From: Rhodospirillales bacterium | Lineage (GTDB): Bacteria > Pseudomonadota > Alphaproteobacteria > Acetobacterales > Acetobacteraceae | Direction of reading: 5' to 3' | Assembly: GCA_017304945.1 (NCBI GenBank) | Contig: JAFKLG010000058.1 | Location: 62,001-126,000 of the forward strand | DNA length: 64,000 nt | Shown: positions 1-64,000 of the stretch, one piece after another | How positions within the stretch are numbered: position 1 is the first letter of the stretch | How the letters are laid out: every line of letters starts with the position of its first letter | The notes under the pieces: model-generated | What the model was told of the DNA's origin: nothing | What the model saw: the letters and a program-made list of their open reading frames with translations, nothing else | Databases searched by the model: none | Program-made: the position numbers and the translations under genes

Positions 1-29
1 GGTCCTCCGTGTCGCCGATCGCCGCCTCC

Positions 30-2543
30 CTAGCGCTTGAGCGCCGCCAGCGCGGCGAAGGGGCCTTGCGGGACCGGGGCGGATGCCTGTTCACCGGCCG
101 GGGGCACGCGTTTGCGGCGCAGCGGCAGCAGCATCGCCGGGGCGGGCGGCCCGAACATGTCGGGGCCGAGACCCACGCCCGGCACGATACGGAAGCCGAT
201 CCGGCGCAGGATCACCGGCAGCAGGTCGGCTTTCACCGAGAAGCGGGACGCGAGGCTGGGGGCCAGGATCAGCGGCCCCTTGCGGGTCGCGTGCCCGAGT
301 TCCCCCGCGACCCGTTCGGCGACGTCGAGCCGCAGCAGCACCGGGCCGGCCTCGATCCAGCCCATCGCGGCGGCGAAGCCGGCCGGCCAGTCGGACGGGG
401 CGGGCAGGGACACGAGGCCCGGCTGCGGCAGGACGGGGACCGGCACGCCGGCCTGCAGCGCCCACAGGCGGGCCCGCATCGCGGCGGCGCGGGGCTTGAG
501 CAGCGCCGGCAGGAACAGGGCGAAGCGGCCCGACCGCACGCCCATGCCGCGCAGGGCGGTGCGCAAGGCGGGCGCCAGCGTCTCCTCGTCGACGCCCGGC
601 ACCAGGCCGAGCGCTTCGGTGAGGCGGTGGAGCGGGCCGCGCAGGGCGCTGACGGTGGATGCCGCGTCGGCCGCCGCGAACAGCGGCGCGAGGTCGTCGC
701 GGATCCGCTCGTCCACGAACGCCTGCAGGCGCGTGCGCAGCCGCTCCCGCTGCGCGCCGTCGAGGAACTCGCTGTCCAGCACCTGCACCCGCGGCCGCAG
801 GGCGCTGCCGCCGCGCACCAGCCTGGCGACCGGCGCGCCCTCCCAGGTCAGGCGCTGCGCCTCCGTCCAGGTGAGCGCGGTGTCCGGCGCGGCCTCCAGT
901 TCGGCGACCCGGCGCGGCATCTCCTCCCGCAGGGCGCGGCGGGCGGCCCGCTGCACCAGCTTCTTCTCCTCCCCCTCGGCGAGCGGGTCGGGTACGAAGA
1001 CGAAGCCTTCCACATGGCCGACCGGGTGACCCTCGACCACCACCTCGCCGCGGCGGGTCACCGCGGAAAGCAGGTCCTGGCCCTCCCCGGCCTCGAGCCG
1101 GCGCATCAGATGGGCGGCGCGGCGGTCGACGAAGCGGCTGGTGAGCCGCTCGTGCAGGACGTCGGAGAGCTTGTCCTCCACCTCCCGCGCGCGGCCCTGC
1201 CAGTGCGGCGAGTCGGGCACCCAGTCGGTGCGCGCGGCGATGTAGGACCAGATCCGCACACCGGCGAGGCGGGCCATCAGCGTGTCGATATCGCCATCCA
1301 CCCGCGACAGCGCCTCGATCTGCCCGGCCAGCCAGTCGGTCGGCAGCGCGCCGTCCTTCACCACGTGGTTGAACACCCGGGCACAGAGCCGGGTGTGGGT
1401 GTCGTCGGCCAGCTTGCGGAAGTCGGGGATCTGGCAGGCGTCCCACAGCAGCCGCAGCCGCCCGCGGCCCTGCGCGAGCTGCCGGATCTCGGGCTCGCGG
1501 GCGAGGGCGGTCAGGGTCTCGAGGTCGGACGCATCGTTGCCCCGCACCAGCCCGGCGACGTGCGGCGGGGCGTTGAGGCTGTCGAGCAGCCCGTCGATGC
1601 TGGAGAAGTCGAGGTCCCCGTTGCGCCAGCAGAGCTGGTCGAGCGATTCGAAGCTGTGCGCCTCCACGGCCGCCACCACCTCGTCCGGGATGGGCGGGCA
1701 TTGGGTGGTGGTCCCGAACGTGCCGTCGCGCATGCCGCGGCCGGCGCGACCGGCGATCTGGCCGATCTCGGCCGGGGTCAGCCGGCGCGGCCGATGGCCG
1801 TCGAACTTGCCGAGACCGGCGAAGGCCACATGGTCCACGTTCATGTTGAGACCCATGCCGATCGCATCGGTCGCGACCAGGAAGTCGACCTCCTTCTCCT
1901 GATACAGCGCCACCTGGGCGTTGCGGGTGCGTGGGCTGAGCCGGCCCATCACCACGGCGCAGCCGCCCCGGCGGCGGCGGATCAGTTCCGCCAGCGCATA
2001 GACCTCGGCGGCGCTGAACGCGACGATCGCGCTGCGCGGCGGTAGGCGCACGAGCTTGGCGGGGCCCGCATAGGTGAGCTGGGAGAGGCGGGGCCGGGTC
2101 TCCACGGTCGCCTGCGGCACCAGGCGCTGCAGCAGCGGGCGGATCGTCTCGGCGCCGAGGAACATGGTCTCCACCATGCCGCGCGCGTGCAGCAGCCGGT
2201 CGGTGAAGACATGGCCGCGATCGGGGTCGGCGCAGAGCTGGATCTCGTCCACCGCCACGAACTCGACCGCGCGGTCGAGCGGCATCGCCTCGACCGTGCA
2301 GGAGAACCAGCGTGCCTCGGGCGGGATGATCTTCTCCTCGCCGGTGATCAGCGCGACGAAGCGCTCGCCCTTGATCTCCACCATGCGGTCGTAGTTCTCG
2401 CGCGCGAGGAGGCGCAGCGGGAAGCCGATGATGCCGGACGCGTGCGCCAGCATCCGCTCGATGGCGAGATGGGTCTTGCCGGTGTTCGTCGGGCCGAGGA
2501 CGGCTTTGACGCGAGGTGCGAAACCGGAATCGAAGCCGCGCAT
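30..2543 (-). CDS. SUV3-like superfamily 2 RNA helicase
   Basis: ATP-dependent helicase of the SUV3 type, which in mitochondria works with the RNA degradosome; the bacterial role is probably cytoplasmic RNA unwinding. The 837-residue product has Walker A GPTNTGKT at residues 17-24, a DEXH-like box VDEIQ at 98-102, TDAIGMGLN at 225-233 and the arginine-finger motif QIAGRAGR at 262-269, all in the order expected for the family. The long C-terminal half is typical of alphaproteobacterial members. The ATG at 2543 opens just before MRGFDSGF and the P-loop, so little sequence could be missing; I see no strong ribosome-binding site. It is monocistronic as far as visible. Long ORFs on the opposite strand here are codon-bias shadows. 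Confidence 0.93.
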   Translation of the reverse strand: MRGFDSGFAPRVKAVLGPTNTGKTHLAIERMLAHASGIIGFPLRLLARENYDRMVEIKGERFVALITGEEKIIPPEARWFSCTVEAMPLDRAVEFVAVDEIQLCADPDRGHVFTDRLLHARGMVETMFLGAETIRPLLQRLVPQATVETRPRLSQLTYAGPAKLVRLPPRSAIVAFSAAEVYALAELIRRRRGGCAVVMGRLSPRTRNAQVALYQEKEVDFLVATDAIGMGLNMNVDHVAFAGLGKFDGHRPRRLTPAEIGQIAGRAGRGMRDGTFGTTTQCPPIPDEVVAAVEAHSFESLDQLCWRNGDLDFSSIDGLLDSLNAPPHVAGLVRGNDASDLETLTALAREPEIRQLAQGRGRLRLLWDACQIPDFRKLADDTHTRLCARVFNHVVKDGALPTDWLAGQIEALSRVDGDIDTLMARLAGVRIWSYIAARTDWVPDSPHWQGRAREVEDKLSDVLHERLTSRFVDRRAAHLMRRLEAGEGQDLLSAVTRRGEVVVEGHPVGHVEGFVFVPDPLAEGEEKKLVQRAARRALREEMPRRVAELEAAPDTALTWTEAQRLTWEGAPVARLVRGGSALRPRVQVLDSEFLDGAQRERLRTRLQAFVDERIRDDLAPLFAAADAASTVSALRGPLHRLTEALGLVPGVDEETLAPALRTALRGMGVRSGRFALFLPALLKPRAAAMRARLWALQAGVPVPVLPQPGLVSLPAPSDWPAGFAAAMGWIEAGPVLLRLDVAERVAGELGHATRKGPLILAPSLASRFSVKADLLPVILRRIGFRIVPGVGLGPDMFGPPAPAMLLPLRRKRVPPAGEQASAPVPQGPFAALAALKR

Positions 2544-2733
2544 GTGGGAATGGTTGGATGCTGCGGCGCGAAATGCAAGCGCGACGGTGAGGGGGCAGGG
2601 CGGCGGGAGGGGGCAGTCCGCGCGGGGCCGCGCGGGGGGCTTGCAGTCTTCCCCGTCATGGCCTGCCTCGAGCCGGGCATCCCCACCGGCTCCAAGGTGC
2701 GATCGCCGGCTGAGCCCGTGCGGCGGGCGAGAG

Positions 2734-2937
2734 CCATGGATTCAACACAGAGGAAGCAAGGCGAGGCACAGAGCACACAGAGATTCTCTAGCCGCCCGGA
2801 CCAGCAGCCGCAGTGCCAGCATCTCGCGCCATCAGACGCGCTGAAACATATTGAGGCCACGGCCTCGCAATCAGAAGTAGAAATCCTTCTCTGTGTCTCC
2901 TACCCCTCGCCTTGCTTCCTCTGTGTTGAATCCATGG
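2734..2937. repeat. Large inverted repeat with 33-bp perfect outer arms
   Basis: The left arm begins CCATGGATTCAACACAGAGG at 2734, and its exact reverse complement ends at 2937. Outer arms match perfectly over about 33 bases, then imperfectly for about 15 more, enclosing a central spacer of roughly 110 bases. Outside the left arm, 2655-2730 carries a degenerate inverted copy of the tandem unit found on the right at 2951-3445. The arrangement suggests a non-autonomous repeat element or a large hairpin-forming intergenic repeat. No coding gene is apparent within it. Confidence 0.8.
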
Positions 2938-2950
2938 CGGCCGCCCAAGC

Positions 2951-3445
2951 GCACAGACCTCACCGGCGATCGCACCGTCCGGTCGGTAGGGATGCCCGGC
3001 TCGAGGCCGGGCATGACGGGGAGGGGCGCTGCCGCCCCATCGCACAGACCTCACCGGCGATCGCACCCGCCCGTGCAATGGGGATGCCCGGCTCGAGGCC
3101 GGGCATGACGGGGAGGGAGCGCTGCCGCCCGAGCGCACAGACCTCATCGGCGATCGCACCGCCCGTGCGGTGGGGATGCCCGGCTCGAGGTCGGGCATGA
3201 CGGCGAGGGGGCGCTGCCGCCCCATCGCACAGGCCTCACCGGCGACCGCACCGCCCATGCGGTGGGGATGCCCGGCTCAAGGCCGGGCATGACGGGGGAG
3301 GGAGCACTGCCGCCCCATCGCACGGACCTCACCGGCGATCGCACCGCCCGTGCGGCGGGGATGGCCGGCTCGAGGCCGGGCATGACGGCGAGGGAGCGCT
3401 GCCGCCCCATCGCACGGACCTCACCGGCGATCGCACCGACCGACG
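2951..3445. repeat. Tandem array of five 90-93 bp units plus a partial sixth
   Basis: Units start with CGCACAGACCTCACCGGCGA or close variants at 2951, 3041, 3134, 3226, 3319 and 3411; the last is partial. Each contains a near-perfect hairpin, GATGCCCGGCTCGAGGCCGG followed by GCATGACGG, and ends in a GCTGCCGCCCCAT-type segment. Units differ by a few substitutions and 1-3 base indels. The array fills the spacer between the helicase and htpG genes. It looks like an amplified REP/BIME-type palindromic element. It is not CRISPR, because there are no short repeats alternating with unrelated spacers. Confidence 0.85.
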
Positions 3446-3614
3446 TCCCCCCACGCGCCGTTCATCCCCTGGAAACCGCCCGCGCGATCGGGGCCGACCC
3501 CCACGGCCGGAACCCGCTGCACCCTCCACGTCCTCGGCGCCCTCCCGCCCGTCACGCAGGTGGATTGAAATGCGCGCCGCCGCACCGCATATCGCGCCGC
3601 GCAAGGAGGTCGCG

Positions 3615-5435
<1,821 letters not shown>

Positions 5436-5440
5436 GGCGA

Positions 5441-5468
5441 GGCCGGGGGCCGGGCGCGACCCCCGGCC
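5441..5468 (+). terminator. GC-rich hairpin after htpG
   Basis: A perfect 9-bp stem, GGCCGGGGG paired with CCCCCGGCC, encloses a 10-base loop and begins five bases after the htpG stop. There is no downstream T run, so it may be a weak intrinsic terminator or an RNA-stabilising hairpin. The rest of the spacer up to 5687 shows nothing else recognisable. Confidence 0.55.
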
Positions 5469-5687
5469 GTCCCGGCTCCCGACGCTCTGGCGGCCGTCGC
5501 AAAGCGCGCGCGATGTCGGACGGCTGCGCGGGGGTGGCCGCCCAGGGATCGGTGTGACACGGCAGCCTGAGCCGCCGCGATGTGACGGCCGCGCCCTCTG
5601 CACGCGGCCGTGAAGCCGAATCGTTCAATCATCCCGCGCCATCCTGCGTTCCCCTGCGGACTCCGACATCGTCCGCAGGAGACAGGC

Positions 5688-6140
5688 GTGCTGACACTCT
5701 CGATCAACGGCACGTCGCATCAGGTCGACGTCCCCGATGACATGCCGTTGTTGTGGGTGCTGCGCGACGTGATCGGCCTGACCGGGACGAAGTTCGGGTG
5801 CGGCATCGCACAGTGCGGCGCCTGCACCGTCCATCTCGATGGCCAGGCGGTACGAAGCTGCGTGCTTCCCGCTTCCCTCGCGCAAGGACGCGACGTCAAG
5901 ACGATCGAGGCGATGGCCCAGGACCCCGTCGGGCAGAAGGTGCAGCGCGCCTGGCTCGATCTCGAGGTCGTCCAATGCGGCTATTGCCAGTCCGGACAGA
6001 TCATGTCGGCAACCGCGTTGCTGACCACGACCCCGAAGCCGAATGACGCCGATATCGACGCGGCCATGGCCGGCAACATCTGCCGCTGCGGCACGTATGT
6101 GCGCATTCGCGAGGCGATCAAGCGCGCCGGGGAGGCCTGA
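5688..6140 (+). CDS. (2Fe-2S) subunit of molybdenum aldehyde/isoquinoline-type dehydrogenase
   Basis: Small electron-transfer subunit of a xanthine-oxidase-family molybdenum hydroxylase (IorA or aldehyde-dehydrogenase gamma type). About 150 residues. The plant-ferredoxin-like cluster ligands lie in [12 protein letters not shown] followed by a Cys in VRSC; the second cluster ligands are in [10 protein letters not shown] and ICRCGTY. The chosen GTG start at 5688 has a CAGGAGA ribosome-binding site about 6 bases upstream; an earlier in-frame ATG at 5610 would add an unlikely Arg/Pro-rich extension. It is followed after 1 base by the molybdenum subunit and then the cytochrome, forming a three-component enzyme operon. 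Confidence 0.93.
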
Positions 6141-6141
6141 C

Positions 6142-8307
6142 ATGCCCGCCACCTTCTCCCGTCGCGGCCTCCTCGCATTCGGCCTGCTCGGAGGCGCGCT
6201 CGTCGTTGGAGTGCGGATCCCGCTGCGCTCTGCCCGCGCGGCAGGTCCGGCGCCGCTCATGCCCAACGGTTTCATCCGGATCGATCCGCAGGGCGCGATC
6301 ACCTTCATCATGCCGGATACCGAGTTCGGACAGGGCATCTACACCAGTGCCGGCATGCTGATCGCCGAGGAGCTGGAGGTCGGGCTCGATCAGGTCGCGT
6401 TCGAGGCGGCGCCCCCGGACACCGGCCAGTATCACACGGCGATGCGGGCCTATGTCAGCCCGCTGCTGGGCGAGCAGGCGACCGGCGGGTCCACCTCCAT
6501 CCGCGGCGACTGGAAGCGGTTGCGCCAGGCCGGAGCGCAGGTCCGCACGATGCTCATCGCGGCCGCGGCACGGCAGTGGCACGTCGATCCCGCCACCTGT
6601 CATGCGGACCGCGCCGAGGTGATCGGGCCGGATGGGCGCCGCGCATCCTACGGCTCGCTGGTCGAGGCCGCGGCCGCACAGCCCGTGCCCGACGATGTGC
6701 CGCTGAAACCAGCGTCGCAGTTCAAGCTGATCGGTCATCGCCAGCCGCGGGTCGACACGCCGGCGAAAGTCGATGGCTCGCTGCAGTTCGGCATCGACGT
6801 GCGTCTCCCCGACATGAAGATTGGCACCGTTCTGGCGTGCCCGGTGATCGGCGGCCGCCTGCGATCGGTGGACGAGGAAGCGGCGAAGCGCGTGCCCGGC
6901 GTGCGCGACGTGGTGCGGCTCGACGACGCGGTCGCGGTGATCGGGGACCATTTCTGGGCCGCCAAGCAGGGGCTCGCCGCGCTCGATCCGCAATGGGACG
7001 AGGGACCGCATGCCGGATTGCAGATCGCCGATATCGTCCACGCGCAAGCGGAGGCGTCGGACCGCGAGCCGGAGGTGATCGCCAAGGAGGAGGGGGATGC
7101 ACGCGCCGCCATCAAGGGCGCGGCGAAGACCGTCTCCGCCGCCTACCAGATGCCATTCCTGTCGCATGCGCCGATGGAGCCGGTGAACGCGACGCTGCAC
7201 GTGCGCTCCGACGGCGCGGATCTGTGGGTCGGCACGCAGGTGCCGGTGCGGGCGCGGAACACGGTCGCCCAGGTGACCGGCCTGCCGCCCGAGAAGGTGC
7301 AGGTGCACAACTACCTGATGGGCGGTGCGTTCGGCCGCCGGCTGGACGTCGACTACATCACCCAGGCGGCGGCGATCGCCAAGCAAGTGCCCTATCCGGT
7401 GAAGATCGTCTGGACGCGGGAGGAGGATATCCAGCGCGACCTGCTGCGCCCCTATTACTACGACCGGCTCTCGGGCGGGCTCGACGGCCAGGGCCGCATC
7501 ACCGGCTGGACGCATCACGGCACCGGGTCGTCCGTCATGGCGCGCTGGCAGCCGAAGGGCATGCAGAAGGACGGCAAGCTCGATCCCGACACGGTCGAGG
7601 GCGCGACCGAGACGCCGTATGGCATTCCCGCGATGCGCGTGGGCTTCACCCGCGTCGAGCCGCCGGGCATCACCACCGCCTGGTGGCGCGGCGTCGGCGC
7701 GACGCACAACGTCTTCATGGTCGAGAGCTTCATGGATGAGCTCGCGGCCGCCGCCGGCAAGGATCCGGTCGCGTTCCGCCGCGACATGATCGGCGACAAC
7801 GCGCGTGCGCGGGCCGTGCTGGACCTCGCGGCCGAGAAGTCCGGCTGGGGCCAGAAGCTGCCCGCCGGCGTCGGGCGCGGCGTGTCGCTGCAGCTCTCCT
7901 TCGGCAGTTTCCTCGCCCATGTGCTGGAGGTGGAGGTGACGTCGCGCGGCGAGGTGCATCTGCGACGCGCCGTCGTGGCCGTGGACTGCGGCACCGCCGT
8001 GCAGCCCGACGGGGTGGTCGCGCAGATCGAGGGCGGCCTGATCTTCGGTCTCAGCGCCGCGCTGTACAACGAGATCACGGTGCAGGACGGCCGGATCCAG
8101 CAATCCAACTTCAACAACTACCGCGTCCTGCGCATCGACGAAGCGCCGCGCATCGAGGTCCACATGATCCGCAACGACGAAGGACCGGGCGGCATCGGCG
8201 AGACCGGCACGGTGGCCGCCGCGCCGGCGCTGGTGAACGCGATCTATGCGGCGACCGGCAAGCGGCTGCGGCGCTTGCCGATCGGCAACCAACTGGTGGG
8301 CGCGTGA
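6142..8307 (+). CDS. Molybdopterin-binding large subunit, Tat-exported aldehyde/isoquinoline-type dehydrogenase
   Basis: Catalytic subunit that binds molybdenum cofactor and hydroxylates or oxidises an aldehyde or N-heterocycle in the periplasm; 721 residues. The N terminus MPATFSRRGLLAFGLLGG is a twin-arginine signal (SRRGLLAFG). Family features include the GGAFGRRLDVDY segment, the glycine-rich GPGGIGETGTVAAAPA near the C terminus (which contains the family's catalytic Glu), and AWWRGVGATHN. The start at 6142 is preferred because it creates the Tat signal and sits 1 base after the preceding stop. The neighbouring iron-sulfur and cytochrome genes indicate electron flow to the respiratory chain. 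The substrate cannot be read from sequence. Confidence 0.93.
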   Translation: MPATFSRRGLLAFGLLGGALVVGVRIPLRSARAAGPAPLMPNGFIRIDPQGAITFIMPDTEFGQGIYTSAGMLIAEELEVGLDQVAFEAAPPDTGQYHTAMRAYVSPLLGEQATGGSTSIRGDWKRLRQAGAQVRTMLIAAAARQWHVDPATCHADRAEVIGPDGRRASYGSLVEAAAAQPVPDDVPLKPASQFKLIGHRQPRVDTPAKVDGSLQFGIDVRLPDMKIGTVLACPVIGGRLRSVDEEAAKRVPGVRDVVRLDDAVAVIGDHFWAAKQGLAALDPQWDEGPHAGLQIADIVHAQAEASDREPEVIAKEEGDARAAIKGAAKTVSAAYQMPFLSHAPMEPVNATLHVRSDGADLWVGTQVPVRARNTVAQVTGLPPEKVQVHNYLMGGAFGRRLDVDYITQAAAIAKQVPYPVKIVWTREEDIQRDLLRPYYYDRLSGGLDGQGRITGWTHHGTGSSVMARWQPKGMQKDGKLDPDTVEGATETPYGIPAMRVGFTRVEPPGITTAWWRGVGATHNVFMVESFMDELAAAAGKDPVAFRRDMIGDNARARAVLDLAAEKSGWGQKLPAGVGRGVSLQLSFGSFLAHVLEVEVTSRGEVHLRRAVVAVDCGTAVQPDGVVAQIEGGLIFGLSAALYNEITVQDGRIQQSNFNNYRVLRIDEAPRIEVHMIRNDEGPGGIGETGTVAAAPALVNAIYAATGKRLRRLPIGNQLVGA

Positions 8308-9554
8308 TGCGCCGCCTGCTCCCGCTGCTGGTCGGAGTCCTGTGCGCGTTCGGGAGTGCCGCGCGAGCCCAGGCGCCGACCGGCGGCGCGGGCGAGAACG
8401 TCGTTCAGCGCGGCGAATACCTTGCCCGCGCGGCCGATTGCGCGGCGTGCCACACGCCACCGAACGGGCAGGAGTTCACCGGCGGCTACAAGTTCAGCCT
8501 GCCCTTCGGCACGATCTACGGGCCGAACATCACCCCCGACAAGGCCACCGGCATCGGCGACTATACCGACGACGAATTCGTCGCCGCCCTGCAGCGCGGC
8601 GTCGGGCGGGGCGGCAAGCATCTGTATCCCGCCATGCCCTACACGAACTACACGCTGATGAGCCGTGAGGACGTGCTCGCGATCAAGGCGTACCTGTTCA
8701 GCCTGAAGCCCGTGCATGCGGAGTCGCCGCCGAACGCGCTCAGCTTTCCCTACAACCAGCGCTGGGCCATGGTGTTCTGGAACCTGCTGAACAATCCGGA
8801 CCGTCGCTTCCAACCCGATACCAGCAAGTCGGCCGCGTGGAACCGCGGCGCCTATCTGGCCGAGGCGCTGGGGCATTGCCAGGCGTGCCACACGCCGCGC
8901 AATTTCATGTACGGCCTGGACGAGGGGCGCGCCTATGGGGGCGCCGTCGTGCAGGACTGGCTCGCCTACAACATCACGAGCGATCGCGACTCCGGCGTGG
9001 GGGCGTGGTCCGACGACGACCTCGCCGCCTATCTCTCCACCGGGCACGCGACTCATCACGGCTCCGCGGCGGGGCCCATGGCCGAGGCGGTGGATCACAG
9101 CCTGCGCTACCTCACGCAGCCGGACATCCGCGCGCTGGTGACCTATCTGCGCGACGTGAAGCCGGTGCATGACGAGATCCCGGCGGCGAAGCCCGTGCAG
9201 GCCGATGCGCTCGGCGCGCGCATCTTCCGCGAGGCCTGCGTGAGCTGCCACGCGCTGGACGGCAGTGGCCGGCAAACCCCCTATGCCGCGCTGCAGGGGG
9301 CGCACAGTGCGCGTGATCCGAACGGGACCAACCTGCTGCAGATTCTCCTGCGCGGCGGCAACATCGCGACCGGCGGACCGACCGCCTTCATGCCGGCCTT
9401 CGGGGGCGAGTACACCAGCGAGGAATTGGCGGCCGTCGCCAACTGGACCATCGGTCATTTCGGGCAACGCGGCGGTGAGGTCACCCGCAAGAGCGTGGAG
9501 GGCGTGCGTCCGGGTGGACCCGGGAGCGCCGCCCAGCCGACACCCGGCGGATGA
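8307..9554 (+). CDS. Triheme cytochrome c subunit of the dehydrogenase
   Basis: Periplasmic electron acceptor for the preceding molybdenum enzyme. The 415-residue product has a signal peptide (MRRLLPLLVGVLCAFGSAARAQ) and three CxxCH heme sites: CAACH at residues 45-49, CQACH at about 191 and CVSCH at about 311. This is the arrangement of the membrane-associated alcohol/aldehyde dehydrogenase cytochromes of acetic acid bacteria. The ATG at 8307 overlaps the previous stop by one base (TGATG), implying translational coupling. No C-terminal membrane anchor is obvious. Confidence 0.93.
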   Translation: MRRLLPLLVGVLCAFGSAARAQAPTGGAGENVVQRGEYLARAADCAACHTPPNGQEFTGGYKFSLPFGTIYGPNITPDKATGIGDYTDDEFVAALQRGVGRGGKHLYPAMPYTNYTLMSREDVLAIKAYLFSLKPVHAESPPNALSFPYNQRWAMVFWNLLNNPDRRFQPDTSKSAAWNRGAYLAEALGHCQACHTPRNFMYGLDEGRAYGGAVVQDWLAYNITSDRDSGVGAWSDDDLAAYLSTGHATHHGSAAGPMAEAVDHSLRYLTQPDIRALVTYLRDVKPVHDEIPAAKPVQADALGARIFREACVSCHALDGSGRQTPYAALQGAHSARDPNGTNLLQILLRGGNIATGGPTAFMPAFGGEYTSEELAAVANWTIGHFGQRGGEVTRKSVEGVRPGGPGSAAQPTPGG

Positions 9555-9699
9555 GGTTGCGGAGGGCGGATGACGGTCCGTCCGCCGCCGTAAGCGACGC
9601 CGTGAAGCAACCCGTCCCGGGAATGCCGGTTGAGGACGCAGGCGCGACGCGGTCCGCGAGTCCGCGGCGCGCCTTCGTACCACCCGCATGGAGACTCAC

Positions 9700-10032
9700 A
9701 TGGAACATCTGTCCCCCGAGATGCGAGCCTGCATCGAGGCGTGCCTGCGCTGCCACAGCACTTGCCTGAGCATGGCCATGGGCCACTGCCTGGAACAGGG
9801 CGGCGCACATACCGACCCGGAGCATCTCCGGCTGATGATGGCCTGTGCCGAGATCTGCCAGACCTCCGCGAACATGATGCTGATCGGGACGCCGCATCAC
9901 CGCCACACCTGCCGCGAATGCGCAGAGATCTGCGAGGAATGCGCGCGCTCGTGCCAGCAGCTCGACGGCATGGAGGCGTGTGTCGAGGACTGTCGCCGCT
10001 GCGCCGAATCCTGCGCCAAGATGGCGGCCTGA
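9700..10032 (+). CDS. Cys/His-rich four-helix-bundle copper-binding protein (DUF326/Csp-like)
   Basis: About 110 residues with many Cys residues in CxxxC and CxxC spacing (for example CIEACLRCHSTC, CRECAEICEECARSC, CVEDCRRCAESC), the pattern of the DUF326 family that includes copper storage protein Csp3. No signal peptide, so probably cytosolic copper sequestration. The start at 9700 has GGAG at 9690-9693 with 6-base spacing; the in-frame ATG at 9688 lacks a site. It lies after the periplasmic dehydrogenase operon but separated by about 145 bases, so co-regulation is unproven. Metal specificity is inferred from the family. Confidence 0.85.
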   Translation: MEHLSPEMRACIEACLRCHSTCLSMAMGHCLEQGGAHTDPEHLRLMMACAEICQTSANMMLIGTPHHRHTCRECAEICEECARSCQQLDGMEACVEDCRRCAESCAKMAA

Positions 10033-10089
10033 CAAAAGATTCGGAGGGTCGTGTCGGCACGGTGGACCTTCGCTCGTCCTCGAGGCAGA

Positions 10090-10110
10090 GGTCGGGGATC
10101 GTCCCCGACC
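10090..10110 (+). terminator. Perfect 8-bp hairpin between the Csp-like and VOC genes
   Basis: GGTCGGGG and CCCCGACC flank a five-base loop, about 58 bases after the Csp-like stop and about 8 bases before the ribosome-binding site of the next gene. It could be a terminator without a T tract or a leader hairpin affecting the following gene. Confidence 0.4.
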
Positions 10111-10129
10111 GAAACAGCGAGGAAACGCC

Positions 10130-10609
10130 ATGACGATCGCCAGGAACACGGTCTGCCTGTGGTACGAGAAGGAGGCCGAAGCGGCGGCGCGCTTCTACAC
10201 CGGGCTGTTCCCCGACAGTGCGATGGGCGAAGTGTTCCGTGCGCCGGCCGACTATCCGGCCGGGAAAGCCGGCGACGTGCTCACCGTCACGTTCACCGTC
10301 GCGGGCATCCCCTGCCTCGGCCTGAACGGCGGCCCCGCCTTCAAGCACGGTGAGGCGTTCTCGTTCCAGATCGCCACCGGCGACCAGGCGGAGACCGACC
10401 GCTACTGGGACGCCATCGTGGCGAATGGCGGCCAGGAGAGCGAGTGCGGCTGGTGCAAGGACAAGTGGGGGATCTCCTGGCAGATCACCCCCCGCGTGCT
10501 GACCGAGGCGCTGGGCAGCGGCGGCGCCGCGGCCGAACGTGCCTTCGCGGCGATGATGCAGATGCGCAAGATCGACGTGGCCGCGATCGAGGCGGCGCTG
10601 CGCGGCTGA
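10130..10609 (+). CDS. VOC/PhnB-like glyoxalase-fold protein
   Basis: 159 residues. The sequence has the vicinal-oxygen-chelate fold signature of the PhnB/3-demethylubiquinone-9 methyltransferase-like group: NTVCLWYEKEAEAAARFYTG at the N terminus, LTVTFTVAGIPCLGLNGG in the middle, and CGWCKDKWGISWQITP with repeated Trp near the C terminus. Such proteins are typically small cytosolic dimers of uncertain activity. The start at 10130 has GAGGAAA upstream; upstream in-frame ATGs would overlap the preceding gene. No partner gene is evident. Confidence 0.88.
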   Translation: MTIARNTVCLWYEKEAEAAARFYTGLFPDSAMGEVFRAPADYPAGKAGDVLTVTFTVAGIPCLGLNGGPAFKHGEAFSFQIATGDQAETDRYWDAIVANGGQESECGWCKDKWGISWQITPRVLTEALGSGGAAAERAFAAMMQMRKIDVAAIEAALRG

Positions 10610-10688
10610 TCGAGGCCGGGGGCCGCCGAGCTCGCGTCGCGCCCCGGCGAGCACCGTCCTGCGGTGCCACCCTCGGCGGCCGCCCCGC

Positions 10689-12056
10689 TCAGCGTGCCAC
10701 CGCGGCGCTCGGCCTCGCGCCGGTGCGGGAAACGCTGGCGAGCGCGCCCGCCGCGGCGAAGCCGACCGCCACGTAGAGGCAGGTGCCGGCGCCGTGGCCG
10801 CCGCGCAGGCCGAAGATCAGCGCGACCAGCGCCGACCCCAGCGACCAGCCCATGGTGCGAGCGACCGCCACCATCCCGCTCGCCGCGCCGCTGCGGTCGG
10901 GCGGGCCGGCCGTCATCAGCGTGATGTTGTTCGGCGTCTGGAAGAAACCGAAGCCGATGCCGCAGATCGCCATGCGCCAGACGACGTTCCAGTCGGCGGG
11001 GATGGCGGGCATGGTGGCGAGCAGCAGCAGCCCGACGGCGAGCACCGCCAGCCCGATGCTGCCGAGCAGCGCGGCGGGATAGCGGCTGGAGAGACGGCCG
11101 GCGAGCGGGGCGGCGGCGACCACGGCCAACGGCCAGGGCGTCACCAGCAGCCCGGTCGCGATCGCGCTGCGGTGCATCACCACCTGGAACAGGAAGGGCA
11201 GGGACACGTAGGCCAGGATCTGCGCCGCGTAGGAGCAGATCGAGGTTGCCATCGAGAGCGCGAACAGGCGCAGCTTCAGCAGGTCGAGCGGCAACATCGG
11301 CGCGGCGCGGTGGGACTGCTGCCACACCAGCAGGGCAGCGAACCCCAGGCCGGCGGCGAGTTCGGCCATCGCCAGTCCGCGCGCCTCGCCGCCCAGCCCG
11401 TCCACCCCGATTACCACCAGGCCGAAGGCCGCGGCATTCAGCAGCGCGCCGACCTTGTCGAAGCTGTGATTGCGGAGCTGGGTCGGCGGGGCCACCGCCA
11501 TGAACAACGGCACGGCGATCAGACCGACCGGGACGTTGACCAGGAACAGCCAGGGCCAGTGCGCGACGGAGAGGGTCAGCGCCGCCAGGGTTGGACCAAG
11601 CGCCGCGGACAGCGCGACCGCGAGGGCGATTGCGGCAAAGCCGCGACCGAGCTGGGCGCGGGGATAGACCGATCGCACCAGGGCGCCGCCGAGGGCCGCC
11701 ATGCAGGCGCCGCCGACGCCTTGGGCCAGGCGGGAAGCCACCAGGATGGGCAAGGTCGGGGATAGCGCGCAGGCGAGCGAGGCGAGGGTGAACAGCGCCA
11801 TGCCGCCGCCATAGACGCGCTTGAGGCCCCAGGTCTCGCCCAAGGTCGCGGCAGGCAGCAGGCAGACCGTGGTGGCGAGCTGGTAGCTGTTCACCACCCA
11901 GATCGTCGCGGCGTCGGTGGCGGCGAGATCGCGGGCGATCGTCGGCAGCGCGATGTTGGCGATGGCGCTGTCGAGTCCGGCCAACACCACCCCCAGCAGG
12001 GCACACAGCATCACCCACCGGCGCCGGCCCGCCGGCATTCCGTCTGCTTCGTCCAT
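10689..12056 (-). CDS. MFS drug-efflux transporter, EmrB/QacA (DHA2) type
   Basis: Inner-membrane multidrug/H+ antiporter-like protein of about 455 residues with many hydrophobic segments. Recognisable features include VMLCALLGVVLAGLDSAIAN in the first helix, WVVNSYQLATTVCLLPAATL after it, the motif-A-like region GETWGLKRVYGGGMALF and GFFQTPNNITLMTAG near the C terminus, the last typical of the family. The ATG at 12056 is preferred because GGGAAGG lies about 8 bases upstream; an ATG at 12086 would add ten residues but has no ribosome-binding site. It converges with the VOC gene and no regulator is adjacent. Confidence 0.88.
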   Translation of the reverse strand: MDEADGMPAGRRRWVMLCALLGVVLAGLDSAIANIALPTIARDLAATDAATIWVVNSYQLATTVCLLPAATLGETWGLKRVYGGGMALFTLASLACALSPTLPILVASRLAQGVGGACMAALGGALVRSVYPRAQLGRGFAAIALAVALSAALGPTLAALTLSVAHWPWLFLVNVPVGLIAVPLFMAVAPPTQLRNHSFDKVGALLNAAAFGLVVIGVDGLGGEARGLAMAELAAGLGFAALLVWQQSHRAAPMLPLDLLKLRLFALSMATSICSYAAQILAYVSLPFLFQVVMHRSAIATGLLVTPWPLAVVAAAPLAGRLSSRYPAALLGSIGLAVLAVGLLLLATMPAIPADWNVVWRMAICGIGFGFFQTPNNITLMTAGPPDRSGAASGMVAVARTMGWSLGSALVALIFGLRGGHGAGTCLYVAVGFAAAGALASVSRTGARPSAAVAR

Positions 12057-12152
12057 CCCGTGGCCCTTCCCGCGTCTCGCCGGCATTCCAGCAGCGGCGC
12101 GGGTGCGAGACTAGGCGGGCTTGCGTGACGGCAGGGCTGCGGTGCACGCCGC

Positions 12153-13997
12153 TCAGGCGTTGCGTCGGAACAGCCGGCGCACCCACGTCAGGAGCGTGCC
12201 GGCATCCGCCGCTCGGTCGCGCCGGTCCTGCGGCTGCGGCGCTCCGGCCTGGGGCGGGTGGAGCGCGGACGACGGGCCTTCGCCCGATGCGGCCGTCGTG
12301 GCCGCGCGTGTGGCGGGCGCGGAGGGTGCGGCAGCCGCGCCCTCCGGCGGATCCTGCGAGACGAACTGCGCTCGCTCGAATTCGGCCTGCCAGGCGCGGA
12401 GATGCGCATGCGCGCCCTCGACCTCGGCATGCAGGTGGCCGATATGAGTGTGCGCGGCGGCGAGTTCGGTGTCCTGGGCGACGATGTGCTGCTGCAGGCC
12501 GGCGATCTGTTCGAAGCAGGTGGCGAGGAGCTTCTCCATCTCCGCGATCCGGCAATGCGCCTCGGCGAGCTGCTGCCCCGCGGCCTGGGTGAAGCAGAGC
12601 GGAAGCCGCAATGGCTCGGGCACGCGCGACAGGTAAGGCGCCAGTCCGCGCAGGTTGCCCGCGTAGCCGCTGGCGGTCTGCATCATGCTGCCCGGGGTGA
12701 CCCGGTACCAGAACAGCGCGCGCGGGACGAGCTGCAGGGTCATGCCCGAGAGCGTGGCGCGGGCGAACAACTCCCAATCCTCGCTGCCGATCCCGCGCGC
12801 CGTGCTGAACCCACCCAGGGACGCGAAGGCGGATGTGCGGATCAGTGCCGTGGCCGGTCCGAACAGATTGGTGAAAACCCCCAGCGAAGGCGCGTTGCCG
12901 AGTGGCAGCCAACGGTCGAGGACCGGCTGGTCCGGGGTGGGCGGCTCGTCGCCGGGCAGACGGTCGAACAGCGAGGTGACGATGTCCGCACCGGTGTGCC
13001 GCGCGACCCGGACGAGCGTGGAGACCTGGTCCGGCTTCGCGTAATCGTCGTCGTCCAGGAACAGCACATACTCGCCCCGCGCGTGCCGGACGGCGGTATT
13101 CCGAGCGGCGCCGAGATACTGGTTGGTGGCGTGGCGAACCAGCCGGCCGCCGCATGCCGCCAGCGACGCGGCCATTGCGTCCAGCCCTTGGACCGTCGTG
13201 GGATCGTCGCTGGCATCATCGACGACGACCAGTTCGAGGTTGGGGTAGTCCTGGCGCTGCACGGACTCGATCGCCTGCCGCAACAGGCGGATGCGGTTGA
13301 AATGCGGCACGCAGACCGTCACGAGCGGGTGGTCGTTGGCGTCCGCGGCCGCCGGCGGACGATTCCGCTGCCGTTGCGCCGCCGCGTCCAGTATCGCGCG
13401 CAACGATCCGGCGTCGGCCAGGGGGAGCGTGGCGGCCTGGGTCGCCCACGCTCGCTGTGTCACCCATGCCTGCGTCGCGGAATCGAGGAAGATCACGCAA
13501 TCGGCCAGGGCCAGGCTTTGACGCTCCATCTCGTCGTCCGCCAGGTCGTCGATCCCGTGCGGCATCTCCTCCGCCCGAGCGCGGTCGAGCAAGGTGAGGC
13601 CATCGACCCAGATCAGAGTCGCCGTGGCAGGCAGGTCCAATCCCTGCGATCGCGCCAGCAGCGCATAGAACAGCGGTGCGGCGCGCGCCGACGCGCAGAC
13701 CAGATCGAAGCGTTCCTGCGCGAGCCAGAGATAGGCCTGGTACGCCGCCCGCGCGGAGCGCGAGCCCGCCAGGCGGTCAGGTTCGATCGGCGTGATCCGG
13801 TGCGCCGCGCCGTCGGGTCGGCCCGGATCGAGGCGTTCGATTCCGCTTTCGTCGCATCGGGCGAGGGTGACCTCGTGCCCTGCTTCCGCCGCGACGGCGT
13901 GGAGCTCCGCCCAGGCATCGGGGAACGGCGCGGCGCCGCGATGGAGCAGACAGATCCTCAGCTCGGCCGACGCAGTGGACGGCGCTGGCAGACTCAC
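12153..13997 (-). CDS. Family 2 glycosyltransferase with an extra N-terminal domain and C-terminal coiled coil
   Basis: 614 residues starting with GTG. A GT-A family 2 domain begins near residue 226 (VTVCVPHFNRIRLLRQAIES), with VVVDDASDD at 257-265 and a metal/nucleotide-binding DDDD at 315-318. The first 215 residues resemble the N-terminal half of a GT-B glycosyltransferase or a similar Rossmann region but lack a complete donor-binding site. Residues of about 480-560 are rich in Glu, Gln, His and Ala in heptad-like order, predicting a coiled coil. Probably transfers sugar to a surface polysaccharide; acceptor unknown. It is a single gene with no other polysaccharide genes nearby. Confidence 0.85.
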   Translation of the reverse strand: MSLPAPSTASAELRICLLHRGAAPFPDAWAELHAVAAEAGHEVTLARCDESGIERLDPGRPDGAAHRITPIEPDRLAGSRSARAAYQAYLWLAQERFDLVCASARAAPLFYALLARSQGLDLPATATLIWVDGLTLLDRARAEEMPHGIDDLADDEMERQSLALADCVIFLDSATQAWVTQRAWATQAATLPLADAGSLRAILDAAAQRQRNRPPAAADANDHPLVTVCVPHFNRIRLLRQAIESVQRQDYPNLELVVVDDASDDPTTVQGLDAMAASLAACGGRLVRHATNQYLGAARNTAVRHARGEYVLFLDDDDYAKPDQVSTLVRVARHTGADIVTSLFDRLPGDEPPTPDQPVLDRWLPLGNAPSLGVFTNLFGPATALIRTSAFASLGGFSTARGIGSEDWELFARATLSGMTLQLVPRALFWYRVTPGSMMQTASGYAGNLRGLAPYLSRVPEPLRLPLCFTQAAGQQLAEAHCRIAEMEKLLATCFEQIAGLQQHIVAQDTELAAAHTHIGHLHAEVEGAHAHLRAWQAEFERAQFVSQDPPEGAAAAPSAPATRAATTAASGEGPSSALHPPQAGAPQPQDRRDRAADAGTLLTWVRRLFRRNA

Positions 13998-14144
13998 GGT
14001 CGAATGCCCATCCCGGGCAGCATCACGGCGCCATCCTCGACGGCTCTCAGAATGCCAACTGCAGCTTCATCGCGCGCGAGCGATCACTCGCCCGTTCGTG
14101 CGGGCGGTGAATGACGATGGCCTTCATGGCGCCCGCCTTTCCAA

Positions 14145-15008
14145 TCAACCAGGGAGGACGAAACGCCGCGCCTGGCGTTCATAGGCACCATAGCCCAGCG
14201 CCTCGCGGAATTCGGTCCCCGGCAACGCCCCCGGCGCTTCGGACTTGCCCGCGGCAAACGCCGCCAGCCCGGCCTTCATGCCGGCAATCGCCGGCGACAG
14301 CATGCCGGTGGGGAAGGTGCCGATCTTCAGGCCGAGTTCGGCCGCGCGGGCCTGGGTGGGTGTCTCGCGCGGCGCCCCGGGGGACAGCACGGCGAAGGAG
14401 GGTCGCCCCGCCGCCGCCGAGACCGCGCGCCGCACCTCGTCCTCATCGGCGGGGGAATCGAGGAACAGGATGTCGGCGCCTTCCTCCACGTACATCTCGA
14501 TGCGCGCGATGGCTTCGTCGATCCCCGCGGTTGGCCGGCAATCGGTGCGCGCCATCACCAGGATGCCGGAGTCCTTCGCGGCCTCCACGGCGGCGCGGAT
14601 CTTCATGCGGACCTCGTCGCGCGGCATGCACGGCTTGCCGGCACTGGTCAGCGCGCGCGGGGTGATCTTGTCCTCGATCAGCACGGCCGCGGCACCGGCA
14701 CGGCCATAGGCCCGCACGGTGCGCTGCACATTCATCGCATTGCCGTAGCCATGGTCGCCATCGGCCAGCACCAGCGTGTCCGGCGCGGCGTTCCGCACCA
14801 TGACCAGCGAGTCCAGCATCTCGGCGAACGAGATCAGGTCGAGGTCCGGCCCGCCCAGCCGGCTCGCCGCGACGCAGGAGCCGGAGAGGAACGCCGTGGC
14901 GAACCCCGCATCGGCGGCGAGCTTCGCGCTCAGCCCGTCCCATACCGCGGGCATGACGACGAAGTCGGGTTTGGCGAGCAGGGCGCGCAGGCGATCAGGC
15001 GGCGTCAT
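14145..15008 (-). CDS. Isocitrate lyase/PEP mutase superfamily protein
   Basis: 287 residues. Members cleave or form C-C or C-P bonds beside a carboxylate (methylisocitrate lyase, oxaloacetate hydrolase, PEP mutase). The metal-binding loop DGDHGYGN is at 83-90. The catalytic loop region reads SAGKPCMPRDE, so the usual K-K/R-C-G-H is altered to K-P-C-M, suggesting a divergent activity. The ATG at 15008 has GAGGGA about 5 bases upstream; longer versions would be Arg/Pro-rich. A second, more canonical paralogue lies at 24838-25710. A 449-base spacer separates this gene from the next catabolic operon on the same strand. Confidence 0.85.
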   Translation of the reverse strand: MTPPDRLRALLAKPDFVVMPAVWDGLSAKLAADAGFATAFLSGSCVAASRLGGPDLDLISFAEMLDSLVMVRNAAPDTLVLADGDHGYGNAMNVQRTVRAYGRAGAAAVLIEDKITPRALTSAGKPCMPRDEVRMKIRAAVEAAKDSGILVMARTDCRPTAGIDEAIARIEMYVEEGADILFLDSPADEDEVRRAVSAAAGRPSFAVLSPGAPRETPTQARAAELGLKIGTFPTGMLSPAIAGMKAGLAAFAAGKSEAPGALPGTEFREALGYGAYERQARRFVLPG

Positions 15009-15457
15009 GGCTGTTCCCTCAAGAGTATTGCGACGTGCAGGCCAGTGCAGGCGCCACGCGGGCCGGCCCGTTCGCGGACGTCGGCCCAGCGAACACGCCG
15101 GCGGCGCGCCCGGCATCATCGTGGCGGCGTCGGCGCCCTGCGGGAGTACAGCATGGCGGGGGAAGGAGGGGAACCAGCCGGACGGCTTCTGGCGGAGAGA
15201 GTGAGCAATGCCGGGAATGCTCCGTCGGAAAGTGGAGAACCACGAGCTCTTACGGACCCGTGGTCCGCGTTCCCGTGCGGAAGAGCCGATGAGCGCGTTC
15301 AGCCTGCCTCTGCCGTGTGCGCCTGCACATCACTCGGGACGTGGTGGCCGTGCTCGTCACGGACACCACGTTGCTGCGCCTGTGCCCGGCAAGGTTTTGG
15401 ATCGCCGACACAAGGCCGGCGATGGCACAGACAAATCGGCCGTTACGTCGCCTGAGG
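15009..15457. other. Long intergenic region, no gene recognised
   Basis: 449 bases between the PEP mutase-family gene and the substrate-binding protein gene, both minus-strand. ORFs here are short and Arg/Pro-rich, with no recognisable domain. It contains TGGCGGAGAGAGTG at 15190-15203, also found at 60464, and near 15400-15425 a hairpin-like TCGCCGACACAAGGCCGGCGA resembling a sequence at about 46523-46545. No riboswitch could be identified by eye. Confidence 0.6.
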
Positions 15458-17059
15458 TCAGGCCGTCTTGCGCTCGATGTTCCACATGATCGGCAGGCCG
15501 AAATCGATCACGCCGCTGAGTTCCCTGCGCCAGGCCGCGGGGCTCGAGAACTGGCCGGCGATCGGGAAGGTGGCGGCTTCGAAGGCGGCCTTCTGGATCG
15601 AGGCCGCGATGGTCTGCCGCTTGGCGGGATCGCCTTCGGCCTCGAATTGGGCGATCAGCGGTGTCAGGTCGGCGCTGCAATAACCGTAGGGCTGGTTGCC
15701 GGTGCAATTATAGCCGACGCCCGGATTCCCCAGCGGGTTGGCCATGTCGAAGCCGGGGTACACTACCGGCACCAGCGACCACCCGCCGGCATCCAGCGGC
15801 GCGCGGCCGATCCAGCGTTGCGCGATGCTGGACCAATCCTGCGTCTGCACGTCCAGGTTGAAGCCGGTGCGCTTCAGCTGGTCGGACATCACCGACCCGA
15901 TCGGGTTGAGCAGCGCAGAGTCGGCCGGCAGCAGGAACACCACGCGCTCGTTCTTGTAGCCTGATTGCTTCAGCAGCTCATGGGCATGCTCGATCGAGGT
16001 GCCGGTCAGCTCCTTGCCGGCGTCGGACGCGTAGAACGTGCCGGCCATGAACAGCGAGGCCTGGCTGGGATCGGCGAGGCCGGATGGCAGGCCCAGGCCG
16101 TCCAGCACCTCCGAGCGGATCATCGCCGCTTCGGCAGCGCGGCGGATCAGCACGTTGTCGAAGGGGGGCTGGGTGTGGTTGATGCTGAGCGCCGCCATCA
16201 TCAGGGCCGGCCCGCCAGCCTTGGCGACGACGATGTCCTTGTTCGACAGGAAGCCGGACAGGAAGTCGAACGGCGCGTATTCCAGGTAGTCGACCTCGTT
16301 GGTCTGCAACGCCGCGGCGCGCGTCGCGAGTTCCGGCATCGTCAGCAGTTCGGCGCGCTCGACCTTCACCACCTTGCCGCCCGCAAGGCCGTCCGCGGGC
16401 TCGTTGCGTGGCAGGTAGTCGGGATTGCGCCGGAACGTGGCTCGCTCACCGGGGACCCATTCTTCGCGGTTGAACAGATACGGGCCGGATCCGACGATCT
16501 CCTTCACTGGCGTGGTGGGCGGGGCGGAATTCGCAATGCGCGCCGGCATGATGAACGGAACTTGCACGCTGGGCTTGCCCAGTGCGTCGAGCACGAGGCC
16601 GAAGGGGCGCGACAGCTCCAGCACGAAGTTGCGCTCATCGACCTGCCGCAGTTCCTTGGTGGCCGCCATCAGCCGGCGCCCCAGGGCGTCTCGGCCGCCC
16701 CACCGCTTGATGGAGGCGATGCAGTCCTCGGACGTCACCGGCTTCCCGTCGCTGAACTTCAGGCCCGAGCGCAGCGTGAAGGTATAGACCATGCCCCCAT
16801 CGGTGGTCTTCCAGCCTTCCAGCATCTGAGGGCGGAACTGGCCCTTGCTGTCCATGGAGATCAGCGTGTCATAGACCATGTAGGCGAAGTTGCGCGTCAC
16901 GAAGGAGGGGCTGGTGATCGGATCCAGAATCTGCAGGCCGACATTCAGCACCAGCTTCAGCGGACGGTCAGAGCCGGCGGCGCGGGCGCGCCCGACATGG
17001 ATTGCCGGCAGCGCGAGCCCGGCGGCGACCAGCGTTCGACGTGACAGAGGGAGAGCCAT
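15458..17059 (-). CDS. ABC transporter substrate-binding protein, family 5 (peptide/nickel type)
   Basis: Periplasmic ligand-binding protein of 533 residues. The N terminus MALPLSRRTLVAAGLALPAIH is a twin-arginine-type signal ending near ARA. The body carries the SBP_bac_5 pattern, including FTLRSGLKFSDGKPVTSEDC and a large second lobe. It is the last gene of a minus-strand run SDR-SDR-deacetylase-amidase-binding protein, with no permease or ATPase in that run. It may use the permeases of the ABC operon at 37991-43419 or components elsewhere. Ligand unknown; the adjacent amidase suggests an amide-containing compound. Confidence 0.9.
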   Translation of the reverse strand: MALPLSRRTLVAAGLALPAIHVGRARAAGSDRPLKLVLNVGLQILDPITSPSFVTRNFAYMVYDTLISMDSKGQFRPQMLEGWKTTDGGMVYTFTLRSGLKFSDGKPVTSEDCIASIKRWGGRDALGRRLMAATKELRQVDERNFVLELSRPFGLVLDALGKPSVQVPFIMPARIANSAPPTTPVKEIVGSGPYLFNREEWVPGERATFRRNPDYLPRNEPADGLAGGKVVKVERAELLTMPELATRAAALQTNEVDYLEYAPFDFLSGFLSNKDIVVAKAGGPALMMAALSINHTQPPFDNVLIRRAAEAAMIRSEVLDGLGLPSGLADPSQASLFMAGTFYASDAGKELTGTSIEHAHELLKQSGYKNERVVFLLPADSALLNPIGSVMSDQLKRTGFNLDVQTQDWSSIAQRWIGRAPLDAGGWSLVPVVYPGFDMANPLGNPGVGYNCTGNQPYGYCSADLTPLIAQFEAEGDPAKRQTIAASIQKAAFEAATFPIAGQFSSPAAWRRELSGVIDFGLPIMWNIERKTA

Positions 17060-17243
17060 GGCGAGACCTTTCAGGCGGAATAGTCAGGCCGATCGCGACG
17101 GCATCCGAAGTCCACGCGATTCGAGCAACATCTCGACCGAGACGGGATGCAAGTAGCGTTCCGCTTCCTCGCTCGTGTCGCGCTGCACGCAATAGGGTAG
17201 GTCCAGACCTGAACGGGATTGCCGCCCCTGGCCGGTGCCGCGG

Positions 17244-18638
17244 TCATGCGACGACCGGCGTGACCGTCTTGCGGACCCAGCCGGCGAGTGCCGCCAGTGT
17301 CGCATCGCTGTGCATCTGCCCGATCACCTGCACGCCCACCGGCAGGCCGCTGATCGCCAGCAGCGGCAGCGTGATGGTCGGCGACCCAAGCACCGAGGTC
17401 GGTGCATTGAAGTTGGGCAGGCCGGTCGTGTGGGTGATGCCGCTGTCCTTGGCGCTGTTGTCCATCGGCGGTGCGGGGCCGACCGAGCTGACGCTGATCA
17501 GTCCGTCGGCGAGGCCGGCGATCGCGGCGAAGGCATCGCGTGCCTGCTGACGCAGCAACAGCACCTTGCGGTAGTCGTCCAGACTCATGCTGCGCGCCAG
17601 CGTCAGGCGCGACATCATGCTGTCGCTCAGGCCGGTGGGGAACCGTTCCACCAGGTTCTCCAGCGTCCAGCGCAGTTCGTAGCCACACACATCGCGGCAG
17701 ATCGCCAGGCTTTGCGATATTGTGGACTCGAAATGCTCGATCAGCTTGCTGTCGCTGCGGCGCAGGATGGTGACGCCGGCGCGCTCGAGCTGCGTCAGCA
17801 CCTGGGCGAACGCGTCCCCCACGCGTGGCTCCATCAAGGGCCAGCCTTCGCTTTCCATCACGATCAGGCGGGCGGGCTTCAGCGGTGCACGCAGCGTTGC
17901 TTCACCATACAGGCCGGGATGACCCGGGTCGCCGCCGGAACGCCGACCCATCTCCCATAGCACGTTCCACATGTCGGTCAGGCACCCGGCATGCACGCCG
18001 ATATGGCTCTGGCTGAACGCGAGCCGCTCCCCGCGATGGATCGCACCGAACGTGGGCTTGATGGCGGTGTTGGCGCAGAACCCGGCAGGACGGATCACCG
18101 ACCCCACGACCTGTGTGCCCAGCGTCGCGGGCACCATGCAGGCCCCCACCGCGGCGGCGGACCCCGAGGACGAACCACCCGGCGTGTGGTCCGGATTGAA
18201 CGGGTTGGTGGTGGGGCCTGGATGCGACATGCCGAGCTCGGTGGTCACCGCCTTGCCCAGGATGATCGCGCCGGCCTGGCGTAGCGCGAGCACGCTGGCC
18301 GAGTCCGTCCTGGTCTGCACGCCCTTGAACAATGGCGTGCCCTGTTCGGTGGGCATGTCCTTGGTTTGCAGCAGATCCTTGATGCCGACCGGCATGCCGT
18401 CGATCGAGGAAAGTGCGCGCCCTGCCTTGTAGCGGGCCGTCGCCTCGTCGGCGGCAGCGCGGGCGCCGGCCTCGTTCAGAGTGACCCAGGCCTTCACCAC
18501 CGGCTCACGCGCCGCGATGGTCTCGAGGCAGCGCTCCAGATAGGCACGCGGCGTATCGGTGCCGTCACGGAAGGCGGGCACCGCGTCGTGGAAGGTCAGC
18601 GGACGGAACGTCGCCGGATCGTAGGTCGATGTGGTCAT
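17244..18638 (-). CDS. Amidase signature enzyme
   Basis: 464-residue cytosolic amidohydrolase cleaving R-CONH2 or related amides through a Ser-cisSer-Lys triad. Catalytic Lys87 is in PVGIKD, the signature GGSSSGS is at 154-160 with the cis-Ser, and the nucleophile is Ser180 in GTQVVGS (usual GTDTGGS), followed by IKPTFG. The altered residues just before the nucleophile suggest a shifted substrate preference. The start at 18638 (MTTSTYDPATF) is 18 bases from the upstream deacetylase gene, so the two are co-transcribed. Confidence 0.92.
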   Translation of the reverse strand: MTTSTYDPATFRPLTFHDAVPAFRDGTDTPRAYLERCLETIAAREPVVKAWVTLNEAGARAAADEATARYKAGRALSSIDGMPVGIKDLLQTKDMPTEQGTPLFKGVQTRTDSASVLALRQAGAIILGKAVTTELGMSHPGPTTNPFNPDHTPGGSSSGSAAAVGACMVPATLGTQVVGSVIRPAGFCANTAIKPTFGAIHRGERLAFSQSHIGVHAGCLTDMWNVLWEMGRRSGGDPGHPGLYGEATLRAPLKPARLIVMESEGWPLMEPRVGDAFAQVLTQLERAGVTILRRSDSKLIEHFESTISQSLAICRDVCGYELRWTLENLVERFPTGLSDSMMSRLTLARSMSLDDYRKVLLLRQQARDAFAAIAGLADGLISVSSVGPAPPMDNSAKDSGITHTTGLPNFNAPTSVLGSPTITLPLLAISGLPVGVQVIGQMHSDATLAALAGWVRKTVTPVVA

Positions 18639-18656
18639 GGGGTCGGGCTTTCCGGT

Positions 18657-19487
18657 TCAGGCGTTCTCGTGGTTGGCGGCCCAGGCCTCGGCGACTTCCG
18701 TGCCGGTGGCGAACCAGACGTTCGGAAAGCGCTGGATCCACGCGATCATCTCGCGGAGCAGGGCGATGCGGCTGGGCCGCCCGGTCACCTGCGGGTGCAT
18801 CACCAGGTTGTACAGGCCGCCCCAGCGATACAGTTCGCGGAACTCATCCTGGAACACCTGCAGGATGTGGCTGTTGGGAAAGATCGGCCGCGGCGACTTG
18901 ATGGCGAACAGCGCGTGCGGGGCATCGTCGGTGCTCCAGTGCCAGGGCAGCTCGATCGGGCCGCGGCTGCCGTCGGGCAGTTGCATTCGATACGGCACGA
19001 TATCGTCCAGCAGGGAGCTGTCGTAGAGGAAGTCGTGCTTCTGCAGCAGGCGGATCAGGTTGTCGCTGGTCTCACCGGCGGGGGAGCGGTAGCCGCGCGG
19101 CACCACGCCCACGGTGCGCTTGAGCGCCTCCAGGCCGCGCTCCATCTCCTCGACTTCCTGGTCGGGATGGTCGGGATGCACCCATTTGTGGGAGTAGCTG
19201 TGATGCGCGACCTCGTGGCCGGCGCGGACGATCATCTCGGTGCGGCCGGTATGGTTCTCGGCGGTCCAGCCCGGGACGAAGAACGTGCCTTTCAGGCCGT
19301 ACTCGTCCAGCACCTCCAGGATCTTCGGGACGCCGACCTTGGCGCCGTACAGTCCCTGGCTAAGCGTTCCAGGGCGTCGGGCGTTTTCCGGATCGCGCGA
19401 CAGCCACAGTGTCTCGGCGTCGAAATCGAAGGTCAGCATGACCGCGATCTGGGCCCCGCCGGGCCATTTCACCTTCTTGTCGATCAT
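18657..19487 (-). CDS. Polysaccharide deacetylase-family hydrolase (PuuE/HpPgdA-like)
   Basis: 276 residues of the NodB/CE4 fold. The metal and catalytic motifs are DFDAE at 21-25 and HSYSH at 96-100, with GYRSPAG further on. The DFDAE form and lack of a signal peptide match the cytosolic branch that includes PuuE allantoinase and Helicobacter PgdA, which act on C-N bonds of cyclic ureides or sugar amides. Lying between an amidase and two dehydrogenases, a role in opening a nitrogen-containing ring or imide is more likely than cell-wall work; this is inference. AAGGA precedes the ATG. Confidence 0.87.
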   Translation of the reverse strand: MIDKKVKWPGGAQIAVMLTFDFDAETLWLSRDPENARRPGTLSQGLYGAKVGVPKILEVLDEYGLKGTFFVPGWTAENHTGRTEMIVRAGHEVAHHSYSHKWVHPDHPDQEVEEMERGLEALKRTVGVVPRGYRSPAGETSDNLIRLLQKHDFLYDSSLLDDIVPYRMQLPDGSRGPIELPWHWSTDDAPHALFAIKSPRPIFPNSHILQVFQDEFRELYRWGGLYNLVMHPQVTGRPSRIALLREMIAWIQRFPNVWFATGTEVAEAWAANHENA

Positions 19488-19502
19488 CGGAGTGTCCTTT
19501 TC

Positions 19503-20288
19503 CTACGGCCAGCCGGCGCCTTCCGGCGGCGGGTGTCGTGCGGCCAGCCAGCCGCCATCGACCGCCAGCACCTGGCCGGTGATGAACGACGCATCCTCCG
19601 ACGCCAGGAACGTGATGGCCGCGGCGATTTCCTCGGGTTTTCCCGATCGGCGCAGGGGCGCGGGGTCCAGCACGGCGCGCCGGTAGTACGGGCTCTTCAG
19701 GTGATTCTCGGTCATTCGCGTCTCGATCACGCCGGGTGCCACCGCGTTGACCAGGATGCCTTCGGGCCCGACCTCGCCGGCAAGCTGGCGGGTGAAATGT
19801 GCGACGCCCGCCTTGGCGACCGCGTAGGCGGTGGTGCCCGGCCAGCCGGTGAGGCCGAAGGTGGAGGAGGTGTTGACGATGCGCCCGCCGGGCCGCGTGA
19901 GATGCGGCAGCACGCCCCGGGTGATGCGCAGCACGGCCTTCAGGTTGGTGTCGATGAAGCGGTCGATCAGCGCGTCGTCCGACTCGGCCAGCCGTTTGGA
20001 GCCGCCGATGCCGGCGTTGTTCACCAGGATGTCGATGCGGCCGAACGCGTCCAGCGCGGCTTGCGCCAATGCCTCCCCCGCACCGGTGGCGGTGACGTCG
20101 AGCTGGTGAGCGACGGCACCGATCGACGCGGCGCGGTCGGTGACGGCCGGGCTCCGATCGGCCAGCAGCACCTTCGCCCCCTCGGCGGCGAAGCGTGCGG
20201 CGGTGGCGGCGCCGATTCCATCGGCGGCACCGGTGACGATCGCGACCTTTCCCTTGAAACGATCCGGATCAGGCAAGGCGACCTCCAT
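19503..20288 (-). CDS. SDR-family oxidoreductase
   Basis: 261-residue classical short-chain dehydrogenase/reductase. The cofactor motif is TGAADGIG near residue 19, the structural NNAG is present, and the catalytic Ser-Tyr-Lys appears as SSTFGL with YAVAK. An Asp after strand 2 (LLADRS) points to NAD(H) preference. Its start overlaps the stop of the preceding SDR gene by 20 bases, so they are translationally coupled. Substrate unknown. Confidence 0.92.
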   Translation of the reverse strand: MEVALPDPDRFKGKVAIVTGAADGIGAATAARFAAEGAKVLLADRSPAVTDRAASIGAVAHQLDVTATGAGEALAQAALDAFGRIDILVNNAGIGGSKRLAESDDALIDRFIDTNLKAVLRITRGVLPHLTRPGGRIVNTSSTFGLTGWPGTTAYAVAKAGVAHFTRQLAGEVGPEGILVNAVAPGVIETRMTENHLKSPYYRRAVLDPAPLRRSGKPEEIAAAITFLASEDASFITGQVLAVDGGWLAARHPPPEGAGWP

Positions 20289-21039
20289 CGACGGGGAGCG
20301 CGGTGCCGGTGATGAAAGATGCCGCGTCGCTCAGCAGGAACACGACCGCCTCGGTCACCTCGTGGGTCTCGCCGAAGCGGCCGAGCGGGTGGCGGGCGCG
20401 GAATTCGGCTTCGCGGGCGGCGCGGAGTTCGGGGGTGGCGGCGCCGGCGAAGGTCGCCTCCAGCATCGGCGTCTGGATCGATCCGGGGCAGACACAGTTC
20501 ATTCGGATGCCTTCCGCTGCGTGGCCGCGGGCGACCGACCGGGTCATGCTGATCACCGCGGCCTTGGTCGCGGCGTAGGCCGGCATTGCGGGGGACGCGA
20601 CCAGGCCGGCGGCCGAGGCAAAGGCGACGATGGAGCCGCCGCCGGCATCGCGCATCACCGGCAGCACGGCTTTCAGCGTGAGCCAGGTGCCCTTCACGTT
20701 GACCGCGAACAGCCGGTCCCACTCGGCTTCCTCGACCTCGGGCAGCGGCTTCGTGGGGCCGATCAGCCCGGCGGCGGTGGCGAGCAGCGTCAGCTTCCCG
20801 AGTGCGGCCGCGGCATCGACGGCGCGGGCGATGTCGGCGGCGGCGGTGACGTCACCCACCACCACGACCGAACCGGGGCAGGCGGCTTCGGTCGTGCGCA
20901 ATCCCGCTTCGTCGCGGTCGAACAGCACGACGCGCGCACCCTGCGCGGCCAGGCGTTCGGCGGTGCCACGACCAAGGCCCGAGGCGGCGCCGGTGACCAG
21001 CGCGACCTTGCCGGCGAAGCCGTCGCTCAGCGCTGGCAT
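20269..21039 (-). CDS. SDR-family oxidoreductase, first gene of the operon
   Basis: 256 residues with the cofactor motif TGAASGLG near residue 17 and catalytic ASAAGL with YAATK. The structural NNAG motif is replaced by ATAAG (LLATAAGL), an uncommon variation. An Asp in VLFDRDE suggests NAD(H). It opens the minus-strand operon and is divergent from the IclR regulator gene across a 134-base spacer that carries a palindrome, so it is the likely target of that regulator. Confidence 0.91.
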   Translation of the reverse strand: MPALSDGFAGKVALVTGAASGLGRGTAERLAAQGARVVLFDRDEAGLRTTEAACPGSVVVVGDVTAAADIARAVDAAAALGKLTLLATAAGLIGPTKPLPEVEEAEWDRLFAVNVKGTWLTLKAVLPVMRDAGGGSIVAFASAAGLVASPAMPAYAATKAAVISMTRSVARGHAAEGIRMNCVCPGSIQTPMLEATFAGAATPELRAAREAEFRARHPLGRFGETHEVTEAVVFLLSDAASFITGTALPVDGGRLA

Positions 21040-21115
21040 GAGAGTCCGCAGGGTTGGTCTGCAAAATTCATTCTACACACTACCCTTTTGGAGATCGCCG
21101 CAAGCTGGACAGCGT

Positions 21116-21134
21116 CGTATTGTTCTGCGATACG
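21116..21134. promoter_or_regulatory. Candidate IclR operator in the divergent promoter region
   Basis: CGTAT and ATACG form a perfect inverted repeat separated by nine bases. It sits in the 134-base spacer between the SDR operon and the IclR gene, about 40 bases before the regulator's start. IclR regulators typically bind palindromes in such divergent spacers. No experimental support. Confidence 0.4.
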
Positions 21135-21173
21135 GCCGCATTGATAAGTGATCGTAGGAACGAGGGTTCCAGG

Positions 21174-21977
21174 ATGTCAAACCCGACCGCGCCCGCGGCG
21201 GAGGCTGTGCGCGCCGAAGAATCCGTCGATGCGCGGCTGTTCCTGCAGACCGTCGCGCGGACCATGCGGGTGCTGGAGGGGTTCGGGAAAAAGCAGGGGC
21301 CGCAATCGCTCGCCGAACTCGCGGCTGCCGCCGAGATCGACAAATCCGCCGCGCAGCGCATCTGCTACACGTTGCAGACATTAGGCTACCTCGAGCGTGA
21401 CGCGGTCAGCGGCGGGCTGCGGCCGGGGCTGAAAGTGCTCGACCGCACCTTCGACTTCCTGCGCATGCATCCGCTGATCGAACGGGCCGTGCCGGTGCTG
21501 GCGGAGCTGCGGGCGATGACCGGCCAGCGCGTCGATCTCAGCCTGCCGGACGACCTGTCGATCATCTACGCGCAGAGGCTGCAGAACCGGCGGGAGACGC
21601 TTGTCGCCTCATTGATCGGACGGCGGCTGCCGACCTGGTGCTCCTCCGGCGGACGGGCGATGCTGGCCTGCCTGCCGGATGCCGAGGTCGACTCGATCCT
21701 GCACCGATCCGATCGCCGCCGGTTCACGCCGCATACCGTCACCGATCTCGCCGGCATCTGGGAGAAGATCCGCGCCGCAAGGCGCGATGGGTTCGCCTTC
21801 ACGGAACAGGAATGGATCATGGGGGAGATGGTGGTGGCCGCGGCGGTGACCGACGCCGCCGAACGGCCGGTGGCGGCGATCCATGTCGCGGGGTCGCTGG
21901 CCGATTGGGACGACCGCCACTTCCAGCTTCGTATGGGGCCGCTGGTGATCGAGGCGGCGCGTTCGATCAGCGCCTGA
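21174..21977 (+). CDS. IclR-family transcriptional regulator
   Basis: 267 residues. An N-terminal winged helix-turn-helix (LAELAAAAEIDKSAAQRICY then LQTLGYLERD) is followed by the IclR effector-binding GAF-like domain. Most likely controls the divergent SDR-SDR-deacetylase-amidase-binding protein operon in response to the substrate or a product. The start at 21174 has GAGGG about 7 bases upstream; a longer in-frame ATG at 21054 would extend across the candidate operator. It converges with the GntR gene. Confidence 0.92.
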   Translation: MSNPTAPAAEAVRAEESVDARLFLQTVARTMRVLEGFGKKQGPQSLAELAAAAEIDKSAAQRICYTLQTLGYLERDAVSGGLRPGLKVLDRTFDFLRMHPLIERAVPVLAELRAMTGQRVDLSLPDDLSIIYAQRLQNRRETLVASLIGRRLPTWCSSGGRAMLACLPDAEVDSILHRSDRRRFTPHTVTDLAGIWEKIRAARRDGFAFTEQEWIMGEMVVAAAVTDAAERPVAAIHVAGSLADWDDRHFQLRMGPLVIEAARSISA

Positions 21978-21983
21978 GTGGCG

Positions 21984-22778
21984 TCACACCGCCGGTTCCG
22001 CCTCGGCGTCGGCGGACTCGCGCTGCACGTCCCACACGCCGTCTTCCCGCACCATGGCGATCTGGTACTCGTACATGTCGGGCCGATACAGCGCCTCGAT
22101 CACCTCGATGACCCGGCCGGAGGCATCGCGTACCTGCCGACGGACCCAGAGAAGCGCGCTGCCGACTTCCACCCGCAGCAGCGGGGCCACCGTGGCGTCG
22201 GCCAATCGCGCCGAGATCACCTGCTCGGCGCGCACGGGGTTGGCGCCGGCTTCCTCCAGCAGGTGCAGCAGCGGGCGGGACGCGAGGTCCTGCGCGCGGA
22301 AACTGTGCCCCACCTCCTGTGGCACCCAGGCGGTCAGGTGGCTGAATGGCGTGCCCTTGACGGACCGGATGCGCACCGACCGCTGCACCACGGACCCCAC
22401 CGGACGCTCCAGCGCGGCGGCGATCTCGGGGGAGGCCGGCACGTAGTCGAAGCTCAGCAGCGCGACCTTGGTGCGCAGGCCCATGGTCAGCAGGTTGGCG
22501 AGCAGCCCGCGCAGATTCTCCCGCTGCTTGGGCGGCTTCGGCGGGCGGGCGTAGGTGCCGGCGCCGCGCCGGCGCAGCACCAGGCCTTCCTGCTCCAGCC
22601 GCTGCAGCGCGCGGCGCACGGTGATGCGCGAGACACCGTGCGTCTCCGCCAGCTCGTGCTCGCCGGGCATGGAGACGTCCGGCGGCCAGGCGCCATCGGC
22701 GATCTGCTGGCGCAACAGCAGGTAGACACGGTGATACAGCGGCAGCGGGTCGCCCTGGTCGGCGACGGCCGACGTCAT
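21984..22778 (-). CDS. GntR-family regulator with UTRA ligand domain (HutC subfamily)
   Basis: 264 residues: N-terminal GntR winged helix (PLYHRVYLLLRQQIADG, ELAETHGVSRITVRRALQRL) then a UTRA effector domain with PLLHLLEEAG and VIEVIEALYRPDMYEYQIAM. The ATG at 22778 overlaps the leuD stop as ATGA, so the regulator is the last gene of leuC-leuD-gntR and probably autoregulates. The divergent promoter upstream of leuC has a TGTC/GACA dyad and an AGTTGTC element that recurs elsewhere in the cluster, a candidate operator set. Confidence 0.92.
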   Translation of the reverse strand: MTSAVADQGDPLPLYHRVYLLLRQQIADGAWPPDVSMPGEHELAETHGVSRITVRRALQRLEQEGLVLRRRGAGTYARPPKPPKQRENLRGLLANLLTMGLRTKVALLSFDYVPASPEIAAALERPVGSVVQRSVRIRSVKGTPFSHLTAWVPQEVGHSFRAQDLASRPLLHLLEEAGANPVRAEQVISARLADATVAPLLRVEVGSALLWVRRQVRDASGRVIEVIEALYRPDMYEYQIAMVREDGVWDVQRESADAEAEPAV

Positions 22779-23356
22779 GGGGACGGCGCTGCCCAGGGCC
22801 GAGCGGTCCGATCCCGCTCCTGGAACGCAGCGATTTCCGCCGCGTGGGCCAGGGTCAGGCCGATATCGTCCAGTCCTTCGATCAGGCATCGTTTGCGAAA
22901 CGGGTCCATGTCGAAGGAATGAACTGTGCCATCGGGGAAATGCAAGTGCTGTCCGGGCAAATCAATCGTCATTTCGGCGGGAAGCTGGGCCCGCAGCGCA
23001 GCGGCGAGCGGCGCGGGGAGGACGATGGTCAGCAGCCCGTTCTTGCCGGCATTGCCGGCGAAGATGTCGCCGAAGCTGGGTGCGATGACGCAGCGGATCC
23101 CGGCGTCGACCAGCGCGTAGACGGCGCCCTCACGGGAGGAGCCGCAGCCGAAATTGCTGTCCGCGACCAGGATCGCCGCCGTTGCGCCGTTGAGGGGAAA
23201 ATCCGCCTCCTCACGACGCAAGTCGTGGAACAGGAAGTTCTGGTAGCCGGCGCTGCGCGGCTTGCGCAGGAAGCGCGCCGGGATGATCTGGTCGGTGTCG
23301 ATATTGGCACGATCGAGGCCGATGGCCGGACCGGTCAGCGTGGTGAACGGGGTCAT
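22775..23356 (-). CDS. leuD: Isopropylmalate isomerase-type small subunit (LeuD family)
   Basis: 193 residues forming the swivelling domain 4 of an aconitase-family hydro-lyase. Hallmarks are NIDTDQIIPARFL near the N terminus, NFGCGSSREGAVYAL in the middle and APSFGDIFAGNAGKNGLL. Works with the adjacent LeuC-type subunit; genes overlap by ATGA. It may be true LeuD, but linkage to a GntR regulator and an isocitrate-lyase-family gene and absence of leuA or leuB suggest a catabolic hydratase such as a dimethylmaleate hydratase relative. The in-frame ORF extends upstream, but ATG 23356 (MTPFTTLTG) matches homologues. Confidence 0.93.
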   Translation of the reverse strand: MTPFTTLTGPAIGLDRANIDTDQIIPARFLRKPRSAGYQNFLFHDLRREEADFPLNGATAAILVADSNFGCGSSREGAVYALVDAGIRCVIAPSFGDIFAGNAGKNGLLTIVLPAPLAAALRAQLPAEMTIDLPGQHLHFPDGTVHSFDMDPFRKRCLIEGLDDIGLTLAHAAEIAAFQERDRTARPWAAPSP

Positions 23357-24750
23357 GCCAGGTTCCTCACATCGGTGATCGCCCCGCGCACGGCGGCGGC
23401 GGCGGCCATGGCGGGCGACATCAAATGCGTGCGCGAGCCGGGTCCCTGGCGCCCCTGGAAGTTGCGGTTGCTGGTCGCGGCGCAGCGTTCGCCGGGCGCG
23501 ACCAGGTCGCCGTTCATGCCGACGCACATCGAGCAGCCGGGTTCGCCCCAGCGCAGCCCGGCGTCGCGGAACACGCGGTCCAGGCCTTCCGCTTCGGCGG
23601 CCAGCTTCACCGGCACCGAACCGGCCACCACCAGGCCCGGCACCACCGCGCGGCGGCCGCGCAGCACCGCGGCGGCGGCCCGCAGGTCGGGCAGCCTGGC
23701 ATTGGTGCAACTGCCGATGAACACGCGGTCGATCGGCGTGCCTTCCAGCGGCCGGCCGGGCTCCAGGCCGATATAGTCGAGCTGTTCGCGGATGCGCGTG
23801 CGCCTGGCCGCGTCGGGTTCCGCCGCCGGATCGGGCACCAGCGCGGTGACGGGCAGCGCGGTCTCGGGCGAGGTGCCCCAGGTGACGGTGGGCGCGATAT
23901 CCGCCGCGTTCAACGTCACCTCCCGGTCGAAGCGGGCTCCCTCGTCGGACGGCAGGCGGCGCCAGGCCGCGACGGCGGCGGCGAAGGCGTCGCCCTTGGG
24001 GGCGCGGGCGCGGCCCTCCACCCAGGCGAAGGTGGTGTCATCGGGGGCGATCATGCCGGCGCGCGCGCCCGCCTCGATCGACATGTTGCAGACGGTCAGC
24101 CGGCCTTCCATCTCCAGGCCGCGGATCGCGCTGCCGGCATACTCGATCACGTGGCCTACCGCGCCGCCGGCACCGATGCGGCCGATGATCGCAAGGATCA
24201 CGTCCTTGCCTGCCACATGCGGCGACAGCGTGCCGTCCACCGTGATGCGCAGCGTCTTGGGCCGGCGCTGCCACAACGTCTGCGTCGCCAGCACGTGGCT
24301 GACCTCGGACGCGCCAATGCCGAATGCCAGCGCGCCGAACGCGCCATGGGTGGACGTATGCGAGTCGCCGCAGACCATGGTCAGGCCCGGCAGGGTCAGC
24401 CCCTGTTCCGGCCCGACGACATGCACGATGCCCTGGCGCGGATCATCGAGGTCGAGCAGGTCGATGCCATGCCGCGTGGCGTTGGTGCGCAGCATCTGCA
24501 TCATGTTGGCGACCTCGGGGTCGCGGATCGGCTGGTCGCGGTCCCGGCTCGGCACGTAATGGTCGGCCACCGCCGTGGTCAGGTCCGGCCGCGCCAGAGG
24601 CCGCCCCGCATGGTCCAGCATGCCGAAACCGTGGAAGCTGCCCTCATGCACGAAGTGCCGGTCGATCCACAGCAACGTGGTGCCGTCCTCGCGCGTCAGG
24701 ATCGCGTGGGCGTCCCACACCTTGTCGAACAGCGTCCGCGGTTCGCTCAT
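23353..24750 (-). CDS. leuC: Isopropylmalate isomerase-type large subunit (LeuC family)
   Basis: 465 residues carrying the [4Fe-4S] aconitase-type active site. Landmarks: GDSHTSTHGAFGALAFGIG, CNMSIEAGARAGMI, the cluster Cys in FIGSCTNARL, and the two further ligands in EPGCSMCVGM. Normal family length. With LeuD it forms a stereospecific hydro-lyase. First gene of leuC-leuD-gntR. The spacer to the divergent isocitrate-lyase-family gene is only about 85 bases, so the two transcription units likely share control. Family is certain; pathway assignment (leucine synthesis versus catabolism) is not. Confidence 0.93.
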   Translation of the reverse strand: MSEPRTLFDKVWDAHAILTREDGTTLLWIDRHFVHEGSFHGFGMLDHAGRPLARPDLTTAVADHYVPSRDRDQPIRDPEVANMMQMLRTNATRHGIDLLDLDDPRQGIVHVVGPEQGLTLPGLTMVCGDSHTSTHGAFGALAFGIGASEVSHVLATQTLWQRRPKTLRITVDGTLSPHVAGKDVILAIIGRIGAGGAVGHVIEYAGSAIRGLEMEGRLTVCNMSIEAGARAGMIAPDDTTFAWVEGRARAPKGDAFAAAVAAWRRLPSDEGARFDREVTLNAADIAPTVTWGTSPETALPVTALVPDPAAEPDAARRTRIREQLDYIGLEPGRPLEGTPIDRVFIGSCTNARLPDLRAAAAVLRGRRAVVPGLVVAGSVPVKLAAEAEGLDRVFRDAGLRWGEPGCSMCVGMNGDLVAPGERCAATSNRNFQGRQGPGSRTHLMSPAMAAAAAVRGAITDVRNLA

Positions 24751-24799
24751 GTCTGCTGCATCCTCCCAAACCGGCACGTTGACAACCAGGGCGGCTTCA

Positions 24800-24821
24800 T
24801 GTCCTAAAGATATGACAACTT
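24800..24821. promoter_or_regulatory. Candidate GntR operator between leuC and the isocitrate-lyase-family gene
   Basis: TGTC (24800-24803) and GACA (24814-24817) form an inverted repeat with a 10-base spacer; on the minus strand the right half reads AAGTTGTC, an element that recurs at 33413 and 43619. It lies in the short divergent spacer just before the ribosome-binding site of the plus-strand gene, where a repressor would block both directions. Confidence 0.4.
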
Positions 24822-24837
24822 CTGAGGGCCGATGGCA

Positions 24838-25710
24838 ATGCATGCCTCGCATCTCCGTTCCAGGCTGCGTGGCGATACGGCCTTGCTCTGTCCCGGAGTT
24901 TACGACGCGTTCTCCGCCGCAATGGCCGTCGAAGCCGGGTTCGAGGCCCTGTATCTCTCCGGCGCCTCGATCGCCTACACCAGCCTGGGCAGCCCCGATA
25001 TCGGCCTGGTGTCGATGACCGAAGTCGCCGCCACGATGGGCCGCATCCGCGAGCGCGTCGATGTCCCGGTGATCGTCGACGGTGACACCGGCTGGGGCAA
25101 CGCACTCAGCGTGGAGCGCACGGTGCGCGTGTTCGAACGCGCCGGTGCCTCGGCGATCCAGTTGGAGGACCAGGGTTTCCCCAAGCGCTGCGGCCATCTG
25201 CAGGACAAGTCGCTGGTGTCGGTGCAGGAGATGGTGGGCAAGCTGCGCGCCGCGCTGAGCGTGCGCGACCAGGCGCTGATCGTGGCCCGCACCGATGCCA
25301 TCGCGGTTGAAGGGTTCGACGCCGCGCTGGACCGCGCCGAGGCCTATGTCGAGGCCGGCGCGGACGTGCTGTTCGTGGAGGCGCCGGAGACGCGCGCCCA
25401 GATGGAGATGATCGTCAGCCGCTTCGCCCATCGCGTGCCGCTGCTGGCGAACATGGTGGAAGGCGGCAAGACGCCGCTGGCCGCGACCCAGGACCTCAGC
25501 GACCTCGGCTTCCGCGTGGTGATCTTCCCCGGCGGTACGGTGCGGGCGCTCGCGCATATGCTGCGCGACTACTTCGCCACGCTGAAGCGCGACGGCACCA
25601 CCGCCGCCTTCCGCGACCGCATGCTGGACTTCCTGGGGCTCAATGCGGCGCTGGGCACGCCGGCGATCCTGCAGCGCGGCCGGGACTACGAAAGCGGGGA
25701 GGGGGTCTGA
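24838..25710 (+). CDS. Isocitrate lyase/PEP mutase family C-C lyase (methylisocitrate or dimethylmalate lyase-like)
   Basis: About 290 residues. It has the full catalytic set of the lyase branch: metal-binding DGDTGWGN at 81-88 and the active-site loop PKRCGH at 115-120, with EGFDAAL and EGGKTP further on. Such enzymes split 2-methylisocitrate or 2,3-dimethylmalate into pyruvate plus a second acid. The start may be ATG 24832 or 24838; GAGGG at 24824-24828 is better spaced for 24838. It leads the operon lyase-hyuB-hyuA-isochorismatase fold-PhyH and is divergent from leuCD, which suggests a hydratase-lyase pair. Confidence 0.9.
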   Translation: MHASHLRSRLRGDTALLCPGVYDAFSAAMAVEAGFEALYLSGASIAYTSLGSPDIGLVSMTEVAATMGRIRERVDVPVIVDGDTGWGNALSVERTVRVFERAGASAIQLEDQGFPKRCGHLQDKSLVSVQEMVGKLRAALSVRDQALIVARTDAIAVEGFDAALDRAEAYVEAGADVLFVEAPETRAQMEMIVSRFAHRVPLLANMVEGGKTPLAATQDLSDLGFRVVIFPGGTVRALAHMLRDYFATLKRDGTTAAFRDRMLDFLGLNAALGTPAILQRGRDYESGEGV

Positions 25711-25712
25711 GC

Positions 25713-27335
25713 GTGGACTCCGTGACGCTGGCGGTCCTGAAGGGCCGGCTCGAGGGCATCGCCGACGAGATGGATGCCACGCTGTTCCGCAGCGCGTTCA
25801 ACCCCACCATCGCCGAGGCGCATGACGCCTGCCACGGCCTGTATGACGCAAAGACCGGCGCCACGCTGATCCAGGGCAAGTACGGCCTGCCGATCTTCGT
25901 GGGCGTGATGGCGTTCGCCACCAAGGCGGTGATCGACAAGTTTCCCGATGCCGCCGACGGCGATGTTTTCATTTTCAACGATCCCTATCTGGGCGGCACC
26001 CATCTGTCCGACCTGCGGCTGATCCGGCCCTGCTTCCGCGACGGCAAGCTGTTCTGCTGGCTGGGCAGCGTCGGGCATTGGCACGACGTGGGCGGCCCGG
26101 TGCCCGGCAACTACAACCCCGCCGCAACCGAGTATTTCCAGGAAGGCGTGCTGATCCCGCCGGTGCGGCTGTATCGCGGTGGCGTGCTGAACCAGGACAT
26201 CCTGGACATCATCATGGCCGCCTCCCGCCTGCCCGACGTTGCCTATGGCGATCTGCAGGCGCATCTCTCGGCGCTCGACCTCGGCCTGAACCGCGTCCAG
26301 GTGCTGCTCGACGAATACACGCCCGCTGTCGTCGCCGAGGCCCTGGGCGAACTGCAGGCCCGCGCGGCCAGCCAGATCCGCGCCGAGATCGCGGAGCTGC
26401 CCGACGGGTCCTGGTCGCAGGAGGATTTCCTCGACAATGACGGGCGCACTGACGTGCCGCTGCGCATCGCGTGCGACATCACCAAGCGGGGCGAGACGCT
26501 GACGCTGGATTTCTCGCGTTCCGCGCCCGCCTGCGCCGGGCCGGTGAACATCAGCCGCAGCACCACGATCGCCAGCGTCTATGTCGCGCTGAAGCATCTG
26601 TTCCCCGAGGTGGCGGCCAATTCCGGCGTGCTCGACCCGATCGAGATCATCGTGCCGGAAGGCTCGCTGCTCGATGCGCAGCGCCCGGCTCCGGTGGGCG
26701 GCTACACCGAGACCATCCTGCGGATCATCGACGTGCTGTTCTCCGCCTTTGCGCATATCCGCCCCGACCGCGCCTGCGGCAACGCCTACGGCACGATCAA
26801 CGCGCTCAGCATCGCCGGCCGGCGCGGCGATGGGCGGCGCTGGGTGCTGTTCCAGTTCTTCGGCGGCGGGCACGGCGGCACGCCGGAAGGGGACGGGCTC
26901 AGTCACGGCAACCCGCCGATCGCCACAGCCATCATCCCGCCCGTCGAGGTGATGGAGGCCGCCTACCCCGTCCGCTACACGCAATGGGCGCTGCGCCCGG
27001 ATTCCGGCGGTAATGGCGCGCAGCGCGGCGGCCTCGGCGCGATCTACGAGCTGGAATTGCTGGAAGAGCAGGCCGAGGCCTTCGTGTTCGCCGAACGCGC
27101 CCGCTTCGCGCCCAAGGGCGTGCTGGGCGGCGGCGACGGCTCGCTGAACCACATCTCCTATCAGCAGGACGGGGCGTGGGTCGAACCCGCCCTCGGCTCC
27201 AAGGTGGTGGGCGTGAAGCTGCAACGCGGGGACCGCATCCGGCTGGAGAGCCCCGGCGGCGGCGGACGCGGCGATCCGGCGCTGCGGGACCCCGACGCGA
27301 TCGCGCGTGACAAGCGGTTGGGATACGTGTCGTGA
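25713..27335 (+). CDS. hyuB: Hydantoinase B/oxoprolinase-family subunit
   Basis: 540 residues beginning with GTG three bases after the lyase stop, with a GGGGAGGGGG ribosome-binding region. Hallmarks are FRSAFNPTIAEAHDACHGLY, GDVFIFNDPYLGGTHLSDL, GHWHDVGG, NISRSTT and FGGGHGGTPEGDG. With HyuA it forms ATP-dependent amidohydrolases that open hydantoins, 5-oxoproline or caprolactam; the same superfamily includes acetone and acetophenone carboxylases. No third (gamma) carboxylase-type subunit gene is next to it, which favours a hydrolase. The specific ring substrate is unknown. Confidence 0.92.
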   Translation: MDSVTLAVLKGRLEGIADEMDATLFRSAFNPTIAEAHDACHGLYDAKTGATLIQGKYGLPIFVGVMAFATKAVIDKFPDAADGDVFIFNDPYLGGTHLSDLRLIRPCFRDGKLFCWLGSVGHWHDVGGPVPGNYNPAATEYFQEGVLIPPVRLYRGGVLNQDILDIIMAASRLPDVAYGDLQAHLSALDLGLNRVQVLLDEYTPAVVAEALGELQARAASQIRAEIAELPDGSWSQEDFLDNDGRTDVPLRIACDITKRGETLTLDFSRSAPACAGPVNISRSTTIASVYVALKHLFPEVAANSGVLDPIEIIVPEGSLLDAQRPAPVGGYTETILRIIDVLFSAFAHIRPDRACGNAYGTINALSIAGRRGDGRRWVLFQFFGGGHGGTPEGDGLSHGNPPIATAIIPPVEVMEAAYPVRYTQWALRPDSGGNGAQRGGLGAIYELELLEEQAEAFVFAERARFAPKGVLGGGDGSLNHISYQQDGAWVEPALGSKVVGVKLQRGDRIRLESPGGGGRGDPALRDPDAIARDKRLGYVS

Positions 27336-29401
27336 GCCGCACGCAGAACCGGCTGGTCGTCGGCGTCGATGTCGGCGGCACCTACACCGACCTGTTCCTG
27401 TTCGATGAGGCGACCGGCCAGGCGCGCGTCGGCAAGGTGCCCAGCACCCGCGGGCAGGAAGCGGCGGGATTCGCCGACGGCATCACCGGCCTGGCCCCGC
27501 TGGACGCGATCAGCGCCATCGTGCACGGCACCACGGTCGGCACCAATGCGCTGCTGGAGCGCAAGGGCGCCCGCGCCGGGTTGATCACCACGGCGGGCTT
27601 CCGGGACGTGCTGGAGATGCGCCGTCGCGACCGCCGCCAGACCTGGGGCCTGACCGGCAATTTCACGCCGGTGATCGACCGCGACATGCGCGCCGAGGTC
27701 ACCGAACGCACGCTGGCCGACGGCTCCATCCACACCGCGGTCGACCCCGAGGAAGTCCGCGCGGTGGCGATCCGCCTGCGCGATGCCGGAGCCAAGGCGC
27801 TGTGCATCGTCTTCCTGCACAGCTATGCCAATCCCGCCAACGAGCGCGCCGCGCTGGAAGCCGCAAGGTCGGTGTGGCCGAACGACGACGTGACGATCTC
27901 CAGCGACATCCTGCCGGAGATCCGCGAGTTCGAGCGCACCTCCACCGCCGCGCTGAACGCGGTGCTGCAGCCGGTGGTCGGCGCCTATCTCGGCGCGCTG
28001 GACCAGCGCCTGCGCGACGGCGGGTTCGGCGGCGAGTTCCTGATCGTGCAGTCGAATGGCGGCGTCATGAGCGTGGAGACCGCGCAGCGCCTGCCGGTGC
28101 GCACCGCGCTGTCTGGTCCGGCGGCCGGGGTGATCGCCGCGGCGCATATCGCGACCGAGGCGGGCTTCCCCGACGTGATCACCGGCGATGTCGGCGGCAC
28201 CTCCTTCGACGTCTCGCTGATCGCCGGCGGTGAGCCGGCGTTGGCGGCGCAGAGCACGATCGATTTCGGGCTGGTCGTACGGACGCCGATGATCGAGATC
28301 ACCACGATCGGCGCCGGCGGCGGCTCGATCGCGCGGGTCGATGCGGCCGGCCTGCTGCAGGTCGGGCCGGAGAGCGCGGGCTCGATCCCTGGCCCGGTGT
28401 GCTACGCCGCGGGCGGCACGCGACCGACCGTCACCGATGCCAATGTGGTGCTGGGACGGATCAACGCGGAGCGGCCGATCGGCGGCAAGCTGGCGCGGCT
28501 GGACCGCGAGGCCGCGGAAGCTGCCATCCTCCGCGATGTCGGCAAGCCGCTCGGCCTGGATGCGACGGAAGCGGCGGCGGCGATCCTGCGCGTGGCGAAT
28601 GCGCGCATGGCCTCGGCACTGCGGCTGGTGTCGATCGAGCGCGGGCACGACCCGAAGAAGTTCAGCCTGATGCCGTTCGGCGGCGGGGGCGCGCTGCATG
28701 CCGGCGCCCTGATCCGCGAGGTCGGCCTGGCCCGCGCGCTGGTGCCGCGCTATCCCGGCGTCACCTCCGCTCTGGGCTGCGTCATCGCCGACATGCGTCA
28801 CGACCGGGTGCGCACGCTCAACCGCATGCTGGCGGCGATCGAGCCCGAGGCACTGCGGGCGGAGATGGATGCCGCGGTCGCCGATCTTGCCGCGTTGCTC
28901 GACCGCGCCGGTGTGGCGTTCACCGGCCGCAGCGTCACGCATGAGCTGGACATGAGCTACCTAGGCCAGACGCACACCGTCGCGGTACGGCTCGACCTGG
29001 CGCCGGACGGCTCCGGCCCGGTGACGCGCGAATCACTGATGGCGGCGTTCGAGCGCGCCTATGGCGGCGCCTATGGACGCACGCTGCCAAACACGCCGGT
29101 GCGGGTGCTGAACCTGCGCAGTGCGGTCACGGGACGGCGGCCGAAGATCGACCTGCTGTCGCTGGCGCCGGCCGAAGCGGCATCGCTGGAAACCGCCGGC
29201 CGCGGCACCCGTCGCGTCTGGTTCGGCACCTGGCAGGACGTGACGGTGTTCGACCGCCTGGCATTGCCCGTTGGTTGCCGGATCGAGGGGCCGGCGGTGC
29301 TGGAGCAGCCGGACACCACGATCCTGATCGAGCCCGGTCACGCCGGCCGCGTCGACCGGTTCGGCAACCTGATCATCGAGCCGATGGGAGCCGCCGCATG
29401 A
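27332..29401 (+). CDS. hyuA: Hydantoinase A/oxoprolinase-family ATP-binding subunit
   Basis: 689 residues. The actin-like ATPase phosphate-binding loop GVDVGGTYTD is at 11-20, with HGTTVGTNALLERKG, LSGPAAGVIAAAH, DVGGTSFDVSLI and MPFGGGGALHAGAL in the usual order. It activates a lactam or imide carbonyl by phosphorylation for hydrolysis with HyuB. The GTG start overlaps the hyuB stop (GTGA), and its own stop overlaps the next ATG, so the operon is tightly coupled. The C-terminal domain is complete. Substrate undetermined. Confidence 0.93.
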   Translation: MSRTQNRLVVGVDVGGTYTDLFLFDEATGQARVGKVPSTRGQEAAGFADGITGLAPLDAISAIVHGTTVGTNALLERKGARAGLITTAGFRDVLEMRRRDRRQTWGLTGNFTPVIDRDMRAEVTERTLADGSIHTAVDPEEVRAVAIRLRDAGAKALCIVFLHSYANPANERAALEAARSVWPNDDVTISSDILPEIREFERTSTAALNAVLQPVVGAYLGALDQRLRDGGFGGEFLIVQSNGGVMSVETAQRLPVRTALSGPAAGVIAAAHIATEAGFPDVITGDVGGTSFDVSLIAGGEPALAAQSTIDFGLVVRTPMIEITTIGAGGGSIARVDAAGLLQVGPESAGSIPGPVCYAAGGTRPTVTDANVVLGRINAERPIGGKLARLDREAAEAAILRDVGKPLGLDATEAAAAILRVANARMASALRLVSIERGHDPKKFSLMPFGGGGALHAGALIREVGLARALVPRYPGVTSALGCVIADMRHDRVRTLNRMLAAIEPEALRAEMDAAVADLAALLDRAGVAFTGRSVTHELDMSYLGQTHTVAVRLDLAPDGSGPVTRESLMAAFERAYGGAYGRTLPNTPVRVLNLRSAVTGRRPKIDLLSLAPAEAASLETAGRGTRRVWFGTWQDVTVFDRLALPVGCRIEGPAVLEQPDTTILIEPGHAGRVDRFGNLIIEPMGAAA

Positions 29402-30009
29402 GCGACGCAAAGGGAAGCGACTGGTCCGACTGCGCGCTGCTGCTGTGCGACCTGCAGAACGACTTCATCCACCCGGATGGCGCCTATGGCCGGGGCGGGC
29501 TGGGCACCGCCGAGATCGCCACGCTGCCGGGGCGCCTGGCACCGCTGGCCGCCGGGCTGCGCGCGGCGGGCGGCTGGGTGGTCTCCACCCATTTCACCCT
29601 GGTGCCAGGCCGCGGCGGCGAACCGTTCATCTCCCCGCATCTGAAGAAGCTGCGGCCGTTCCTGCGCAAGGGCGATTTCACCCCGGGCTCCTGGGGGCAT
29701 GCTCAGGTGGATGAACTGGGGCCGGCGGATATCGCCGTGGAGAAGGTGGCGTTCTCCGCCTTCTACATGAGCCGGCTGGAATGGGTGCTGAACCGCGCCG
29801 GCGTGCGCCGGCTGCTGGCGGCCGGCATCGTCACCAATGGCGGCGTCGCCAGCACGGTGCGTGACGCCGCGGTGCGCGACTTCGAGGTGACGCTGCTGTC
29901 CGACGGCTGCGCCGCGTTCGATGCCGAGACCCATCGCATCGCGGTGGAGGCGCTGCGACCGGTCGCGAAGATCGCCACGATCGCCGAAGCGCTCGCCGCG
30001 CTGGGCTGA
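29398..30009 (+). CDS. Isochorismatase-fold hydrolase lacking the catalytic Cys
   Basis: 203 residues of the cysteine-hydrolase/isochorismatase fold. Asp18 (LLLCDLQNDF) and Lys116 (AVEKVAFSAFY) of the usual Asp-Lys-Cys triad are present, but the Cys position is Gly149 (IVTNGGVAST). In known families Gly at this place marks true isochorismatases acting on enol ethers, rather than amidases such as N-carbamoylsarcosine amidase. Start overlaps the hyuA stop. The operon suggests it acts after HyuAB ring opening, but loss of the Cys argues against simple amide hydrolysis. Confidence 0.88.
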   Translation: MSDAKGSDWSDCALLLCDLQNDFIHPDGAYGRGGLGTAEIATLPGRLAPLAAGLRAAGGWVVSTHFTLVPGRGGEPFISPHLKKLRPFLRKGDFTPGSWGHAQVDELGPADIAVEKVAFSAFYMSRLEWVLNRAGVRRLLAAGIVTNGGVASTVRDAAVRDFEVTLLSDGCAAFDAETHRIAVEALRPVAKIATIAEALAALG

Positions 30010-30029
30010 AACACAGGGGGAGCACGCCG

Positions 30030-30851
30030 ATGCCGAGACGGCTGACCGAGGCGCAGGTGCGCCACTATCACGAGCAGGGCTACTGCGAGGCCGTGCCCGT
30101 GCTGACCCCGGCCGAGGTCGCCCGCTTCCGCGCGGAGCTGGAAGCCTACGAGGCCCAGGTGGGCCATCCGCTCGGTTGGCCCGAGAAGTCGAAGTCGTAC
30201 CTGCTGTTCGACTGGGCCGACAAGATCGTGCACCACCCGAAGGTGCTGGACGTGGTGGAGGACGTGATCGGCCCGGATATCCTGGTCTATCACTCGACCA
30301 CCTGGATCAAGGAGGCCGGCTCCTCCTCCTATACGCTGTGGCACCAGGACGGACCGTATTTCTACCTGGACCCGCCGCTGCACGTGACCGCCTGGGTGGC
30401 GCTGTCGGACGCCACCGTGGAGGCGGGGTGCGTGCATGTCCTGCCGAGCAGCCATAAGCTGGGCCCGCTGGAACATGTCGACCTGCCGGGGCCGGACAAC
30501 ATGATCAAGCGCGGCCAGGGTGTGCCGGGTTACGATCACGAGCCTGGCGTGCCCTTGCCGGTGATGGCGGGGGAGGTGTCGCTGCACCACACCAACCTGC
30601 TGCACACCTCGCGCGGCAACGCGTCGAAGGATCGGCGGATCGGGCTGGGCATCAGCTACATCCCGACCAGCGTGCGCCCGACCGGCCGCTCCAAGCCCAG
30701 CGCGTTGCTGGTGCGCGGAGTGAATCGCTTCAACCATTTCCTCCTGGAGCAGCGCCTGCAGAAGGCGATGAGCGAGGAGGCGTTTGCCGCCCACGCCGAG
30801 GCCAACGCCCGCTTCCGCGCGCTGCAGGATTCCGGCTTCGCCGCGGCCTGA
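30030..30851 (+). CDS. Phytanoyl-CoA dioxygenase (PhyH) family protein
   Basis: 273-residue Fe(II)/2-oxoglutarate-dependent oxygenase. The iron ligands are His105 and Asp107 in LWHQDGPYF and probably His192 in LLHTSRGN, with the downstream Arg in KDRRIGL for 2-oxoglutarate. Likely hydroxylates a carbon of the catabolic substrate, or removes an N- or O-methyl group, in the cytoplasm. Last gene of the lyase-hyuB-hyuA-isochorismatase operon, 20 bases after the previous stop, with CAGGGGGA upstream of its ATG. Confidence 0.9.
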   Translation: MPRRLTEAQVRHYHEQGYCEAVPVLTPAEVARFRAELEAYEAQVGHPLGWPEKSKSYLLFDWADKIVHHPKVLDVVEDVIGPDILVYHSTTWIKEAGSSSYTLWHQDGPYFYLDPPLHVTAWVALSDATVEAGCVHVLPSSHKLGPLEHVDLPGPDNMIKRGQGVPGYDHEPGVPLPVMAGEVSLHHTNLLHTSRGNASKDRRIGLGISYIPTSVRPTGRSKPSALLVRGVNRFNHFLLEQRLQKAMSEEAFAAHAEANARFRALQDSGFAAA

Positions 30852-30928
30852 GGCCGGACCGCGAGGGCACTCCCCCGCGTCCGCGGGGGCACTCTGCCCT
30901 GCGTCGACAAGAGCGCTCCTCGCCCGAG

Positions 30929-31018
30929 TGTCGTGGCCGCCGAAGGGCGGCCATCCACGACTTTGCTGCTGGCAGGCGTGAAAGACGTGGGTGGCCGGAA
31001 CAAGTCCGGCCATGACAG
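30929..31018. repeat. Dispersed 90-bp palindromic repeat, copy 1
   Basis: Begins TGTCGTGGCCGCCGAAGGGC, passes through ATCCACGACTTTGC and AAAGACGTGGGTGGCC, and ends GGCCATGACA. It is a close homologue of 36507-36596, with a partial inverted copy at 46465-46508. Sub-hairpins are present (for example GGCCGCC and GGGCGGCC). It lies in the convergent spacer between the PhyH and GMC genes. Confidence 0.8.
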
Positions 31019-31042
31019 ATGGATCAGTGCGTGGCCCTGGCC

Positions 31043-32644
31043 TCACGCCGCCTTCAGCATGAAATCGGCGCAGCGATGGCCGATCAGGATGGCGGGCGCG
31101 TTGGTGTTGCCGCTGGTGATGCGCGGCATGACCGAGGCATCGGCGACGCGCAACCCCTTGATCCCCCGCACGCGCAGCGCACCATCCACCACCGCGGCGA
31201 CATCGCTCTCCGCGCCCATGCGGCAGGTGCCGACCGGGTGGAACATCGTGTCCGCCGTTCGCGCGATCCACGCATCCAGCGCCGCATCGTCCGTGGTGTC
31301 CGCACCGGGCTGCATCTCCGGCCCGCGCACCGGATCGAAGGCCGGCTGGGCGAAGATCTCCCGCAGCAGGCGCACCCCGCGCCGCAGCACCGCGCGGTCG
31401 CGCGGATCGGACAGGTAGTTCGGCCGGATCACCGGGGCCGCCAGCGGATCGGCCGAACGCAGGGTCACCGTCCCGCGGCTTTCGGGCCGCATCTGCGTGA
31501 CGTTGGCCATGAAGCCATGCGCATCGCCTGCCCGCGCGGGACCCGCCAGCCCCGGCACCCGCAGCGTCGCGGTGGTCAGCCCCGGCAGGAAATGGCCCTG
31601 CAGATCGGGCTCCTCCAGCGCCGGGTCGGAGCGGAGCATGAACCCGGCGGCGAGCGGGAAACTGGCCGCCGGTCCCTTGCGGGTGACCAGTGCCTGGATC
31701 AGCGCGAACGCCGCGCGGTCGAGCCGGGTTAGAGATTGCAGCGTGATCGGCTGGGTGCAGGCATGCTCGACGCGGACCAGCAGGTGGTCCTGCAGGTTGC
31801 GCCCGACGCCCGGCGCATCGGCCGCCACGTCGATCCCGTGGCTGCGCAGGTGATCGGCCGGTCCGATGCCGGAGCGCATCAGCAGGGCCGGCGAGTTGAT
31901 GGCGCCGCCGCACAGCACCACCGATCCCGCCTTGAACACGCCGGCGCTGGTCTGCACGCCGATGGCGCGGCCGTTCTCGATCAGGACGCGCAGCGCGTGG
32001 GCTCCGGTGACGATGCGCAGGTTGGGCCGGCCGCGCGCCGGGGACAGCCACGCACGGGCGGCGGACCAGCGCTGGCCGCCGGCGATGGTGAAGTGATAGC
32101 GGCCGACCCCCTCGTAGGGCGGGGCGTTGAAGTCCCCGGACGGCGCGTGGCCGGCCTGCACGCCAGCCTGCACGAAGATATCCAGCAGCGGGTGAGACAC
32201 CGCAGCATCGGTGATCGGCAGTGGGCCAGTGCCGCCATGGTCGGGCGTGGCGCCGTCCTGGAAACGCTCGATGCGGCGGAATGCCGCCAGCGTGTTCTCC
32301 CAGGACCAGTCCTGCAGCCCGGCTTGTGCCCAGGAATCGTAGTCGCTGGGCCGGCCGCGCGCCCAGACCATGCCGTTGATCGATGAGGACCCGCCCAGCA
32401 CCTTGCCGCGCGGCCAGAAGCTGCGCCGGCCAGCGAGATTGGCCTCCGGTTCGGTGTGGTAGAACCAGTTGGCGTAGCGGCTGCGCAGCAGCACGCCAGT
32501 CATCAGCGGCACGCGCAGCAACGGGTTCCAGTCGCGCCCGCCGGCCTCGAGCAGGGTGACCTTGATGCGCGGGTCTTCGCTCAGCCGTGCCGCCAGGACG
32601 CTGCCGGCCGACCCGGCGCCGACCACCAGGACGTCCTCGCTCAT
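31043..32644 (-). CDS. GMC-family FAD oxidoreductase (choline dehydrogenase-like)
   Basis: 533 residues. N-terminal FAD site VVGAGSAGSVLAARLSED with LLEAGG, the GMC signature around GKVLGGSSSINGMVWARG, and the C-terminal FHPVGTCRMG and SGNTNAPAILIG active-site region. Oxidises an alcohol, probably passing electrons to a quinone or cytochrome. No signal peptide. The ATG at 32644 overlaps the stop of the AhpD-like gene at 32641 (ATGA), so they form a two-gene operon; the long in-frame upstream ORF is a shadow of that gene. Confidence 0.92.
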   Translation of the reverse strand: MSEDVLVVGAGSAGSVLAARLSEDPRIKVTLLEAGGRDWNPLLRVPLMTGVLLRSRYANWFYHTEPEANLAGRRSFWPRGKVLGGSSSINGMVWARGRPSDYDSWAQAGLQDWSWENTLAAFRRIERFQDGATPDHGGTGPLPITDAAVSHPLLDIFVQAGVQAGHAPSGDFNAPPYEGVGRYHFTIAGGQRWSAARAWLSPARGRPNLRIVTGAHALRVLIENGRAIGVQTSAGVFKAGSVVLCGGAINSPALLMRSGIGPADHLRSHGIDVAADAPGVGRNLQDHLLVRVEHACTQPITLQSLTRLDRAAFALIQALVTRKGPAASFPLAAGFMLRSDPALEEPDLQGHFLPGLTTATLRVPGLAGPARAGDAHGFMANVTQMRPESRGTVTLRSADPLAAPVIRPNYLSDPRDRAVLRRGVRLLREIFAQPAFDPVRGPEMQPGADTTDDAALDAWIARTADTMFHPVGTCRMGAESDVAAVVDGALRVRGIKGLRVADASVMPRITSGNTNAPAILIGHRCADFMLKAA

Positions 32645-33354
32645 CGGCGGAAGGCGCCCTGGCCGGGCGTCTCGGCCCAGGCACGGAAGCGGGCGGAGGG
32701 CGTGACGGCACCGGCATGCATCAGTTCGAACCAGGTGGTGCAGGCCTCGACGAAGCGATTCACGCCGGCAGGCCAGATGATGAGGCTGAGTGCCTCGACC
32801 AGCTTCTCCTCCGCCACACCGGCCGCGTAGGCGGCGCGGATATGCGCGGCCACGCCCCATTGGCGCCCGAGTGCGGCGTGCACGGCAAGCAGGGCGAGGT
32901 GGCAGGTGGCGTCCGGGATCGAGGGATCGCCCAGCCGGGTGGCGCCGTCGAGATAGGCGGCATGCGGATCGGTTGTCGGGAACCAGTCCTGCCAGTGCTG
33001 GCCCACGAATTCGAACGCCTCGGCCGCGCCGGCATAGCCGGCCAGGCGGAACGCTGCCCGCGCCTGCGCCTCGCTTCCGCCGGCGCCGCGGAACATCTGC
33101 AGATGATGCGTGCCGATCGCTTCTTTCAGCGCGACCAGCAGGGCGAGCCAGACGAACTCCTTCTCGAACGGATCGAGGTGCCGCTGCGTGCGCGTCAACG
33201 CGGCATACATCTGCTCATACGCGGCGTGCAGGTCGGGCGCGGCGGCGGCCAATGCACCGTGATGCGGCAGCAGATAGCCGCGCCCGGCGCGCAGCGCATC
33301 GAGGCGTGCCCGCACCTGTTCGGGCGTTGGCAGGGGGTCGGGGCGGTCGCTCAT
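32641..33354 (-). CDS. Carboxymuconolactone decarboxylase/AhpD-like protein without CxxC, copy A
   Basis: 237 residues, mostly helical, resembling the CMD/AhpD fold. Where AhpD has its redox CxxC, this protein has THHLQMFRGAGG with no Cys pair, so peroxidase activity is unlikely. It opens with the distinctive GRGYLLPHHGAL and shares that motif, EFVWLALL, HIRAAYAAGV and RFVEAC with the protein at 45687-46394. GGAGG lies 5 bases before the ATG. Co-transcribed with the GMC gene and divergent from a methyltransferase-small protein-hydrolase operon whose members also recur. Function unknown. Confidence 0.8.
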   Translation of the reverse strand: MSDRPDPLPTPEQVRARLDALRAGRGYLLPHHGALAAAAPDLHAAYEQMYAALTRTQRHLDPFEKEFVWLALLVALKEAIGTHHLQMFRGAGGSEAQARAAFRLAGYAGAAEAFEFVGQHWQDWFPTTDPHAAYLDGATRLGDPSIPDATCHLALLAVHAALGRQWGVAAHIRAAYAAGVAEEKLVEALSLIIWPAGVNRFVEACTTWFELMHAGAVTPSARFRAWAETPGQGAFRR

Positions 33355-33412
33355 CGCAGCCTCCTGCGGGGGCGCGGCAATGCCGCCCCGCTGGCTGCGC
33401 CTATACGGGCGA

Positions 33413-33441
33413 GTTGTCTGCTTGACAAGACATTCATACAG
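33413..33441. promoter_or_regulatory. Shared promoter element with TTGTC-N5-GACAA dyad
   Basis: GTTGTCTGCTTG (33413-33424) is repeated exactly at 43619-43630. Within it TTGTC (33414-33418) and GACAA (33424-33428) form a perfect inverted repeat, and CATTCATACAGG (33431-33442) resembles CATGCATACAGG at 49594-49605. It lies in the divergent spacer between the AhpD-like and methyltransferase genes. Candidate operator for a GntR-type regulator. Confidence 0.45.
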
Positions 33442-33491
33442 GGCAGAGTTGCAGAAACGAGCCGGGTTTCAGCAGGGATTGGGGGCGCGCG

Positions 33492-34526
33492 ATGGAACTG
33501 TCTCTCGACGAACGCGGGCGGATCGATTTCGTCCTGACACTGCGCCGGCGCTGGGCCGACACCGTCTATCCCGCGCTGCGGGCGCAGTATGATGCCGACC
33601 CGGCCGGCACGGAGCCGGTGCGGGAGGCGGTGCATCGCCAGCCCGCCTATCCCTGGTTCGCCTTCCTGGAGCGCAATGCGCAGAAGATGCTGTGGCGCGA
33701 CGTCTCCGACGTGGTGGCGGCGCATCCGCGCGATGCCGGGACGGAGGCGTCCGGCCCGGCGACGCTGGAGCTGGATCCCAACCTCGAGCTGCCCGACTGG
33801 TACACCGATTGGGACATCCATGTGCAGCCGGGCGGCGTCTGGCGCAACGATGCCTCGGCCGACGTCTACGAACTGGGCGCCAAGCTGGTGATGCTGGGCG
33901 TCAACGACGACTACACGTTCCACCGCGCCTTCACCGAGACCGCGGTGCCGCCTGGGTCGTATCGGCGGATCGTCGACCTGGGCTGCGGCTTCGGCAAGTC
34001 GACCTGGCCGATGAAGCGCGCCTTCCCCGACGCCGAGGTCATCGGCATCGATCTGGCGGAACCCTGCCTGCGCATGGCGCGCGACCGCGCCAATGCGGCG
34101 GGACTGGCGATCCGCTTCATCCAGGCGGATTGCCAGGCGACGGGACTTGAGGCGGGATCGGTCGACTTCCTGATGTCGTCGATGCTCATCCACGAGATGC
34201 CGCGCCCGGCGCTGATCGCGACGTTGCGGGAGGCGGCGCGCATCCTGGCGCCCGGCGGCAAGCTGCGCTTCCTGGATTTCACCACCACCGGCGACGCGTT
34301 CCGCGACCTCGCGATGGCGGAACACGGGGAGCGCAACAACGAGCCATTCATGCCCGGCCTGCTGGCCGCCGACGTCCCGGCGCTGTGCGAGGCCGCGGGC
34401 CTGGCCGGGGCGCGCTGGGTCGCGTTCGACGAGCGCGGCGGCGGCCGGCTGCCCGAAAGATCCTGGCCGAAACGGGCGGAGTGGCATTTCCCCTGGGCCG
34501 TGCTGGAAGCGGAGAAGCCGCAATGA
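33492..34526 (+). CDS. Class I SAM-dependent methyltransferase with N-terminal extension, copy A
   Basis: 344 residues. The SAM-binding core starts near residue 158 with VDLGCGFGKST, an acidic IGIDLAEP and FIQADCQ, then MLIHEMP and LAPGGKLRFLDF. The first 150 residues form a conserved extra domain including YPALRAQY, FLERNAQKM and DIHVQPGGVW. The same extension and the C-terminal NNEPFMP recur in the protein at 51080-52156, which marks one unusual family. Its ATG follows the divergent promoter and its stop overlaps the start of the small partner gene. Methyl acceptor unknown; the context suggests a small carboxylic or nitrogenous catabolite. Confidence 0.85.
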   Translation: MELSLDERGRIDFVLTLRRRWADTVYPALRAQYDADPAGTEPVREAVHRQPAYPWFAFLERNAQKMLWRDVSDVVAAHPRDAGTEASGPATLELDPNLELPDWYTDWDIHVQPGGVWRNDASADVYELGAKLVMLGVNDDYTFHRAFTETAVPPGSYRRIVDLGCGFGKSTWPMKRAFPDAEVIGIDLAEPCLRMARDRANAAGLAIRFIQADCQATGLEAGSVDFLMSSMLIHEMPRPALIATLREAARILAPGGKLRFLDFTTTGDAFRDLAMAEHGERNNEPFMPGLLAADVPALCEAAGLAGARWVAFDERGGGRLPERSWPKRAEWHFPWAVLEAEKPQ

Positions 34527-34819
34527 CCCTGCCCGCGCGCGATCACGCCTATCTGACGCCGGCGACGATCGACCAGGTCGCCGCCATGGTGCTGGAACTG
34601 GCGTCTCAGCTTCACGTCGAGCGGCAACGCCGCATGGCGCTGGAGGCGGTGCTGCGGCGTCAGGGCGTCCTGGCGGACGGCGCGGTGGACGCGATGGTCG
34701 AGGATGAAACGCTCCTGGCCGATGCGCGGGGAGCGCTGGATGCCAATCTGCGTCGCCTGCTGCGTATCATGACGGAGACCGGCGACCCGCGCGGACCGCT
34801 TCGGGCCGAGGCGCTGTGA
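34523..34819 (+). CDS. Small methyltransferase-linked protein, copy A
   Basis: 98 residues, not recognised as a named family. Predicted mainly helical, with AAMVLELASQLHVERQRR then ALEAVLRRQGVL. It is clearly homologous to the 103-residue protein at 50745-51056 (AMIMTLGAELYVVKDRL, ALEVMLAERQVI); both sit beside a methyltransferase of the same rare type. Start and stop both overlap neighbours (ATGA and GTGA). The simplest inference is a regulatory or structural subunit of the methyltransferase. Confidence 0.8.
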   Translation: MTLPARDHAYLTPATIDQVAAMVLELASQLHVERQRRMALEAVLRRQGVLADGAVDAMVEDETLLADARGALDANLRRLLRIMTETGDPRGPLRAEAL

Positions 34820-36483
34820 GCGCGGAGCTCTCCCGGCATTTCATCGATGTCGGCGCGCGGCGGGTGCACTACACGCGCGCCGGATCGGGACCTGCGCTGG
34901 TGCTGCTGCATGAAAGCCCGTGTTCGGCGAAGTCGCTGGAAACCGTGCAGCGCGTGTTTTCCGAACGCTTCACCGTGATCGCGCCCGACACGCCGGGATT
35001 CGGCCTGTCCGATCCCTTGCCGCTGAAACAACCCGAGATCGCCGATTTCGCCGACGCGTTGGCCGAGACGCTGGCTGCGATCGGGGTGGGCAAGGCGGCC
35101 GTGTACGGGCGGCACACCGGCGCCTCGATCGCGGTGGAATATGCTCGCCGACATCCCGATCGCTGTGCCATGGCGGTGGCTGACGGCTACCCGGTCTACT
35201 CGGGGCCGCAGCAGGAAAGCCGGCTCACGGACTACCTGTTGCCGTTGGAGCCGCGCTGGGACGGCGGGCACCTGCTGTGGCTGTGGTTCCGCTACCGCGA
35301 CCAGCACACGTTCTGGCCGTGGCACAATCAGGCCGGGAGCAACCGCGCCGGCTGCGACGTGCCCGACCTGGATTTCCTGCAGCGCGGGGTGATGGAGTTC
35401 CTGGAGGCCGGGGACGGCTACCGCATCGCCTATGCGGCCGCGTTCCGGCATGGCGGCAAGGCACTGGCGCTGCTGCCCGAGTTGCGTGTGCCGACCTGCT
35501 TCGTCGCGCGACCCAGCGACAGCCTGTTCCGCGCGCTGTCCGTGCTGCCGCAGACGGAATGGGTCGAGACGCTGTCGCGCGACGAGGTGACGGCGGCACG
35601 GGAGACGATGGAGCTGCTGCTGCGCCACCCCGCACCGGTGCCGCCACCGGCGCCGCCCACAAATCCTGCGGCCGCCCGGAGCACGCTGCGCATGGTCGGC
35701 CCGCTGCTGTTGCGTAGCGCCGGCGAGGACCGTGGCGGTGTGCCGCTGCTGCTGCTGCACGACCTGCCCGGCAGCTCCGCGCTGCTCGATCCGCTCGTGG
35801 TGGCGCTCGGACAGCATCGTCCGACGCTGGCATTCGACCTGCTCGGGCAGGGCGAGTCGGAGGCGCCGGCCAATGGCAGGATCGATGTCGCGGCCTGGGC
35901 GCACTCGTTGATCGCGGCGCTCGACCGGCTTGGGATCGCGCAGGTGCACGTCTACGGGCATGGCGGCGGCGGAGTTGTGGCGACGGAACTCGCGCTCGCC
36001 GCGCCCGACCGGGTGGCCTCTTTGCTGCTGGGCGCGCCGCCTGCGCTGCCGGCGGAGGAGCGGGAGGCGTTTGCCGCCGGTTATGCGCCCTCGGCCGACC
36101 CGGTGTGGGAGGGCGCGCATCTGCTGCGTGTCTGGCACCATCTGCGCGACCAGGAATTGTGGTGGCCCTGGTACGAGCGCACGGTGGCAAGTGCGCGACC
36201 CGGCACGCTGGACATCGATCCGGCGACGCTGACCCTGCGGGCGCGCGAATGCCTGCGTCACCCGACGCTGTATCAGCCCGTGTGGCAGGCGGTGCTGGCG
36301 TATCCGTTGCGCGAGAAACTGGATCTGCTGCGCGGCCGCGCGGTGGTCCTGGCCGCGGAGCGGGACCTGTTCGCGCGGTTCGCCGCGGATGCGGCGGCTG
36401 CAGTGGGTAGCGACGTGGTGCCGGTCGAGCCGGGCTGGCAGGCACGTGCTACGGCGATCCTGCAACGGACCGCCGAGGTGTAG
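34816..36483 (+). CDS. Tandem-fused alpha/beta hydrolase with non-canonical nucleophile elbows
   Basis: 555 residues containing two alpha/beta-hydrolase domains (about 1-275 and 285-555), starting with GTG overlapping the upstream stop. The first elbow is GRHTG with His100 where Ser is expected; the second is GHGGG, also without Ser. Both have a cap motif: RDQHTFWPWHNQ and RDQELWWPWYER. The single-domain protein at 47928-48770 shares these (GSHTG, RDQYLFWPYYNR). Either this family uses a different nucleophile or the proteins are non-hydrolytic. Last gene of methyltransferase-small protein-hydrolase. Confidence 0.87.
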   Translation: MSAELSRHFIDVGARRVHYTRAGSGPALVLLHESPCSAKSLETVQRVFSERFTVIAPDTPGFGLSDPLPLKQPEIADFADALAETLAAIGVGKAAVYGRHTGASIAVEYARRHPDRCAMAVADGYPVYSGPQQESRLTDYLLPLEPRWDGGHLLWLWFRYRDQHTFWPWHNQAGSNRAGCDVPDLDFLQRGVMEFLEAGDGYRIAYAAAFRHGGKALALLPELRVPTCFVARPSDSLFRALSVLPQTEWVETLSRDEVTAARETMELLLRHPAPVPPPAPPTNPAAARSTLRMVGPLLLRSAGEDRGGVPLLLLHDLPGSSALLDPLVVALGQHRPTLAFDLLGQGESEAPANGRIDVAAWAHSLIAALDRLGIAQVHVYGHGGGGVVATELALAAPDRVASLLLGAPPALPAEEREAFAAGYAPSADPVWEGAHLLRVWHHLRDQELWWPWYERTVASARPGTLDIDPATLTLRARECLRHPTLYQPVWQAVLAYPLREKLDLLRGRAVVLAAERDLFARFAADAAAAVGSDVVPVEPGWQARATAILQRTAEV

Positions 36484-36506
36484 CGTCGTGTGATCTAACC
36501 GGTCGG

Positions 36507-36596
36507 TGTCATGGCCGCCGGAGGGCGGCCATCCACGACTTTGCCGGGTGCAAGCGGGAAAGACGTGGATGGCCGTGACAAGCACGGCCATGACAC
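36507..36596. repeat. Dispersed 90-bp palindromic repeat, copy 2
   Basis: TGTCATGGCCGCCGGAGGGC at the left end and GGCCATGACA at the right, with ATCCACGACTTTGC and AAAGACGTGGATGGCC inside. It aligns over its whole length with 30929-31018. It occupies the convergent spacer between the fused hydrolase gene and the decarboxylase-like gene. Confidence 0.8.
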
Positions 36597-36654
36597 ACTG
36601 GGCCGGTTGGTGCGCCGGCCAGTACTACAATCGCTTGGACAGCAGCCGCCCCGC

Positions 36655-37425
36655 CTACAGCCGCTCCGACAGCAGCCGTTCGGCCAGGTTCTTGGTCCAG
36701 CTCACCGCGTGGACCTGTCCGGCGAGCGGCTCGGGCCTGCCCAGCGGTGCCAGTTCCGGCGCGTGCAGATCCAGCGTCGCGGACCCAGAGCGGATCCCGT
36801 CCAGCATCACGTCCTGCATGCGCGCCAGGAACACCTCCCGCAGACAGGACCCGTCGGTCGGATCGGGCAGCACGCGCTCCAGGAAGAAGCCGACGAAGGG
36901 CGGCTGTTCGATCGGTGGCGGCCCGTCGCGCTCCAGCGTGACGGACAAGGACAGCACCGGCGTGCCGAGACGGGACACGCGCCCGGTCGCGCGATCCCCT
37001 GCCTGCCACCCACGGATCGGGTGCGGCGGCGTCATGTCGATGCGGCCGAGGCGCTGCGGCCAACCGTAGAACTCCCGCCCGACGGCTAGCTCCGCATCCG
37101 AGTCGGTCCACAGGAACGGGTCCCAGAAGCCGACGCGCCCCTCATGCGCGACGGCGATGCCGACGACACATTCGCGGAAGCAGGACTCGGCCGGGTTGGC
37201 CTGGGCCCAGTCCCAGCCGCGGCCCAGGTCGCAGAACAGGTCATGCACCGAGAAGCGCACTACCGGCTCCCCCCATGGCGTCAGCGGCGCCGGCGTCAGC
37301 GCGGCGATGCCGGCGGCGTCGCAACGGGCCAGCACGGTGATGCTGCGGCCGGCGAAATGCCACGGCGGGGCATCGTAGAGCGCGGCGCGGCCGGTGGGAT
37401 CGCGCGGCGTGACGAAGCCCATCAT
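36655..37425 (-). CDS. Acetoacetate decarboxylase-like protein missing the Schiff-base lysine
   Basis: 256 residues of the ADC fold: ALTPAPLTPWGEPVVRFS, then GREFYGWPQRLGRID at about 116-130. In true acetoacetate decarboxylases this region carries adjacent lysines in an F/Y-P-K-K context, one of which forms the Schiff base; here it is P-Q-R. The enzyme is therefore unlikely to be a classical decarboxylase and may be an aldolase-dehydratase-like or other homologue. ATG 37425 overlaps the stop of the AllA-like gene. Last gene of the ABC transporter operon. Confidence 0.83.
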   Translation of the reverse strand: MMGFVTPRDPTGRAALYDAPPWHFAGRSITVLARCDAAGIAALTPAPLTPWGEPVVRFSVHDLFCDLGRGWDWAQANPAESCFRECVVGIAVAHEGRVGFWDPFLWTDSDAELAVGREFYGWPQRLGRIDMTPPHPIRGWQAGDRATGRVSRLGTPVLSLSVTLERDGPPPIEQPPFVGFFLERVLPDPTDGSCLREVFLARMQDVMLDGIRSGSATLDLHAPELAPLGRPEPLAGQVHAVSWTKNLAERLLSERL

Positions 37426-37979
37426 GGCAGCTCGACCTCCAGCGTCACACCACAGCGCGCCAGCATGTCCTTCTTGTCGAGGTCCGGTCCCTGTGCCTCG
37501 TTCCCCTGCTTCTGCCGCAGGTCGCGCACCGTGTCGCGTCGGATCAGCACCACCACGTCGGTGTCGGCCTGCAGCGCCATGGGGAATTCGTGCCAGGTGC
37601 CGAGGCGCAGCGAGAACCCGGCGCTGCCGTCGAACAGCAGCGCCCGCACGTCGTTCAGGTCCGGAATCTCCGCGTCGGGCGTGGGTGGCGCCAGTACCAG
37701 CAGGAACGGCCTGCCGCCCAACGGAATGAAGGTCTGGGTGTGCAGGAAGTGACGCTCCATCCAGCTCACCCGCAGGGGGCGCGGCTGGATGGTTGCCACC
37801 GAAACTTCCAGCGTGTCGTCGGTGACGAACTGCGCGACCGGCTTGCGCAGCTTCACCGCCTCGCCATAGAACGCGCTGCCGGTGACCGGGCCGAGCGCGG
37901 CGGAGCCGACCCACCAGCCGAAATCCGCGGTATTCTCAGGCGTGGCGGGTTCGGCGCGCAGCCGGTGCAGCGTGGTCAT
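37422..37979 (-). CDS. Ureidoglycolate lyase (AllA)-like cupin protein
   Basis: 185 residues. The family pattern is visible: HFLHTQTFIPLGGRPFLLV, then LLFDGSAGFSLRLGTWHEFP and DVVVLIRRDT, corresponding to the AllA cupin core. AllA splits ureidoglycolate to glyoxylate and urea. No other allantoin gene is certain nearby, although a PuuE-like deacetylase and HyuAB occur in the cluster, so a related ureide or a different acid may be the substrate. GAGGAG precedes the ATG. Eleven bases downstream of the ABC ATPase gene, in the same operon. Confidence 0.85.
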   Translation of the reverse strand: MTTLHRLRAEPATPENTADFGWWVGSAALGPVTGSAFYGEAVKLRKPVAQFVTDDTLEVSVATIQPRPLRVSWMERHFLHTQTFIPLGGRPFLLVLAPPTPDAEIPDLNDVRALLFDGSAGFSLRLGTWHEFPMALQADTDVVVLIRRDTVRDLRQKQGNEAQGPDLDKKDMLARCGVTLEVELP

Positions 37980-37990
37980 GCAGGCTCCTC

Positions 37991-38962
37991 TCACGCCGCG
38001 ATGCGGTTGCTGCCGTCGATCAGGCGCACGCAGGCGGCCGTCTGTCCCGGGCCGGCGGAGAGCAATGGTGGCCGGCCGATGCGGCACTGCTTCTCCACCA
38101 GCGGGCAGCGGGTCTGGAACGGACAGCCGGTGATGCGGTCGAGCGGCGAGGGAATCTCGCCCTCGAGCCGGATGCGCTTCGGGCGCTCCCTGGGATCGGC
38201 CGGCAGATGCGCGGACAAGAGCGCCTGGGTGTAGGGATGCGCGGGGCGATCCATCACCGCCTCGGTCGGGCCTTCCTCCAGCACGCGGCCGAGATACAGC
38301 ACGGCCACGCGATCAGCGATCAGGCGCAGCGTGGCAAGGTCGTGCGTGATGAACACCATCGACACGGCAGTCTCCGCACGCAACTCGCCAAGCAGGTCCA
38401 GGATGCCGGCGCGCACGGAGAGGTCGAGCGAGGAGGTGGGCTCATCCAGCACGATCAGAGATGGCCTGGTGGCGATGGCGCGGGCGATGCACACGCGCTG
38501 CAACTGTCCGCCCGAGAGTTCCGCCGGCGTGCGGTCGAGTTGCGCCGCGGCCAGGTGCACGCGTTCGGCCAGTCGTTCTGCTTCCGTGCGGCGCGCGGCG
38601 CGCCCAAGCTGCGTGTGCAGCTTCAGCGGTTCCTCGATCAGGCGGCGGATCGACATGCGCGGGTTGAGCGCCGACCACGGATCCTGGAACACCATCGACA
38701 TCCGCGCGCGCAGCTTGCGCAGCCGGCGTTCGGGCCAGTCGGTGATATCGTCGCCGTCCAGCGCGACGCGGCCGCCGGTCGGCTGCAGCAGCCGCAGCAG
38801 GCAGCGGCCCAGCGTCGACTTGCCCGATCCGGACTCGCCGACCAGGCCCAGCACCTCGCCCTCGTGGACGAGCAGGTCGACCTTGTCGAGCGCATGCACC
38901 GCCCCGGCCCCTTCACCGAAGCGCATGTCCAGCCCGGCGAGTTCGGCGACGACGCGGGTCAT
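37991..38962 (-). CDS. ABC transporter ATP-binding protein, OppF/DppF type
   Basis: 323-residue inner-face ATPase of a peptide-type importer. Walker A GESGSGKST near 44-52, FQDPWSALNPR, signature ELSGGQLQR, Walker B LIVLDEPTSSLD and H-loop ITHDL, followed by the oligopeptide-family C-terminal extension with CPFQTRCPLVEKQCR. Start overlaps the stop of the OppD-type gene. Works with the neighbouring OppD, OppC, OppB and binding protein. Confidence 0.95.
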   Translation of the reverse strand: MTRVVAELAGLDMRFGEGAGAVHALDKVDLLVHEGEVLGLVGESGSGKSTLGRCLLRLLQPTGGRVALDGDDITDWPERRLRKLRARMSMVFQDPWSALNPRMSIRRLIEEPLKLHTQLGRAARRTEAERLAERVHLAAAQLDRTPAELSGGQLQRVCIARAIATRPSLIVLDEPTSSLDLSVRAGILDLLGELRAETAVSMVFITHDLATLRLIADRVAVLYLGRVLEEGPTEAVMDRPAHPYTQALLSAHLPADPRERPKRIRLEGEIPSPLDRITGCPFQTRCPLVEKQCRIGRPPLLSAGPGQTAACVRLIDGSNRIAA

Positions 38963-39945
38963 GCCTCGGCCTCGGCGGGCTCGCGCGCGAAATGGCAGGC
39001 GGCGCGCTGGTCGCCAACCTGCGCCAGCGGCGGCGCGGACCGGCACACATCCCGGGATCGGTCGCAGCGCAGGCGGTAGCAGCAGCCTTCCGGTAGGGCG
39101 TAGAGGTTGGGTGGCGGTCCGCCCAGGCGCAGGCCGGCGCCCAGCCGCAGCCGTTCCGGCGTCGCGGCCAGCAGTGCCTGGGTGTAGGGATGCATCGGCC
39201 GGGGGAAGACCTCGGCAACGGGGCCCTGCTCCACCACGGAGCCGGCGAACATCACCGCCACGTCGTCGCAGTACTGCGCGACCACGCCCAGGTCATGCGT
39301 GACGATGATCGCCCCGATGCCGCGCCCGCGCACCGCTGCCGAGAGCAGGTCGAGGATCTGCGCCTGCACCGTCACGTCCAGGGCGGTGGTCGGTTCGTCG
39401 GCGATCAGCAGGTCGGGCTCGTTTACCAGCGCCAGCGCGATCACCACGCGCTGTGCCATGCCGCCGGAGAATTCGTGCGGCCAGGCGGCCAGTCGGCGTT
39501 TCGGATCGGGAATGCTGACCGCGGCCAGGATCGCCTCGGCCCGTTCCATCGCTTCCCGCCGGCTGCGCCTGGCATGGGCCCGCTGCACGCGCACGAGCTG
39601 CTCGCCCACGCGCGCCAGCGGATCCAGCGAGGCCTTGGCGGACTGCACGACGAAGCCGATGCGGTTGCCGCGCAGCGCGCTGCGTTCGCTGGCCGACATG
39701 GCCAGCAGGTCCCGCCCCTGGAACAGCGCGCGGCCGGCGACGACGCGGGCGGGCGGGTGCAGCAGGCCGAGGATCGAGGTGACCGTCAGGGACTTGCCCG
39801 CGCCGCTCTCGCCGACCAGGCCCAGGATGCGGCCCTTCTGCAGCGTGAAGCCGACGCCGTTCAGCGCGCGGGCCGTGCGGATGCGATCGTCGCGATCCCG
39901 GGTGACGAAATGCGTGTGCAGGTCGGAGACTTCGAGCAGGCTCAT
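38959..39945 (-). CDS. ABC transporter ATP-binding protein, OppD/DppD type
   Basis: 328 residues. Walker A GESGAGKSL, signature EFSGGMAQR, Walker B LLIADEPTTALD and ITVTHDL-type switch (IIVTHDL). The C-terminal Cys-rich region CCYRLRCDRSRDVC is typical for oligopeptide ATPases. The last Walker A residue is Leu after Lys-Ser, which is common in OppD proteins. ATGA overlaps on both sides show tight coupling with OppC and OppF genes. Confidence 0.95.
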   Translation of the reverse strand: MSLLEVSDLHTHFVTRDRDDRIRTARALNGVGFTLQKGRILGLVGESGAGKSLTVTSILGLLHPPARVVAGRALFQGRDLLAMSASERSALRGNRIGFVVQSAKASLDPLARVGEQLVRVQRAHARRSRREAMERAEAILAAVSIPDPKRRLAAWPHEFSGGMAQRVVIALALVNEPDLLIADEPTTALDVTVQAQILDLLSAAVRGRGIGAIIVTHDLGVVAQYCDDVAVMFAGSVVEQGPVAEVFPRPMHPYTQALLAATPERLRLGAGLRLGGPPPNLYALPEGCCYRLRCDRSRDVCRSAPPLAQVGDQRAACHFAREPAEAEA

Positions 39946-40826
39946 CCCGCGCTCCGCCGACGCGGGTCGAGCAGGTCGGCGAGCCCATCGCCGGTCATGT
40001 TGAGCGCGAGCGACAGCAGGATCAGCGCGATGCCGGGGAAGACGCCGATCCACCACTGGCCGGTGACCATGTATTCCGCGCCCTGGCGGATCATCGCGCC
40101 CCATTCGGGCGTGGGCGGCTGGATGCCCAGGCCGAGGAAGGCGAAGGTGGTCGACAGCCGCACCGCCCAGGACGCGCGCACCGCCGCCTGGGCCAGCGTG
40201 CCTTGCAGCGTGTTGGGCATCAGGTGCACGAGCAGGATGCGCCAGACCGGATTGCCGGTGGCGACCGCGCATTCCACCAGTGAGCCGGAGCGCAGCGCCA
40301 GCACCTCCGACCGCACCAGGCGCGCGAACACCGGCGCATCCAGCAGGCCCAGCACCAGCACGACGTTCACGACGGACGCGCCGGCGGCGGAGACGACGGC
40401 CAATGCCAGGATGATCGAGGGGAACACCCGCAGCGCGTCGAAGAAGCGCATCAGCACCTCATCCGTCCAGCCGCCGAGATAGCCGGTTACCAGGCCGACC
40501 GGCACACCGACCAGGATCGCCAGCGCGACCGCGGGCAGGGCGATGGCGAAGGCGTAGAGCGTGCCGAAGATGACGCGCGAGAACACGTCCATCCCGTTCG
40601 CGTCGGTGCCGAACCAATGCGCCTGCGACGGCGCTTGCAGCACGGCTGCGGCGTCAGCGGCGACCGGGTCATAGGGCATGATCAGCGGCGCCAGCACCGC
40701 CAGCAGCGCGAAGGCCGCGAGCAGCAGCACCCCCGCCGCGGCGAGCGGGCTGCGCCGTGTCCAGGCGCGCAGCCGGTGCGGCAGGACGAAGCGGCGCGGG
40801 GCCGGCAGGGTCGCGGCGTGGCTCAT
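39942..40826 (-). CDS. ABC transporter permease, OppC/DppC type
   Basis: 294-residue inner-membrane permease. N-terminal helix AAAGVLLLAAFALLAVLAPL, the OppC-type extracytoplasmic segment HWFGTDANGMDVFSRVIFG, and the EAA loop near ECAVATGNPVWRILLVHLMP. About six transmembrane helices. Overlaps the OppB stop by four bases. Confidence 0.94.
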   Translation of the reverse strand: MSHAATLPAPRRFVLPHRLRAWTRRSPLAAAGVLLLAAFALLAVLAPLIMPYDPVAADAAAVLQAPSQAHWFGTDANGMDVFSRVIFGTLYAFAIALPAVALAILVGVPVGLVTGYLGGWTDEVLMRFFDALRVFPSIILALAVVSAAGASVVNVVLVLGLLDAPVFARLVRSEVLALRSGSLVECAVATGNPVWRILLVHLMPNTLQGTLAQAAVRASWAVRLSTTFAFLGLGIQPPTPEWGAMIRQGAEYMVTGQWWIGVFPGIALILLSLALNMTGDGLADLLDPRRRSAG

Positions 40827-41839
40827 GCGCGTCCAGCCCGCGGTTCCAGGACCAGGACCAGCAGGTCCACGGCGAGGAACACGACGACGGAGAACACCGC
40901 CAGCAGCAGCACATAGCCCTGCACCACGGCGAAGTCGCCCTTGACGATCGCATCGAGGCCGAACTGACCGGTGCCGCCCCAGGCAAACACGTATTCGATC
41001 AACGACCCGCTGCCGACCAGGCCCACCAGCTCCGCGCCGATGAAGGTCACCACCGGGGTTGCCGCATTGCGCAGCGCGATCCGCGCGATGGTGCGGGGCG
41101 GGAGTCCCTGCGCCTCGGCATAGGCGATCGGCGGCGAACTCAGCACGCTCAGCGCGATCGCGCGGGTCTGGGCGATGATCGGTGCGGCGCAGAGGATGGC
41201 GATGCTGGCAACCGGCAGCACGAGTTGCGCGGCGGCGGACTGTGCCGTTTCCCATCGGCCGGCGAACAGCGCATCCAGCAGGAAGCTGCCGGTCACGCGC
41301 GGCGGTGGATCGAGCATCAACGACAGGCGGCCCATCCCCGGCGGCGCCCATTCCAGCACGTAGAAGAAGATCAGCAGCAGCGCGAGGCCCAGGAAATAGG
41401 TCGGGACAGAGAAACCCAGCAGCGAGATCAGCCGCGCCGCATGATCGAAGCCGCGGCCACGCCGCAAGGCCGAGATCAGACCCACCGGCACGCCGACCAG
41501 CGCGCCGATCAGCACGCCCAGGACGAGCAATTCCAAGGAGGCCGGCGCGCGGTCGACCAGCTCCGCCAGCACCGGTCGGTTGGAGATCCAGGAGTGCCCG
41601 AGGTCGCCGTTCAACACCCGGCCCAGCCAGATCAGGAACTGCACCGGCAGCGGGCGATCGAGACCGTACTGCGCGCGCAGCCGCGCGATCTCGTCCGCCG
41701 TCGCCGTCGGCCCTGCCAGCATCGCGCTCGGGTCCTGCCCGCCCAGGCGCAGCAGCACGAACGTGCCCAGCGCCACCACGAACAGCAGCGGGACCAGCAG
41801 GACCAGCCGACGCAGCAGGAATGGCAGGGCGCGGCGCAC
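40823..41839 (-). CDS. ABC transporter permease, OppB/DppB type
   Basis: 338 residues beginning with GTG, two bases after the binding-protein stop. First helix FLLRRLVLLVPLLFVVALGT, then the OppB-type LGGQDPSAMLAGP and YGLDRPLPVQFLIWLG, and the EAA-like YAEAQGLPPRTIARIALRNA. Forms the membrane channel with OppC. Confidence 0.94.
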   Translation of the reverse strand: MRRALPFLLRRLVLLVPLLFVVALGTFVLLRLGGQDPSAMLAGPTATADEIARLRAQYGLDRPLPVQFLIWLGRVLNGDLGHSWISNRPVLAELVDRAPASLELLVLGVLIGALVGVPVGLISALRRGRGFDHAARLISLLGFSVPTYFLGLALLLIFFYVLEWAPPGMGRLSLMLDPPPRVTGSFLLDALFAGRWETAQSAAAQLVLPVASIAILCAAPIIAQTRAIALSVLSSPPIAYAEAQGLPPRTIARIALRNAATPVVTFIGAELVGLVGSGSLIEYVFAWGGTGQFGLDAIVKGDFAVVQGYVLLLAVFSVVVFLAVDLLVLVLEPRAGRA

Positions 41840-41841
41840 GA

Positions 41842-43419
41842 TCAGCCGACCTTGAGGTCGACCCAGCGCTCCTGGTCATCGGGATGCGGCACCCAGCCCG
41901 ACACCGCCGGCGCCATGGCCTCGAACACGTCCGGGTAGACGGTCAGGATCCAGGGCGCGTCAGCCATCCACAGCTTCTGCGCGTCGTGCATCAGCGCGGT
42001 GCGCTTGCCCATGTCCAGCGTCACCCGCGCCTCGCCGATGAGCTTGTCGAGTTCGGGGTTCTTGTAGCGCATCCGATTCGACACCCCGTTCGACATCGTC
42101 AGCAGCGACATGGTGTAGACCGGATCAAGCACGATCGGCCCGTCCTCGAAGGTGAAGAACGGGATGTCCTGCTTGCCGGGTGCGCTGCGGGCCCGCATGT
42201 CGGAGGCGGGGATGCGCTGCAACTTCGCCGTGACGCCGACCGCCTTCAACTGGTCGGCCACCTGCACCGCCATCTGTTCCTCCCACCAGACGATGTCGGA
42301 GAAGGTCAGCTCGACGTCGAGCCCGTTGGCGTAGCCGGCCTCGGCCAGCAGCGCCTTGGCCTTGGCGGGATCATGGCCATAGGCGAATAGCGAGGGATCG
42401 GCGCCCGCGACGATCGGCGGGATCACCGTCCCGGCGTCCTGGCCGGTGCCCAGCAGCACCGCCTGGCGCAGCTTGTCGCGGTCGATGGCGAAGTTGAAGG
42501 CCCGGCGGACGCGCACGTCGTCGAACGGCTTGACGCTGTTGTTCATGCGCACCGAGCACATGGCGCGGCCGTCGGCCTGCTGCACCTTGACCCGCTTGTC
42601 CTTCTGCATGTCGATGACCTGCTGAACATTCGGGCGGTCGATCCACTGCACCTGCTGGCTGCGCAGCAGCGCCACGCGGGAGGCGCCGGACGGCACGGCG
42701 CGGTAGATCACCTTCTGGAAATACGGCGCACCGCGGAAGTAGTTGGGGTTGGCGACGAACACCGCCTGCTGGCCCGGCTGCACCGATTCGACGTGATAGG
42801 CGCCGAAGCCCGCGCTGTTGGTCTCCAGCCATTTCAGCCCCCACGGATCCTCGGCCGTGACGTGCTTCTTCATCTCGGTGCTGTCGTAGATGCCGGGCGT
42901 GTACAGCGTCAGGCAGGACAGGAAGATCGAGGACGGCGCCGACAGCGTGAACTCCACCTCACGCGGCGACAGTGCCTTCACGCCGGTGACGTTGGCGACG
43001 CCGGCGATGAACGCACCGGTGCGCTTCTGGGCGAAGCTCTTCTGCCAGCCCCATTCGACGTCGGCCGCGGTCAGTTCGTTGCCGAACGGGCTCTTCACCC
43101 CGCTGCGCAGCGTGAACACCCAGCGCAGCCCGTCCTCGGAGGGCTTCCAGCTCTCCGCCAGGTGGCCCTCGATGCGGTTCGGATCGAGATAGGTCCGGCC
43201 GTTGCGTTCCACCCGCGCATAGCGCGTCAGGCCCTCGTAGATCTGCGTCACCGTCTCCTGCGTGCCGGGGCGCAGCGCATCGCCGTCGAACCCCTCGGGC
43301 GTGCCGGGCGCCGCGAGCAGCATGGTGCGCGTCTGCTGCGCCTGCAGGGTGCGGCTGGTGAGTGGCAGGTAGGTCGCGGCGGTCGCGCCCGCGAGTAGGG
43401 TCCGGCGGCGAAGTTTCAT
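41842..43419 (-). CDS. ABC transporter substrate-binding protein, family 5
   Basis: 525-residue periplasmic binding protein. N terminus MKLRRRTLLAGATAATYLPL is a Tat/Sec-type signal, cleaved near LQA-QQ. SBP_bac_5 features include RWVFTLRSGVKSPFGNELTA. ATG 43419 has GAGGAG 6 bases upstream; the longer in-frame ORF is rejected. First gene of binding protein-OppB-OppC-OppD-OppF-AllA-like-ADC-like. The genes for processing proteins at the operon end imply the imported ligand is an organic acid or ureide rather than a peptide. Confidence 0.92.
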   Translation of the reverse strand: MKLRRRTLLAGATAATYLPLTSRTLQAQQTRTMLLAAPGTPEGFDGDALRPGTQETVTQIYEGLTRYARVERNGRTYLDPNRIEGHLAESWKPSEDGLRWVFTLRSGVKSPFGNELTAADVEWGWQKSFAQKRTGAFIAGVANVTGVKALSPREVEFTLSAPSSIFLSCLTLYTPGIYDSTEMKKHVTAEDPWGLKWLETNSAGFGAYHVESVQPGQQAVFVANPNYFRGAPYFQKVIYRAVPSGASRVALLRSQQVQWIDRPNVQQVIDMQKDKRVKVQQADGRAMCSVRMNNSVKPFDDVRVRRAFNFAIDRDKLRQAVLLGTGQDAGTVIPPIVAGADPSLFAYGHDPAKAKALLAEAGYANGLDVELTFSDIVWWEEQMAVQVADQLKAVGVTAKLQRIPASDMRARSAPGKQDIPFFTFEDGPIVLDPVYTMSLLTMSNGVSNRMRYKNPELDKLIGEARVTLDMGKRTALMHDAQKLWMADAPWILTVYPDVFEAMAPAVSGWVPHPDDQERWVDLKVG

Positions 43420-43617
43420 CTCTCGCTCCTCACGCGCGGTAGGCCGGCGCCGAGGCAGCCGGAGAACCGTCAGTCGATCTGATTGGAATGGTCGAAGCAA
43501 TTCGTGTGCCGGCGGCGGGGAAGGGCGGGCGCGCGTCGCGACGGCCAATCGTGTCGCGCCGCCGGTGCGCCGGTTCGTGCATTGCCGCCCCTTCCTGCTC
43601 CTCAACGGAGAGCTTTC

Positions 43618-43645
43618 AGTTGTCTGCTTGTAGAGTCAACTATGC
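43618..43645. promoter_or_regulatory. Shared promoter element upstream of the OYE gene
   Basis: AGTTGTCTGCTTG (43618-43630) is identical to 33412-33424 apart from its first flanking base context, and AGTTG (43618-43622) with CAACT (43637-43641) makes an inverted repeat. CTATGCATCTG follows. It lies in the divergent spacer between the ABC operon and the OYE gene. Confidence 0.45.
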
Positions 43646-43689
43646 ATCTGCAAGAATTTGCGCCACATCGCAGCGCCGAGGCAGCCCGC

Positions 43690-45690
43690 ATGACCCTGAC
43701 CGAATCCGACGCCGATCCGGCGCTGCTTCCCGGCGCGGCCCGCTACCCCTCGGTCTTCCGCCCCATCGAGCTGGGGCCGGTTCGGCTGCGCAACCGCATC
43801 TTCGTCCCCGCCCACACCACCAATTTCGGCGAGGACAACCTGCCGAGCGAACGGCATCTGGCGTATCATCGGGCCCGCGCGCGGGGCGGCGTCGGAATGA
43901 TCGTATTCGAGGGCATCCGCGTCCATCCGTCGAGCCTCGGGCGCCGGCAAGGGGTGAACGGCTACGACCCGGCCTGCATCTCCCGATTTGCCGCGATTGC
44001 ACGCGCGGTGCAGCAGGACGGGGCGAAGCTGTTCGGCCAGATCATCCATCTCGGCCGGCACATCGACGGCAACTACGCGCGGATGGCCGCCTGGTCGGCG
44101 AGCGCCGTGCCGTGGACGCCGCTCGCCGCGCCGCCGCATCCGATGACGGTGGCGGAGATCGGCCAGGTGGTGGCCGCGCATGCCGATGTCGCCAGGCACC
44201 TGATGGAGGCGGGGCTGGACGGCGTCGAGGTGACGCTGGCGCACGGGCATCTGCTGCAGCAGTTCCTCTCGCCCGCGGTGAATCGGCGCAGCGACGCCTA
44301 TGGCGGGCCGGTGGAGAACCGCATGCGCATGGCGCTGGAGGCGGTGGCCGCGGTGCGCGCGGCGGTGGGAGACGCGATCGCGGTCGGCGTACGCATCTCC
44401 GCCGACGAGTTCCTGGAGGGCGGGCTGACGCTGGCCGACATGCAGGACGTGATCGTGCGGCTGGCCGGGGCGGTGAAGCTCGACTTCGTCAACGTCTCGC
44501 ATTCCGCCTACCACGGCAGCGCCACCATCAGCACCCAGATGGCCGACATGGCGTTCGAGCCGGATGCGTTCCGGCACCTGCCGCGCGGCATCGCGACCGC
44601 GCTCGGGGGAAGCGTGCCGGTGTTCGCGGTGTGCCGCTTCCGCACGCTGGCCGAGGCCGAGACGATGCTGCAGGACGGCGAGATCGCCATGGTCGGCATG
44701 GCGCGCGCGCACATCGCCGACACCGCGCTGGTGCGCAAGGCGGCCGAGGGGCGGGAGGACGCGACGCGCCCCTGCATCGCCTGCAACCAGGGCTGCACCG
44801 GCTTCCTGGCGCAGTCGCTGCCGATCACCTGCCTGAGCAATGCGGCGATGGGACGCGAGACGGAGTGGCCGTTGCCCGCCCCCGCGGTCTTGGGGATGCG
44901 GCAGGCTGTGGCCGTCATCGGCGGCGGGCCCGCCGGGATGGAGGCCGCGCTGGTGGCCGCCGAACGCGGCCACGCGGTCACGCTGTGGGAGGCCTCGACC
45001 GAGACCGGCGGCGCGCTGCGCCACAGCCTGGCCATGCCGAAGCGGCGCGATTTCGGCCTGCTGCTGGACTATCAGCGTCGCGCGGTGGAGCGTGCGGGCG
45101 TCACGCTGCGCCTGGGCGAGCGAGCCGATGCCACTTCGGTCGCCGGCTTCGATGCGGTGGTGGTGGCGACCGGAGCGCGACCCGCCGCGGCGGCGCTGCC
45201 CGGTGGCGGCACGCCGCTCACCATGGAGGCCGCTCTGGCCGATCCCGACGCGCTGGGCGCGCATGTCGCGGTGCAGGACCTGCTGGGAAGCTGGGCGATG
45301 ACCGGGCTGATCGAGTTCCTGGCCGATAGCGGCCGGCAGGTGACCGTGATCGCGCCCACCGGCACGCCCGGATGGCAGATGAGCATCTACTCCTCCTTCG
45401 CCTGGCGGAAGCGATTGCGCGACCGGCGCGTGCGCATCCTCGGCCTGCGCAGCGTGCAGTCCTTCGCCGATGGCGCGCTGGTGCTGCAGGATGCCTCCAC
45501 CGGCGACACCGAATGTCTGGAGGGCGTGGACTCGCTGATCGCCCCCGCGGTGGGCATCCCCAATGATGCGCTGGTGCCGGTGCTGTCCGGCAATGCCGCG
45601 CGGCCGGTGCTGCCGGTGGGCGACTGCGTCGCCGCGCGATCGGCGCTGGAAGCGATCTTCGAAGGCCATCAGGCAGGGCGGACTTTATGA
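43690..45690 (+). CDS. Old yellow enzyme/2,4-dienoyl-CoA reductase-type flavin oxidoreductase with FeS and FAD domains
   Basis: 666 residues. N-terminal FMN TIM barrel (NRIFVPAHTTNFGED, GVEVTLAHGHLLQQFLSPAV with RSDAYGG), a 4Fe-4S site CIACNQGCTG near 362-371 plus a further Cys in ITCLSN, then an FAD/NAD domain with VIGGGPAGMEAAL near 409. The layout is that of FadH, trimethylamine dehydrogenase and N-demethylases such as those for stachydrine or dimethylglycine. Start at 43690 has GAGG 8 bases upstream; an ATG at 43642 lies inside the repeated promoter element. The AhpD-like gene overlaps the stop. Confidence 0.93.
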   Translation: MTLTESDADPALLPGAARYPSVFRPIELGPVRLRNRIFVPAHTTNFGEDNLPSERHLAYHRARARGGVGMIVFEGIRVHPSSLGRRQGVNGYDPACISRFAAIARAVQQDGAKLFGQIIHLGRHIDGNYARMAAWSASAVPWTPLAAPPHPMTVAEIGQVVAAHADVARHLMEAGLDGVEVTLAHGHLLQQFLSPAVNRRSDAYGGPVENRMRMALEAVAAVRAAVGDAIAVGVRISADEFLEGGLTLADMQDVIVRLAGAVKLDFVNVSHSAYHGSATISTQMADMAFEPDAFRHLPRGIATALGGSVPVFAVCRFRTLAEAETMLQDGEIAMVGMARAHIADTALVRKAAEGREDATRPCIACNQGCTGFLAQSLPITCLSNAAMGRETEWPLPAPAVLGMRQAVAVIGGGPAGMEAALVAAERGHAVTLWEASTETGGALRHSLAMPKRRDFGLLLDYQRRAVERAGVTLRLGERADATSVAGFDAVVVATGARPAAAALPGGGTPLTMEAALADPDALGAHVAVQDLLGSWAMTGLIEFLADSGRQVTVIAPTGTPGWQMSIYSSFAWRKRLRDRRVRILGLRSVQSFADGALVLQDASTGDTECLEGVDSLIAPAVGIPNDALVPVLSGNAARPVLPVGDCVAARSALEAIFEGHQAGRTL

Positions 45691-46394
45691 GCAACGAGAC
45701 GACCGACGACCTGGCGCAGCGCCTGGAGGCGGTGCGCGCCAAGCGCGGCTACCTGCTGCCGCATCACGGCCTGCTGGCGCTGGCGTTCCCCGATCTGCTG
45801 GCGGGCTACGCCGCGGCCTACAGCGCGATGGCGCTCGCCGACCGCGTGCTGTCGCATCACGACCGGGAGTTCGTGTGGCTGGCGGTGCTGGCGGCCACGG
45901 ATGAGTCGCTGGCGACGCATCACATCACGAAGTTCCGCGCGGCCGGTGGCACCGACGCGACGATGGAGGCCGCGTTCGCCGCCTGCGCGCTGGCGATCGG
46001 CGCCGAGGCCTATGACTTCGCCGCGCGCGACTGGTCGGCGCAGTTGCAGCCCTGGAATCCGCAGGCGGCCTATCTGCGCGGCGTGCGCGCGCTGGCGCCG
46101 CTGCGGCTGGTGCACCTGGCACAATGCGCGGTGCATGTCTGCCGCGCCCGCTGGCGGTTGCTGGGCTGGCAGTTGCGCGCGGCCTATGAGGACGGCGTGC
46201 CGGAGGACGAGATCGCCGAGGCGCTGACGCTGGCGATGTTCCCCGGCTCCATTCCGCGCTTCGTCGAGGCGTGCCGCGTGTGGCTCGAGTTGATCCAGGA
46301 CGGCACGCTGCCGGCCTCTCCCCGCTACCAGGCCTGGGCGCGGCTTGCCGGCCAGGGCGGGCACGATGAGGCGATGGCTGGCAAGCCTGAGTGA
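45687..46394 (+). CDS. CMD/AhpD-like protein without CxxC, copy B
   Basis: 235 residues, paralogue of the protein at 32641-33354. Shared landmarks are KRGYLLPHHGLL, REFVWLAVL, HHITKFRAAGG (in place of the AhpD CxxC region), LRAAYEDGV and RFVEACRVW. No catalytic Cys pair. Translationally coupled to the OYE gene (ATGA), whereas copy A is coupled to a GMC oxidoreductase; both copies thus accompany a flavoprotein. It may be a decarboxylase, isomerase or a scaffold; unknown. Confidence 0.8.
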   Translation: MSNETTDDLAQRLEAVRAKRGYLLPHHGLLALAFPDLLAGYAAAYSAMALADRVLSHHDREFVWLAVLAATDESLATHHITKFRAAGGTDATMEAAFAACALAIGAEAYDFAARDWSAQLQPWNPQAAYLRGVRALAPLRLVHLAQCAVHVCRARWRLLGWQLRAAYEDGVPEDEIAEALTLAMFPGSIPRFVEACRVWLELIQDGTLPASPRYQAWARLAGQGGHDEAMAGKPE

Positions 46395-46464
46395 CGACGG
46401 CCGGTGTGCAGGCCGTCCGCCTGCGTCAGGCCATGCCGCCCGGTGCCGTGGTCACTCCCACCTG

Positions 46465-46508
46465 TGTCATGGCCGTGCTTGTCACGGCCATCCACGTTGC
46501 TGTGCTGC
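46465..46508. repeat. Dispersed palindromic repeat, partial inverted copy 3
   Basis: TGTCATGGCCGTGCTTGTCA continues through CGGCCATCCACGT. It matches the reverse complement of the right part of the repeat at 36507-36596. A second hairpin, TCGCCGACACGAGGCCGG, follows at about 46523 and resembles one at about 15403. This spacer separates convergent genes. Confidence 0.65.
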
Positions 46509-46561
46509 AATCGGCCCGTCGTGAGTCGCCGACACGAGGCCGGTGACGAGAGGAGGGTCCG

Positions 46562-47287
46562 TCACCGCGCACAGTACCCCCCATCCACCAGCATGTCCGA
46601 CCCCGTCATGAACGATGCGCGATCGGAGGCGAGGAACAGCGCGGCCTCCGCGATCTCCTCCACGCGGCCCAACCGGTTGAGCAGATGCAGCGGCGCCAGC
46701 GCCGCCTCGGCCGCCGCGACGGAGCCGAACGTGCCGGCCACGCGCGCGGTGCCCACCGCGCCCGGGGACAGGCTGTTCACGCGGATGCCCTGCGCCGCGT
46801 GATCGATCGCCAGCGCCTTGCTGTAGGCGATCAGCGCACCCTTGGTGGCCGAGTAGACCGTGCGCCCCGCGGCGGAGACGCTGCCAAGCTGCGAGGCCAT
46901 GTTGATGATGGACCCACCTGACGGCATCAGCGGAATCGCGAAGCGGCAGGTGTGGTAGGCGGCCGTCAGGTTGATCGCGATCGCCTCATCCCACTCCGCC
47001 GGCGCAAGATTGGTGACCGGCGCGCGGCGGGTGTTCGCCGCGGCATTGTTCACCAGCACATGCACGACGCCCGCCTCCGCGGCGATGCGCGCGAACGCGG
47101 CCTCGATCTGCGCCGCATCGCCCAGGTCGAGCACGATCGAGGTGACGGAAGCCATCTCGGGCGGGGCGAACCGGTCGAGCGCGTAGAGCCGTGCGCCTGC
47201 CTCGACGAAGCGGCGCAGCATGGCCTGGCCGATGCCGCCGGCGGCGCCGGTGATGACGCAGACGCGGCCGTCGAGATCGCCGGCCAT
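46562..47287 (-). CDS. SDR-family oxidoreductase
   Basis: 241 residues. Cofactor motif TGAAGGIG near 13-20, NNAAA in the NNAG position, catalytic ASQLGSVSAAG and YSATK, and C-terminal LVDGGYCAR. An Asp after strand 2 (YALDRF) suggests NAD(H). ATG 47287 overlaps the stop of the upstream unknown gene by one base. Last gene of the operon FAD protein-hydrolase-unknown-SDR. Confidence 0.91.
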   Translation of the reverse strand: MAGDLDGRVCVITGAAGGIGQAMLRRFVEAGARLYALDRFAPPEMASVTSIVLDLGDAAQIEAAFARIAAEAGVVHVLVNNAAANTRRAPVTNLAPAEWDEAIAINLTAAYHTCRFAIPLMPSGGSIINMASQLGSVSAAGRTVYSATKGALIAYSKALAIDHAAQGIRVNSLSPGAVGTARVAGTFGSVAAAEAALAPLHLLNRLGRVEEIAEAALFLASDRASFMTGSDMLVDGGYCAR

Positions 47288-47931
47288 CAGGGAGCAGCCA
47301 GCAGGCGGGCGACGAAGCTGACCGTCGTGCCGGGCGGCGACGTCGGTTCCGCCAGCGCGTCGACGCCCTCGCCGTAATCCAGCACCAGCCAGTCGAGGCC
47401 GAGCGGATTGTCCTGACTGATCGGCACGTGCCAGGCGCCGGCGGCCGGGCCCATGGAGAAATGCTTGCGGATGGTTTCCTCGAACCGCCAGGCCAGGTCG
47501 TGGCCGGTGGGTGTCGCGCCGGTACCTCCGCTGATGCGGGCATACGGTGTGGGCGTGCCGGCGGGTTCCTGCACCGGCTTCATCAGGTAGGCATTGGCCT
47601 GGATCGGCGCGGGCTTGCCGGTGCCGTAGCCCCACAGCCGCACCCATTCGGTGCGGAACCCGTCCAGGTCCTTGTTGAACCAGACGCGTTCCAGGTCTTC
47701 GTGTCCCACCAGGCCCTGGAAGTCCAGGTAGTCATAGGGCAACGGCGCGCCGTCCAGCACGCGCTCCAGCTTCCAGTTGGCGTAGTGGTGCACGCCTGGA
47801 ATGGCATTGAAGAACGGATTGTCGACGCTGCGCAGCCAGGGCTCGTAGCCCTTCGCCTCGGCCTCCGGGCCTGGCGTGTAGACGATGTAGATGACCGAGG
47901 GGCAGTCTTCCAGCCGGCGGGGTGCGCTCAC
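47287..47931 (-). CDS. Conserved hypothetical protein, possible ferredoxin-like fold
   Basis: 214 residues starting with GTG that overlaps the hydrolase stop (GTGA). Not recognised. The early part (VIYIVYTPGPEAEAKGYEP, PGVHHYANWKLERVL) has the strand-helix-strand look of a dimeric alpha/beta barrel such as EthD-type proteins. The C-terminal half contains GHDLAWRFEETIRKHF and many Pro and Gly. No signal peptide or membrane segment. Its place inside a four-gene overlapping operon with a His-elbow hydrolase and an SDR implies a shared pathway. Confidence 0.75.
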   Translation of the reverse strand: MSAPRRLEDCPSVIYIVYTPGPEAEAKGYEPWLRSVDNPFFNAIPGVHHYANWKLERVLDGAPLPYDYLDFQGLVGHEDLERVWFNKDLDGFRTEWVRLWGYGTGKPAPIQANAYLMKPVQEPAGTPTPYARISGGTGATPTGHDLAWRFEETIRKHFSMGPAAGAWHVPISQDNPLGLDWLVLDYGEGVDALAEPTSPPGTTVSFVARLLAAP

Positions 47932-48770
47932 GGGACGATCTCCTGATCGAGGAACTGGGCGATGACCGCGGCAGAACCCGCTTCGAAATCCGGGTCGCTC
48001 CAGGCGGGCAGGTCGGCGATGGTTGCGCCGGGAACCAACGCGGTCACGCTGTGGAAGTAGCGGTGCAGCATGTCGGACGGCGAGCACGCCACCAGCACCG
48101 GCAGGCGCAGCAACGGCAGTCGGTCGCGCTTGGGATGGCGGAACGCGGCGCGGTAAGAGTGGTGATAGCTGCGCATCGCCTTCAGCACTTCCACCACGAA
48201 GTCGTGGAACGTGCCGGCATCGGGCAGGCCGTTCGGCAGCCGCCCTTCGGCGCTGCGGTTGTAATACGGCCAGAACAGGTACTGGTCGCGGCAGAAATGC
48301 CAGACCTGCATCAGGTGCGTCGCCTCCAGGTCGGGCACGATCTCGCGCGCATAGCGCTGCAGCACCTCGCTCTGTTCGTCGCTCGCGTAGAGGCCCATGC
48401 CGTCGATCACCAGGCGGCGTACGCGATCGGGATGCGCGATGGCGATCTCCATGGCGATCGAGGCGCCGGTGTGGCTGCCATACAGATCGAAGCGATCCGG
48501 CAACACCTGATCGAGCGCCTTGAAGGCCTCGGCTGCAAGATGCGGAATGTCCGGCATCGCCCGCGGGGAGGGCGTGGAGTCGCCGTTGCCACGCGTATCC
48601 GGCGCCACGACGCGGCGCGTGGCCGACAGCGCGTGCATCAGGCCCTCGAGCTGCTTCGAGGACCCCGGCGAGGGGTGGATCAGCGCGAGCGGCACGGCGT
48701 CCGTCGCGGCGCCGGCCTCCCGCAGATGGATCTGCCCGTCCGGCAGGTCGACGAAGCGCCGGCGGATCAT
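47928..48770 (-). CDS. Alpha/beta hydrolase-fold protein with His at the nucleophile elbow
   Basis: 280 residues. The fold is clear (LALIHPSPGSSKQLEGL for the oxyanion loop, VVAPDTRGNGDS, then the elbow LYGSHTGASIAMEIA). In the elbow, His100 occupies the nucleophile place and a Ser lies one residue earlier. The cap motif RDQYLFWPYYNR and AFRHPKRDRLPLLRLPVLV tie it to both halves of the fused protein at 34816-36483. A clear C-terminal catalytic His is not visible. Genes on both sides overlap by four bases. Confidence 0.87.
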   Translation of the reverse strand: MIRRRFVDLPDGQIHLREAGAATDAVPLALIHPSPGSSKQLEGLMHALSATRRVVAPDTRGNGDSTPSPRAMPDIPHLAAEAFKALDQVLPDRFDLYGSHTGASIAMEIAIAHPDRVRRLVIDGMGLYASDEQSEVLQRYAREIVPDLEATHLMQVWHFCRDQYLFWPYYNRSAEGRLPNGLPDAGTFHDFVVEVLKAMRSYHHSYRAAFRHPKRDRLPLLRLPVLVACSPSDMLHRYFHSVTALVPGATIADLPAWSDPDFEAGSAAVIAQFLDQEIVP

Positions 48771-49441
48771 GCCGCGGCCTTGGTGTGGCGGTGCCCGAGC
48801 GTCTGGCCGATCCAGCGGCCGAACGACAGGGCAGGGGTGACGCTCATGCCGCCCACGAAGGCGTTGCCGGACAGCGCCGCGCCGCCCATCGCTTCGCCGA
48901 TCGTATACAGGTTCGGGATCGGCTTGCCTTCCGTGTTCAGCACGCGCAATTCCGTGTCGATGGCGAGGCCCGCCGGCGTCTTCAGGATGATGCCGTGCAT
49001 GCGGATGGCGCGCAGCGGCGCGGTGGCGACAGCGGCGGGGCGATGCTGGCGACCCAGCGGATCGGGCGCACCGTCCGCAAGCGCGGTGTTGTAGGCGGCG
49101 ATCGTTTCGGCGAGCCCGGCGGGGTCGAAGCCCATTCCCATCAGCCAGTCGAAGGTAGGAGCGGCGAGTGCGGCAGCTTTTTCGACCAGCGAAACGTCGC
49201 AGGTGTTGCGGCTGATGCGGATCGCCTCCTGCACATGCGCGGCGACGCTGTCCGCGATGCCGCGGGCACGCTGCAATTCAGTGCCGGCGGCGCTCATCTG
49301 CCCGGCGGAGACATGCAGCGTGCCGCCGATGCGGTCCGATTGCTCGATCAAGAGCACATTGGCGCCGGTTTGGACGGCCTCGATCGCGGCTGGAATGCCG
49401 GCCGTTCCGGCACCCACGATGACGATGTCGAATTGCTGCAT
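48767..49441 (-). CDS. FAD-binding-2 (fumarate reductase-like) protein with a large internal deletion
   Basis: 224 residues against about 450-500 usual for the family. The N-terminal FAD motif IVIVGAGTAGIPAAIEA, with LIEQSDRIGGT, and the C-terminal FAD region NLYTIGEAMGG with GNAFVGGMSVTPALSFGRW are both intact. They are joined directly near residue 105 (GFDPAGLAETIAAYN), so the middle substrate domain of roughly 200 residues is absent while the frame is kept. The ATG at 49441 has GGAAGG upstream; ATG 49447 is too close to it. First gene of a coupled operon. Either a decayed gene or a minimal flavoprotein. Confidence 0.8.
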   Translation of the reverse strand: MQQFDIVIVGAGTAGIPAAIEAVQTGANVLLIEQSDRIGGTLHVSAGQMSAAGTELQRARGIADSVAAHVQEAIRISRNTCDVSLVEKAAALAAPTFDWLMGMGFDPAGLAETIAAYNTALADGAPDPLGRQHRPAAVATAPLRAIRMHGIILKTPAGLAIDTELRVLNTEGKPIPNLYTIGEAMGGAALSGNAFVGGMSVTPALSFGRWIGQTLGHRHTKAAA

Positions 49442-49581
49442 GGGCATCCTTCCGCGACTGTGCCGGGCAACGAGGCAATGGGCGGCGATCCGCCCAACCC
49501 CGGTCGGGCCTCTGCCGCGTCGATGGGCAATTCTGGCCGACGTCGTGGTTTTCCTGTTGGCGGGTTGGCAAACTGCGCCTA

Positions 49582-49605
49582 AAGTTGTGCCATCATGCAT
49601 ACAGG
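49582..49605. promoter_or_regulatory. Shared promoter element between FAD and TRAP operons
   Basis: AAGTTGTGCCATCATGCATA then CAGG. AGTTGT and CATNCATACAGG match the two parts of the element at 33413-33441. It lies in the divergent spacer about 140 bases from each start codon. Confidence 0.35.
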
Positions 49606-49737
49606 TTCGCAAGCGTTCCCCAGCCATGCATCTTCCGTAGCCATGCGGTTCCGCAGGCGGACCAAGATCGTTCCGCGAGGTCTGCGCGCTTGTCGGCTTC
49701 ATTCGTGCCCGCTCCCGAAACTCCTTGAGGCTTGCTG

Positions 49738-50718
49738 ATGAAAACCTCCCTCTCGCGCCGCGGACTGATGCTTTCGCTCGGCGGCGCCGCACTGCTCGCG
49801 CCGACCGTGCGGGCGCAGAGCAAGATCACCTTGCGGTATGGCAACGCGGGGAACGCGCAGACGCTGTCGAACACCTTCAACGCGAAGTTGTTCGCAGATG
49901 TGACCAGCAAGACGGGCGGGGCGGTCGCGTTCACCATCTTCGCCGGCACGTTGGGCGGCGAGCAGAAGCTGCTGGAGTCGATGGCGCTGGGCAGCCTCGA
50001 TATCTACAACGGCGCCTATACCGGCACGCGCGAGTTCGACATCCTCTACAGCCCGTATTTCTTCCGTGATGGCGCGCAGGCCGACCGGGTGATGCAGGGC
50101 GAGATCGGCGCCAAGGCCTCCGCCGTTCTGCAGAAGCGCTACCGCGCCCGCCTCCTCGGCACCGGCCGGCTCGGCACCTACAACCTGATGCTGAAGGAGC
50201 CGATCAAGAGCTTCGCCGACCTCAAGGGCCGCAAGATCCGCACCGCCGCGATCGAGGGCTGCATCGAGGGCGTGAAGTTCTTCGGCGGCAATCCCACGCC
50301 GATCCCGTTCGACCAGATCTACCTCGCGCTGCAGCAGGGCATCGTCGACGGCGTGCTGACCGCGCTGAACCCAGGTGTTGCAGGCAAGTTCTACGAAGTC
50401 TGCAAATACGTGGTGGCCAGCGACTTCGGCGTGGCGCTGGACAAGGAGGTGATCTCCGACACCGCATGGAACCGGCTGAAGCCGGATCAGCGGAAGATCC
50501 TGGCCGATGGCTTCAAGTCGCTCGAGGTGACCGACTACTACGACATCGGCCTGAAGCAGAAGGACGCCGATCTGGCGAGCTGGGCGAAGGCCAACGGCCC
50601 GGACAGCGTGATCCGGCTGGATGCCGGCAAACTGTATGAGGAGCTGGAGCCGTTGAACAGCCGCCTGGCGAACGAGGTGTTCGGCCCCGGCGCCTGGGAT
50701 GCCGTGAAGAAGGCCTGA
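49738..50718 (+). CDS. TRAP transporter substrate-binding protein, DctP family
   Basis: 326-residue periplasmic solute receptor. N terminus MKTSLSRRGLMLSLGGAALL carries an SRRGLML twin-arginine motif, cleaved after VRAQ. DctP landmarks: LADVTSKTGGAV-like region, GEQKLLESMALGSLDIYNG, and FADLKGRKIRTAAIEG, in which the Arg of the ligand carboxylate site would lie. GAGG sits 7 bases before ATG 49738. Separated from its membrane subunits by the small protein and methyltransferase genes, all on one strand. Ligand most likely a carboxylate. Confidence 0.92.
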   Translation: MKTSLSRRGLMLSLGGAALLAPTVRAQSKITLRYGNAGNAQTLSNTFNAKLFADVTSKTGGAVAFTIFAGTLGGEQKLLESMALGSLDIYNGAYTGTREFDILYSPYFFRDGAQADRVMQGEIGAKASAVLQKRYRARLLGTGRLGTYNLMLKEPIKSFADLKGRKIRTAAIEGCIEGVKFFGGNPTPIPFDQIYLALQQGIVDGVLTALNPGVAGKFYEVCKYVVASDFGVALDKEVISDTAWNRLKPDQRKILADGFKSLEVTDYYDIGLKQKDADLASWAKANGPDSVIRLDAGKLYEELEPLNSRLANEVFGPGAWDAVKKA

Positions 50719-50744
50719 GCCGCGCCACGATCGGAGGATCCAGC

Positions 50745-51056
50745 ATGACCACGACTCCAGCCGCCCCCGAGCAGACCTTCTTCGCGGATGCTGCACTCGA
50801 CCGCGCGGTCGCGATGATCATGACGCTCGGTGCCGAACTCTATGTGGTGAAGGACCGGCTGCGGGCGCTCGAGGTCATGCTGGCCGAACGCCAGGTCATC
50901 GCGCCGGATGCGCTCGATCGCTACGTGCCCGAGGGTGCGGAGCGGGCGCGTGTGGCCGCGGAACGTGATGCGTTCGTGGGTGAGCTGATGCGCTGCGTGC
51001 TGGGCGAACAGGCATCCACGGGCGCGCCCGCGGACGTGACCCAGCGCTTCCAGTAA
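50745..51056 (+). CDS. Small methyltransferase-linked protein, copy B
   Basis: 103 residues, homologous to 34523-34819. The conserved core is AVAMIMTLGAELYVVKDRL followed by ALEVMLAERQVIAPDALD; the C-terminal tail diverges. Predicted helical, no Cys pattern, no signal. GGAGGA precedes the ATG, and the methyltransferase gene starts 23 bases downstream. Finding the same pair twice with opposite gene order argues for physical or functional partnership rather than chance linkage. Confidence 0.8.
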   Translation: MTTTPAAPEQTFFADAALDRAVAMIMTLGAELYVVKDRLRALEVMLAERQVIAPDALDRYVPEGAERARVAAERDAFVGELMRCVLGEQASTGAPADVTQRFQ

Positions 51057-51079
51057 CGCCGGACGGGAGGGGACAGAGG

Positions 51080-52156
51080 ATGGCAAAGGACCTGCCGGTC
51101 GACCGGCGCTTCGACGCGTATCAGGACTTCGTGCTGGGCTGCAAACTGGCGTGGACGCGCAGCCTGTATCCGGCGCTGCGCGCGCATTATGCCGAGGCGG
51201 TCGCGGCCGCCGACGCGCCGCCGGCCAGCGCCGCCGATGTCGCGGCGCTGCTGAAGGATGACCCGCTCAACCAGTATTTCGGCTGGTTCGAACGCCATCT
51301 GCAGCGCATGAAATACTCCGGCCGGCACGGGCTCGCGCCGCATTTCGCGGCCCAGCGTGCGGAGCTGGAGGATGAGCTGGCGGCCGGCGCCGAAAGCGGC
51401 ATCCTGACGCTCGATCCGGCCTTCGAGCAGCCCGCGTATTACGTGGCGATCGACATCCACCAGCATCCCGGCGGTGTCTGGAGCGACGAGGTTGCCGGCT
51501 ATGTCTATGAGCGCGGGGCGCGCACCACGACGCCGCTGCTGGAGGAGGATGCCGACCTGCATCATCGCTTCACCCGTGAGGTGATGGCGCGAGCCACCAA
51601 TCCACGCCGGCTGGTCGACCTGGGCTGCGGCTTCGGCAAAAGCAGCCGCCCGTTCTACAACAAGCACCGCGAGCTGGATGTCACCGGCGTGGAACTCTCC
51701 GCGCCCTGCCTGAAGCTCGCGGCGCGCACCGCCGTGCAGGACCAGGCGCGCAACGTGCGGTTCCGCCAGGCGGACAGTGCCGACACCGGGCTGGAGGCGG
51801 GCGCCTATGACGTGGTGACCAGTACCATGGTGCTGCACGAGATGCCGCCCAGCCATATCGAGAGGACCATTCAGGAATCCTTCCGGCTGCTGGTGCCGGG
51901 CGGGTTGTCGATCCATCTGGACTTCCTGACCGACCAGGACCCGTTTCGCCGGTTCATCCACTACGGCCACAGCGCGCGCAACAATGAGCCGTTCATGCCG
52001 CCGCTGAACGAGATGGACCTGGAAGGTGCCCATCGCCGCGCCGGCTTCGAGACGTTCGAGGTCGTGCCGTTCGCGGAGATGCCCGGCACGCTGGATCCGG
52101 CCTTCACCGCGTGGCGGTTCCCCTGGACCATGATCATCGCCCGCAAGCCGGCCTGA
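51080..52156 (+). CDS. Class I SAM-dependent methyltransferase with N-terminal extension, copy B
   Basis: 358 residues. SAM motif VDLGCGFGKSS near 179, TGVELSAP, FRQADSADTGLEAG, MVLHEMP, VPGGLSIHLDF and NNEPFMPPL. The N-terminal domain shares YPALRAHY, WFERHLQRM and DIHQHPGGVW with the protein at 33492-34526. It is embedded between the TRAP receptor and TRAP membrane subunits, so the imported TRAP ligand, or a close derivative, may be its methyl acceptor. Start preceded by GGGAGGGGA and AGAGG. Confidence 0.87.
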   Translation: MAKDLPVDRRFDAYQDFVLGCKLAWTRSLYPALRAHYAEAVAAADAPPASAADVAALLKDDPLNQYFGWFERHLQRMKYSGRHGLAPHFAAQRAELEDELAAGAESGILTLDPAFEQPAYYVAIDIHQHPGGVWSDEVAGYVYERGARTTTPLLEEDADLHHRFTREVMARATNPRRLVDLGCGFGKSSRPFYNKHRELDVTGVELSAPCLKLAARTAVQDQARNVRFRQADSADTGLEAGAYDVVTSTMVLHEMPPSHIERTIQESFRLLVPGGLSIHLDFLTDQDPFRRFIHYGHSARNNEPFMPPLNEMDLEGAHRRAGFETFEVVPFAEMPGTLDPAFTAWRFPWTMIIARKPA

Positions 52157-52160
52157 CACC

Positions 52161-52667
52161 ATGAGCAACCATGGTGTGCCACGCCCCACCACGATCCTGG
52201 ACAAGGTGATCTACTATCTGGGCGCGCTCGGGATGCTCTCCCTGTTCGCCGTGGTGATCTACAGCGTCGGCATGCGCTACCTGTTCAATCGCCCGCCGCT
52301 GTGGTCGGCCGACGTGCCCAACCTGATTTTCATCTGGCTGGTGTTCGGGGTCGTCGGCCTCACTGCCAAGCTGGGGCCGCAGATCCGTGTGGTGTTCTTC
52401 GTGGAGCGGATGCCGCCCGCGCTCAACCGCGCGCTGCTGATCGTCGCGCACTGCGCGATCCTGGTGATGCTGGCGACGTTCATCATCTACAGCCAGCCGA
52501 TCATCGAACTCAGCAGCAGCGAGACGATGCTGTCCACCGGTTGGTCGGGATCGGTCTACTTCTATGCGCTGCCGATCGGCAGCCTGGTGATCGCCTATTA
52601 CCAGATCGCCGCGCTGTTCCACCTGCTGACCAACCGTGACCACGCCGGGGATGGGCGCCGCCGATGA
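52161..52667 (+). CDS. TRAP transporter small permease, DctQ family
   Basis: 168 residues with four predicted transmembrane helices: YYLGALGMLSLFAVVIYSVG, VPNLIFIWLVFGVVGLTA, LLIVAHCAILVMLATFIIYS, and the last near FYALPIGSLVIAYYQIAALF. Starts four bases after the methyltransferase stop and overlaps the DctM start (ATGA). Confidence 0.93.
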   Translation: MSNHGVPRPTTILDKVIYYLGALGMLSLFAVVIYSVGMRYLFNRPPLWSADVPNLIFIWLVFGVVGLTAKLGPQIRVVFFVERMPPALNRALLIVAHCAILVMLATFIIYSQPIIELSSSETMLSTGWSGSVYFYALPIGSLVIAYYQIAALFHLLTNRDHAGDGRRR

Positions 52668-53959
52668 TCCTCATCACGCTCGTCGTTCTGCTGATGGTCT
52701 TCATCCTGTCGGGGATGGAGGTGGCCTGGGCCATCGGCCTGACAGCCTTTGTCTGCATCGCGCTATCGCAACTGACGGACAATCCGCAGCCCTTCGTCGT
52801 GTTCGCGCACGAGATGACCTCGGGCATCAACTCCTTCACGCTGCTCAGCGTGCCGCTGTTCATCTTCGCGGGTGAGCTGCTGACTCTCAGCGGCGCCACC
52901 AAGCGACTGGTCGACCTGGCCTCGGCGCTGGTCGGGCACATCAGCGGCGGCCTGGCCAATGTCGCGGTGACGGCAAACTTCGTCGTCTCCGGCATGTCGG
53001 GCTCCGCCATGGCGGACGCCGCGGCGACCGGAGTCGTGCTGGTGCCGGAAATGGCGCGACGCAACTATCCGGTGGATTATGCCTGCGCGGTGATCGCCTG
53101 CGCGGCGACCGTGGGACCGCTGGTGCCGCCCTCGCTGCTGTTCATCGTGCTGGGGGCCGCGGTCAACCTGTCGGTGGGCAAGTTGTTCCTGGCCGGCATC
53201 GTCCCCGCCTTCGTGCTGTTCCTGTCGATGTACGCGCTCACCTGGTGGATCGCCCGCCGCCGCGGCCTGCCGCGCGAGCCGAAGCTGCCCTGGGCGCAGC
53301 GTGTGCGCATCATCGTCCTTGGGCTGCCGCCGCTGGCGGCGCCGGCCTTCGTGGTCGCCTCCATGGTGCTGGGCATCGCGACGCCCACCGAAGCCGCATC
53401 CATCGCGGTGCTCTACACGCTGTTCCTGGGCTGCCTCATCTATCGCACGCTCAACCTGCGCAACATCATCGACTGCGCCGCGCGTTCGGCCCTGGTGGCG
53501 ACTGCGGTGATGCTGACCGTGGCGACGTCGCAGATCTTCTCGGCGCTGGTGGTGCACGAGCAGTTCGGTGACATGCTGACCACCGGCATGCTGTCGATAT
53601 CGCACAATCCCTACGTGCTGCTGTTCATGGTGAACATCATCCTGCTGATGTTGGGCATGTTCATGGAGCCGCTGCCGATCGTGCTGGTGCTGGCGCCGCT
53701 GCTGGTGCCGATGATGGAAAGCGTCGGCGTCGACCCGATCCATCTCGGTGTGGTGATGGTGCTGAACCTGATGGTCGGGCTGATCCACCCCCCGGTGGGG
53801 ATGAACCTGTTCGTCGTCTCGGCCATCGGCCGGGTGGAACTGATGGACGTGTTCTTCCAGGCCATCCCCTACATGCTGCTGCTGCTGGGCCTGCTGATCG
53901 CCATCACCTACGTGCCGCAGATCAGCCTGTTCCTGCCCAACCTGATCATGGGGCACTGA
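52664..53959 (+). CDS. TRAP transporter large permease, DctM family
   Basis: 431-residue, roughly 12-helix Na+-coupled permease. Hallmarks include FTLLSVPLFIFAGELLTLSG, NFVVSGMSGSAMADAAATG and IATPTEAASIAVLYTLFLG, and NLMVGLIHPPVGMNLFVVSA. Completes the DctP-small protein-methyltransferase-DctQ-DctM operon. Confidence 0.95.
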   Translation: MILITLVVLLMVFILSGMEVAWAIGLTAFVCIALSQLTDNPQPFVVFAHEMTSGINSFTLLSVPLFIFAGELLTLSGATKRLVDLASALVGHISGGLANVAVTANFVVSGMSGSAMADAAATGVVLVPEMARRNYPVDYACAVIACAATVGPLVPPSLLFIVLGAAVNLSVGKLFLAGIVPAFVLFLSMYALTWWIARRRGLPREPKLPWAQRVRIIVLGLPPLAAPAFVVASMVLGIATPTEAASIAVLYTLFLGCLIYRTLNLRNIIDCAARSALVATAVMLTVATSQIFSALVVHEQFGDMLTTGMLSISHNPYVLLFMVNIILLMLGMFMEPLPIVLVLAPLLVPMMESVGVDPIHLGVVMVLNLMVGLIHPPVGMNLFVVSAIGRVELMDVFFQAIPYMLLLLGLLIAITYVPQISLFLPNLIMGH

Positions 53960-53966
53960 TCCGCCA

Positions 53967-54635
53967 TCACGGCGTCCAGGCCTGCAGATAGGCGAACACG
54001 GTCTGCACCGGCACCACGTCGGCGTATTTCACCTGCAGGTCGTACAGGCTGGCGAAATGCGGGCTCTCGTGCCGGTCGGCGGTGCATTCCTCCGGCACGA
54101 TGGTGCGGAACCCGTGCGACAGGCTGTCCACCGCCGTCGCACGCACGCAGCCCGAGGTCGACCCACCGGTGACGATCACCGTATCGATGCGGTGGAAATT
54201 CAGCAGCGACGGCAGGTGCGTCTCGTGGAAGGCTGACGCCATGCGCTTGTTGATCACGGTGTCCCGCTGCGGGTCGATGGTGAGCCGATCATCGAGCTGC
54301 GACCGGCGTGAGCCTTCCTTGATGTTCTGCAGAGAATCGGGCGTGTCGGAGCGGGTGCCCCAGAGGCCGCAATCATCGCCTGAGGGCGAATAGGCGACAT
54401 AGGTCCACACCACCGGGAGCCCGCGCTCGCGCATCAGCTTCGCCAGCCGGTCGATGTACTCCACCTGCCGCGGATCGGTTTCATATGCCGTGACGAACTC
54501 GTCCGGCCGCGTGTAGGCATGCTGCACGTCCACGTTGACCAGCGCGGGCCGCTTGCCGAAGCCGAAGCTGCGGCGCACCGAGCTTGATTTCAGAGCCTCG
54601 TAGAGTTGGCGGGCGGTCTGGTTGGAAAGCTCCAT
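53967..54635 (-). CDS. Isochorismatase-family cysteine hydrolase, N-carbamoylsarcosine amidase-like
   Basis: 222 residues. The full Asp-Lys-Cys triad is visible: Asp36 (LVNVDVQHA), Lys130 (TVINKRMASAF) and Cys163 (GSTSGCVRATAVD). The ALVNVDVQ, KRMASAF and SGCVRATAVDS forms resemble N-carbamoylsarcosine amidohydrolase and biuret hydrolase. Likely releases ammonia or CO2 from a carbamoyl or terminal amide, a plausible step after HyuAB ring opening. ATG 54635 has GAGGAG upstream. Converges with the TRAP operon, which ends 7 bases away. Confidence 0.9.
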   Translation of the reverse strand: MELSNQTARQLYEALKSSSVRRSFGFGKRPALVNVDVQHAYTRPDEFVTAYETDPRQVEYIDRLAKLMRERGLPVVWTYVAYSPSGDDCGLWGTRSDTPDSLQNIKEGSRRSQLDDRLTIDPQRDTVINKRMASAFHETHLPSLLNFHRIDTVIVTGGSTSGCVRATAVDSLSHGFRTIVPEECTADRHESPHFASLYDLQVKYADVVPVQTVFAYLQAWTP

Positions 54636-54823
54636 GGCGGGGGCTCCTCGGGCGTGACCGCGGTGGTCTCTTGGTCCGCGGCGGCGATGAAAACGACAGC
54701 ACGAGCCATGCAACTATGCGGCCAGCCGGATCAGAATGCCGCCGGCAGCGGCGCTCTCATCATATTCGGGCACTTGCGGTGACGACGGCCTTGGACCAGT
54801 TGGCGGCTCTCCGGCGCTCAACG

Positions 54824-55138
54824 CTAGCACCGGTGGATACTTCCAGGTTCGCCGCACCGGCGCCGCTCCTCTGCCGTATGGGCCAGCACCTGCGTGGGAT
54901 CGCGGCCGAACGGCAAAGTTCTGGCCAGGGCGACATCCATCCGCGACAGGCCAATATCGCACAGTAGCTCATCGCTCAGACCTTGCAGAATTCTTGTATC
55001 CCGACGGCGTTGCCACAGATAATATAATCTGGCAACGATCGTCACAGCCCGTCGCGTCGTGGTGGTCGAAATCGCACCGGCGGCGTTCCAGGCCGTCTGG
55101 CTCGGCGAAGAGTGCGACTGAAGTAGCGCGGTCGTCAT
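54824..55138 (-). CDS. DUF1127-domain small protein
   Basis: 104 residues. The DUF1127 core is clear in the C-terminal half: YYLWQRRRDTRILQGLSDEL then LCDIGLSRMDVALA. Such small proteins are common in alphaproteobacteria and some bind RNA or are tied to phosphate and carbon regulation; role here unknown. ATG 55138 has AAGGA at 8 bases. It is divergent from the AraC gene, and its presence excludes the long N-terminal extension of the AraC frame. Confidence 0.8.
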   Translation of the reverse strand: MTTALLQSHSSPSQTAWNAAGAISTTTTRRAVTIVARLYYLWQRRRDTRILQGLSDELLCDIGLSRMDVALARTLPFGRDPTQVLAHTAEERRRCGEPGSIHRC

Positions 55139-55329
55139 CGGGTGGGTTCCTTCCGTATCTGTCTGGACGGACATCGTCTTCAACCACGCCGATATGCCCC
55201 ACTGCCGCTTCCGTTGCTTGTCGCCAGTCACATCTGGCGTTATCGTTTTTTGCCTTTCCGGGAGCAGGGCCGATCAGTAGCGTCGGACAGCACGAAGCAG
55301 CTCGCCCAAGCGGCGGGGTTCGTCGGATC

Positions 55330-56766
55330 GTGGGTGGCTCACGGCTGCAGGTCGACCACGACCACAACGACGTAGAGTTCAACCTCGTGGTGCGCGGGTC
55401 GGGTCGCTATCTGATCGGCAATGCCGCCTATGAGCTGACGGCCGGCACGCTGGTCTGGCTGCTGCCTGGGCAGCGGCACCGGCTGATCCGTTCGCCGAAT
55501 CTGGAAATGTGGGTGGTCCGCGCACCGTTCGACGCCGGCGATGCTGCCTGGCTGACCAAGCTCGCAGAGCAACCATCCCGCATTCTGCCCGGTCACGACC
55601 TGCTCGACCTCGACCGTCTGCTGAGCCAGGTGGCGCAAGATACCGACGATCCGGAGGCGTACCGCGCTGGCCTTCGCTATGCCTTACTCCGGGCTCGGAA
55701 GGCCTGCCGCAGCACGTCCAGCGCCGACGGCCGTCCGCTGCACCCGGCGATCAGTCGCGCGCTCCTGATCATGCGGCAGGGCGACGCATCGCTCTCCCTT
55801 TCCGAACTTGCCCAGGCGGCCGGTATCGCAGCGCCCTATCTCAGCCGCCTGTTCATCGAGCACACCGGGCGCAACTTCATCGAATGGCGCAACCGGCTGC
55901 GGTTGGAGCGATTCCTGGAAGCCTACAAGCCCGGTGACAATCTGCTGGCGTCGGCGCTGTCCGCTGGATTCGGCAGTTATGCGCGGTTTCATCACGTCTT
56001 CGGCGAGACGATCGGCTGTGCTCCGAGCGAATGGCTTGAAGCAGCCGGACACACCGAAGCCGCTCGACACGAGGCGGTGCGCGACCTTGCGCGGGAGCAC
56101 GGTCACCTGGCGGCGATCGTGCATGGGAGCCGGCACGGTTGGACGCGACTGATGGGGATCGTTTCGCCTTCAATAGCCCTGGTGCTGGGAGGCGACTTTC
56201 TCACGCATGTCGCAAATACGGCGGAAGGCCCCAGCGTGATCGCCGACCCGCCGGTCTGGATCCTGGATGCCAGCCTGTCTGAGGCGGAGCGACAACGCCT
56301 GGTATCAGCCCTGGCCTCGCAAGGCCCGGCTCTGGCCGACGAGCTGAACGAGCTGATGCGCGCTGAGGACTTTGCTGGCTTGGCTCACGACGTGTTTCAG
56401 GCATACGAATTGAGGTCGGACCGTTTCGGCTGCGCGGTCGCGGCGTTCGTTGGGCTGCTTTGGATTCTCGCAAAGCGGGCGCCTGACCCGGGCCAGGACG
56501 CGATCGTCGCGCTGATCGGACAGGTCGAGACACTCCTGCGGCGCCGCCGGAACCCGATCGACCCGAGATTGCTGCAGGACGCGCATTCCGCACTGCTGTG
56601 CCATTTTGTGGTCGCCTACCAGGCGCTCCAGTCGGCGCGTGCCAGCGGCGACCCCCGCGCGCAGGATGACCTTGCCGAAGCGGCCAGCGCGTGCAGCAAG
56701 GCCGCGTTCGGAGAGGATGTCGCATTGATGGACCTGACGTCGCGCGGCATGCGTCGCAAGGGCTGA
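55330..56766 (+). CDS. AraC-family regulator with cupin sensor and long C-terminal extension
   Basis: About 478 residues if the GTG at 55330 is the start, the first plausible codon after the divergent DUF1127 gene; ribosome-binding site weak, so the N terminus is uncertain. The cupin sensor starts almost at once (DHDHNDVEFNLVVRGSG, LLPGQRHRL). The double helix-turn-helix follows (LSLSELAQAAGIAAPYLSRL, LLASALSAGFGSYARFHHVF). After it lie about 240 extra residues without a recognised domain, unusual for AraC proteins of about 300. Probably controls the neighbouring exporter-ligase genes. Confidence 0.83.
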   Translation: MGGSRLQVDHDHNDVEFNLVVRGSGRYLIGNAAYELTAGTLVWLLPGQRHRLIRSPNLEMWVVRAPFDAGDAAWLTKLAEQPSRILPGHDLLDLDRLLSQVAQDTDDPEAYRAGLRYALLRARKACRSTSSADGRPLHPAISRALLIMRQGDASLSLSELAQAAGIAAPYLSRLFIEHTGRNFIEWRNRLRLERFLEAYKPGDNLLASALSAGFGSYARFHHVFGETIGCAPSEWLEAAGHTEAARHEAVRDLAREHGHLAAIVHGSRHGWTRLMGIVSPSIALVLGGDFLTHVANTAEGPSVIADPPVWILDASLSEAERQRLVSALASQGPALADELNELMRAEDFAGLAHDVFQAYELRSDRFGCAVAAFVGLLWILAKRAPDPGQDAIVALIGQVETLLRRRRNPIDPRLLQDAHSALLCHFVVAYQALQSARASGDPRAQDDLAEAASACSKAAFGEDVALMDLTSRGMRRKG

Positions 56767-56965
56767 CGCCTACGCCGCGGGTCTCCCGGCTTTCGGTAAC
56801 AAGCTCCCTGCATTTCGGTGTTCCTCCTCTCGCGACGTGCCCCTTCGGGTGCCTGCGGGCCATCCGCTGTGGACGATCCGGGTGTGCCGGAATTGCGTAG
56901 CGGTTTGGCGCCGGCTCCACCCCTGGTCCCGTCCGGGCAACGCATGGCGGACGCCGGCGAGCCTG

Positions 56966-57592
56966 TCATGCGAAAGACAGGTTGATGGCCAGCAGTGATG
57001 CGACGAAGCACATGGCCGCTCCGGAAACCAGGTCGAAGAGCCACAGCCGCCGGCCACCGCGTGCGATTCTGGTCATGAGTTGTCCGCCACAGCCGTAAAG
57101 CACGTTGCCCGCCACGGCCATCACCACGACGATGCCCAGAAATCCCGCCTGCTGCGCAGGCTGATCGATGATCTTGAGGATGGCGGCAGGCACGAAGAGA
57201 AACTCCAGATAGCTGAGCGGGTTGACCCAGACGATTGGCAGCACGCGGGCCACGCAGGCCAGGGTGGTCTCTGTCTGACATGGATCGTTCGTCGCCTTTC
57301 GTGACGTGCCGGCCGCGCGGAACGATTGCAAGGCGAAGTAGAGCAGTACACCCACCGCGATCCAGGACAGCACCGTGCGGACCGTGGGATCGACGCCCTG
57401 CAGACTGGTCGCAAGCCAACCGGACGCCAAGACCAATGCTGCCTGGCTGGCTGAGATCAAAGTCACCACAAGCCCGACACGTCCGCGCGCCAGGCCTTCG
57501 CGCATCAGGGTGATGTTGTTGGGGCCGATGGAAAGGATTGAGGTCAGCCCGAGCGTCAACCCCACCTGAATGGCAGTCATATTGCCGGTCAT
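56966..57592 (-). CDS. LysE/ArgO-family amino acid exporter
   Basis: 208 residues, about six transmembrane helices. The family signature SIGPNNITLMREGLARGR is near the N terminus, with LPIVWVNPLSYLEFLFVPAA in the middle and FDLVSGAAMCFVASLLAINL at the end. GGAGG is optimally spaced for ATG 57592 rather than 57595. It is divergent from the ATP-grasp gene across 281 bases in which I see no other feature, and converges with the AraC gene. Likely exports a basic amino acid or a ligase product. Confidence 0.88.
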   Translation of the reverse strand: MTGNMTAIQVGLTLGLTSILSIGPNNITLMREGLARGRVGLVVTLISASQAALVLASGWLATSLQGVDPTVRTVLSWIAVGVLLYFALQSFRAAGTSRKATNDPCQTETTLACVARVLPIVWVNPLSYLEFLFVPAAILKIIDQPAQQAGFLGIVVVMAVAGNVLYGCGGQLMTRIARGGRRLWLFDLVSGAAMCFVASLLAINLSFA

Positions 57593-57873
57593 CATGTCCT
57601 CCGCTGAAGAGGCGCCGCGCAGGAGAAGGGTCGCGGTCGCTACACCGGCACCGTCACCGGCGAGGGAAGCTATGGACTGATGGATGCCCGCTGCTCATCT
57701 CATGGCTTGCCGTTTCTCTCGCGTTTCTTGCGATGACGCGCCAGGTTCAGCCACCCCACCGACGTCCGCAGGAATGACAAGATACGAGAGCAACGCCGCA
57801 AGCGACGGAATGCGATGCTACGGCCTGCTTGCTTCCATGGCGCATCACCTGACTGATCTCAGAGGAGGCTGCC

Positions 57874-59166
57874 GTGAAGAAATGTCCCCGGGTTCGCATC
57901 GTCATCGTCGATGGCTATTCCACCGGCCGTGAGCTGCTGCGTGAATTGCTGGAACGCGAGGTGGAGTGCTTCCATCTCCGCTCCTCGCGCGACCTGCCCG
58001 ACGCGGTGTCGGCCTGCTTCGACCCGCGTCCCTATGACGGCGACCTCGGCCATCTCGGTTCAGTCGCGCAAGCGGCTGAGGCGTTGCGGTCGCTGAACCC
58101 GGACTTGGTCGTCGCTGGCTCGGAATGGGGCGTCAGCTTCGCCGAACGCCTGGCAGCGCAGCTCGGGCTGCCGACGAACCGCCGCGAGACCACCGCGGCG
58201 CGGCGCGACAAGTTCGAGATGATCGAAGCGGTACGCCGCCGGAAACTCCTCGCCCCGCAGCAGGCCGCGATCGGCAACGTCGCGGAAGCCGTGGCTTGGG
58301 CCACCGCGCATGATACCTGGCCGGTCATCGTGAAGCCGCTGGACAGTGCGGGTTCCGACGGTGTCACCGCCTGTCGAAGCCTGCAGGAAGTTGCCGCCGC
58401 GGCCACACGCGAACTCGGGCGCCGCAACTTCATGGGGTGCGTCAACGACCGCGTGCTGCTGCAATCCTACCTTCCTGGCCCGCAGTTCATCGTCAACACC
58501 GTGAGCTGGGGTGGCGCACACTATGTGACCGACGTCTGGAGCATGACTGTCGGCCTGCGCGACGGATCCGTCGTGCCTGGCGGAATCCATCTCTGCGACC
58601 CTCAGGGGATGCGCACGCGGAGCCTGATTGCCTACACGCTCGAGACCATTGATGCGCTCGGGATCGAGAACGGCCCAGCGCACACCGAACTGAAGTGGAC
58701 GCCGGACGGACCGGCGCTAATCGAGACCGGCGCCCGGCTGATGGGTGCGGCCATGGATGAGCCCTCCTATACGGCAGCCGGCATGCGGACCCAGGCCAAG
58801 GTCTTCGCCGATGTCATCGCCGGTTGCGCACATGATCGCGCGGCCATCCTTGCCGAACGTCAGTTCCGGATGCGGCGCCACATGAGCAAGGTGCTGTTCA
58901 ACTTCGCGCAGGACGGGGTGATCGCGCATACGGCCGGCCTCGAGCGGCTGCGAAGTCTGCGATCCTTTCATGCGCACTATCGCGCCCTGCCTGCGGGCAG
59001 CAGGGTCTGGCGCACCTCCGACTGGCTGGCCTGCGGCGGCGTTATCTATCTGGTGCACGACGATGCCGGACAGATCGCCTCGGACATCGAGACCATCCGC
59101 TGCTGGGAACAGGCGGGCGCGCTCTACGCCGTCACACCCAGCCGCCCTCTGGCCCTGACGGCCTGA
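57874..59166 (+). CDS. ATP-grasp ligase (amino acid/peptide ligase type)
   Basis: 430 residues starting with GTG after an AGAGGAGG site. N-terminal Rossmann-like domain (RVRIVIVDGYSTGRELLREL), then the ATP-grasp core with VIVKPLDSAGSDGV near 151-164, the E-containing loop LLQSYLPGPQFIVNTVSWGG, and the metal-binding TELKWTPDGPALIETGARL. The IETGAR form is that of L-amino acid ligases and carboxylate-amine ligases. Product likely a dipeptide or modified amino acid. Flanked by exporter genes of two families, the downstream one in the same direction. Confidence 0.88.
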   Translation: MKKCPRVRIVIVDGYSTGRELLRELLEREVECFHLRSSRDLPDAVSACFDPRPYDGDLGHLGSVAQAAEALRSLNPDLVVAGSEWGVSFAERLAAQLGLPTNRRETTAARRDKFEMIEAVRRRKLLAPQQAAIGNVAEAVAWATAHDTWPVIVKPLDSAGSDGVTACRSLQEVAAAATRELGRRNFMGCVNDRVLLQSYLPGPQFIVNTVSWGGAHYVTDVWSMTVGLRDGSVVPGGIHLCDPQGMRTRSLIAYTLETIDALGIENGPAHTELKWTPDGPALIETGARLMGAAMDEPSYTAAGMRTQAKVFADVIAGCAHDRAAILAERQFRMRRHMSKVLFNFAQDGVIAHTAGLERLRSLRSFHAHYRALPAGSRVWRTSDWLACGGVIYLVHDDAGQIASDIETIRCWEQAGALYAVTPSRPLALTA

Positions 59167-59193
59167 CGCGACCCCTGGTCGGAGGAGTGCACG

Positions 59194-60129
59194 ATGCTTG
59201 TCCATCAGTTGATGATCGCCGCCGCCGTCACCCTGGAGTCGTTCGGCAAGGTGCTGTTCAACGTCTTCCTGGGTGGGGTGGGGCTCGCCGGCTTCATACT
59301 CGTCGGCTTCGGCCTGAGCGCAGCGGTGTTTCTCGCCTGGGCGAGGTTCCGGCTGCCGCGCAGCGGCCGCAGGTCGCTGCTGGTACTTAACCTCTCCACG
59401 GCCGTGAGCTTCGGCTGCTTCTTCTTCGCTCTGCAACATGCAGCGCCTGCGGTCGTCGCCTCGCTGGAAGTCGGAACCTCGATCGTCGCCGCCGTGATCC
59501 TCGTCTGGACGCACCAGCGATCCTCACTTTCGCCGCTGCGCATACTTGCCTGTCTCGGCATCGTCGGGGGCACGCTGCTGCTCTGCGCTGTTGAGATTGG
59601 GAAGCTGCCCGCGGAGGCGGGCCCGACGATGCTGATCCTCGCCTGCGTCGCAGGAGCGGTCTCCGGCGCGACGTCCACCTTCTCAGCACAGAGTTCGAAG
59701 GATCTCTCGCAAGCTGGCTGGAGCCCGACGCAGGTCCTCGCGCACCGGTTCCACCTCACCCTCTTGTTCGCTGGCGCCTGGCTTGGTCTCGGAAATGCGG
59801 ACGTCGCGCTGCCATCGGCGTCCGCCCTGCCGGCGATCGCGCTCGTGGCCGCGGTCGCCGTCATCGCCCCGCTGCTCCTGTTCCAGCTCGCACTGCGCCG
59901 CTGCGATACGCTTTCGGTGATGGTCTGCTGCGCGGTGCAGCCCCTTCTATCCTTCCTCGTCGCCATACCGTCGCCGAGCTTCATCTGGAACCAGATGACG
60001 CTGGTCGGGGTCATGGCGGTCACGGCGTTCCTGATGCTCGACGTGGCCGCGCAGCGGGGCATGGCGGGCTCGCGCAGATCGGAACCCGCCTATGCCAGGG
60101 CCGAACTCTCAGCAGCGTCCGGAGCGTAG
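59194..60129 (+). CDS. EamA/DMT-family transporter
   Basis: 311 residues with about ten transmembrane helices in two repeated halves. The first EamA half ends with SFGCFFFALQHAAPAVVASL and SIVAAVILVWTHQ; the second contains LFQLALRRCDTLSVMVCCAV and QPLLSFLVAIPS. GGAGGA precedes the ATG, 27 bases after the ligase stop, so it is co-transcribed. Likely exports the ligase product or its precursor amino acid. Confidence 0.9.
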   Translation: MLVHQLMIAAAVTLESFGKVLFNVFLGGVGLAGFILVGFGLSAAVFLAWARFRLPRSGRRSLLVLNLSTAVSFGCFFFALQHAAPAVVASLEVGTSIVAAVILVWTHQRSSLSPLRILACLGIVGGTLLLCAVEIGKLPAEAGPTMLILACVAGAVSGATSTFSAQSSKDLSQAGWSPTQVLAHRFHLTLLFAGAWLGLGNADVALPSASALPAIALVAAVAVIAPLLLFQLALRRCDTLSVMVCCAVQPLLSFLVAIPSPSFIWNQMTLVGVMAVTAFLMLDVAAQRGMAGSRRSEPAYARAELSAASGA

Positions 60130-60162
60130 GCCCATGGCGGAGACGGTCAGCGCTGCGAAGGC

Positions 60163-60366
60163 CGGTCCTGCGACGGGGCTGGCCGGCACACCAGCCTCGA
60201 GCTTACCGTGCCGGAGAACGTCTCGCTGCTGCGGCGGCCGCCCTGCTCGCCGGAGCTGAACCCGGTGGAATGGGTCTGGCTCTACCTACGCGAGCGGCAG
60301 CTCGTGCACCGGCTGCACACCGATGATGCCGCCGTCCTGGATGCCGCTTGTGCCGCCTACGGATAG
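60163..60366 (+). pseudogene. IS630-family transposase C-terminal fragment
   Basis: In-frame translation gives DGAGRHTSLELTVPEN, then RRPPCSPELNPVEWVWLYLR and a tail ending AACAAYG before a TAG. SPELNPVE with the last Glu of the DDE triad is diagnostic of IS630. Only about 68 codons remain; the N-terminal two thirds and the terminal inverted repeats are absent. It marks the junction between the exporter-ligase genes and the toxin-recombinase region. Confidence 0.85.
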
Positions 60367-60463
60367 CTCACCCCCGAACGGCGACGCTCTCTTTGCGACC
60401 ACCCGTGGCTCAGACAGGTCAGGGCATAGGGTCGGAGGTATCAGTCATGATGGGACCTTGGGT

Positions 60464-60482
60464 TGGCGGAGAGAGTGGGACT
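60464..60482. other. Possible tRNA-Ser 3'-end remnant/attachment-like site
   Basis: TGGCGGAGAGAGTGGGACT resembles the reverse complement of a tRNA-Ser 3' end (CCA plus acceptor stem). No complete tRNA is present. The first 14 bases recur at 15190. The rest of 60367-60570 shows no gene. Confidence 0.3.
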
Positions 60483-60570
60483 GAGCGACGAGACAGGTTA
60501 TGCAAGCATTTTCAGCGTGCTATCCATGGCACTCGGGCCGCCTTTGGACAAGCCCTCTGGACGAACCGGA

Positions 60571-61320
60571 CTAGCCGCCAAACATATCTGATTGCCCAGG
60601 ACGGCCGTGATCCGTTGAGGGTGCCCATTTAGCGGCGCGCGCTCTGCGCGCTTCCCGAATTGCTTCCCAATCGATCCCCATCCGCGCGACGTCGTCGTAT
60701 GCGTCTGCGAGCAACTGGAGCGAGGCGTCGACTTCGGTATCGGTGATCCCGGGCAGGTTCATCGTCGTCAATGAGCGCGCGACCCGTGTCTTACCACCCT
60801 GGTCACTGAAGTCGAATATCTCCAGAGACGCTCCGGCGAAGTGTCCATCCACCAGTGTCCGCCGGAGTAGAGCGGCCCACAGTGCCAGAGCCCAGTCGGA
60901 TGGATTGTAGCTGCGGCGGGGCTGAATGATCGCGAGGACTGGGCGCCCATTCTCTACGAAGTAGAAGTCGGCGCGCGCCTTGATCGCAAGGTCCCGGCGT
61001 ATAGCAAGCACCTGGGTCGGAGGTGGATCGTAGCAAGCGACCTGGCGATCGTGCCCCAGTCCCCAGGTCATTTCAATGACGGCCCAATTTGGGCCTTCTC
61101 CGGCCTTCCTGGCCCGTGCGGCTACAGCGTGCCGTAGGGCCGAGAGGGGCACCTTGTGCCCGAAAGCGGCGCCGGACAGCGCGCGCGCCGCGTTGTAGCC
61201 CCACGATGGAGGCGCCCCGACGAACGTCAGGTGATCCTTCATGGCACTCGCGGTGGCCGGTCTGGTCGGGCGGATCAGGCGCACGCACTCATGGGCGGGC
61301 GGCAACGCAGGCATTGTCAT
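60571..61320 (-). CDS. Unknown protein downstream of a Panacea antitoxin, candidate toxin
   Basis: 249 residues from ATG 61320 (alternatives at 61314 and 61242, the last beginning MKDHLTFVGAPPSW). Not recognised. Notable stretches are EMTWGLGHDRQVACY, ADFYFVENGRPVLAIIQPRR, SDWALALWAALLRRTL and a basic end EARRARAAKW. Soluble, no signal peptide. Its gene follows the SocA-like antitoxin gene by 39 bases on the same strand, the usual layout for Panacea-domain toxin-antitoxin pairs, whose toxins belong to many unrelated families. Confidence 0.7.
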   Translation of the reverse strand: MTMPALPPAHECVRLIRPTRPATASAMKDHLTFVGAPPSWGYNAARALSGAAFGHKVPLSALRHAVAARARKAGEGPNWAVIEMTWGLGHDRQVACYDPPPTQVLAIRRDLAIKARADFYFVENGRPVLAIIQPRRSYNPSDWALALWAALLRRTLVDGHFAGASLEIFDFSDQGGKTRVARSLTTMNLPGITDTEVDASLQLLADAYDDVARMGIDWEAIREARRARAAKWAPSTDHGRPGQSDMFGG

Positions 61321-61359
61321 CCAGCACTTTTACCATGGCGCATCGAGTCGCCACAAACA

Positions 61360-61869
61360 TCACGAACGGCCGGCGACCCCCATCGACGGTACGGTGCGGA
61401 AGTCCTCCAGGATGAGTGCGTCTGGGATTGTCATGCCAACGTTGATGCGCCCCGCAGGAGCATTCCAGACACGGTCCCACGCGCCGCCGCTCCGATGGGT
61501 CATCCGAGACAACGCGATCGCATCGAGGTGCCCGTAGCCGGCGAGAACGGCGCCTAAAAGCCGCTCGTCCTCGGCGGAAAACGGCTCTCTCGCCGGCGAC
61601 CAAACACGGTTGACCGGGTCGAATTTCTTGCCCCGGGACCGTATGGGCGCGCGCTGGGCCGCCTTGAATGCCTCCCAGACCGGCCGCAGCACCGGGCCGT
61701 GCTTCCAGGCAGCAAACGGCTGGTCGATCAGAGGGCCGCCGTGGGCCGCCAAGTGCCACCCGTGCGCGAAGTATAGGACCTTGTGGAGGCCCATGTGTGT
61801 GATCTGGAGGTCCCGCGCATCCGCTAGGTCGAGGAGCTTGTTCGCGGTGGCAAGGGCATCGTGTGGCAT
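61360..61869 (-). CDS. Panacea-domain (DUF4065, SocA-like) antitoxin
   Basis: 169 residues. The domain is recognised from ATANKLLDLADARDLQITHM, LHKVLYFAHGWHLA and PFAAWKHGPVLRPVWEAFK, the characteristic HGPV(V/L) motif of SocA-type proteins. In Caulobacter SocA presents toxin SocB for proteolysis; other Panacea proteins directly neutralise diverse toxins. First gene of a two-gene unit with the unknown protein at 60571-61320. The ribosome-binding site is weak. Confidence 0.87.
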   Translation of the reverse strand: MPHDALATANKLLDLADARDLQITHMGLHKVLYFAHGWHLAAHGGPLIDQPFAAWKHGPVLRPVWEAFKAAQRAPIRSRGKKFDPVNRVWSPAREPFSAEDERLLGAVLAGYGHLDAIALSRMTHRSGGAWDRVWNAPAGRINVGMTIPDALILEDFRTVPSMGVAGRS

Positions 61870-62301
61870 GGTCCGAAGCTAACCTCATGTCGAGGTCGGG
61901 TCGATGGAGGTGCGCGCCCCGCCCAGGACCCGCGGAGTCCCATCACGACCGGCGCCCCGGCCTCACGGCAATCCCTGGAAGGCCCCCCACCCCTCGAAAT
62001 TCCGGGCGGGTCCCTCCACCAACGCCAAGCCGTGGGAGGAACAACAACAGCCAACAAGCCGAAGGAACTCGAAAGCGATCTGACAGAACCCCCGCCCCCT
62101 CCAAGTTCCGCAGGGGCCCCCTCGCGATCCGGCGCGAGACCGGCGCGAGACCGGCGCTGCGACTGCGCGAGATCGACGCGACCAACATGCGGGCCCTCCT
62201 GTGCCCTCTCAGCAACGGCCAGGCCCCACCCTTACCGCCCCGTTGGCACCCGATGGCGGGGGTAGCGTTGCGTCTATCGGGGATAACCAGGACGCCGTGC
62301 C
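61870..62301. other. Intergenic region, no gene recognised
   Basis: 432 bases upstream of the antitoxin gene and of a small plus-strand gene. It is rich in short C-runs such as GGCCCCCCACCCCTCG and has only low-complexity frames. No operator, RNA or attachment site could be supported. Confidence 0.5.
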
Positions 62302-62487
62302 GTGCCGACCCGAGACGAACTCAAGAGCCGCGCCGCCAGATACCGCCGCATGATGTCGATGACGTCCAACCGGACGCTCAAGGATGCGCTGGAGGCCGAG
62401 GCAGACCGGCTCGATCGACAGGCTCAGACGGAGGCGGAGCAAGGCCCCTGCGAAGTCCAGGACAGGAAGGAGATCGACCGCGGTTGA
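62302..62487 (+). CDS. Small hypothetical protein
   Basis: 61 residues from GTG 62302. The pattern RDELKSRAARYRRMM with TLKDALEAEADRLDRQAQ resembles a family of short helical proteins common in alphaproteobacteria, usually annotated hypothetical. Highly charged, no membrane segment. Lies 107 bases before the recombinase gene. No function can be assigned. Confidence 0.55.
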   Translation: MPTRDELKSRAARYRRMMSMTSNRTLKDALEAEADRLDRQAQTEAEQGPCEVQDRKEIDRG

Positions 62488-62593
62488 GTGGTCGTCATGC
62501 GTCCGCGGAATCCCGGCGATTCCCTATTGGCATGCCTGTGGATCAATCCGCCTCCGTATATTCACCGACAACGCTCGATGACGGTGAAGCAAC

Positions 62594-63298
62594 ATGGATG
62601 GCAAGTTCGTCTCCTACCTCCGCGTGTCGACCGATCGCCAGGGCCGCAGCGGCCTCGGGCTGGAAGCTCAGCGCGAAGCGGTCTCGCGCTTCCTCAACGG
62701 GGGCTCCTGGCGCCTACTAGGCGAGTTCGTTGAGGTCGAGAGCGGCCGGGCGAACGAGCGGCCCCAACTCGCTGCGGCCCTCAACCAGTGCCGGCTTACG
62801 GGCGCCACGCTCGTTGTCGCCAAGCTGGACCGCCTGGCACGCAATGCGCGGTTCCTCCTATCCGTGGTCGAGGGCTCCGGAGAGGGCGGCGTGATCTTCT
62901 GCGACCTACCGCGGCTTCCCCCAGGTCCAGTGGGCAAGTTCATGGTGACCCAGATGGCAGCCGTGGCCGAGTTGGAGGCGGGCCTGATCGGGCAGCGGAC
63001 CAAGGATGCCTTGGCGGAGGCGCGTAGGCGCGGCGTGAAGCTGGGCGGCTACCGCGGGGGCCCCAAGGCAGACCACCGGCAGGCCACTGCGGCACGGCAG
63101 GAAGCGGCAGCCTCCAGAGCGGGGGCGCTGGGACCGCTGATCGGGAGGATGCGCGAGCAAGGGCTGTCTCTGCGGGAGATCGCTGCGGAACTCCAGAGGC
63201 AGGGCATACAGACCCCGCGGGATGGCGCTTGGACCGCCGCGGGGGTCAGGGCGATCCTGCTGCGTTCCTCGGGGGAGGCCCAAGCACCTGTTGCATAA
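62594..63298 (+). CDS. Serine recombinase (resolvase/invertase family)
   Basis: 234 residues. Resolvase catalytic domain: YLRVSTDRQGRSGLGLEAQR with nucleophile Ser12 and Arg10, ESGRANERPQL, and KLDRLARNARFL. A long helix, then a C-terminal helix-turn-helix in LSLREIAAELQRQGIQTPRD. Small size indicates a resolvase or invertase rather than a large phage integrase. It probably moves or resolves the local mobile DNA; its target site was not identified. Confidence 0.9.
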   Translation: MDGKFVSYLRVSTDRQGRSGLGLEAQREAVSRFLNGGSWRLLGEFVEVESGRANERPQLAAALNQCRLTGATLVVAKLDRLARNARFLLSVVEGSGEGGVIFCDLPRLPPGPVGKFMVTQMAAVAELEAGLIGQRTKDALAEARRRGVKLGGYRGGPKADHRQATAARQEAAASRAGALGPLIGRMREQGLSLREIAAELQRQGIQTPRDGAWTAAGVRAILLRSSGEAQAPVA

Positions 63299-63534
63299 AG
63301 GCGACACTACCCAGCGATCCGCCCGGCAAGAAATCGGGATGCGACTGCCAAAAGGTGCGCTTGGTGGCGAGTAGAGGGCGCAAGTCTCTGAAAGCTACCA
63401 AACTCCATCACTACGCATACTGATGTAATAACCAAAATATTTGCCTGAATATCCTGCTTGTGTCCTCGTGAGGCCGTGTGGTTATGCTTCGTGGCGCCCA
63501 GAGATCACTCTTGGTCCCCCGAGGAGAACCCACA

Positions 63535-63876
63535 ATGACCGCATTCACATTCACGCCGACCGATCGCGCCGCGATCTCCGCTCAAACGACACGGCGCGAT
63601 ATGGATTTCTTCGTCATGACCGCCGGCCCGGACACTCAGGAAGGCGCGATTTTCGCGACCGACGAAGCAACCGAGATGGTCGCCGTGGGTCACACTGCGT
63701 TGCCGCTCGATTTTGGCGCAGTCGCGATGATCGTCCCGGCAGAGGGCGCGGTGGTGCTGCAAGACTATGAGGGATGGGAACGTGGCCGCTTTGGCAACGT
63801 GGAGGAGGCCCTTGAGGCCCTCCGGCAAGCCCAGCTTCGATACGGCGAGGTCGCTTGGGATCGGCTGCCCGGATAG
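63535..63876 (+). CDS. Hypothetical protein
   Basis: 113 residues from ATG 63535 with a GAGGAG site 8 bases upstream; a longer frame from 63478 lacks one. Acidic, no signal or membrane segment. Not recognised. The spacer before it (63299-63534) is noticeably more AT-rich than the rest of the window around 63400-63460, which fits acquired DNA. No partner gene visible before the window ends. Confidence 0.65.
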   Translation: MTAFTFTPTDRAAISAQTTRRDMDFFVMTAGPDTQEGAIFATDEATEMVAVGHTALPLDFGAVAMIVPAEGAVVLQDYEGWERGRFGNVEEALEALRQAQLRYGEVAWDRLPG

Positions 63877-64000
63877 GTCGACCCTGTCCAGAACCTAGGG
63901 CGCGGGGCTCAGACGTTCCGCGCAATGGGGATCGTCCGGGATGACGGGATGCGGGAAGGTTGGTCGGAGTTATATGACTATTGTCATATTTCTTCGAGAA

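Follow-up and report, generated by a model that had tools for sequence, protein, structure and literature searches.

The acetoacetate decarboxylase (ADC) fold is a textbook example of catalysis through a Schiff base on a single lysine, and two glutamates, Glu61 and Glu76, also have roles in acetoacetate decarboxylase. The structure 3bh2, which we take to be the Clostridium acetobutylicum enzyme, carries Lys115 and Lys116 in the motif YPKKLG. Two further proteins with this fold are distinguished by their entry titles: the Streptomyces bingchenggensis aldolase-dehydratase (4zbo, 4zbt, 6eej) is not a plain decarboxylase, and MppR of enduracididine biosynthesis (4jm3-4jme) is not a decarboxylase. 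Both retain a lysine at the corresponding site, and Lys122 (4zbo/6eej), Lys156 (MppR) and Lys115 (ADC) are presumably the Schiff-base lysines; the title of 4zbt reports a Schiff-base complex. Another member of the ADC family, CLA-DC of Lactiplantibacillus plantarum, is described as shifting a double bond into conjugation with a ketone, ahead of an enone reductase; the passages on it give a hydratase, a short-chain dehydrogenase and CLA-ER as its partners and name no importer or GMC oxidase (PMC11719350, PMC13365329).

We analysed a stretch of 64,000 nucleotides from a Rhodospirillales bacterium (contig JAFKLG010000058.1), here called the window, that encodes an ADC-fold protein, P0001, in which Gln-Arg replaces the Lys-Lys pair. 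The genes around it are the following.

31043..32644, minus strand: GMC oxidoreductase (PF00732 170.3 bits, PF05199 146.4 bits)
32641..33354, minus strand: second CMD-family protein (PF02627 58.2 bits)
33492..34526, plus strand: class I methyltransferase (PF13649 78.9 bits)
34523..34819, plus strand: 98-aa protein, no Pfam match at 0.001; its gene overlaps the methyltransferase gene; relatives in loci L030 and L049
34816..36483, plus strand: double alpha/beta hydrolase (PF00561, two stretches)
36655..37425, minus strand: ADC-fold protein P0001, 256 aa (PF06314 109.9 bits), Gln124-Arg125 replacing Lys-Lys
37422..37979, minus strand: AllA-like protein P0002, 185 aa (PF04115 70.5 bits), overlapping P0001 by 4 nt
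37991..38962, minus strand: second ABC ATP-binding protein, oligopeptide type (PF00005 121 bits, PF08352 63.8 bits)
38959..39945, minus strand: first ABC ATP-binding protein, oligopeptide type (PF00005 99.3 bits, PF08352 50.4 bits)
39942..40826, minus strand: ABC permease C (PF00528 99 bits, PF12911 29 bits; scanned 39942-40829)
40823..41839, minus strand: ABC permease B (PF00528 98.6 bits)
41842..43419, minus strand: family 5 solute-binding protein (PF00496 262.7 bits)
43669..45690, plus strand: flavoprotein of the old-yellow-enzyme (OYE) / 2,4-dienoyl-CoA reductase type (PF00724 212.6 bits)
45687..46394, plus strand: CMD-family protein (PF02627 38.8 bits)

P0001 and P0002 stand at the end of an oligopeptide-type ABC operon, as an earlier note on this DNA had described: the TGA of P0002 overlaps the ATG of P0001 by 4 nt (ATGA), and upstream of the two lie five genes on the same strand that encode two ABC ATPases with the oligopeptide C-terminal domain, two permeases and the family 5 binding protein. 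Among solved structures, the binding protein best matches heme- and dipeptide-binding proteins, which are too distant to name its ligand. The best solved match of the OYE flavoprotein is the 2,4-dienoyl-CoA reductase 1ps9, and the GMC oxidoreductase is 47% identical to that of locus L052.

The match of P0001 to PF06314, the ADC domain family, lies well above the cut-off of 29.8 bits and is its sole Pfam match. An AlphaFold2 run with four input sequences (from the window, L032, L033 and L034) gave one confident model among five, with a mean pLDDT of 83.7 and a pTM of 0.83; the remaining four average 58-70 in pLDDT. Foldseek gave 24 matches at E <1e-3, every one of them an ADC-type entry. Structural alignment with VIA-align, the source of the Z scores given here, also showed weak matches to cyclases and 25-phosphosteroid lyase (Z about 6-7). 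P0001 is thus predicted to have the ADC fold. Its best structural match is Swit_4259 of Sphingomonas wittichii (5upb; Z 28.2, rmsd 2.5 over 246 residues, 25% identity), which differs in having a PKK motif and in having Ile where the relatives of P0001 described below have Lys245. MppR (Z 28.1), the aldolase-dehydratase (Z 26.9) and acetoacetate decarboxylase (3bh2, Z 23.7) have the fold in common with P0001, and the last also has the Glu76 equivalent in common with it. The aldolase-dehydratase is the best PDB match by sequence (E 3e-15). Against the NCBIfam model for MppR, TIGR04460, P0001 scores 55.7 bits, under the cut-off of 380.

The earlier note had read Y-G-W-P-Q-R in P0001 in place of P-K-K, and the alignments bear this reading out. 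With HMMER, GWPQRLG of P0001 aligns with GFPKKLG of 4zbo/6eej (K122 by count) and with GMPKQFG of MppR (K156); in a profile of 18 relatives, the same site meets YPKKLG of 3bh2 (K115-K116). Since the motif aligns with three lysine motifs, Gln124 occupies the position of the Schiff-base lysine and Arg125 that of the next residue, so that Gln124-Arg125 take the place of Lys115-Lys116 of ADC. The only lysine in P0001 is Lys245, which sits in the last strand of the model. The earlier note had named another lysine in the Schiff-base position as what would speak against its reading, and Lys245 is a candidate for that lysine.

P0001 belongs to a clade of 18 distinct proteins (support 100/99) on a stem of 1.42 changes per site; the tree program warns that the joins of some long branches, this stem included, may be false, which touches where the clade attaches. 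Copies are left out of the set (L032 = L030; L067 = L033). The members come from three families of the search tool and from Acuticoccus mangrovi, and the taxonomy of the genomes that are named points to the Alphaproteobacteria. Genome counts are lower bounds, a limited number of candidates having been scored per genome. Among 299 genomes of the window's order, a close relative was found in the source genome and in G247 (68% identity), and 23 more genomes match weakly (E 3e-14 or worse) through other ADC types. A draw of 385 genomes from the class holds clade members in at least five (G000, G326, G456, G527, G630) and other ADC types in four further matching genomes, and a draw of 398 genomes from the phylum added no clade member. 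Searching the families of G326 (10 genomes) and G527 (23 genomes) yielded more members, and three loci were added by a contig scan with a single sequence.

Position 124 is Gln in 17 of the 18 clade members and Met in one, the longest-branched, which retains Lys245; it is Lys in none. The absence of the lysine is not a matter of chance, because 17 relatives were found and in none is Lys present at 124. The claim that decarboxylation by the known mechanism is unlikely stands on this ground. At position 125, the place of Lys116 of ADC, the clade has Arg in 14 proteins, Lys in two, and His and Met in one each. Lys115, Lys116 and Glu61 of acetoacetate decarboxylase are not kept: the equivalent of Glu61 is Ser59 in P0001 and Ser (16) or Thr (2) across the 18, and the position of Arg29 is Arg in just 8 of the 18. 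The fold and the kept Glu76 equivalent would fit an ordinary acetoacetate decarboxylase able to work with Gln at 124, yet the Lys115, Glu61 and Arg29 positions make such an enzyme extremely unlikely. Invariant in all 18 are Arg57, Cys65, Glu85 (which aligns with Glu76 of ADC), Arg117, Glu118 and Glu224; Lys245 and Trp243 are each present in 17. The second gene of L045 encodes a clade member with Met245, and its tandem neighbour retains Lys. In nine chosen pairs of relatives dN/dS is 0.07-0.29, and in two pairs that include the window gene it is 0.27 and 0.46, the ratios being rough in the four of these 11 pairs where dS exceeds 1. The clade is under purifying selection, and a decayed gene is ruled out by this selection together with the invariant residues.

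Among the ADC-type proteins compared, Lys245 occurs only where Lys124 is absent. We aligned 72 distinct proteins of this type, which remained of 129 hits in the loci once identical stretches had been merged. Lys124 is present in 48, and none of these has Lys245, although one is gapped at 245 and one (L141) is poorly aligned there. Among the 24 that lack Lys124, 17 have Lys245, 16 of them with Gln124 and one with Met124. The seven with lysine at neither place comprise three GFPQK proteins, two YGWPAH/YGWPAN proteins, one GYPRK protein and the clade member with Met245. Fisher's test on this split gives 3e-11, a value that overstates the case because the tree places all 18 in one clade; on the tree, the exchange of lysines counts as one evolutionary event and not as 72 tests.

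Where Lys245 would point was judged from alignments. By HMMER, with middling confidence, it corresponds to position 283 (Glu) of the MppR chain. The structural alignments end with residue 255 of P0001 on 295 of MppR and residue 254 on 263 of 4zbo, and an ungapped count back from these ends would put residue 243 of P0001 on 283 of MppR and 252 of 4zbo. We take Glu283 of MppR and Tyr252 of 4zbo to be active-site residues. Lys245 would then fall either on this active-site position or two places further on, facing the same side of the strand. Within the last strand residues 243 and 245 stand out by entropy (0.31 each), but the odd/even contrast is too weak to bear on which way the strand faces. 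A literature search on MppR or Glu283 gave nothing of use among the matches listed.

These observations are consistent with several readings. The one we tentatively prefer, at somewhat short of an even chance, is that P0001 is catalytically active, represents a clade of its own within the ADC fold, does not decarboxylate by the ADC route any more and uses Lys245 in the role of Lys115. The importer would bring in an organic compound; the GMC oxidase and the OYE would act on an alcohol or ketone and on a conjugated double bond; and the ADC-like enzyme would carry out a carbonyl step between or beside them without loss of CO2, for example the movement of a double bond into conjugation or the removal of water. 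Lys245, on the strand taken to line the pocket, would replace Lys115 either as an amine or as a group that polarises the carbonyl, and the AllA-like protein would be an optional extra of the same pathway. CLA-DC is the closest precedent found for such an enzyme order: compared by description and gene context, a similar order of GMC oxidase, ADC-like enzyme and OYE could hold here. A more specific form, in which the catalytic lysine has moved so that Lys245 on the last barrel strand forms the Schiff base of a reaction other than decarboxylation (enone isomerisation or dehydration), as part of a degradation pathway that is linked to the importer and was matched to no known one, is possible but doubtful.

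Lys245 may instead only hold a salt bridge. The strongest competing explanation, to which we give roughly one chance in three, is that P0001 works in the same pathway without any Schiff base, by acid-base chemistry of Glu85, Arg57, Cys65, Arg117 and Glu118, Lys245 having a structural or carboxylate-binding role. These five residues are kept in 18 of 18 members, more strictly than Lys245 itself, and ADC-type proteins with lysine at neither place exist, such as those with YGWPAH or YGWPAN; what argues for a role of Lys245 in the preferred reading is its occurrence, among the 72 proteins, only where Lys124 is absent, and its presence in 17 of the 18 clade members. It is unlikely that P0001 has lost its enzymatic function and serves, without catalysis, as a ligand-binding or partner protein. 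The catalytic lysine is gone, and in three genomes (L008, L011, L018) a GFPQK ADC gene adjoins a GFPKK copy, so that loss of the lysine can accompany a partner role. However, a search of the source genome at E 0.001 found P0001 as its sole PF06314 protein, with no second one to serve as partner, and the many invariant residues over a deep clade, together with purifying selection, speak against loss of function.

The preferred reading draws further on gene neighbourhood. We compared 16 stretches around clade genes (the window slice 26656-47425; others of 3-21 kb) with 20 control stretches by tblastn at 1e-8. The controls are PF06314 loci of 8-20 kb from genomes of the window's order; each contains a Lys-type copy, and in three a GFPQK copy is present as well. 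The window is one of the 16 and the source of most queries. Permease B was found in 7 of 16 clade stretches (6 of 15 without the window, at 56-69% identity) against 0 of 20 controls, a contrast that, like those following, is favoured by queries derived from the clade and controls from a single order, with some stretches coming from sister genomes. The binding protein was found at 51% identity or more in 6 of 16, with two more at 25%, against none of the controls; its relatives in five other clade stretches are 51-76% identical (query 41842-43410). The OYE (7/16, L034 and L049 at 34-35%), the methyltransferase (7/16, four at 30-32%) and a GMC oxidoreductase (8/16: the window, L030, L034, L049, L050, L052, L053 and L072, counting a match to any of three queries, from L030, L034 and L052) were likewise each found in 0 of 20 controls. 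ABC ATP-binding proteins were found in 5 of 16 at 57% or more, and in 3 of 20 controls at 32-42%.

The neighbourhood is recurrent but not constant: the OYE, permease B and the methyltransferase are each missing from 9 of 16 stretches. Of the nine that lack the OYE, six are 3-14 kb in length, but the others are long stretches: L033 (18 kb), L051 (19 kb) and L054 (20 kb). In L033, L068, L069 and L070, four stretches of 8-18 kb from one genus, no importer, OYE, GMC or methyltransferase was found; two of the four show 25% binding-protein matches. Across the 299 genomes of the order, the binding protein occurs at 60% identity or more in six, including both that carry the clade (chance 3e-4). Taken together, the gene neighbourhoods support a link between the importer and the ADC-like gene. 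Among the literature matches listed, nothing concerned a lysine-less ADC clade or this gene combination, and a published map of the superfamily may include the clade.

The earlier note had both genes acting on the imported ligand, and on this point the ADC-like gene and the AllA-like gene part company. For the first, the permease B counts are in favour. For the second, the co-occurrence whose loss the earlier note had taken as a refutation failed: only the window has an AllA-like sequence close to the ADC-like gene (1/16 clade stretches, 0/20 controls). Matches to PF04115 do occur in 11 of the 13 genomes with clade members, and outside the source genome, where P0002 is the sole match, all are on contigs other than that of the clade gene; several of the clade contigs are short, so that more distant AllA-like genes cannot be placed. 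The genomes G247 and Acuticoccus mangrovi, both with the ADC-like gene, have no PF04115 match. A fixed ADC-AllA pair as a general rule is ruled out by the neighbourhoods (1/16) and by the 2 of 13 genomes without PF04115. As an explanation of P0001, a two-gene unit with P0002 is very unlikely. The ATGA overlap in the window speaks for such a unit, as does L114 of genome G215, where the operon of this importer closes with an AllA-like gene 66% identical to P0002; against it stand the single neighbourhood, the two genomes that have the ADC-like gene without PF04115, and G215 itself, which has the AllA-like gene without a listed ADC-like match, being absent from the 25 genomes of the order that have one.

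P0002 nevertheless probably has an optional place in the same pathway, because the operon of this importer in L114 includes an AllA-like gene 66% identical to it. There the operon runs on through an OYE gene, a CMD gene and the AllA-like gene, and a gene of the dihydrodipicolinate-synthase type comes next. P0002 exceeds the PF04115 cut-off of 23 bits and falls under the cut-off of all eight NCBIfam ureidoglycolate lyase models that it matched (best 63.2 bits, against 212). A search for allantoicase (PF03561) found no match in the source genome, nor in any control genome. The L114 locus (1516-12035), in which the importer operon is accompanied by two OYE genes, a CMD gene and the AllA-like gene and no ADC-like gene was seen, is a natural comparison for the role of each gene.

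P0001 and its relatives are a real, conserved variant of a known fold and not a new kind of system. The variant is of interest because it lacks the catalytic residue by which the family is defined and has a candidate to replace it: a lysine-less clade with another lysine possibly facing the same pocket offers a direct test of relocation of a catalytic lysine within a fold. The clade also marks a recurrent neighbourhood of ABC importer, OYE, GMC oxidase, CMD protein and methyltransferase. Annotation of clade genes as acetoacetate decarboxylase, or of P0002 as ureidoglycolate lyase, is probably wrong.

Other lysine-less ADC-type proteins were seen in the same searches. Three loci from the window's family (L008 1102-2939, L011 1453-2966, L018 1411-3080) have a GFPKK and a GFPQK ADC gene in tandem, and their GFPQK proteins group together as one clade (support 100/99). 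The pairing of an active with a lysine-less ADC may represent a heteromer. A second such pair, with GYPRK and GFPKK, is found at L055 (8707-10434) in another part of the tree. A further ADC-type group without the lysine, in L040/L057 and L041, carries YGWPAH or YGWPAN and has no lysine at 245 either.

Several further features of the window recur. The window has two sets of a methyltransferase gene, a small ORF and an alpha/beta hydrolase gene, at 33492-36483 and at 47928-52156; one set lies by the ABC importer and the other by a DctP-type binding protein, a pairing with transporters that looks meaningful. A 207-aa protein without a Pfam match (47287-47910) is related to a protein of L052, which in turn has kin near the ADC-like gene in L034, L050 and L053. 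For a hydantoinase B/A-type pair (25713-29401), relatives were found close to the Acuticoccus mangrovi ADC-like gene (60-64%) and in L030 (29-35%).

Follow-up and report, generated by a model that had tools for sequence, protein, structure and literature searches.

In the stretch of Rhodospirillales DNA analysed here (64,000 nucleotides of contig JAFKLG010000058.1, referred to as the window), a protein of the alpha/beta-hydrolase fold, P0001, is encoded on the minus strand, and a tandem paralogue with two such domains is encoded at lower coordinates on the plus strand (Table 1). The P0001 gene lies in a cluster of the order FAD oxidoreductase, His hydrolase and DABB-like protein; the genes for DctP, small protein and methyltransferase run divergently from these three, and DctM is nearby. 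Two pairs of methyltransferase and small-protein genes are present in the window, one of which overlaps the tandem hydrolase gene while the other adjoins the P0001 cluster. The FAD oxidoreductase is encoded in one open frame and lacks about 250 internal residues (110–361 of the L090 homologue used as query), for which no comparable match was found elsewhere in the genome; this is probably an in-frame deletion, or else an assembly error. Towards the window's right end, an open reading frame (62594–63298) resembles, by eye, a serine recombinase/resolvase.

Table 1. Genes, motifs and codons of the window considered in this study.
Feature	Position	Strand	Basis or remark
SAM-dependent methyltransferase, second copy	33492–34526	plus	overlaps small-protein gene
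Second small protein, 98 aa	34523–34819	plus	overlaps start of tandem hydrolase gene
Tandem two-domain paralogue, 555 aa	34816–36483	plus	
GRHTG elbow, domain 1 of tandem paralogue	35107–35121	plus	residues 98–102
GHGGG at elbow, degenerate domain 2 of tandem paralogue	35956–35970	plus	
CMD-family protein	45687–46394	plus	conserved near orthologues L019 and L090
SDR oxidoreductase	46562–47287	minus	
Double DABB (ferredoxin-like) protein	47287–47931	minus	adjoins P0001 gene; conserved partner in 7 loci
P0001, single-domain alpha/beta-hydrolase-fold protein, 280 aa	47928–48770	minus	ORF, Pfam, AF2 model
Asp233 codon, after strand beta-7	48072–48074	minus	canonical acid position
Asp123 codon, end of strand beta-6	48402–48404	minus	candidate His100 partner
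GSHTG elbow of P0001 (G98-S99-H100-T101-G102)	48465–48479	minus	sequence; strand 94–99 / helix 101–112
Ser34 codon, H-x-[S/T]-P oxyanion-loop motif	48669–48671	minus	
Flavocytochrome-c/TcuA-like FAD oxidoreductase	48767–49447	minus	adjoins P0001 gene
TRAP transporter solute-binding protein DctP	49732–50718	plus	Pfam; conserved in cluster
Small protein, 103 aa	50745–51056	plus	paired with methyltransferase
SAM-dependent methyltransferase	51080–52156	plus	linked to His-elbow hydrolases
TRAP transporter DctM	52664–53959	plus	

The preliminary description of this DNA had pointed out the motifs GSHTG in P0001 and GRHTG in the first domain of the tandem protein, and both were read in the sequence as described. 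In P0001, the histidine is His100 (codon CAC, 48471–48473, minus strand). The second domain of the tandem protein reads G-H-G-G-G and therefore has Gly, not His, at the nucleophile position. P0001 passed the Pfam cut-off for Abhydrolase_1 (PF00561; 41.1 bits, cut-off 25.8), while every cut-off of the named NCBIfam equivalogs was missed (best 51.3 bits, cut-off 390). An AF2 model built from 70 family members reached a pLDDT of 96.9 and a pTM of 0.94; by this model, Foldseek and Pfam, P0001 has the alpha/beta-hydrolase core with an elbow between beta-5 and the following helix. Since strand 94–99 runs straight into helix 101–112, His100 is the elbow residue. Alignments by phmmer and hmmsearch set it opposite the Ser of proline iminopeptidase (1azw) and Est1 (6eb3) and the Asp of EphA (5cw2). 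Neither the model nor the alignments placed the histidine off the elbow or a Ser at the nucleophile site, in agreement with the position claimed for it earlier.

According to published descriptions of alpha/beta hydrolases, the elbow carries Ser, Cys or Asp, and the His that acts as base comes after beta-8 (PMC11878206). P0001 has His100 in place of the former and no conserved His after beta-8: the best alignment column past residue 233 contains His in only 23% of the rows, which bears out the earlier remark that a clear C-terminal catalytic His is not seen and led us to reject a hidden one. An acid after beta-7 or beta-6 is retained, with Asp233 in 97% and Asp123 in 79% of 70 His-family rows. 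With the esterases and chloroperoxidases of Abhydrolase_1 (1a8s, 3om8, Est1 6eb3), P0001 shares the fold, the elbow glycines, the oxyanion-loop His and the post-beta-7 acid, but it differs from them in the His at the elbow, the missing post-beta-8 His, the Ser or Thr at position 34 and an identity of only about 20%. Epoxide hydrolases and haloalkane and fluoroacetate dehalogenases are among its closest solved relatives by sequence, but both their Asp nucleophile and their post-beta-8 His are absent from P0001. The hydroxynitrile lyases AtHNL and HbHNL are an example of a non-hydrolytic use of the fold; they differ from P0001 in keeping a Ser-His-Asp triad.

Searches for a described relative returned generic proteins. 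Foldseek with the P0001 model found generic members of the fold only (best 1a8s, TM 0.75, E 4e-17), and sequence searches of the PDB with P0001 alone, with the family profile and with a GHHTG paralogue yielded only generic Ser and Asp hydrolases. In the open-access literature, where silence is weak evidence of absence, we found nothing on GxHTG-type motifs and, among the results listed, nothing on point for a replacement of the elbow Ser by His. Thus, no dedicated Pfam or NCBIfam model, no close structure and, within this partial literature, no paper was found for the His-elbow family.

The preliminary description had taken the substitution in two paralogues as a sign of a maintained property, and the wider family strongly supports this and speaks against chance. 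At E <= 1e-25, 12 of 299 genomes of the order contain relatives, and at E <= 1e-20, 28 of 385 genomes of the class do; His is the elbow residue in 77 of the 111 distinct family domains sampled. Ser or Cys was found at the elbow in none of the 111, and the sole Asp sits in one degenerate second domain. As a control, 25 Abhydrolase_1 proteins of the same genome with a readable elbow were inspected; these have mostly Ser or Asp, and the single true His elbow among them belongs to a member of the family. The protein at L147 was rejected as a further His-elbow case, as it actually has a serine elbow, AHSGA, that had been read with the register off by one residue. Orthologues of P0001 with 65–78% identity are found in Gemmobacter, Salipiger, Albibacillus, Chachezhania and one genome of the taxonomic family of the window genome. 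Plasmid-borne relatives are present in Comamonas, Variovorax, Sphingomonas, Sphingobium, Novosphingobium, Antarctobacter, Azospirillum and Rhizorhabdus. Two Sphingomonadaceae plasmids, pJE1 (L116) and pTomTYG65b (L119), are collinear over about 28 kb; this shared region carries two family members, one single-domain and one tandem, along with an isochorismatase, two polysaccharide deacetylases and LeuCD-like genes; the plasmid names pJE1 and TomTYG65 give no hint of a substrate.

In a maximum-likelihood tree, the His-elbow family was split from the Ser/Asp paralogues with a support of 96/93. P0001 falls into a clade of single-domain proteins; the tandem first domains make up another clade, with a His elbow in 28 of 29 members, and the tandem second domains form a group of weaker support (90/68), whose elbow residue is Gly, Glu, Asn, Gln, Ala, Tyr, Asp or occasionally His. 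A further small clade includes a third His-elbow paralogue of the window genome (L004, G000:C123:26972-27697), which is more distant and has a GHHTG elbow and an HQTP loop. By parsimony, the tree thus gives the His elbow as the basic state of the family, whose members have one or two domains, with losses in the second domains and in a sublineage with Met, Arg or Leu. This sublineage has many copies in some genomes, and therefore the fold can persist without the His. Four genomes (G326, G456, G553 and G630 of family f29; e.g. L065 and L068) carry at least six family copies each, some of them side by side; some of these copies have the elbows GSMTG, GVRTG or GILTG. The P0001 gene itself is under purifying selection (dN/dS about 0.17–0.34).

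The residues accompanying the elbow histidine were compared between His-bearing groups and second domains. The former were picked for their His, so that the conservation of His100 itself is circular here, while the other residues were not selected for. Ser34, Pro35, His100, Thr101, Asp123, Tyr202, Tyr206 and Ala209 are held in the His-bearing domains but have decayed in the second domains, whereas His32, Asp58, Asp233, Trp157, Arg161, Asp162 and Pro168 are held in both. The frequency of Asp123 is 1.00 in the single-domain clade, 0.71 in tandem first domains and 0.30 in second domains. Position 34 is Ser or Thr in 68 of 73 His domains versus 7 of 34 non-His domains, an association inflated by shared ancestry, and mostly Trp, Gly or Phe in ordinary paralogues. 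Even allowing for this inflation, the residue associations describe a polar site that is being kept rather than one that is decaying. The cap motif RDQxxFWP(W/Y) noted earlier is real, but the connection drawn between it and the His did not hold: the motif is equally kept in second domains lacking the His, therefore marks the family rather than His chemistry, and was rejected as part of a His mechanism.

The genomic context was compared across the family. The cluster around P0001 recurs at L017, L018, L021 and L022 and, with small changes, at L019 and L090, in Gemmobacter, Salipiger, Albibacillus, Chachezhania and other hosts. For the DABB-like protein, an AF2 model (pLDDT 85.5) consists of two ferredoxin-like modules; its best Foldseek match, the anthrone oxidase-like 5f9p, is weak (prob 0.99, E 5e-3), and the weak best matches include cofactor-free oxygenases and cyclases. 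The methyltransferase is rare, occurring in 6 of 299 genomes of the order, and four of these six genomes also carry a His hydrolase, in each case within a few kb (Fisher p 2e-5). The small proteins (98 and 103 aa) have no Pfam match; their pairing with the methyltransferase recurs in several genomes but is otherwise rare. In Antarctobacter, small protein, methyltransferase and hydrolase genes form one overlapping string. At L161 (G247:C11:22000-40000), a methyltransferase–small protein pair is accompanied by ADC-, OppA- and hydantoinase-like genes and by no His hydrolase; therefore, the pair can exist without the hydrolase. Taken together, the clusters and the methyltransferase linkage suggest one kind of pathway, catabolic to judge by its transporters and enzymes, and the family probably serves the breakdown of nutrients taken up from the environment.

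An elbow His combined with the lack of a second catalytic His points, as far as sequence and model go, to a different kind of chemistry. With the acids present, the beta-8 His gone and a His at the elbow, we infer a relocated His-Asp general base as the simplest reading. We therefore propose tentatively, at a likelihood just short of even, that P0001 belongs to an undescribed family of alpha/beta-hydrolase-fold enzymes whose base His has been relocated from the post-beta-8 loop to the elbow, where it would serve as general base in a non-covalent manner. This base would be His100, with Asp123 and/or Asp233 holding it; substrate or water would be held by Ser34, Thr101 and the amides of the oxyanion hole; and a lid carrying Tyr202 and Tyr206 would lie over the site. 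The reaction would be non-covalent, i.e. proton abstraction with C-C cleavage, isomerisation, elimination, oxygenation or base-assisted hydrolysis, and may belong to a catabolic pathway that receives its substrates through a TRAP or oligopeptide transporter. In this way, the His-Asp base may work as in the cofactor-free dioxygenases. In HOD, the pair H251-D126 alone forms the base, and the elbow residue S101 is dispensable and replaced by Ala in some relatives (PMC10548524), a precedent that supports a relocated base. The dioxygenases HOD, QDO and AqdC have the fold and an acid after beta-6 in common with P0001, and D126 of HOD lies 25 residues past the elbow, Asp123 of P0001 23. They differ in having Ser or Ala at the elbow and the His in the beta-8 loop; of a HOD-like dyad, P0001 thus has the position of the Asp but lacks the His.

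A relocated base is favoured because His occupies the elbow in the model, in the alignments and in most family domains, because Ser34, Thr101, Asp123, Tyr202 and Tyr206 are lost together with the His in second domains, and because Ser or Thr at position 34 is tied to the His, Asp233 is nearly invariant and the gene is under purifying selection. Likewise, the catabolic type of neighbourhood and the linkage to a rare methyltransferase favour an enzyme. Against a relocated base stand the sublineage whose elbow residue is Met, Arg or Leu and the incomplete conservation of Asp123 in tandem first domains.

Three rival explanations, in order of falling plausibility, are a binding protein, a swapped triad Ser34-His100-Asp233 and an acyl-histidine enzyme. 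Under the first, a former hydrolase would have given up catalysis and become a binding or scaffold protein, such as a sensor, chaperone or partner subunit. This is unlikely, although the canonical Ser and the C-terminal His are both gone, the second domains are clearly degenerate, paralogues with Met, Arg or Leu elbows exist, and the linked small protein and methyltransferase might form a complex with it. The polar set of S34, H100, T101, D123, Y202 and Y206, however, is conserved in His domains and decays jointly in second domains, as expected for an active site; the conserved polar residues around His100 favour an enzyme whose base has been relocated.

Less likely still is a covalent serine hydrolase in which nucleophile and base have exchanged positions, with Ser34 (sometimes Thr) of the oxyanion loop after beta-3 as nucleophile, His100 as base and Asp233 as acid. 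It would account for the tight tie between position 34 and His100, and position 34 faces the active site in related haloalkane dehalogenases, where it is the halide-binding Asn. Yet Ala, Gly, Asn or Pro stands there in 6 of 70 His-family rows, and the usual role of the oxyanion loop would be lost; we know of no precedent for such a triad. It is improbable that His100 itself makes the covalent attack, passing through an acyl- or phospho-imidazole: it does occupy the nucleophile site of an elbow that is otherwise normal and predicted with confidence, with acids available for orienting it, but a second base for activating water is not conserved, and the open-access literature provided no precedent for this fold. 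It is highly improbable that a chance substitution or misread register hides a conventional hydrolase whose nucleophile is Ser99 or Thr101. Ser99 does stand just before the His in P0001, but position 99 varies freely (T, S, F, R, A, H, N, Y, V, K), Gly98 and Gly102 together with the model fix the register, and the elbow His is conserved family-wide. By register and variability, Ser99 is refuted as a shifted nucleophile, and Thr101 was rejected as an unlikely one.

The family is widespread and bacterial, standing by its fold inside the known superfamily and by its active-site features outside the triad definition. We consider the chances evenly balanced that it has moved its catalytic His to the elbow, or swapped nucleophile and base (Ser34-His100-Asp233), a layout undescribed for the fold, within an uncharacterised catabolic pathway in which a double DABB-fold protein also takes part, along with a flavoenzyme and a methyltransferase. 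The fold is among the largest known for enzymes, and it is the nucleophile elbow that defines it. If true, a family with His at the elbow and none after beta-8 would widen the known chemistry of this fold, and genes annotated 'alpha/beta hydrolase' would be corrected in Alpha- and Betaproteobacteria, among them strains isolated from soil contaminated with linuron.
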